From a virus: a stretch of 23,017 nt of DNA. Where the stretch lies: positions 1 through 23,017 of the IMG/VR virus record IMGVR_UViG_3300021197_000955; one strand, 5' to 3'. Below, one piece after another: positions 1-23,017 of this stretch. Made by a program: the position numbers and the translations under genes. The notes beneath the pieces are model-generated. The model worked only from the letters and a program-made list of their open reading frames with translations, was not told where the DNA came from and searched no databases. Each line of letters opens with the position of its first letter. Position 1 is the first letter of the stretch.

Positions 1-317
1 TACTTAATCTGTACTGTATCTGTTTTTTCATAGTTAAATATATTACCATTGGTATCAATAAAAGTTTTTTGCCTATGTTTCATTAGACCTCTAATATCTT
101 CAATTTGATACTTTAGATTATATAAACTATTCATTGGACTCTGAAGCCTTCGTCTACCTAGGCTATTTCCAACCATATTTCTATCATCAAGTACTTGATC
201 GTCTAGCCATAATATACCATCTACTAGGTCAACATTATCACTATGTATAACGTAAAGAGGATATTCTAAATCATCTTTGTCGGTTATTAAGTACTCATCT
301 TTGTTATTGTTTTGCAT
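1..317 (-). CDS. Hypothetical phage protein, 5' part only (runs off left edge)
   Basis: An open frame begins at an ATG at 317 and stays open to base 1, giving at least 105 residues; the C-terminus lies outside the window. It begins MQNNNKDEYLITDKDDLEYP and is rich in Asp, Asn and Arg. The later part (NLKYQIEDIRGLMKHRQKTF) looks like a helical segment followed by a beta stretch. The gene starts 10 bases after the stop of the upstream gene, as expected for the last visible member of the same transcript, although no strong Shine-Dalgarno sequence precedes it. I do not recognise a function. The unbroken frame, phage-like spacing and codon use make it a real gene. Confidence 0.75.
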   Translation of the reverse strand, partial: MQNNNKDEYLITDKDDLEYPLYVIHSDNVDLVDGILWLDDQVLDDRNMVGNSLGRRRLQSPMNSLYNLKYQIEDIRGLMKHRQKTFIDTNGNIFNYEKTDTVQIK

Positions 318-327
318 AGACCATATT

Positions 328-951
328 CTACGCTGTCTTCGGTGCCTTTGTTGCAACGAGCGATTCATCTTTCGATTCAATATATTTCCTTATAATAGGG
401 GCAGCTTCCTCTAAGGGCATACTTTCGTAGACCCACGTAAATCCGTCGTAACCCCACTCATCGGGCTTACTTTCAATGTATCTCAATCCTGGCATGTATT
501 TTTGGAAGAACATCAATATTGAGTGAGTGTCTTCGTACATGTCCATTGTAGAATTAGAACAACCAGTTACTCTTGCTACCCAATCTGGAGTCCAAATATA
601 CGCATTTGCGTCTGAGAACTCGGGTACTGGAAACAATGAAACTGTAGGATCAGTTATCCACGCTCTATCCCATATACAGTATTTTCTTACTGGGTCTGTA
701 ATGTAAGAAATCTCATTAGGTTGAATCCTAATGCAAGCTACCATTTCTCCCTCTGGATTCTCTATCCAAAGAAAGTATGAGAAAGCGTCCAGTTTATCAA
801 CTGGGTTCATAATTCGTTTATTTTGTACTACAAAGTTTTGTACTCTATTTCGTATCATTGTAGTATACTCGTCTTTTGTCATCTCGTCATAATGACAGGC
901 TACTTTTCTATAGCCACTTTCGTATATGTGTTCCCCAACAAGGTTTCTCAT
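328..951 (-). CDS. GNAT-like protein with LuxI-like spacing of key residues (tentative)
   Basis: A 207-residue protein whose ATG overlaps the stop of the QueC-like gene by one base (TAATG). The N-terminal half has a layout reminiscent of GNAT acyltransferases and, within them, acyl-homoserine-lactone synthases: R34/R36 and F40, acidic D52 and D55, then a strand pair around YFLWIENPEGEMVACIRIQP (59-78) with R75, then WDRAWI at 94-99. In LuxI proteins an Arg-Phe pair, an acidic cluster and an Arg about 20 residues later line the SAM pocket. The match is by eye and partial: the usual Trp and the later Glu are not clearly present, and no substrate can be inferred. It could equally be an unrelated phage protein. 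It sits last in the SDR, oxygenase, QueC-like row. Confidence 0.45.
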   Translation of the reverse strand: MRNLVGEHIYESGYRKVACHYDEMTKDEYTTMIRNRVQNFVVQNKRIMNPVDKLDAFSYFLWIENPEGEMVACIRIQPNEISYITDPVRKYCIWDRAWITDPTVSLFPVPEFSDANAYIWTPDWVARVTGCSNSTMDMYEDTHSILMFFQKYMPGLRYIESKPDEWGYDGFTWVYESMPLEEAAPIIRKYIESKDESLVATKAPKTA

Positions 952-1772
952 TACGTCATATCCTTCAAAATTGTACTAAAATATTTAATGCCTTCTTGGT
1001 ACCTAAATACCGCGTCAGCTGCTGTTTTCTTTGCTTGTTGAAGCTCATGACACTTGAAACACTCCCCGCATGGAACATACCCTGTAATCTTGCCTTGTTT
1101 GTCTTTTAGTGTACCTTTGGGAACAATACAGCTCCATATAGTATCTAATAAGGCAGGCTCTTCTCTAATAATTAAAGCATACATTTCAGACTTTGTTAAA
1201 AAGTCTAGGGGGTTGAGCACTTGTGGTATATCTTCGATAACTTTTCGTATATCTACTCCAGAGCCGTCTAGTACATCACTAGCATACGTTGCCATGATTT
1301 TTCTATACTCTCTAAATTGTAAGCGCATACGCATATCATCTTCTGCGTTTGCACCCATCATAAACCACTTAAATTTAATACCGCCTGGCTGTGCTAAAGC
1401 CATTGACATAAAAGAGGAGAGTCCCGATACAATTATCGGGACTTCCTTGGTATGGGGTAACATGGAAAGCATAGACTTGTCGTTACCATATGGTAAGTTA
1501 AAGTATTCTGCTTGTTTTTGTGTATAAAACGCCATTGCATCTGCGAACAGACCATAGCGTTGTTCATACCAATGTACACAAAAAGGTTTGAGATCGGGGT
1601 CTCTTACAGCATATATTAAAGCTGCTGTTGACTCAATCCCTGCCGATACAGGCATGTATGTATTAACTTCAGGGTTTTTCATAATGGCTGCTGCCATTTC
1701 CTGACTGGTTTTCAAAATAGCATTTTCTATCTTGCTAACAATTGTTTTAGTTTGATTCTTAGGTCTATCCAT
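951..1772 (-). CDS. queC: QueC-like PP-loop ATPase (7-cyano-7-deazaguanine synthase family)
   Basis: A 273-residue protein of the QueC family, which converts 7-carboxy-7-deazaguanine to preQ0 using ATP and ammonia. The PP-loop is at 43-49 and reads SAGIEST rather than the usual SGGxDST. MGANAEDD at 139-146 matches the QueC GxNAxD block, and NPLDFLTKSEM at 187-197 matches the downstream PL..TK block. C215, C235, C238 and C241 reproduce the four-cysteine zinc site near the C-terminus; the Arg that normally follows the last Cys is not seen. The start overlaps the oxygenase stop (ATGGATAG). In phages QueC homologues supply preQ0 for queuosine or for 7-deazaguanine DNA modification; no partner genes (folE, queD, queE, dpdA) are in the window. 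Family call is firm, activity uncertain because of the changed loop. Confidence 0.8.
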   Translation of the reverse strand: MDRPKNQTKTIVSKIENAILKTSQEMAAAIMKNPEVNTYMPVSAGIESTAALIYAVRDPDLKPFCVHWYEQRYGLFADAMAFYTQKQAEYFNLPYGNDKSMLSMLPHTKEVPIIVSGLSSFMSMALAQPGGIKFKWFMMGANAEDDMRMRLQFREYRKIMATYASDVLDGSGVDIRKVIEDIPQVLNPLDFLTKSEMYALIIREEPALLDTIWSCIVPKGTLKDKQGKITGYVPCGECFKCHELQQAKKTAADAVFRYQEGIKYFSTILKDMT

Positions 1773-2316
1773 GTGCTAGATCCCCTTTATCTTGAATGGC
1801 TGATATTTCCATCTCTTTTTCCTTGGTTATTGGTTTAAAGTCCCATGTGCCACTCCAAACGGCGACACTCATTCTGCAACCAGACAATATACCAGTTACC
1901 CAGTGTAATGCCATTGCAGAGAACATTACTCCATCTCCTTTTTGAAGATGTGTATTTTTCCCTGCGATATATAAGTCTCCACCTTTGAAGTCATCATTTA
2001 GTACTATAGACATACTTAAATTTCTGTCTCGTTTATATACTTCTTTTGCACTTCCATGCTCAGGTATCGAGTACCATATAGCGTCTCTATGTGGAGCAAA
2101 GCTATTTCCTGGGAAATAAGTCTGCACTCTAGACGCAATAATCTTCTCATTGCCTAGGCACTTTTGGGCTTTGTCAGTTAGCGACTGTGGGATATCAAAT
2201 TTTTTGACTTCCCACCTGTTTTGTAGCCAGTCATCATCTTTTCTATCACTAGAATCGATAATGTGTTGGCACTCTTCGTCAGTTGCTAACTTCTTAAAGA
2301 CTTTGAAACCGAACAT
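1765..2316 (-). CDS. 2-oxoglutarate/Fe(II)-dependent oxygenase (prolyl-4-hydroxylase-like)
   Basis: A 183-residue protein with the double-stranded beta-helix iron site: H76-x-D78 (in SFAPHRDA), distal H138 (ALHWVTG) and R148 ten residues later (GCRMSVAVW), the residue that grips the 2-oxoglutarate carboxylate. The strand NLSMSIVLNDDFKGGDLYIAG (99-119) is typical of the P4H-like branch. Length fits a stand-alone catalytic domain. The ATG overlaps the SDR stop (TAATG), and its own stop overlaps the QueC-like start, so the three are probably translationally coupled. Substrate is unknown; proximity to an SDR and a QueC homologue suggests a small-molecule, nucleobase or peptide modification, but this is inference. 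Confidence 0.8.
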   Translation of the reverse strand: MFGFKVFKKLATDEECQHIIDSSDRKDDDWLQNRWEVKKFDIPQSLTDKAQKCLGNEKIIASRVQTYFPGNSFAPHRDAIWYSIPEHGSAKEVYKRDRNLSMSIVLNDDFKGGDLYIAGKNTHLQKGDGVMFSAMALHWVTGILSGCRMSVAVWSGTWDFKPITKEKEMEISAIQDKGDLAHG

Positions 2317-2951
2317 TACTTCTGTAAATCCATGACTACGTTAGCGGTTGCAACGTCTTTTAATTTAATCATGTCTTCCATCGGTTTATACATACTATTA
2401 CATAAGACTTCCGTCATCATGTAATTTTGTGGTTGGGCTAGATTCATAAGAACGAGAGCAGCTTCGTACGGGTCAATCCAGTACTTTTCATCTTCTACGT
2501 TCGTCAGATATCTACTATTAGTCCAACCCATACTAACATTGTGTATTCGACATTTGTTAGCGTGGGGATATTGTATTGCTCTCGCAATACAGAAGTCTCT
2601 TAACTCAGTTTTGTCACTTTCATAGATGCTGGCACCTACTGCGTAATACGCGCTTGCAGAGCCTGTGTTAATGATTATCTTCTCTTTCTTTTCCCATTGT
2701 TTATAGAGAATCTTTAATAGTTTACCTTGTACTCGCGGGTACCACGCATGGTTAAAAAATATATCACAGTCCCAACGTAATAGGTCATTGATGATATGAT
2801 CACCTTCCCTATCCTTCATATTGAAGCCGTTAGACCTGCTATATCCCCTCACATCTGCACCGTGGTGCATACAATACTCATAAATCTCTTTACCGATACC
2901 GCTAGTGTGTCCTGTTACGCCTACGCGTTTTCCTTTAAACATATTTTTCAT
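2316..2951 (-). CDS. Short-chain dehydrogenase/reductase (SDR)
   Basis: A 211-residue Rossmann-fold oxidoreductase. The dinucleotide-binding motif TGHTSGIG is at 13-20, a strand ending NTGSAS lies at 95-100, and the catalytic Y110-x-x-x-K114 follows in SIYESDKTEL. The NNAG-type motif is replaced by a sequence around FFNHAW (65-70). I start it at the ATG at 2951, two bases after the stop of the small membrane gene; a longer in-frame form beginning with GTG at 2978 and a shorter one at ATG 2942 are possible because no strong Shine-Dalgarno decides. NAD or NADP dependence is expected from the family; the substrate is unknown. It opens the tightly overlapping row SDR, oxygenase, QueC-like. Confidence 0.82.
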   Translation of the reverse strand: MKNMFKGKRVGVTGHTSGIGKEIYEYCMHHGADVRGYSRSNGFNMKDREGDHIINDLLRWDCDIFFNHAWYPRVQGKLLKILYKQWEKKEKIIINTGSASAYYAVGASIYESDKTELRDFCIARAIQYPHANKCRIHNVSMGWTNSRYLTNVEDEKYWIDPYEAALVLMNLAQPQNYMMTEVLCNSMYKPMEDMIKLKDVATANVVMDLQK

Positions 2952-2953
2952 CT

Positions 2954-3112
2954 CTATAGTTGAATAAGGCTCAGCCACATTGTCCCAAGTACTAAGACCA
3001 TTAACACCGCCATAAATATATCATCTGCTGTATGCCGATCCATATAGATATCATGTCTGTTAACTCTTAATTTTTGATAAATGCAACCTGCCGTTGCTTT
3101 TACATATTTCAT
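2954..3112 (-). CDS. Small single-pass membrane protein
   Basis: A 52-residue frame that is easy to miss. Its ATG overlaps the last base of the DNA polymerase stop (TAATG), the same coupling used by several genes here. The first 30 residues are basic and polar (MKYVKATAGCIYQKLRVNRH), and residues 33-52 form one hydrophobic segment (IFMAVLMVLVLGTMWLSLI) that reads as a transmembrane helix reaching the C-terminus. The frame fills the gap between polymerase and SDR exactly and ends two bases before the chosen SDR start. Function unknown; it would be predicted in the host inner membrane. Confidence 0.6.
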   Translation of the reverse strand: MKYVKATAGCIYQKLRVNRHDIYMDRHTADDIFMAVLMVLVLGTMWLSLIQL

Positions 3113-5373
3113 TATTTATAAAATTTATCCCATTTCTCAAAGCTGTAATCGTCACCTATTTCAAAGTCACAACCAACTGGAGTGCCGGGTATAGAGAGCC
3201 CACGGTCTTTTTGAACGTAGAATCTCAGGTTCTCACAATAGACCTCCATTTCATCTTCAGGCACTTCTGCAAGAATTGAATCGTGCACTAGCCCAAATAT
3301 CTTGGAGTTCATTCCATTTCTATTGATGTAGTGTTGCATGTCTATCGCACCCAATAGGTTTATGTCCGATGCGACGGACTGTACTAGAAAGTTAATTCCG
3401 CTTCTTACTTCGTGAGACGCAATACCTTTGTCTTTTGACTTGGCATTAGGAAGACGACGCTTCCTTCCAAACTCTGAATAAATGAAAGCATTGGCACGAA
3501 TATACGCACCGCAATCATCTAACCATTTCTTAAGATTGGGGAATGATTGGAAATAATCCGCGATAACTCTCTGAGCATCTTGCATTGAGAACTCCGAACC
3601 AGAGTCCTTCGTAACCTGCCATGAAATCTTAGCTGGGCCTGCACCGTACATAATACCAAATGTAACAGCTTTCGCCTGTTGACGCTTGTCTCCGTATAGT
3701 TCATCGACTTGCGCAACATCGCATGGTAGATTAAAGACTTGCTTTGCGATACTCGAATGGAAGTTGCCTCCATCTTTGAATACCTGTTGCAGTCCTACGT
3801 CTTTCGCCAAAACTGCGGCAACATACACTTCTGCCGTTGTTAAGTCCATAGAGACGATTTTGTGCCCTTCTTTTGCTTTAATGCAACCTTTAACCGTGGG
3901 ATTATCCCTAGGTAACTGTTGCATATTCAGTTTACCACTAGAAGATAGACGACCAGAAGTTGTACTGTGTAAGTTAAACCCAGTACGCAATCTAGAATCT
4001 CTATCAAGATTTGGTATAATTTTATCAAGATATGTAGTCTTAATCTTATTCTTTTGTCTTATCTCTAGGATATGTTTAGGAACGGCGTGATCATCTGCAA
4101 GTTGTCCTAAGACTTCTGCATCTGTGCTATGGGCACCTGTTCCAGTTTTCTTACCCGTTGGGGTTAGATTGATATAATCAAATAAAAGGGATCGAAGTTG
4201 TACTGTGGAGTTTGGGTTAAAATCTTTACCCTGTGCTTTCTCAAACTGTCTCACTTCAGGAAACTCGTATAACTCGGCAACTGCTTGAGTTATATCTTCC
4301 TGCATTACACCCTGAGCAAACTCTAGTCGCTCACGGTCGAAAGGCACTCCATTGTTTTCAACTTGTCTTAAGAAGTTACAGCCTTCGAGTAGAATATTCT
4401 CATAAACCCATAAGAGTTTCTTGTTCTTCTCAATTGCTGGCCTCATCTTTTGATACAATGCAAATGTTACGACTGTGTCCATAGCTGCATAGTCTTTCAT
4501 TATATCAAAAGGGATTAGGTCATAACTAAAGGATTCCTTTAGTATGCCATGTGAACGCCTGTACTCTGCACTCCAATCTTCTAGCGGTTTCTCATAATCC
4601 CCGAAAGGAGTATGCTTCATTGCTAGTTGTTTAAGTCCATGTGTACCAGGGTTCTCGTCAAACATATAATGCATAAGCATTGTATCTTCGAAGTTTGGAA
4701 ACTCAAAATTAAAATGGTAAATAAACCATTGTAAGTCGAACTTCGCATTGTGAAATACTACTGTCTTCTTGTTGAAGAGTTCCTGCATTTTTGCTTCGAC
4801 ATCTTCATCAATTACATCAGCGTCACAATATATACCGTGATCAGGCTCATAAGAAAGAGAAAATCCAAGCATATAACCATCGCGACAATATAACGCACTT
4901 GTCTCTGAGTCGAGAGCAACGTACGGTAGCGGGTGGTCGATCGCTTTCTGTATAAACGCGATTGCTGTTTCTTTGTCTTGTATGCCATAACATTTATCCT
5001 CTGATAGTTTCTCTATCTTTAGTTCTCCGCTAACATACTTCGAGATACTTTCAATAGCTTCTTCAAAGGATTTCTTAGCTTCAGGTTTAAATTTAATAAT
5101 AGCAGGATTGATAAGTGCTAAAAACTTCTCATCAATAATTTTACCATTATATTCCGTCACAGATGTTTTCCTAGTATACTGCTTGAAAGCTTCTGCTCCG
5201 ACTAGAATCAACCAGTCATATTCATCAGGGTTCAAGTCTAGGTCTACATCTTTCTTTAGAACTTTTGCGACAGAACTATCAGAACATAACGCAAAGCGTT
5301 CAAATTCAAACTCGAAGTATCTATCGAAGTTTGTACTTGTTGGCTTGGTTTCTATAAGTGCTACTTTAGCCAT
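3112..5373 (-). CDS. Family A DNA polymerase with 3'-5' exonuclease domain
   Basis: A 753-residue replicative polymerase without a 5'-3' exonuclease domain. The proofreading domain is intact: D155-E157 (ALDSETS, exo I), N209/D213 (HNAKFD, exo II) and Y295/D299 (DYAAMD, exo III). The polymerase domain shows TTSGRLSSSGKLNMQQLP (471-488), motif A with D510 and E515, motif B R564/K568/F572/Y576, and motif C H697-D698-S699. F572 matches Phe762 of E. coli Pol I. Two positions differ from the usual family: motif A has Tyr517 where Arg is normal, and motif C is HDS rather than HDE; the two metal-binding aspartates remain. The ATG overlaps the end of the nuclease gene by 13 bases, with GGAG about 10 bases ahead. 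It is the main product of the operon beginning at the 6740-6768 promoter. Confidence 0.95.
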   Translation of the reverse strand: MAKVALIETKPTSTNFDRYFEFEFERFALCSDSSVAKVLKKDVDLDLNPDEYDWLILVGAEAFKQYTRKTSVTEYNGKIIDEKFLALINPAIIKFKPEAKKSFEEAIESISKYVSGELKIEKLSEDKCYGIQDKETAIAFIQKAIDHPLPYVALDSETSALYCRDGYMLGFSLSYEPDHGIYCDADVIDEDVEAKMQELFNKKTVVFHNAKFDLQWFIYHFNFEFPNFEDTMLMHYMFDENPGTHGLKQLAMKHTPFGDYEKPLEDWSAEYRRSHGILKESFSYDLIPFDIMKDYAAMDTVVTFALYQKMRPAIEKNKKLLWVYENILLEGCNFLRQVENNGVPFDRERLEFAQGVMQEDITQAVAELYEFPEVRQFEKAQGKDFNPNSTVQLRSLLFDYINLTPTGKKTGTGAHSTDAEVLGQLADDHAVPKHILEIRQKNKIKTTYLDKIIPNLDRDSRLRTGFNLHSTTSGRLSSSGKLNMQQLPRDNPTVKGCIKAKEGHKIVSMDLTTAEVYVAAVLAKDVGLQQVFKDGGNFHSSIAKQVFNLPCDVAQVDELYGDKRQQAKAVTFGIMYGAGPAKISWQVTKDSGSEFSMQDAQRVIADYFQSFPNLKKWLDDCGAYIRANAFIYSEFGRKRRLPNAKSKDKGIASHEVRSGINFLVQSVASDINLLGAIDMQHYINRNGMNSKIFGLVHDSILAEVPEDEMEVYCENLRFYVQKDRGLSIPGTPVGCDFEIGDDYSFEKWDKFYK

Positions 5374-5894
5374 TCTAATAATTCTCCATAAGTTAATGTT
5401 TTAAATAAGTGGTAATCTAAGTGATACTTAAATGTTTGTCTGTTCAAATGGAACTGACCTTCACCAGTATTACCACGGTGTTGTTTGTTAGAGTATCTCA
5501 TTTCAGTACCAATATTACTAGCATTACACCTGAATATTAACACCATGTCTTTAAAGAATACTCCATAAAAAAGAACATCAAATTCTTCTTTTTTGACTTG
5601 TTGGATATTACAATCCCAGTCGTAATCTTGCCATTGATGATACATGATATCGCGATTGGCTTCGCATTCTAGAGCTTTGAACAAGTTGTTGTCCGTTATC
5701 TTCAGCTCTGCTTTCTTTTGAACTCTCGAAAATTTACACTCTATACGACTACCATCAAATTTATCAAATAAATCGTATGACAACTGATCGCTGTTATCTG
5801 CTTTTACAATCTTCTTAATCATAATCTCGGCAACTGTGCCGAATCTACGAGTATGCAATCCGAAGACTGCTTGTTGAAGTTGAGTGCTATCCAT
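5361..5894 (-). CDS. PD-(D/E)XK nuclease candidate
   Basis: A 177-residue protein between primase and polymerase. A helix with E23 (RFGTVAEIMIKKIV, 18-30) precedes FDKFDGSRIECKFSRVQ (43-59), where D47 followed by E52-x-K54 fits the D-(D/E)xK core of the restriction-endonuclease-like fold. Its C-terminal half has several aromatic strands and the segment GNTGEGQFHLN (138-148), a look shared with some restriction-type enzymes. The ATG overlaps the primase stop (ATGGATAG) and it runs 13 bases into the polymerase, so the three are made together. Roles that fit are a replication or recombination exonuclease, or host DNA breakdown. The fold call is by motif only. Confidence 0.55.
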   Translation of the reverse strand: MDSTQLQQAVFGLHTRRFGTVAEIMIKKIVKADNSDQLSYDLFDKFDGSRIECKFSRVQKKAELKITDNNLFKALECEANRDIMYHQWQDYDWDCNIQQVKKEEFDVLFYGVFFKDMVLIFRCNASNIGTEMRYSNKQHRGNTGEGQFHLNRQTFKYHLDYHLFKTLTYGELLEWLK

Positions 5895-6729
5895 ATAATC
5901 GTTCTTTTAGTTTATGTACTTGGGCCGGAGTAAACCCGCCTGGGTCTTGTCCGTCCTTCAGTTTAATTTGTTGTACTGACAGTTCCATTTTCTCTGCCAA
6001 TGTTTTAATTTGTTCTGATGCTTTTTGGCCTGCTTCGTCGCCATCAAACAATATATCAATTCCCTGCACTCCTTGTAGTTTGAGCAGAGATAGCTTGAAC
6101 CAGTCCATTTGTTGTGTTCCGAAACAGCAAACTGTATTCTTTAAGCCGTTGTCCCAAAGATTGAGACAATCAAAAATTCCTTCAACCAATATCACTCTGT
6201 TGTGTATTGGCTTGACTTTTGCTGGAGTGAATGGCATCTTTACCCCCTGTGGGTAGATATAATACTTGTCTTGTCCTGTGCCACCAGCAATGTTTCTCCC
6301 TAAGAGTGCAATCGTTTTGCCCGTTAAGTCACGAATCGGAAAGATAATCCTACCTTCAAACTTTGGAACATTCCAAGTAAAGGCCTGCCATATCTTTAGA
6401 GTTTCCTCAGAGATATTGCGGTACGGACCACCTTTCCATTCGATACGGTCTTCTGGGAGTTGAATACCAACGGTTTGTGAACGGGTTTTTGCAATCTGGT
6501 TTTTAATTTTGTGTAATCTTACTTCTAGTGGACTCTCTGGTGCACCGAAGTGTGTGAATATGTTACCTTTGAACCCACATGCGAAACAGTGCATTAAGCC
6601 TGTTACTTTGTCTACTCTTAGACTTGGGTTCGTATCGTCATGCTCAGGATTTAGGCATGCAATTAGTGCGTCCTGTCCTTTAACAGTATACGCTAATCCT
6701 TTTTCTTCTATTAAATCTATTGCTATCAT
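5887..6729 (-). CDS. DnaG-like DNA primase (zinc finger plus TOPRIM)
   Basis: A 280-residue primase that makes RNA primers for replication. A compact zinc ribbon uses C25, H30, C48 and C51 (the last two in HCFACG). The TOPRIM catalytic core has the glutamate E183 in VILVEGIFD and the acidic pair D229/D231 in ILFDGDEAG, with a further D262 in GQDPGG. No helicase domain is fused, unlike T7 gp4; the helicase is a separate gene 2.3 kb upstream. The ATG lies only 10 bases past the -10 box of its own promoter, so the predicted mRNA has a leader of just a few nucleotides and little room for a Shine-Dalgarno. First gene of the primase, nuclease, polymerase unit. Confidence 0.92.
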   Translation of the reverse strand: MIAIDLIEEKGLAYTVKGQDALIACLNPEHDDTNPSLRVDKVTGLMHCFACGFKGNIFTHFGAPESPLEVRLHKIKNQIAKTRSQTVGIQLPEDRIEWKGGPYRNISEETLKIWQAFTWNVPKFEGRIIFPIRDLTGKTIALLGRNIAGGTGQDKYYIYPQGVKMPFTPAKVKPIHNRVILVEGIFDCLNLWDNGLKNTVCCFGTQQMDWFKLSLLKLQGVQGIDILFDGDEAGQKASEQIKTLAEKMELSVQQIKLKDGQDPGGFTPAQVHKLKERLYG

Positions 6730-6739
6730 TTATAAGTAT

Positions 6740-6768
6740 ATTATACAGGAATTTTGACCTTGTGTCAA
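6740..6768 (-). promoter_or_regulatory. Sigma-70-type promoter of the primase-polymerase operon
   Basis: On the minus strand: TTGACA (6768-6763), a 17-base spacer, TATAAT (6745-6740). It is preceded by the block AAAAATAATAC shared with the other promoters here. The TGA stop of the ParB-like gene lies inside the -35 box. The -35 is also one arm of an inverted repeat TTGAC-N5-GTCAA (6754-6768), shared with the promoter at 12008-12036. Confidence 0.9.
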
Positions 6769-7319
6769 GTATTATTTTTTGTTTCCATTGATTTAATTCT
6801 TTCTTTTCCAAGAGTACTTTTATGTTTCCAATCTAATTCGTCCCCTAACTTTTCAAAATGTGTCATAGGAACACCACTTGGGTCTAACTCATCTTCGTAA
6901 TACCTTGATTTCCAAACTAATTCTAGCATCTGAAAGTAGACTGCTACTGCTTTATCCCGAAAATCTTTATCTCCCCACAAGTAGTAGAGTAACCAGTATT
7001 CCTGGTCTATTCGGCATATCCTTACTTCTTGTTCTAGAATCATACTCATTCGGTCAGTTGCCATTGAAGTATTCATTTCTGCAACTGCTCTTAGCCTTTG
7101 GCTACCTGCTAATGGGTACCAATTTGGCATTACTAGAAATGGAGCTTTTATTCCGTGTGCAAAAACAGAATCATATAGTGGTTGGTTTAAGGGTACGGAT
7201 TTGATATTCTCCTTTACCTTGGGTTGTTCTAGTAACCACCCGAGTGTTTTTACATACCAAGTATGTGGAGGCATGGGAATAAGTTCAGCAGTTTCTCTAC
7301 TTACTCTGTCGTCTGCCAT
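6765..7319 (-). CDS. ParB/Srx-fold-like protein
   Basis: A 184-residue protein. YDSVFAHGIKAPFLVMPN (49-66) followed by YPLAGSQRLRAVAEM (68-82) resembles the ParB/Srx core, in which a G-x-x-R-x-x-A loop (here G72, R75, A78) binds CTP or forms the nuclease-like site. The C-terminal 90 residues are aromatic and charged and not recognised. A longer frame exists from 7370, but an AGGAG seven bases before the ATG at 7319 marks the better start. Its stop TGA is embedded in the -35 box of the primase promoter. Phage ParB-like proteins can act as nucleases, kinases or DNA-binding factors, so no activity is assigned. Confidence 0.6.
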   Translation of the reverse strand: MADDRVSRETAELIPMPPHTWYVKTLGWLLEQPKVKENIKSVPLNQPLYDSVFAHGIKAPFLVMPNWYPLAGSQRLRAVAEMNTSMATDRMSMILEQEVRICRIDQEYWLLYYLWGDKDFRDKAVAVYFQMLELVWKSRYYEDELDPSGVPMTHFEKLGDELDWKHKSTLGKERIKSMETKNNT

Positions 7320-7564
7320 GAATCTAACTCCTCTTTTAACTCTTGTATTTGTTCTTCGTAGTTGAACCAATTAGTAGCAGAGAAGGTACTTTCCTGCATC
7401 ATTTCAAGAAGAATAAGTCTATCAATCTTATTAGCAATAGACTCATCATTCTTGTGTTTAAGTTTACGAGAGTAATCTTTCGCAGACTTATGTGCGCCAG
7501 CGCCCGACTTGTTCCTGCTATGTTTAGCTACAGGATTAGTGGGTACTATTTTCTTTATCTTCAT
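7301..7564 (-). CDS. Small basic conserved phage protein, unknown function
   Basis: An 87-residue protein with a strongly basic N-terminal half (KHSRNKSGAGAHKSAKDYSR, 14-33) and an acidic helical C-terminal half (NYEEQIQELKEELDSW, 68-83). This split charge pattern suggests nucleic-acid or partner binding through the N-terminus and helical self-association through the C-terminus. GGAG sits ahead of the ATG in good position. It overlaps both neighbours, the unknown 80-residue gene upstream and the ParB-like gene downstream. I recognise the layout from other phages but cannot assign a function. Confidence 0.65.
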   Translation of the reverse strand: MKIKKIVPTNPVAKHSRNKSGAGAHKSAKDYSRKLKHKNDESIANKIDRLILLEMMQESTFSATNWFNYEEQIQELKEELDSWQTTE

Positions 7565-7778
7565 ATTTTCTCCAATCTAAATCGTCAGGGACTACATTTA
7601 TTTCCCAAGTTTCTATAAACTTTAGCATAATTTGTCCATCTGACGTCTGTTTTACTTTAAAAGTTTTGCCTTCATAGAATTGCATTGATTCCATTGTCAG
7701 CTCTTTGTCAAAGATTATATCTTGTCCATCTCTAACAAAGGTATAATCTACAAAGGTTACTTTACTTTCTTTTGCCAC
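7536..7778 (-). CDS. Hypothetical protein, 80 aa
   Basis: A small, mostly beta-patterned protein (strands around KVTFVDYTFV, TFKVKQTSDGQIMLKFIE and WEINVVPDDLDW). Two in-frame GTG codons are candidates, at 7784 and 7778; AGGAG is 8 bases from the second and too close to the first, so 7778 is preferred. It overlaps the end of the cupin gene and runs into the next gene, consistent with co-translation. No catalytic motif or membrane segment is visible, and no function can be proposed. Confidence 0.65.
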   Translation of the reverse strand: MAKESKVTFVDYTFVRDGQDIIFDKELTMESMQFYEGKTFKVKQTSDGQIMLKFIETWEINVVPDDLDWRKYEDKENSTH

Positions 7779-8109
7779 CGACACTTCTCCTCTTTATGTC
7801 ATTGTGATTAAATTCTGCCCAATACAGCTCAAATGCAACTCCACTTTCAATTCCTACGAATTGGTGCATTACACCTGGCTTGACTTGTGTAAAGTCGCCT
7901 GGGCCTAATATTGTTTCATCTACTAGGTCGTAGTCGTTCTGCCAGACTCTTATCATCATCTTGCCACTTTCTACAAAAAATCCATTCCATTTAAACTCGT
8001 GTAAATGTTCCGAGCATTCCATACCTGCTTTATATTCTACTCTATGAAATTCTAAAACTCCATTAGCATGTACTAATTCTGTTTGTCCCCATATTTTACC
8101 TGCCTTCAT
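7762..8109 (-). CDS. Cupin-domain protein
   Basis: A 115-residue single-domain cupin. Motif 1 is present as H35-x-H37 within CSEHLHEFKWNGFFVESGK, and motif 2 as GPGDFTQVKPGVMHQF (69-84) with H82 as the third metal ligand. The usual cupin 1 glutamate is probably E47. The basic tail NDIKRRSVGGKRK is outside the fold. AAGGAG precedes the ATG. Related stand-alone cupins bind a metal and act as sugar or amino-acid isomerases or dioxygenases, or as ligand sensors. Here it follows the MazG-like gene, so a nucleotide or sugar metabolite is plausible but unproven. Confidence 0.78.
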   Translation of the reverse strand: MKAGKIWGQTELVHANGVLEFHRVEYKAGMECSEHLHEFKWNGFFVESGKMMIRVWQNDYDLVDETILGPGDFTQVKPGVMHQFVGIESGVAFELYWAEFNHNDIKRRSVGGKRK

Positions 8110-8344
8110 TTGTTCTCCTTAATTTGTGTTCTCTTGCTATTCTTTTATCATTAGCTACATTCAAGTCTATCAAACCTTTTTCTGTTAATAAATTTATTAG
8201 TGCTTGTACGTCTCCAACTTCTTCAGATAAACACTTTATTTCGTGATCGCCTCCATTGTGTCTATATACTTTAGAACAAGCCTGAATAAACTCTCCTGCT
8301 TCTTCCATAGCTATAATAAGTAAGTGTGTATTGTAATCCACCAT
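8096..8344 (-). CDS. MazG-like nucleotide pyrophosphohydrolase
   Basis: An 82-residue protein matching a minimal all-alpha NTP pyrophosphatase. The metal-binding signature is seen as E14-E15-x-x-E18 (MEEAGEF) followed about 25 residues later by E42-x-x-D45 (SEEVGDVQALINLL). Members hydrolyse non-canonical or surplus nucleoside triphosphates, or (p)ppGpp-like alarmones, to the monophosphate and pyrophosphate. Its ATG overlaps the stop of the upstream gene (TAATG) and AAGGAG lies just ahead. Length is that of the compact phage form rather than full two-domain MazG. Substrate preference cannot be read from sequence. Confidence 0.78.
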   Translation of the reverse strand: MVDYNTHLLIIAMEEAGEFIQACSKVYRHNGGDHEIKCLSEEVGDVQALINLLTEKGLIDLNVANDKRIAREHKLRRTNEGR

Positions 8345-9081
8345 TATAACTCCTTAAAAAATAATGTGTCCCACTTACTATATGGAAAGTCAAAGAAGTG
8401 GTGCAAAAATACTTGATATATTCCTGCGATGTTTTTAAAATCATATTTAGCTGTAGGGTTACCTATATCATAATGGTACTTTCCATTTACATAACAACTA
8501 AATCCTTTTGTTTCGCAAGCTTTTCGCCATGCTAACTTTCTTTCTTCAGTATCAAACTCATTATTTCCTAGATAGGTGTCCGTATTTAGAGATAGGTGAT
8601 ATTGATCTTCTCCTCCAAAACCTGACCTGTGATCCATTTGCATAAGTATTTGTCTGTTACCTGCTGGGCCTCTTTGTATTTCCTTTATATTACTAAAGTA
8701 CTTGTGATACTGATTTCTACCACAGTTTCCTGTAGGTCTTTGTGTATTATCTATTACCCACCCTACTTGTCGTACTTCTGGAAGTATTGACTTTAGTATA
8801 ATTCTGTTTTGGCCTGGGTGTACAGTAAATCTCTTTTTCTCTAGATTACACCATATTATTACTGGGTCTTTAAAGCCCATTTTACCACTATTATGTCGTC
8901 CTAGAACTGTGTCGCAAAATACGTATGCGCGTAAGTAAATTCTGTTCTTATTATGTGTAAGCCATGTCTCGGCGCCGCGTTGCGGCAACCAATTTGGCCG
9001 CATATGCTTAAATAACTTATCGTCAACATCACATGCAAACATTGTAAACTGGTAATCACTAGTCCCTTGCTCATAAATCAT
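8344..9081 (-). CDS. Unknown protein with a HPGQNR (possible ParB-like) motif
   Basis: A 245-residue protein with many aromatic residues. KKRFTVHPGQNRIILKSI (82-99) contains H88-P-G-Q-N-R93, which resembles the glycine-arginine loop of the ParB/Srx superfamily, and the preceding strand PVIIWCNL would fit that fold. The remainder, including a Gly-rich stretch near QRGPAGNRQILMQMDHRSGF (136-155), is unrecognised. The ATG overlaps the helicase stop region by 11 bases, with GGAG 9 bases ahead. Position between helicase and MazG-like gene argues for a DNA or nucleotide role. The fold suggestion is weak. Confidence 0.6.
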   Translation of the reverse strand: MIYEQGTSDYQFTMFACDVDDKLFKHMRPNWLPQRGAETWLTHNKNRIYLRAYVFCDTVLGRHNSGKMGFKDPVIIWCNLEKKRFTVHPGQNRIILKSILPEVRQVGWVIDNTQRPTGNCGRNQYHKYFSNIKEIQRGPAGNRQILMQMDHRSGFGGEDQYHLSLNTDTYLGNNEFDTEERKLAWRKACETKGFSCYVNGKYHYDIGNPTAKYDFKNIAGIYQVFLHHFFDFPYSKWDTLFFKEL

Positions 9082-10432
9082 TATAATCTTCTCCCGTATG
9101 CATCTGCTCTTTTAAATCAGCGCGTTCATCAGGATCCATAGCCGACTGAGGACCGATTTTTAAGGTTTCCCAGTCAATCTCGGAGATAAATGATTTCATC
9201 TCTCCGCTACGCATTTTGTTACATTTGAATTTGATTGCGTTCTCTTCTTTGCCCCAATGTTCAAGGGTGTAAGACGCATCTACGGCATCTTCGATACCTT
9301 TTGAGAATCTTACCTCTCCTTTAGGATTGGTTTGGAACGCTGATATGACCAATACTTCTTGGTCTTGGGCGAGTGCCTTCAATCCCTTTGAAATCTCTAT
9401 TTGTTCAGTCCATTCGTACTGACCAGAGCGACTAGGAGCATTGTGACGACGTACTTGGTTTAGATAATCTACGATTACCATACCCAGATCGGGGTATTCT
9501 ATCTTCTTCTGCCTAACTGTACTAATAATCTTAGCAAGTGTAAGAGAAGGGTCATAAAATACATCTAACTGAGCCTTATCCTTTAGTTCACATTTTCGAG
9601 TCAGTGCATAGTGGAACTTGTCAAAGTCTTCGGAAACATTCCAGTCCGCTAGGACTTCGCTGCCACCTTCAAACCTGTCTGCCCACCACTGACCGATGCG
9701 TTTCCACTCTTTCTCATAAAGATTTCTCTTTATAAGTCTGCCTAGTGGTACACCGGTGGCCATACTACACATTCTTTGCAGAATGGGTCGCTGATCCATC
9801 TCGATAGTAAAGTAAAGCACGGAACGTCCTGATTGCTGGGCATTGACAGCCATATTACAGCAAGCAAATGATTTTCCGTGACCTCGTTGCGCCCCCACAA
9901 TGACCAAGTCTTTGGGAGAGAATTGATAAGACAAGTCGTAGTCTTGGTTTAACCCTAAGCCTAAGTACTTTGCCAAATCTTCTTCAGAATCGAACAACTC
10001 TACAGATTCCATTGTGTCGGAATCATCAGCAGTGTTAACTCGATCTTGAACTTGTACGACCATCTCTTGCAGATAGTCTATGTTTTCTTTAGCGTCAGCA
10101 ACGCTAATAGTATTGTCTATATAATGTTCAATCTTGGATAGTATTTCATTCTGAGTGAATGAATCTTTTAGATATTCTAGTAGTTCGTGCGCTGGGACAT
10201 CAGTGTCCACAGCTTCTATCGCAAAAATTTTCTCTTGGAGCTCTCTGGAACGTATCTCGTACTTTAAATCCTCAAAAGAGGGTAAAGCATGGAACTTATG
10301 GACGTGTTTATCCACGACCTTCCAAATCTTCTGATACTCGCCTTCAGGAAAATAATGCACCTGTAGGCGGTTCCAAGTCTCGAAATCTCCTTGCGATAAA
10401 AGTTGTTTTATAAGTGCGCTTTCTACTGTCAT
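9071..10432 (-). CDS. DnaB-type replicative helicase
   Basis: A 453-residue RecA-fold hexameric helicase. The C-terminal domain has Walker A GAQRGHGKS (180-188), catalytic E211 in YFTIEM, Walker B VIVDYL (319-324), the ISAFQTN strand (363-369) and KMRSG (407-411), where R409 corresponds to the arginine-finger loop of DnaB. The first 130 residues form a helical N-terminal domain like that of DnaB. I start at the ATG at 10432 because GGGAGAG directly precedes it; the upstream TTG would place the Shine-Dalgarno inside the gene. An intrinsic terminator lies just upstream, with no recognisable promoter between, so expression would depend on read-through. Works with the separate primase. Confidence 0.92.
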   Translation of the reverse strand: MTVESALIKQLLSQGDFETWNRLQVHYFPEGEYQKIWKVVDKHVHKFHALPSFEDLKYEIRSRELQEKIFAIEAVDTDVPAHELLEYLKDSFTQNEILSKIEHYIDNTISVADAKENIDYLQEMVVQVQDRVNTADDSDTMESVELFDSEEDLAKYLGLGLNQDYDLSYQFSPKDLVIVGAQRGHGKSFACCNMAVNAQQSGRSVLYFTIEMDQRPILQRMCSMATGVPLGRLIKRNLYEKEWKRIGQWWADRFEGGSEVLADWNVSEDFDKFHYALTRKCELKDKAQLDVFYDPSLTLAKIISTVRQKKIEYPDLGMVIVDYLNQVRRHNAPSRSGQYEWTEQIEISKGLKALAQDQEVLVISAFQTNPKGEVRFSKGIEDAVDASYTLEHWGKEENAIKFKCNKMRSGEMKSFISEIDWETLKIGPQSAMDPDERADLKEQMHTGEDYNDL

Positions 10433-10445
10433 AATCTCTCCCAAG

Positions 10446-10472
10446 AAAAAGTAGGGGTGCGAACACCCCTAC
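10446..10472 (-). terminator. Intrinsic terminator after the four-repeat Myb-like gene
   Basis: On the minus strand a perfect 9-bp stem (GTAGGGGTG / CACCCCTAC) closed by a UUCG tetraloop is followed by TTTTT. It sits 23 bases past the gene's stop and just 14 bases before the helicase start. The plus-strand reading has no T-run, so it is directional. Confidence 0.9.
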
Positions 10473-10494
10473 ATTCTTGACAATTGAAAGTTGG

Positions 10495-11217
10495 TTATTG
10501 AGTAACTCTTTCTTTTCTAGCTGATCCGTCGTAGTCAGCACAAACTAAACCACGTCTTGTAAGCATTGTTTTCACGCCTCTTACAGTTTTGCCGATTGAG
10601 TCAGCGATTTCATCAACAGTTAGCCCGTCGATTTCCATATCCGCTAGAGGGTCTGCTTTGCCAGAACCTTTAGTTTCTTTTTGCTTAGGGATAGCGTTAA
10701 TTTCGCCAGCTCTAAGTAAAGATAATGCCTTACCTCTGATAGAGTTTACACTCTTTCCTAGGCTGTCAGCAATCTCTTCAATGAAAGACCCACCGTTGAC
10801 CATCTCAACGAATGTTCCTTCTTCAGCTTCAGAATAAGTCTTAACTGACTCAACTTTAGGAGCAGGTTTAACATGCTCTGTTAGTTGCATTGAAAGGATT
10901 TTGCCTTGAATTGACTTAGCAGAAAAGTTTCCGCCTTCAAAGTTCGCAGCAATCTCAGCGTATGTGTACTGACCTGAATTGTCATTTACAAATGCTGATA
11001 AAGTAGCTTCTTGAGCGTCACTAAAAGATTTAGCGTTGCTTGATGAAGCAAGTTCTACATCATAGCCCATTTTTCTTAGCTTAGAAGAGACACTTCTTAC
11101 AGAAGTCTCTAGTTCGTCTGCAGCGTTAGCTACAGTAGCTTGAGAAACAGGTGTTTCAGAGCCTACAAAGCTCTCAAGAGATGATGTTCTCTCGTCTGTC
11201 CATTTTGGTAATGCCAT
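10495..11217 (-). CDS. Four-repeat Myb/SANT-like DNA-binding protein
   Basis: A 240-residue protein built from four HTH-like units: roughly 5-56 (starting WTDER), 64-115 (FSDAQEATLSAFV), 127-175 (YSEAEEGTFVEMV) and 190-228. Units end in a shared helix of the form S-(V/I)-R-x-x-x-x-x-L-x-x-x-G (RSVSSKLRKMG, KSIQGKILSM, NSIRGKALSLL, RGVKTMLTRRG). Unit four lacks the first helix. Arg/Lys on the third helix suit DNA contact. A single-unit relative is encoded at 19069. ATG at 11217 has GGAG ahead and lies one base after the ligase-half stop; the longer TTG start is discarded. A strong terminator follows, suggesting high expression. Likely a structural or single/double-strand DNA-binding replication protein, or a regulator. 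Confidence 0.75.
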   Translation of the reverse strand: MALPKWTDERTSSLESFVGSETPVSQATVANAADELETSVRSVSSKLRKMGYDVELASSSNAKSFSDAQEATLSAFVNDNSGQYTYAEIAANFEGGNFSAKSIQGKILSMQLTEHVKPAPKVESVKTYSEAEEGTFVEMVNGGSFIEEIADSLGKSVNSIRGKALSLLRAGEINAIPKQKETKGSGKADPLADMEIDGLTVDEIADSIGKTVRGVKTMLTRRGLVCADYDGSARKERVTQ

Positions 11218-11218
11218 T

Positions 11219-11974
11219 TTATTCTCCAATTAAATCTAAAATGTTAGTTATTATAACGACTCCTCTGTCGCGAGCAGTCTGCGTTTTGGCTGACTCAACT
11301 CCTGACTCATTGATTAAATGAGTGCAGTCCTTTGTCAGACTATTTTTTACGGCAAAGCCGTGTTGTTCCAGAACTTCAGCAGCACGAGCCTTAGTAGGAT
11401 ATGAATTGAGTCTACCTGATATGCAGACTGTCCCGACAGTCTCACGCTTTACTACTTTAGTAGCGGAGAAACTGAATGGTAAGTTTGTGCCATATTCATT
11501 TGGGTAAAATTCATCTTCTAACCAAGTTAAAAGGTTTGCTGTGGCTTTCGGGCCAATACCCGCTTCAGTACAACTTTTCTCTGAGATATCTTCGAGTGAA
11601 GATATTGTCTCGCATAATTTTTGAGAAGCTGACCGACCGAAAAGTGGAATGGAGAAAGCTGGCAGCAATGTTTGCAAATCAACTGATTTTGACTTCTCAA
11701 TCTCAGTTGCTAACTTGACTGCCAATCTCTCCGAGCCTAGTCTGCTGGAAATATCCTCTACAGTAAGCTCATACAGTTCTGGGTAATCATCAATCGCTAA
11801 CTTACTAATGCAAGCAGGACCGAATCCTTTTATTTTCAAGAGTTTACCGAAGTGTTCTAGTTTCTTACCCCATTGTGCTGGACACATCTTGTTGAAGCAA
11901 TAGAGTAAGTCATTAACAAACTCTACTGTTCCTTGACAAGAAGGACAGGCAGTTGGTGGTAAAATTTCGCTCAA
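11219..11974 (-). CDS. NAD-dependent DNA ligase, C-terminal half (zinc finger, HhH, BRCT)
   Basis: A 251-residue protein equal to the C-terminal half of bacterial LigA. It opens with the four-cysteine zinc finger C10-C13-C26-C31 (CPSC ... CFNKMCPAQ), continues with helix-hairpin-helix units (IKGFGPACISKL at 48-59, EAGIGPKATANLL at 137-149) and ends with a BRCT domain (about 178-251, CISGRLNSYPTKARAAEVL). It lacks the nucleotidyltransferase core, which is encoded at 15582. These modules bind nicked DNA. The start is TTG at 11974, with a purine-rich AGAGAGAG ahead and a 33-base gap from the -10 box. Together the halves total 564 residues, against about 670 for E. coli LigA. Phage T5 is known to carry a two-gene NAD ligase. 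Confidence 0.9.
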   Translation of the reverse strand: MSEILPPTACPSCQGTVEFVNDLLYCFNKMCPAQWGKKLEHFGKLLKIKGFGPACISKLAIDDYPELYELTVEDISSRLGSERLAVKLATEIEKSKSVDLQTLLPAFSIPLFGRSASQKLCETISSLEDISEKSCTEAGIGPKATANLLTWLEDEFYPNEYGTNLPFSFSATKVVKRETVGTVCISGRLNSYPTKARAAEVLEQHGFAVKNSLTKDCTHLINESGVESAKTQTARDRGVVIITNILDLIGE

Positions 11975-12007
11975 TTCGATTCTCTCTCTTTTTTATTTAT
12001 ATTGTAT

Positions 12008-12036
12008 ATTATAGAGGTTTTTTGACCTTTTGTCAA
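12008..12036 (-). promoter_or_regulatory. Sigma-70-type promoter of the ligase C-half / Myb-like / helicase unit
   Basis: Minus strand: TTGACA (12036-12031), 17-base spacer, TATAAT (12013-12008), followed by ATAC as at three other promoters. The upstream block AAAAATAGTTC is present. The stop TGA of the small gene at 12033 is within the -35 box. TTGAC-N5-GTCAA inverted repeat at 12022-12036 matches the primase promoter. Confidence 0.9.
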
Positions 12037-12185
12037 GAACTATTTTTAGTTTCCTGACCTTCTTCAATAAGTTCAAAATTTTCCTCATCTTCATACACAT
12101 AGGTATCTGCTGTGTAATTTCGTTTTAAATTCCACTCAAACCACCATGTTTTAATTTTTTTAATTATTTTATTTAAGAAATTCAT
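12033..12185 (-). CDS. Small hypothetical protein, 50 aa
   Basis: A 50-residue frame filling the gap between the SGNH-like gene and the next promoter. The N-terminus is basic and aromatic (MNFLNKIIKKIKTWWFEWNL, 1-20), an amphipathic or membrane-surface helix, and the C-terminus is acidic (YEDEENFELIEEGQE, 31-45). The ATG lies within the end of the SGNH-like gene (17-base overlap) and the TGA is part of the following -35 box, so the frame uses every base available. No family is recognised. Evidence is positional and compositional only. Confidence 0.55.
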   Translation of the reverse strand: MNFLNKIIKKIKTWWFEWNLKRNYTADTYVYEDEENFELIEEGQETKNSS

Positions 12186-13113
12186 TCTTTCTTATGTCTC
12201 CAATTATTCTTTCTGCCATTAGGGCATGGGTCTCTTCTAGTGGGTGATCTTTCGGCCCAATAGGTAGTCCGTTACTTTTAGCAATATCATACATGCCCTG
12301 GTCTTGTAAGAATGGAAGTTCTCTTATGCATTGCTCTCTATTTAAGTCTATGGTGGGCCACCATACGTTAGTGTTCTCATATGTTGGCTGGTCTAGTAAT
12401 GGTAACAAAGGCTTATACTGTCCACTAGAAAACAAATAATGTAATTGTGGGATTCCCTTTGCTTTTAGCATATACTTTACCGCTAGCATACTTTGAATTG
12501 TTTTTCGTAGATTATAGTGTGCATTTCTAATACGCATCATATAACCTCTCATATATTCTTCTTCGCCAGGTTCATACTGTCTATCAATGTAGACTTCGCT
12601 GTTTGGCATAGCTTTCATTGTGTTTTGCTCTAATGAGAACTTACCCCAAGCACTTACTACCCAACTCCAATCATCTGTAATGCTAGACAGTCTAAGATTT
12701 TCTAATCTGTTTATTCCTGACCACATACATACTACTAAGCTAGGCCAGCCATCTCCTGTGCATTTTTTATTGATTTGGATTGTTTGGTCGTATGTTCCTG
12801 TTGCATTACGGTATTCCTTCCTCTGTGTTAGTCTTCTAGAATCTAGGTTATTGCCTTTATGTGGCATAATTTTTGTTTTATAGGTATGCCTCTTTGTTTT
12901 AATGTTTTCTGTGGGGTGTGTATAATAAAGCTTACCTCCAAGAACTGCATTAGTTACGGTTCTTTGGATATAGTCATTACCTGCACCAATCTTAGCTTCA
13001 TTCCATTGAAGCTCTCCAAACTCTTTGCACACTTTAGTAGCGTACCTATCCTTTAGTTTATCTTTAAGTTCCATGCCATTGGTGAAACTACAACCACTAA
13101 ATAAAATCGTCAA
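12169..13113 (-). CDS. SGNH/GDSL-hydrolase-like protein
   Basis: A 314-residue protein with SGNH-type blocks: ILFSGCSFTNG at 3-13 (block I with nucleophile S9), GAGND at 43-47 (the block III Gly/Asn) and D289-H290-P with H296 near the C-terminus (block V). The family covers esterases and O-acetyl transfer or removal on sugars. Its TTG start overlaps the carbamoyltransferase stop (TTGA) and GGAG lies about 10 bases upstream; ATG does not occur nearby. Direct coupling to a carbamoyltransferase suggests a shared small-molecule or glycan target. The middle 200 residues show no other motif. Family confidence is good, function open. Confidence 0.68.
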   Translation of the reverse strand: MTILFSGCSFTNGMELKDKLKDRYATKVCKEFGELQWNEAKIGAGNDYIQRTVTNAVLGGKLYYTHPTENIKTKRHTYKTKIMPHKGNNLDSRRLTQRKEYRNATGTYDQTIQINKKCTGDGWPSLVVCMWSGINRLENLRLSSITDDWSWVVSAWGKFSLEQNTMKAMPNSEVYIDRQYEPGEEEYMRGYMMRIRNAHYNLRKTIQSMLAVKYMLKAKGIPQLHYLFSSGQYKPLLPLLDQPTYENTNVWWPTIDLNREQCIRELPFLQDQGMYDIAKSNGLPIGPKDHPLEETHALMAERIIGDIRKNEFLK

Positions 13114-14465
13114 AATACTTTTACTCCATACATTTTCTGGAAATCCATTGCATGTTGCCAGTTATCTACTATAGGTTGCCCTTTAATATTCAAACTTGTA
13201 TTTAACAACATTGGAACTCCAGTTCTCTCATAATACTCCTCTAAGATTGGTCTTAGTACGCTAGGGTTTTCGGGAGTGACTAACTGTACTCTAGCACTAT
13301 TATCTACATGGGTTACTGCTTTGTAATCATGTTTTGCTTGTGCTACGTACTGCATATACTCGTTCATTGGCCCTTCAAAGTATTCATTTGCATACTCTGA
13401 TAAAATAGCTGGAGCGAATGGTCTAAAATTCTGCCTTCTCTTAATTCTATTAACTGTGCGCTTAATATCAAAACGCACATCACCAAGAAGACTACGATTC
13501 CCCAATGCTCTGGGCCCAAATTCGGCTTTTCCATTTGCTACTCCACATACTTTCTTTTTTAATATCCAATCTACTACTTCTCTAGGGTTTACTTGATGTT
13601 GTATGTCTGTCCCAAGAAAAGGACTATACTTTACTTTCTTACCAGTATACGCTAGTGCTGCACCTAAACTACTGCCTGCATCGCCAGGGTTTGGGTAAAT
13701 CCAAACATTCTTAAAATAGTTGTGTAATATTTTACTATTTGCTACGCAGTTGAGTGCAACTCCACCTGCATAACATAAATTCTTGCCCCAGTTAGCGGCT
13801 AAGCCTACTAACTTTTCGATTTCTAACTCAGCATGAGCTTGGGCACTTGCGGCTATATCCTCTGGTCTATGACCTTTAAAATCTTCTAGGGTGAACCCCT
13901 TATGCCAATTTGCCCAGTCATTGAAGCAATACTGCATATCTACACATACTTCTCCATATGCCGCCATTCCCATAGTTATATACTCATCTTCGTTTGGCTT
14001 CAAACCAATACGCTTAGTAATAGCACTATAGAACAGGCCAATGCTTTTTGGATAAATTTTCTCAAAAACTTTTTTCAATTTTCGATTCTCAACTATCCAT
14101 ATACTGCTAGTTGTCCATTCTCCGATCGCATCAATCACGAGACATACCGCGTCCTCGGTAAAGGGTGAAGTATAGTACGCTCCTGCTGCGTGGCTTTCGT
14201 GATGATATGTATGATAATCACATTGCTCAAAGATTTTTGTCGAAACAGGGACTTGCGAATTAGCTATACGTCTCTCGTTCTTTAGCGGTACGTTTTCATA
14301 GAAAACAGATACATCTGCGTCTGCATTTCTTAAATGAAGTGGGTTGATTCTGTCGTTCTTTTTTCTACTAAAACGCTCGGCGTGTTTAGCCCAAAGAATC
14401 TTGTCTCCTTCAACTAATGCGACTGAGGCGTCGTGAAACCCCTCTGAAATACCTTTAACTACCAA
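13110..14465 (-). CDS. Carbamoyltransferase (NodU/CmcH/TobZ family)
   Basis: A 451-residue enzyme that transfers carbamoyl from carbamoyl phosphate, via carbamoyl-AMP, to a hydroxyl of a sugar or other small molecule. Seen motifs: GFHDASVALVEGD (9-21), the iron/active-site HHESHAAGAY (88-97), CYAGGVALNCVANSKI (231-246), NPGDAGSSLGAAL (259-271), EFGPRALGNRSLLGD (315-329), RPFAPAIL (348-355) and LLNTSLNIKGQPIV (420-433), covering both the kinase-like and YrdC-like regions. I place the start at TTG 14465, with AGGAG 10 bases upstream and a 7-base overlap with the preceding stop; the longer frame from 14498 reads through the neighbour. Length is below the roughly 550-600 of NodU. In phages it may modify nucleotides, glycans or host surfaces. 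Confidence 0.88.
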   Translation of the reverse strand: MVVKGISEGFHDASVALVEGDKILWAKHAERFSRKKNDRINPLHLRNADADVSVFYENVPLKNERRIANSQVPVSTKIFEQCDYHTYHHESHAAGAYYTSPFTEDAVCLVIDAIGEWTTSSIWIVENRKLKKVFEKIYPKSIGLFYSAITKRIGLKPNEDEYITMGMAAYGEVCVDMQYCFNDWANWHKGFTLEDFKGHRPEDIAASAQAHAELEIEKLVGLAANWGKNLCYAGGVALNCVANSKILHNYFKNVWIYPNPGDAGSSLGAALAYTGKKVKYSPFLGTDIQHQVNPREVVDWILKKKVCGVANGKAEFGPRALGNRSLLGDVRFDIKRTVNRIKRRQNFRPFAPAILSEYANEYFEGPMNEYMQYVAQAKHDYKAVTHVDNSARVQLVTPENPSVLRPILEEYYERTGVPMLLNTSLNIKGQPIVDNWQHAMDFQKMYGVKVF

Positions 14466-14623
14466 TGGTGTATAACTCCTGACATAATAACGAAGCAAGT
14501 AAAAAAATTAACGAGCACGATGAGGCTCCTAAATATTGCAACAATATCAGCATCTCTATCAGTTTCGCCACTCTTATCTCCTAGGCTTCTTGCCCACAAA
14601 TACCATACTTTACGAGCCTTCAT
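14459..14623 (-). CDS. Small membrane-anchored conserved phage protein, 54 aa
   Basis: The protein begins MKARKVWYLWARSLGDKSGE, has an acidic patch TDRDADIVA (21-29) and ends in one hydrophobic helix (IFRSLIVLVNFFTCFVIMSGV, about 30-50) before IHHW. It is predicted as a single-pass membrane protein with a basic N-terminus in the cytoplasm. A longer frame starting at 14683 exists, but its extra 20 residues lie in a second frame under the 44-residue gene, so the ATG at 14623 is preferred even though no clear Shine-Dalgarno precedes it. The carbamoyltransferase start overlaps its stop. Function unknown. Confidence 0.55.
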   Translation of the reverse strand: MKARKVWYLWARSLGDKSGETDRDADIVAIFRSLIVLVNFFTCFVIMSGVIHHW

Positions 14624-14744
14624 AAGGCGGTAAGTCGTCGTATCTATAGAACTTCTTTGTTTCACTATGATAATGCCAACCATTGTACTTATGTTCGCTG
14701 CTAGGCTTATCTGATTCTATATATTTATTTTCTTCTTCTACCAT
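14610..14744 (-). CDS. Small hydrophilic protein, 44 aa
   Basis: A 44-residue frame whose ATG overlaps the stop of the GIY-YIG-like gene (ATGGTAG) and whose stop overlaps the next start (ATGAAGGCTCGTAA). It begins with an acidic run (MVEEENKYIESDKPSSEHKY) and continues WHYHSETKKFYRYDDLPPYE, rich in aromatic residues. The exact fit between two coupled genes is the main support. It falls below common length cut-offs. No function can be proposed. Confidence 0.55.
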   Translation of the reverse strand: MVEEENKYIESDKPSSEHKYNGWHYHSETKKFYRYDDLPPYEGS

Positions 14745-15106
14745 TTCTTAGGGAAATCCTCCAATATCTTACTCGTTGGTTTGAAGCACTCTGTGTGTCC
14801 TCCAAACTTGTGAGAGGGTTCTAGTTTATCACTTAAGAACTTAGCATGAAGCATTTGTTCCATGTTAAAGACTTCTTCTAATGTAGAAGTCCATGTTCTC
14901 TGAATTCTTAAGTCATAACCTTGAAAGCCTCTTGCTCTCTTGATTACATGACGCCAGTCTTTACCAGCGGCAATGCCTACTTTAATTATCTCTCTTTCGT
15001 GAGTTTTCTTATTTACTAATACAACGCCGTACAAGACACCCTCTTTCTGTGCTTCGAGAGGGTGATTTTTGAAATAAGTCTCATTATACTTTCCTACAGA
15101 AGCCAT
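14738..15106 (-). CDS. GIY-YIG / T5orf172-like nuclease-domain protein
   Basis: A 122-residue protein with the strand-turn-strand layout of the T5orf172/Mug113 branch of GIY-YIG domains: VLYGVVLVN (24-32) for the first motif, IIKVGIA (40-46) for the second, basic R57/R59, the presumed metal-binding glutamate E83 in NMEQMLHAKF, and GGHTECF (102-108) near the end. Free-standing members occur in phages and may cut DNA; homing activity is possible but nothing flanking looks like an intron. The ATG at 15106 follows AGGAG at 11 bases; the longer TTG form from 15139 would run through the membrane-protein gene. Confidence 0.62.
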   Translation of the reverse strand: MASVGKYNETYFKNHPLEAQKEGVLYGVVLVNKKTHEREIIKVGIAAGKDWRHVIKRARGFQGYDLRIQRTWTSTLEEVFNMEQMLHAKFLSDKLEPSHKFGGHTECFKPTSKILEDFPKKW

Positions 15107-15113
15107 AAATAAA

Positions 15114-15416
15114 TTAAGCTCCTGCAAGAACACGAACAACTCCTGACGCCAGTATTACTACTGCTGCTGCGTTCAGAATTATTAACGCTCTATCCTTCCA
15201 TATAACACCTACTGCTAACCAGCCTGCACAACCTATAGTTGAGAGAACTAAGTCTACAAAGGGGTACGCCTGTCCACCACGAAGTATCATAGCAGTCAGT
15301 AAAACTATAGATGATGCCCATTTTATCCACCAAGATATATCAAAGTTTAGCCACGCTTTGTCTATGCGTTTCTGTAGTTGCTTAAGCTTCTTAGTGCGTA
15401 TTTCTTCTAGATTCAT
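15114..15416 (-). CDS. Small polytopic membrane protein
   Basis: A 100-residue protein with a basic, charged N-terminal helix (MNLEEIRTKKLKQLQKRIDK) followed by three hydrophobic segments, roughly 29-46 (WWIKWASSIVLLTAMILR), 53-72 (FVDLVLSTIGCAGWLAVGVI) and 76-98 (ALIILNAAAVVILASGVVRV). It should sit in the inner membrane with a cytoplasmic N-terminus. The ATG overlaps the end of the previous gene by 26 bases. It resembles small membrane proteins of unknown function in other phages. No lysis-protein features such as a holin-endolysin context are visible. Confidence 0.68.
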   Translation of the reverse strand: MNLEEIRTKKLKQLQKRIDKAWLNFDISWWIKWASSIVLLTAMILRGGQAYPFVDLVLSTIGCAGWLAVGVIWKDRALIILNAAAVVILASGVVRVLAGA

Positions 15417-15582
15417 CTAGTAACTCCCACTCATCTAATAATTGTTCAAAGTATTCTGCATCATTCATTTCTTCCATCATTTCGCGGAAGAACTCAAGGT
15501 CTGGAATTGTTTGTCCAATAGGTATTTTAGTTATATAAACTCTGTATGCTTTCTCTAATTGTGATTCTAAATACAATAACAT
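15391..15582 (-). CDS. Small acidic conserved phage protein, 63 aa
   Basis: A 63-residue, strongly acidic, apparently all-helical protein containing FFREMMEEMNDAEYFEQLLD (31-50). The ATG overlaps the stop of the ligase N-half (TAATG) with GAGGAG just ahead, so it should be made in step with the ligase. Such short acidic proteins could be partners or inhibitors of a nucleic-acid enzyme, but nothing specific can be read. It may be worth testing against the split ligase because of the tight coupling. Confidence 0.65.
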   Translation of the reverse strand: MLLYLESQLEKAYRVYITKIPIGQTIPDLEFFREMMEEMNDAEYFEQLLDEWELLDESRRNTH

Positions 15583-16523
15583 TACACTCTCCTCACAACT
15601 TTAGGGATAATTTCTCCACTTCTGATAATCTCTACATCACAACCAATCTCTAACATCATTTCATCTATGAAAGCAATATTGTGTAGTGTAGCACGAGAGA
15701 TGGTTGCACCATTGATTTCTACAGGTTGTAGAATACCCGTTGGGGCTATAACTCCAGACTTACCAGTATTCCACTCTACATCTAATAGTTTTGTAACTAC
15801 TCCAGCCGCTCTAGTTTTGTAAGCATATGCTCCTCTAGGGTGGTGTGAAGTATATCCAAGCTTCTCAAAAGCACTATATCTATCTACTCGGAATACAATT
15901 CCATCGTTTGGGAACTCGTCCCAGTTACCCATAGATATGACATTAAACCAATTATCCATAAACTTCATATCTTCTAGCCATCTTTCTCCAAGATTCGGCT
16001 GTAGTCCATATGCAACAAAAGTCAAGTCTCGTTTCTTGAACTCGGCAACATCTTTTAAGTTTAGTGCACCTGATGCATAATTCCTAGAGTTAGGTATACT
16101 CTTAGGGGCTACGACTTCTCCTGTGATTTGTCGAACTCCACTAAAAGAATATTTATCTAGTACTGTTGGAACTATGTGTTTTATCTTATCGGTTATATCT
16201 AGTCCTGCTTTTCCATCTCCTCTAGTTAAGGCTTGATGATATATACCATCTACATAGGTTACGGACACAGCTGCGCCATCAAGCTTAGTAGTCGTAACTA
16301 CTGCTTCGTTTCCATAGTCGGGGGCTTTATCTTCTTGTGCAAAGACTTTTTGTAGTGAGAACATAGGGAAGGGGTGTTTAAAACGACTGTCTGTAACTGA
16401 GCCCACTTCATCTGTATTAACATTGTCTACGAGGCGATCATACACTTCATCAGGTATGATAGGTCGTCCATTGAAATATGCATCGCGACATTTACTTAAA
16501 TATGTTCTTATATCTTTATTCAT
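15582..16523 (-). CDS. ligA: NAD-dependent DNA ligase, N-terminal half (Ia, adenylation, OB)
   Basis: A 313-residue protein equal to the N-terminal half of bacterial LigA. The Ia-type NAD-binding part is at about 5-60 (YFNGRPIIPDEVYDRL, with SLQKVF at 56-61). The nucleotidyltransferase has catalytic K80 in KLDG, R101 in TRGDG, E136 in GEVVAP and DGIVF at 207-211. The OB fold holds the typical TG..APTGILQPVEINGA and ATLHN (278-282). It ends just after RSGEIIPKVV, exactly where the zinc finger would start in LigA; that part is encoded at 11219. The ATG is 6 bases past a perfect -10 box, so the mRNA is predicted leaderless. Self-adenylation should be possible alone, but nick sealing probably needs the other half. 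Confidence 0.93.
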   Translation of the reverse strand: MNKDIRTYLSKCRDAYFNGRPIIPDEVYDRLVDNVNTDEVGSVTDSRFKHPFPMFSLQKVFAQEDKAPDYGNEAVVTTTKLDGAAVSVTYVDGIYHQALTRGDGKAGLDITDKIKHIVPTVLDKYSFSGVRQITGEVVAPKSIPNSRNYASGALNLKDVAEFKKRDLTFVAYGLQPNLGERWLEDMKFMDNWFNVISMGNWDEFPNDGIVFRVDRYSAFEKLGYTSHHPRGAYAYKTRAAGVVTKLLDVEWNTGKSGVIAPTGILQPVEINGATISRATLHNIAFIDEMMLEIGCDVEIIRSGEIIPKVVRRV

Positions 16524-16529
16524 TTGTAT

Positions 16530-16558
16530 ATTATACTAAGATTTTAAGGATTTGTCAA
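16530..16558 (-). promoter_or_regulatory. Sigma-70-type promoter of the ligase N-half operon
   Basis: Minus strand: TTGACA (16558-16553), 17-base spacer, TATAAT (16535-16530), then ATACAA and the ATG. Consensus at all 12 hexamer positions. With the usual 6-8 bases from -10 to +1, transcription starts at or next to the ATG. The 40 bases 16530-16569 match 17239-17278 at 38 positions. The upstream block doubles as the tRNA 3' trailer. Confidence 0.93.
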
Positions 16559-16664
16559 GAACTATTTTTCTGGTGTCCCGAGCAGGAGTCGAACCTGCAA
16601 CCTACGGCTTAGAAGGCCGTTGCTCTATCCGTTTGAGCTACCAGGACATCAGAGAAATAGTTCT
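16558..16664. repeat. 21-bp inverted repeat bracketing the tRNA-Arg
   Basis: Arms 16558-16578 and 16644-16664 are inverted copies with 19 of 21 positions matching. They include the first bases of the tRNA acceptor stem on each side and run outward through AGAACTATTT. In the precursor RNA this would lengthen the acceptor helix by about 14 further pairs. The left arm is also the upstream block of the ligase promoter; the right arm ends at the stop codon of the neighbouring gene. Confidence 0.85.
16571..16647 (-). tRNA. tRNA-Arg, anticodon UCU, CCA encoded
   Basis: A complete cloverleaf on the minus strand: acceptor stem GTCCTGG/TCGGGAC with two G-T pairs, D-arm GCTC/GAGC, anticodon stem ACGGC/GCCGT with loop CTTCTAA (anticodon TCT, complement at 16611-16613), T-arm GCAGG/CCTGC with loop TTCGACT. 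Discriminator A and CCA are encoded. The anticodon reads AGA, a codon used often by the AT-rich genes here. It lies between the gene at 16663 and the ligase promoter and is probably co-transcribed from the 17239 promoter. Confidence 0.96.
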
Positions 16665-17232
16665 ATCTGCTTATCCTGTTTTCGTAGTCGGCTGAGGTTT
16701 CGTCCCACCAAGAAGGTTTGTCTCGGTACTTCCAGTCGGCAAAGACTGCTTTGTCTTTGTGGTAGAACTCTCGGTAGGCGGTGACGGTATCGTCGTGTTT
16801 GCAATCATCAGGCATGGCTTGTGCAAATGGGGTAAGCCCGATGTCGGGGATTGATATTTCTGGTAGCCCCAAGACCATCTCGACAGATTTATGCACCTTG
16901 CCGTATCGGTAGGTATACTCCTCTCCCAATGCCAATGCGTAGCAGTAGAGCCAGTCGTAGTTGGACTGGGAGCTCCTAGCCCAGATGGTACAAGGGTGAT
17001 TATACATAGTAGGGAGATAGGGAAAATCCCTTGGCTCATTCTTTTTCTGAATTGAGACTTTTGCCCATTCTTCTGAGGTGAGCTTCCTGTTAGGTACGTA
17101 TCCTGCATATTTGTGTGTCCAATGTACTGTGCATAGCATCTGTCCAGCTTCTAGTGGCATCTTGACGATGTGCTTGTCAACATGATACTCTGCGTTTTTG
17201 TCTAAATCTTCATCAAGTATAAAAATATTCAT
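16663..17232 (-). CDS. Conserved phage protein of the DKHxVKM type, function unknown
   Basis: A 189-residue protein beginning MNIFILDEDLDKNAEYHVDK and then HIVKMPLEAGQMLCT (21-35). This conserved start, followed by a Trp/Tyr-rich middle (NHPCTIWARSSQSNYDWLY, 78-96) and the ending AYREFYHKDKAVFADWKYRD, is a layout I associate with a family found widely in phages, whose function I cannot name with confidence. H17, D19, H21, H79 and C81 are candidate metal or active-site residues. The ATG is 6 bases beyond a perfect -10 box, so the transcript should be leaderless. Its stop lies in the inverted repeat upstream of the tRNA. Together with the tRNA it forms a unit flanked by nearly identical promoters. 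Confidence 0.75.
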   Translation of the reverse strand: MNIFILDEDLDKNAEYHVDKHIVKMPLEAGQMLCTVHWTHKYAGYVPNRKLTSEEWAKVSIQKKNEPRDFPYLPTMYNHPCTIWARSSQSNYDWLYCYALALGEEYTYRYGKVHKSVEMVLGLPEISIPDIGLTPFAQAMPDDCKHDDTVTAYREFYHKDKAVFADWKYRDKPSWWDETSADYENRISR

Positions 17233-17238
17233 ACGACT

Positions 17239-17267
17239 ATTATACTAAGATTTTGAGGATTTGTCAA
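17239..17267 (-). promoter_or_regulatory. Sigma-70-type promoter of the DKHxVKM gene and tRNA-Arg
   Basis: Minus strand: TTGACA (17267-17262), 17-base spacer, TATAAT (17244-17239), then AGTCGT and the ATG. The oxygenase stop TGA lies inside the -35 box. Predicted to give a leaderless mRNA. It is a 38/40 direct repeat of the ligase promoter 709 bases away. Confidence 0.93.
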
Positions 17268-17638
17268 GAATTATTTTTGTGAAACCAAGAAATAAGTACG
17301 CGTCGTACTCCCTTCTTTACTTTTGTAACTTCGTGTTTTTGTTCAGGCAAGTAAGTGTATGTTTCTCCTACTTCCATGTCTATATGTTTACCCTCTACTA
17401 TCATATCACCGCCTTCTAGGTCTCTTGACTTGTATAGAAGCGTAACTTCTGTTTTTAGGGAACTGTCAACATGAGGGGCAGCAAAAGAACCTTTTCTATA
17501 CTCTATCATATAGCTACTTTCTAATTCAGTATGCTGTCTAGGGCTAAAGTAACAGTTCTGTACATTACCTAGCTTCTCTTTATACTCCAGTTCCCCTTGC
17601 GCCTTATAAATCTCCCACTCACGAGCCCAATCGGTCAT
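17264..17638 (-). CDS. Small 2-oxoglutarate/Fe(II) oxygenase-fold protein
   Basis: A 124-residue protein with the iron-binding set H56-x-D58 (FAAPHVDSS), H102 (PEQKHEVTKV) and R112 or R113 about ten residues later (GVRRVLISWF), the spacing expected of 2-oxoglutarate oxygenases. The strand EVTLLYKSRDLEGGDMIVEG (64-83) matches the P4H-like core. It is short for the family, covering little more than the catalytic beta-helix. The ATG overlaps the stop of the SGNH-like gene (ATGA). Its stop codon TGA is part of the next promoter's -35 box. Substrate unknown. Confidence 0.75.
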   Translation of the reverse strand: MTDWAREWEIYKAQGELEYKEKLGNVQNCYFSPRQHTELESSYMIEYRKGSFAAPHVDSSLKTEVTLLYKSRDLEGGDMIVEGKHIDMEVGETYTYLPEQKHEVTKVKKGVRRVLISWFHKNNS

Positions 17639-18405
17639 GTTAAGTGTTTTTTGAGGTATGCTGCAAATTCTTTGTGACCTGAATAGTCACGGTGATGGAA
17701 CCCAAGTTGTTTTCCGAATTGGTCTAATCGTTTGGGAACTGCATTGACTATGATACTTCTCCATGTATCAGTAAACATCTGATAATAGAGAGAATCTTCT
17801 GGCACATCTAACACATGGATATCTTCAACACTATCATCAAATATATCAAAATGTTGAATAAACTTATAACTTATATTCTTTTTAGCTAAGAAATCTTTTA
17901 TTGCTGTCATGTGGATTGCCCACGTGATAGCGTAGTGAGAGTCAGTATGAATACCTGCTTTACCATCTAAGTCTTCGTTCTTAAAATCGTATGCTCCCAT
18001 AAGGTCTAACTTATAAGTTCGTGTGGGTCTTGGTATTCCAATGTAAACATGGTCATAGGAATTTAACTCACCCCTATAATAATCTTTCTTTATTAGTAAG
18101 TGTAAGTAATCTGCACTCATAGCGGGCCATGTTACAACTCGTGCTTCAGAGTTTAACAAATAAGGGTATGCTGTCCGTAAGTTTCTATGAGCAAACTCAT
18201 ATACACTCATCTTAGAAGCACGACCCATTTTTACGTTCCACATCATTATAGCTTGGTGTAACCCAAGCTGTGCAATCAAATCTCTCTTTTCTCTGAAAGT
18301 ATTTCGATTAAGAAGTTGGTCGTGGTCGCTTTCATACCCAGCCATATGGCTATCGCCATAAAAATGCTGTTGTCTGTCTATTCGTTGTTTATAAGTAGAT
18401 TTCAT
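17635..18405 (-). CDS. SGNH-hydrolase-like protein
   Basis: A 256-residue protein with FYGDSHMAGYE at 15-25, where S19 would be the block I nucleophile of the GDS form, and D240 with H244 (HRDYSGHKEFAAYL, 238-251) in the position of block V. The centre contains YDHVYIGIPRPTRTY (117-131), where the strand after block I and block III would fall. It is not closely alike in sequence to the SGNH protein at 12169. The ATG lies within the end of the preceding gene. Activity could be esterase or deacetylase; some phage members may be non-catalytic. Confidence 0.62.
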   Translation of the reverse strand: MKSTYKQRIDRQQHFYGDSHMAGYESDHDQLLNRNTFREKRDLIAQLGLHQAIMMWNVKMGRASKMSVYEFAHRNLRTAYPYLLNSEARVVTWPAMSADYLHLLIKKDYYRGELNSYDHVYIGIPRPTRTYKLDLMGAYDFKNEDLDGKAGIHTDSHYAITWAIHMTAIKDFLAKKNISYKFIQHFDIFDDSVEDIHVLDVPEDSLYYQMFTDTWRSIIVNAVPKRLDQFGKQLGFHHRDYSGHKEFAAYLKKHLT

Positions 18406-18691
18406 CTAGTTTTTCTTTGAAATGTGTCTCTAGTATGTCTTTCACTTCACTTATGGAGAGAATCTCCACTAATCCATCAAATAATAACTTACTATTCTCA
18501 AAGTCAAGAGGCATAGTTACCCCTTCTCTGCTAGGCTTGAATTCTTCGTCAAAGTCTTGGAAATATTTTCTCAATGAGAGGTACTCTACATCTCTAAAGG
18601 TATTCACAGTAAGATAAATCTTTTCGTGTTTTTCTTTATTGTAGTGTATTAACTTCTCAAAGAGGGCGGGGGCTTCATGTAGTTCTATCAT
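18389..18691 (-). CDS. Hypothetical protein, 100 aa
   Basis: A mixed alpha/beta, acidic protein (MIELHEAPALFEKLIHYNKE at the start; FDGLVEILSISEVKDILETH near the end). The ATG overlaps the previous stop, and its end overlaps the SGNH-like start by 17 bases, so it is part of one coupled row. No motif, membrane segment or coiled coil stands out. Residues 26-47 (YLTVNTFRDVEYLSLRKYF) suggest a beta strand followed by a helix. Function unknown. Confidence 0.65.
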   Translation of the reverse strand: MIELHEAPALFEKLIHYNKEKHEKIYLTVNTFRDVEYLSLRKYFQDFDEEFKPSREGVTMPLDFENSKLLFDGLVEILSISEVKDILETHFKEKLDEIYL

Positions 18692-18947
18692 TCTTTAGTA
18701 TCGCTGATAAAGGAACTATAGAAGTTACGTTTGCAGGCGTTAGTAGCCTGTATGAATCCGTATCCCAGCAAAACAATAACACCTGACCGGCGGTTGGCTT
18801 TGCTCTATTTCTCTTGGACTGTATATATTTATTGTCGAAGTCAAGGGTACAGACGTTATACTTTAGTCTACGACTGTTCTGACTCCTATAAGTTATTATC
18901 GCATCGCCATGTTTTTCGACTTGCTTAATAAATTCATCTTTCTTCAT
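18675..18947 (-). CDS. Conserved phage protein with WDTDSYRLL motif
   Basis: A 90-residue, mainly beta protein: ITYRSQNSRRLKYNVCTLDF (18-37), then the basic segment QSKRNRAKPTAG (43-54), then VLLFCWDTDSYRLLTPANVT (56-75). The pattern of short strands plus a basic loop resembles small phage proteins in which the WDTDSYRLL stretch is conserved, but I know no function. AAGGAA precedes the ATG by 7 bases. It is the first gene after the terminator at 19023-19057; no convincing promoter is seen in the gap, so it may depend on read-through. Confidence 0.68.
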   Translation of the reverse strand: MKKDEFIKQVEKHGDAIITYRSQNSRRLKYNVCTLDFDNKYIQSKRNRAKPTAGQVLLFCWDTDSYRLLTPANVTSIVPLSAILKNDRTT

Positions 18948-19022
18948 GAGTTCCTTTTAGGTTAAAATTGTATTCTACCAAGAACCCGATGGTTAAAACT
19001 GTGAGGTGATTCCTATACCCGT

Positions 19023-19057
19023 AAAAATACGCTAGAAGCCATATAGACTCCTAGCGT
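19023..19057 (-). terminator. Intrinsic terminator after the single-unit Myb-like gene
   Basis: Minus strand: ACGCTAGGAG pairs with CTTCTAGCGT (10 pairs, one G-U) around a 9-base loop, followed by ATTTTTAC. It begins 11 bases after the gene's stop. The 19058-19068 and 18948-19022 gaps hold nothing else clear; TAGAAT/TACAAT in the latter is a weak -10 at most. Confidence 0.85.
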
Positions 19058-19068
19058 CCTGAAGGTAA

Positions 19069-19428
19069 TTAACCGTTTAGTTTAGCAATAATTTCTGCAA
19101 AGTAGTTAGCAGCCTTACCTGTTAACTTACTAATGATAGCGTCGTCTGCTTCCATACCCGCGTCAGAGATTGCATCTTTGACTGCTTGTTGGGCATCTGC
19201 AACAGATACTCTACCACCGCCACCACCGTTACCACCTGAAGTGGATTTAGCAGCAGGAGTTTTCTTTACATAAACACCAGCTTTAGTCAAAATCATTCTG
19301 ACACCATTTGGGCTCTCACCTAATTCGGCAGCTATTTCTTTGACAATCTCCATACTGTTATCTGGAGTCGGTTCTTCTGCAGTATACATCTCTACTGCCT
19401 GAGCTTTTGCTTCGTCTGTCCAAGCCAT
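19069..19428 (-). CDS. Single-unit Myb/SANT-like DNA-binding protein with flexible linker
   Basis: A 119-residue protein in three parts: an HTH-like unit at 2-55 starting WTDEAKAQAVEMY and ending NGVRMILTKAGVYVKK, closely like units 1 and 4 of the protein at 10495; a Ser/Gly-rich linker (about 56-74, TSGGNGGGGG); and a helical C-terminal piece (75-119, ending ANYFAEIIAKLNG) that could mediate self-association. GAGGA 9 bases before the ATG at 19428 favours this start, but the frame is open to an ATG at 19548, just after the promoter, adding 40 residues (see findings). A terminator follows. High expression and a role as a DNA-coating or regulatory protein are plausible. Confidence 0.75.
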   Translation of the reverse strand: MAWTDEAKAQAVEMYTAEEPTPDNSMEIVKEIAAELGESPNGVRMILTKAGVYVKKTPAAKSTSGGNGGGGGRVSVADAQQAVKDAISDAGMEADDAIISKLTGKAANYFAEIIAKLNG

Positions 19429-19575
19429 TTTTCTTTTCCTCGTAGTTTTTCCGTAAATGTTTTCGTACTCGTTAAGAGTTCGTGTGTTTCTGTAGCCAGG
19501 ACACCACCCTGTTGCTTCTAGCATTTGGTTGTAATATCTGTCGCTCATACACTCTCTTTCTCAATTTATACATCT

Positions 19576-19604
19576 ATTATAACGATAATCAAGAGCGAAG
19601 TCAA
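19576..19604 (-). promoter_or_regulatory. Sigma-70-type promoter of the single-unit Myb-like gene
   Basis: Minus strand: TTGACT (19604-19599), 17-base spacer, TATAAT (19581-19576), with upstream AAAAAATAGTTC. The spacer differs from the other promoters but the upstream block is kept. The leader is about 20 bases to the ATG at 19548 or 140 to that at 19428. Confidence 0.88.
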
Positions 19605-19614
19605 GAACTATTTT

Positions 19615-19971
19615 TTAAAACCTATACCCGTAGGTGTCTAGGTCGCTCTGTGCTATGGCTTCTATACGCTTCTTCAGCTCTTCCCCATACCACCTCTTAT
19701 AGTCGCTACTATACATTGACTCGAGCTTAGTCAATGTATCTTTGTCAGGGGTAATCCCCAACGCTTCAGAATCCGTTTTCCATGATTCTAAAGTAATGAC
19801 TGCGTCACAGTCTTTGTAGAGTTCGCACTGGGGAGTAATTTCATTACTGTCTAACCACTGTGCTAATGTGCTATATCCCCAACTTGCTTTATACAAACTA
19901 ATAACCCTTTCAAAAGGATTACGAACTATTCCAATATTTTTATCGCTGTCTGTTAAGATAAAACGTTTCAC
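19615..19971 (-). CDS. Short sulfotransferase-like protein
   Basis: A 118-residue protein with IVRNPFERVISLYKASWG (15-32), matching the 3'-phosphate-binding segment (RNPxxRxxSxY) of PAPS-dependent sulfotransferases. The upstream 5'-phosphosulfate loop normally found near the N-terminus is missing, and the protein is about half the usual length, so it may be a remnant, a partner, or a diverged enzyme. The ending YSSDYKRWYGEELKKRI resembles the C-terminal part of the same family. It starts with GTG at 19971, with GGAG 7 bases ahead, inside the end of the small upstream gene. Eleven bases separate its stop from the next -35 box. Confidence 0.6.
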   Translation of the reverse strand: MKRFILTDSDKNIGIVRNPFERVISLYKASWGYSTLAQWLDSNEITPQCELYKDCDAVITLESWKTDSEALGITPDKDTLTKLESMYSSDYKRWYGEELKKRIEAIAQSDLDTYGYRF

Positions 19972-20110
19972 GCCTTAACTCCCGAGCCAAGGTTTTACAA
20001 TCATCTACTTTATTGGGTAGCATATTGTCTCTTGAATCTAGTTTATCTAATTTATCCAGCAATGCTATTAGTTTTATATTACATTGAGCTACGGTATGTT
20101 GAGCCTTCAT
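19940..20110 (-). CDS. Small helical protein, 56 aa
   Basis: A 56-residue frame whose ATG overlaps the preceding stop as ATGA, the clearest kind of coupling. It is helical and charged (CNIKLIALLDKLDKLDSRDN, 10-29, and KTLARELRRETFYLNRQR at the end), with a possible short heptad pattern. It overlaps the sulfotransferase-like start by 32 bases and supplies that gene's ribosome binding site. No function is recognised. Confidence 0.6.
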   Translation of the reverse strand: MKAQHTVAQCNIKLIALLDKLDKLDSRDNMLPNKVDDCKTLARELRRETFYLNRQR

Positions 20111-20310
20111 GAGTTTTTAAATTCTTTTAGCGCCTCTGATTTCTCGTGCGCTTCCATTAACTTAGCAAGTTGTGTATCTATTGCTTCTAGGACTTCAGGG
20201 TGTTCGCCAATCCCATTTGGGTTTCTTAAATATATTTCTATATTAGCAGCGGACTCCTTCATGACTCCTTCGTATTTTGCCCTTAGGGCTTCTAGTATAA
20301 TTCTTCTCAT
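20107..20310 (-). CDS. Small conserved phage protein, 67 aa
   Basis: A helical protein with RAKYEGVMKESAANIEIYLR (10-29), then NPNGIGEHPEVLEAID (30-45) and a charged helix to the end. The central GIGEHP turn between two helices is the hallmark of a small protein I have seen repeated in phage genomes, but without known function. Its start overlaps the stop of the membrane protein as ATGA, and its own stop overlaps the next start in the same way. Confidence 0.7.
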   Translation of the reverse strand: MRRIILEALRAKYEGVMKESAANIEIYLRNPNGIGEHPEVLEAIDTQLAKLMEAHEKSEALKEFKNS

Positions 20311-20573
20311 AGTTCTATTTTTAATAAGTTAGTAACGTATCCTCTGACAAAGATGTCTCGTTGTCTATCAGAAAAGCATGTAAAAATAAGAATAGGTACA
20401 GTAATAAAACTGCCTATCGCGAATATAACCCACACAACTGGCCACCATCTATAGGTCATAGCTGTGTTGTCCATTTCTCCTAATATCATCATACTAGGAT
20501 AAAAGACTCTGTATTGTGTCATTACCCAAGTGGTTAACCAAAAGGCAAGAAATACTTCAAATTGTGACTCCAT
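20307..20573 (-). CDS. Small membrane protein with two helices
   Basis: An 88-residue protein with one hydrophobic stretch at about 5-20 (FEVFLAFWLTTWVMTQ) and a longer one at about 44-66 (WPVVWVIFAIGSFITVPILI), then a charged C-terminus (DRQRDIFVRGYVTNLLKIEL). It is predicted in the inner membrane, probably with both ends in the cytoplasm. The ATG is within the last codons of the HTH gene. Function unknown; holin activity cannot be excluded but nothing supports it. Confidence 0.68.
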   Translation of the reverse strand: MESQFEVFLAFWLTTWVMTQYRVFYPSMMILGEMDNTAMTYRWWPVVWVIFAIGSFITVPILIFTCFSDRQRDIFVRGYVTNLLKIEL

Positions 20574-21267
20574 ATTGCTCCAAATGCTTTAGACTCCCTA
20601 AGTCATAAGATAAAGCAAATGAGTGATATCCCATTTTGCTTCCGTCTAACCAAGGAAATAAAGTATTTGAAGTATCGCAAGGAGTCAGAACATATATCTG
20701 ATAACCCTTGGCTCCATATTTCTTTACATAATCAGTACTACCCAATCCAGGCATTGATGCTTGATACTCTAGTGATTGCTCTTTTTTAATAATTGCAATA
20801 CTATTATCTCTTGCTGCCCAGACTTTTTCTCCATCTTGAAACTCTTCAGATACGCATTGTTCTGGTAACATAATATCGGTTGTTCTACTGTAACCTGCTG
20901 ATAACTTTTGAGGTATACCAACTCTGTCTATAATAGCTTTCACAAATGCATTAGAACGATACAATCTAGTACTTATTTCAGAGATGTTATCTCCATCTAA
21001 ATAGTACTCAATAACTGATTTTATTTCATCACGGGTAGCGCCTTTGCCTCGATTTTGACTCTTACGCCTTTCTTTATGTTCCCAAACTTCCGTATGCTCA
21101 TCAATGATTCGCTGAAGTCTGGTCGTGTTATACCTGATATTCAGCATTTCGCATGCTTCTTTCTTTGTTATTGGTTCGTCTTGTTCTAGTAAGTCTATTA
21201 CTCTTTGAATGTTTGCACTATCTAGCTTCTCATGTGACTTCTTCTTCACACCTCTACTTATCGCCAT
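20557..21267 (-). CDS. HTH-containing DNA-binding protein, unknown role
   Basis: A 236-residue protein with a basic N-terminus (RGVKKKSHEK), a first helix-turn-helix around ITKKEACEMLNIRYNTTRLQ (32-52) and a second around NISEISTRLYRSNAFVKAII (93-113) linked by a basic segment (ERRKSQNRGKGATRDE). The C-terminal 110 residues are beta-rich (GEKVWAARDNSIAIIKKE, then YGAKGYQIYVLTPC) and may be a sensing or oligomerisation domain. The ATG at 21267 follows GGAG by 6 bases; an upstream ATG would put that signal inside the gene. It is a candidate for a transcriptional regulator of the promoter family in this window, which is inference. Confidence 0.65.
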   Translation of the reverse strand: MAISRGVKKKSHEKLDSANIQRVIDLLEQDEPITKKEACEMLNIRYNTTRLQRIIDEHTEVWEHKERRKSQNRGKGATRDEIKSVIEYYLDGDNISEISTRLYRSNAFVKAIIDRVGIPQKLSAGYSRTTDIMLPEQCVSEEFQDGEKVWAARDNSIAIIKKEQSLEYQASMPGLGSTDYVKKYGAKGYQIYVLTPCDTSNTLFPWLDGSKMGYHSFALSYDLGSLKHLEQYGVTI

Positions 21268-21553
21268 AATTATCTCCATCTATTACTGTTGTATGTTCTT
21301 TTCCATATAGCATTATAGCGTAGTGAATAATCTTCAATAAGTCCGCTGGGTTTGCACCTTCTTTCTTTCCATACCTTTGAGCGTACTTCATTACATTACC
21401 CATACAAAACCCTCTGCCATGTCCACTATCGAATATGAACTCAGTTGCCTGAATTTTACCCTGTGCATAATGTGCGGCATAAGTTTTGTCAATGTAGTTC
21501 TTTAAATATTCTAGAACTGCATCTTCATTAAATTTATAATCAATCTTCTCCAT
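21254..21553 (-). CDS. DUF3310-like phage protein
   Basis: A 99-residue protein with FCMGNVMKYAQRYGKKEGAN (49-68) followed by PADLLKIIHYAIMLYG (69-84), the pattern GN-x-x-KY-x-x-R ... DL-x-K of the DUF3310 (SaV-like) phage family, which is often annotated near nucleotide metabolism genes. No phosphate-binding loop is seen, so a kinase label would not be justified. The ATG overlaps the oxygenase end by 14 bases. Predicted cytoplasmic. Confidence 0.65.
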   Translation of the reverse strand: MEKIDYKFNEDAVLEYLKNYIDKTYAAHYAQGKIQATEFIFDSGHGRGFCMGNVMKYAQRYGKKEGANPADLLKIIHYAIMLYGKEHTTVIDGDNYGDK

Positions 21554-22190
21554 ACCAAAATCCTATTTGTGTTAATCTAGCAGTTTCTTTGGTATCTCCG
21601 AACCCTCCATCTTCTGATGTATGTAAGTAAGTAGCGTCGTACATGATAAGTCGATTATATCTATTCTCTACTTTACAATGTACTTTCCACTTATCCTTAT
21701 CTATATCACTATCCCAAAAGCTACCGTAAAAATGAGGGTTTTCATACTCCTGCATTGCTTTCTTACTAGGGTAAGTATTCGTTATGTTGCCCTTGTCATC
21801 TTCAAATAGTAGTGTGCCTGTATTCTTAGGGGGATTAGGGTTTAGGTAGATTACAAATGCGTACATTTTACTACTACCTCTGTCGTCTCCAAAATTAGAA
21901 TCTGAATGAATCCAATTATATCGATTACGCTTTTCAGCATAACCTATGTTGAATGCACCCATAGCTTTCATACTGGTATCTGTTGGTCGTAGCCCACTAA
22001 TACTAGCAACTCTATTGCGTAGATAAATTCTATTGTGCCACCAATTAGGATCGTTCTGCACAGTATGGCGAAAACCTGCATGAAATACTTTAGGAGGGTT
22101 AGTACCCGCTCCTCTAACATAGTCTAACTTCAAAGCTTGTTCCCTGATTTTGTCGGGATTCTTATAAAAGTTATCGACTACCCAAATCAC
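21540..22190 (-). CDS. DUF6445-like 2-oxoglutarate/Fe(II) oxygenase-fold protein
   Basis: A 216-residue protein beginning MIWVVDNFYKNPDKIREQAL, a start common in this family. The iron site is H95-x-D97 (NWIHSDSNF), H190 (YDATYLHTSEDGGFG) and R205 (ETARLTQIGFW). AFVIYLNPNPPKNTGTLLFE (111-130) is the core strand pair. It is larger than the other two oxygenase-fold proteins in the window and not closely alike. The ATG overlaps the stop of the coiled-coil gene (ATGA). Substrate unknown. Confidence 0.75.
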   Translation of the reverse strand: MIWVVDNFYKNPDKIREQALKLDYVRGAGTNPPKVFHAGFRHTVQNDPNWWHNRIYLRNRVASISGLRPTDTSMKAMGAFNIGYAEKRNRYNWIHSDSNFGDDRGSSKMYAFVIYLNPNPPKNTGTLLFEDDKGNITNTYPSKKAMQEYENPHFYGSFWDSDIDKDKWKVHCKVENRYNRLIMYDATYLHTSEDGGFGDTKETARLTQIGFWYGED

Positions 22191-22525
22191 TTCTTCAGTT
22201 CATCAAGTACGTCTATTCCACCTTCTATCTTTGCAAGGTATTCTTTCTGACGCTGAAGTTGTCCTTCTAGCACAGATATCTGTTGTTCAATTTCTATCTG
22301 TTGCTGTATGAGATTATTCCTCAGAACGTCACTTTTGTTCATTGTTTCCATCTTATCTTCCATTACCCCTATGATTTCTTTGGGTAGTCCGAAATCCATT
22401 TGGTTCTGTGGCTCTGGTTCCCTAGGGGAAGGTATAGTAATCTTTATATCTTCCGCAGCTTCGGTTTCGTAAGTTGTATTCCACCTAATATCTTCTAGTG
22501 GTGGGAACTTTGTATTACTCTCCAT
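22187..22525 (-). CDS. Coiled-coil protein, 112 aa
   Basis: The N-terminal half is polar and Pro/Glu-rich (ITIPSPREPEPQNQMDFGLP, 29-48). The C-terminal half is a long helix with heptad spacing (NLIQQQIEIEQQISVLEGQL and on to DELKK, about 70-112), a probable coiled coil. The frame is open to an ATG at 22576, but that stretch lies under the previous gene; the ATG at 22525 is preferred, with GGAA 7 bases ahead and an 11-base overlap with the prior stop. It may scaffold a multimer or bind a partner. No family recognised. Confidence 0.65.
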   Translation of the reverse strand: MESNTKFPPLEDIRWNTTYETEAAEDIKITIPSPREPEPQNQMDFGLPKEIIGVMEDKMETMNKSDVLRNNLIQQQIEIEQQISVLEGQLQRQKEYLAKIEGGIDVLDELKK

Positions 22526-22754
22526 GTGAATTTCCGTGTTGTCTAAATGCTCTGCCAATAACTGATTGGCTACCATCTTTTCTAATCATTTTTAAATTAC
22601 GACGTAAGTGCATATCTACACGAGCTTTTTCAAGCCATGCTTGTTTCTTATCGTCGTCCCAGTCGCTAGGCATAGTGACACGCATACCATCTATCTCGTA
22701 TGTTCTTAGTCCACTATCCTCTACTATGTTTTGTCGAATGACTTCATCAGTCAT
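22515..22754 (-). CDS. Hypothetical protein, 79 aa; first gene after the long leader
   Basis: A small charged protein (MTDEVIRQNIVEDSGLRTYE; VTMPSDWDDDKKQAWLEKAR; DMHLRRNLKMIRKDGSQSVI) with an acidic N-terminal half and basic C-terminal half. GGAG lies 6 bases ahead of the ATG at 22754, preceded by a T-run; the longer ATG at 22766 would include the Shine-Dalgarno. It is the first gene transcribed from the promoter at the right edge and so may be expressed early. No recognised family. Confidence 0.65.
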   Translation of the reverse strand: MTDEVIRQNIVEDSGLRTYEIDGMRVTMPSDWDDDKKQAWLEKARVDMHLRRNLKMIRKDGSQSVIGRAFRQHGNSHGE

Positions 22755-23001
22755 ATAAGTCTCCAAAAAAGAAGAGTCACCCTCACAATCCTCTAGGAAC
22801 CCGCGATGGGAACCTTGATGAGGCAGGTACGTTGTACCGAGTCGTTAATCTATTCTATTGTATGCTAGTCTTAATTACTTAGTTAGCGTTCAGACGCTAT
22901 GTTTATACATTAGATTGCGGTTCACGGTCTTCCGTTCACTTGTCCTGCAAGGGGACTCAAACTGCTTAAACTATATTTAGTTATAGTTTTATTTTTTTAT
23001 T
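22755..23001 (-). promoter_or_regulatory. Long structured 5' leader, no ORF
   Basis: About 245 untranslated bases between the edge promoter and the first gene. Hairpins on the minus strand include AAACTATA/TATAGTTT right after the start, TAGCGT/ACGCTA around CTGA (about 22891-22906), and GGTAC/GTACC around AAC. GTTCAC occurs twice, 14 bases apart. A T-run (TTCTTTTTT) just before the Shine-Dalgarno could belong to an attenuator. No tRNA or known riboswitch could be matched. Confidence 0.5.
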
Positions 23002-23007
23002 ATGTAT

Positions 23008-23017
23008 ATTATAATTA
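23008..23017 (-). promoter_or_regulatory. Promoter -10 at right edge (-35 outside window)
   Basis: Minus strand TATAAT (23013-23008) followed by ATAC, identical to the -10 region of three other promoters here. Its -35 would fall at about 23031-23036, beyond the window. Confidence 0.65.

Follow-up and report, generated by a model that had tools for sequence, protein, structure and literature searches.

A probable two-subunit, NAD+-dependent DNA ligase of the T5 type in an uncultured relative of T5-like phages

Bacteriophage T5 encodes an NAD+-dependent DNA ligase in two genes (T5.116/T5.117, AY543070) that are annotated as subunits A and B, and passages of two earlier papers name the T5-type ligase split or two-subunit (PMC1684257, PMC4319617). 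The order in T5 is a PC4-like gene, a promoter, ligA, the promoters P-K28b and P-K28a, ligB, D5, the D6 helicase, primase and polymerase, with one homing endonuclease gene between D6 and primase. In BF23, as in T5, a promoter is annotated upstream of each of the two ligase genes. For the T5-like phage Stitch, a passage of PMC4319617 assigns to the A and B subunits the role proposed here. A heterodimeric DNA ligase of phage PR1 is deposited in the PDB (9hu3, 9i5i); according to the entry titles, molecule names and sequences, both chains are present together on a 21-mer nicked DNA. No paper on these structures was found among the open PMC papers searched. PR1 is probably Providencia phage vB_PreS_PR1, judging from the near-identical sequence of Providencia phage PSTCR5, in which the ligase genes lie 192 nt apart. 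In Haloferax, the LigN fragment equivalent to the N-terminal half self-adenylates and does not seal DNA (PMC1684257). The C-terminal part of LigN could not be expressed, alone or with the N-terminal part, so reconstitution was likewise not demonstrated in that study. Ligase domain functions are taken here from passages of PMC5052709 and PMC10504179.

We analysed a virus record from IMG/VR (IMGVR_UViG_3300021197_000955) over a stretch of 23,017 bases, referred to as the window. All genes considered here are on its minus strand, as are the ligase promoters and the hairpin described below. A preliminary description had reported an NAD-dependent ligase divided over two genes, and both open reading frames (ORFs) were found at the positions given there. 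The first, ligA (15582-16523), encodes 313 amino acids with domain Ia, the nucleotidyltransferase domain (K80-LDG) and the OB fold, and was recognised by the Pfam families DNA_ligase_aden (E 2.3e-29) and DNA_ligase_OB (E 2.5e-22) and assigned to the N-half family phrog_3359 of PHROG (E 5.8e-97). The ligase motifs, the KxDG lysine and its partners, are intact: K80 of the KLDG motif, D82, G83, R101, E136 and K236 were invariant in 25 aligned LigA sequences. Alignment with fused ligases placed the end of the chain at the OB fold. The stop had been described as falling right after RSGEIIPKVV, which is three residues short, as the C-terminus reads IIPKVVRRV.

The second gene, ligB (11219-11974), starts with TTG and encodes 251 amino acids with a Zn4Cys motif, a ligase-type HhH region and a BRCT domain. 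Pfam recognised only its BRCT end, with PTCB-BRCT just above the cut-off (E 5.8e-5) and BRCT, at 20.8 bits, just under the cut-off of 21.3. Residues 4-243 matched PHROG 3498, annotated 'NAD-dependent DNA ligase' (E 1.6e-56). The zinc cysteines C10, C13, C26 and C31 were invariant across 27 aligned sequences, and alignment with fused ligases showed that LigB begins a few residues ahead of the zinc finger. PHROG keeps half-length NAD ligases in two families, phrog_3359 and phrog_3498, apart from the full-length phrog_3869, which both window halves also matched.

Structure predictions of the single chains were confident for LigA (mean pLDDT 87.8) and LigB (mean pLDDT 87.6), and both had a chain of the PR1 ligase as their top PDB match. 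The LigA model matched 9i5i_A best (E 7.7e-36, TMq 0.81) and the LigB model 9hu3_B (E 2.7e-15, TMq 0.56); the rmsd between the LigB model and PR1 chain B was 10.6 because the orientation of the domains differs. Sequence searches against the PDB agreed with the structure searches, with 9hu3_A for LigA (E 1.8e-66) and 9hu3_B for LigB (E 4.6e-29). Identity to the PR1 chains was about 40% (A) and 34% (B), and the window halves were 37-42% identical to the T5 subunits in alignments. The fused bacterial LigA (E. coli LigA, PDB 2owo) has the same domains, order and motifs as the window pair. However, it is a single polypeptide with at most 33% identity, and the linker that joins its OB fold to the zinc finger, about 15-18 residues long, lies exactly at the window cut. 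The linker occupies the space between the window halves, and the cut falls at the domain boundary as had been proposed.

The window keeps T5 gene order, with extra genes interspersed. Upstream of ligA, in the position of T5.115, is a PC4/p15-type coactivator homologue (18389-18691; PC4, E 2.1e-9). Directly after ligB starts a D5-like transcription regulator (10495-11217, scanned as 10495-11229; phrog_323, E 2.1e-44), followed by a DnaB-type helicase in the D6 position (9071-10444; Pfam, PHROG), a DNA primase (5887-6729) and a family A DNA polymerase (3112-5373). This arrangement was also common among related loci: all 128 distinct loci whose sequence reached 800 nt or more past ligB had D5 directly behind it, at -22 to +33 nt, and in 83 of 86 loci PC4 was within 3.5 kb upstream of ligA. 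Among ten long records of relatives, several of which are fragments, homologues of the T5 polymerase were found in 10, of the T5 flap nuclease in 9 and of the T5 head (capsid) protein in 6. The window phage is an uncultured member of the T5-related group, and we take this group to be mostly marine, judging by record titles. T5 had been named as the known precedent for a two-subunit ligase, which is correct, but the relationship goes beyond analogy: domain content per half, cut site, neighbour order and a promoter before each half are all shared, and the halves fall in one group with those of T5-like phages. Elsewhere in the window, four genes (951-1772, 1765-2316, 17264-17638 and 21540-22190) encode a QueC-like protein (phrog_1550, weak), two 2OG-Fe(II) oxygenase-like proteins and a DUF6445 protein; from their sequences these are possible nucleotide-modification genes.

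Related phages were searched for fused and split forms, as the preliminary description had suggested. We sampled 80 of 589, 80 of 576 and 80 of 128 candidate loci, and took 8 T5-like and 4 other records out of 1,198 and 926 matching phage records. Every distinct pair of ligA and ligB in the sampled loci was split (95/95; in two of them the N-half was truncated by a contig end), with gaps of 51-5,869 nt. The gap exceeded 2.5 kb and contained accessory genes in 51 of the 95 pairs. Twelve fused genes were detected, all of them distant, with identities to the window N-half of no more than 32%. Eleven of these were LigA genes on bacterial contigs, and one came from a record labelled Acinetobacter phage. 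The latter (CAKLQH020000007.1) carries smc, zipA, fused ligA and bacterioferritin, and looks like a bacterial chromosome. The 16 loci on bacterial genome contigs consisted of the eleven distant fused genes, three close split pairs and two close loci cut by the contig end. The three split pairs (L266, L268 and L269), 51-55 nt apart, were on contigs binned as proteobacterial genomes, which are probably phage contigs inside the bins. No fused ligase close to the T5-like group was found among the sampled loci; as the sampling was capped, fused close relatives may exist beyond it. There was also no informative locus with an N-half and no C-half. In the 40 loci with an N-half only, the sequence available downstream is 3,047 nt or less, which is shorter than the larger gaps, and therefore none of them demonstrates a true loss of ligB.

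Quick trees of the N- and C-halves were built without bootstrap from 63 rows (49 split and 14 fused, including three fused ligases of jumbo phages). In both trees all 49 split rows were on one side of a branch separating them from the 14 fused rows, and no fused ligase in the sample was nested among the split ones. The SH-aLRT support of this branch was 99 in the N tree (starred) and 93 in the C tree (unstarred), the latter with a long-branch warning. Distances of the N- and C-halves were congruent (Mantel r 0.86, 0/999 permutations), but this carries little weight, since the halves are linked and linkage alone predicts congruence. The simplest reading of these sequence data, and one that the trees fit, would be one old split common to T5-like phages.

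Based on these results we consider it very probable that the window pair represents subunits A and B of a T5-type heterodimeric NAD+-dependent DNA ligase of an uncultured T5-like relative, and that the split was inherited from an ancestor shared with T5. LigA would transfer AMP from NAD+ onto K80, and LigB, with its zinc finger, HhH and BRCT, would complete the clamp around the nick. Together they would adenylate the 5' end and then seal the nick during phage DNA replication and repair. Taken together, the PR1 heterodimer entries and the biochemistry of the LigN fragment make this course of adenylation, clamp closure and sealing the likely mechanism. By analogy with these enzymes, we infer that LigA and LigB bind each other and seal nicks with NAD+, and that the ligase product is active and NAD-specific. 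A counterpoint to this explanation is the spacing, with 3.6 kb in the window as compared to 182-1,135 nt among the cultured T5-like records, of which eight were examined.

The wide spacing, together with an intervening gene set that differs, could instead point to a recent independent split in the window lineage, convergent with that of T5. However, the cut site and the flanking genes are the same, and both trees group the halves with T5-like ones, so trees and gene order lead us to reject such a split for now as highly improbable. Because all 23,017 bases of the window come from one metagenomic virus record, the separation might also have arisen from misassembly or a frameshift in a gene that is truly fused. 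A fused gene in the real genome is contradicted by a separate record of 35,041 bp (L003/L037) that encodes both proteins with 100% identity and has the same gap. Conserved genes and a conserved promoter also lie between the halves, and on the strength of the independent record and the 95/95 split pairs we rejected an artefact, to which we give practically no chance.

It had further been proposed that the N-half could act on its own as a NAD-consuming or RNA/DNA-adenylating protein; the C-half would then have another role, for example as a DNA-binding partner of D5. The two promoters are indeed separate, the pairing of ligB with D5 (128/128) is tighter than that of ligA with ligB (51-5,869 nt), and the equivalent LigN fragment self-adenylates without the C-terminal part (PMC1684257). 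That same fragment fails to seal DNA, however, and the C-half of the window has lost none of its four zinc cysteines and also keeps an HhH region of the ligase type, while the PR1 chains sit together on nicked DNA according to the entry titles. The N-only loci are too short to show loss of ligB. We therefore found the proposal unsupported and regard a solo function as very unlikely, although marginally less so than a convergent split.

The ligA and ligB ORFs of the window, which do not form one polypeptide, are separated by 3,607 nt (11975-15581) with eight ORFs on the coding strand, whereas the T5 genes are separated by 202 nt with no gene between. The eight ORFs were compared by blastp with 56 distinct ligA-ligB gaps, including those of the eight cultured records and of the contig with identical proteins. 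Following ligA are ORFs of 63 aa (15391-15582; matches in 23/56 gaps) and 100 aa (15114-15416; DUF6552, Pfam E 1.4e-15; 26/56). Next to these is an ORF of 133 aa (14738-15139) from the endonuclease family phrog_681 (E 9.8e-10), matched in 47 of the 56 gaps; by our reading it is GIY-YIG/T5orf172-like, and it may have been an early insertion into the ligase gap. An ORF of 44 aa (14610-14744) was placed by eye in a cluster of 13 loci, and the weakest of the eight, of up to 74 aa (14459-14683), was matched in five gaps. The largest ORF (13110-14498, 462 aa) encodes a NodU/Nol-type carbamoyltransferase (Pfam E 1e-45 and 1.8e-42), for which a role in DNA or nucleotide modification is possible from the sequence; it was matched in 41 gaps. 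An ORF of 314 aa (12169-13113) was also matched in 41 gaps and appears SGNH-hydrolase-like by eye, with no family match in Pfam or PHROG, and the last ORF, of 50 aa (12033-12185), was matched in 26. With seven ORFs matched in other gaps and the 44-aa ORF placed in a cluster, the earlier count of eight genes in 3.6 kb is fair, the 74-aa frame being the weak member. The change between large and small gaps needs 4 steps on the N tree. Probably ligA and ligB had no need to be neighbours, and accessory genes accumulated in the space separating them in some of the uncultured phages.

Each half has a perfect TTGACA-17-TATAAT promoter. For ligA (16530-16558) the -10 element ends 6 nt before the ATG, and for ligB (12008-12036) 33 nt before the TTG, with the purine-rich GAGAGAGA lying between promoter and start; these distances were measured on the contigs with identical proteins, whose letters here agree with those of the window. 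The window contains four such 12/12 consensus sites, all on the coding strand and both ligase promoters among them, as compared to a mean of 0.04 and a maximum of 1 in 200 first-order Markov windows. Looser promoter-like sites were no commoner than chance (17 found, 19.2 expected). From their sequences, the ligase promoters presumably work as described here.

The position of the ligA promoter differs from that in T5, where the annotated promoter (9/12) is followed by a 31-nt leader. Upstream sequence of at least 91 nt was available for 123 distinct ligA genes, and in 99 of them a promoter with at least 10/12 matches ended 4-8 nt ahead of the start codon. Of the other 24, which include all eight cultured T5-like records, 6 were leadered and 18 had no promoter at the 10/12 threshold. 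The leaderless layout of ligA needs 6 changes on the N tree. The ligB promoter was leadered, 9-45 nt before the start, in 129 of 132 distinct genes, and the remaining three were just short of the threshold (9/12 matches). Thus, as far as promoter position can tell, most of the uncultured group probably has a leaderless ligA mRNA but a leadered ligB mRNA.

Separate promoters had been taken to allow separate dosing of the halves. Promoter sequences do precede both halves, but T5 and BF23 have annotated ones as well. In addition, a consensus scan of the coding strand gave no terminator from 17294 down to 10472, so ligB probably also receives read-through from the ligA promoter. A terminator-like hairpin, from the consensus scan only, follows D5 (10451-10472). 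Since the ligB promoter is leadered in 129/132 genes and D5 is directly behind ligB in 128/128 loci, what was described as dosing of the halves is better read as a ligB-D5 unit, which the ligB promoter would serve as a whole.

A two-part ligase is not new in kind, as it already exists in T5 and its cultured relatives; the two-chain enzyme is an old, group-wide T5-like trait that extends to many uncultured relatives. The only fresh details are the wider spacing of ligA and ligB and the probably leaderless ligA. One could speculate that in uncultured T5-like phages LigA is made from a leaderless early mRNA and LigB from a leadered ligB-D5 mRNA. Pre-adenylated LigA would then be stocked early, active ligase would form only once the D5 unit is expressed, and ligation would be tied to the replication/late switch. 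We consider this scenario unlikely. Should ligA prove leaderless and the ligB-D5 unit leadered, the pair would be a simple natural system in which to ask why a virus makes one enzyme as two chains and whether the route of translation sets the timing of subunit supply.

Other features were observed around these promoters. A tRNA-Arg (TCT) gene (16571-16647) is located directly upstream of the ligA promoter. Further upstream of ligA is a Pyr_excise-like gene (16663-17232; phrog_624), and a second perfect promoter (17239-17267) ends 6 nt before its ATG, making it another leaderless candidate. For primase, the distance from the end of the promoter (6740-6768) to the ATG is 10 nt.
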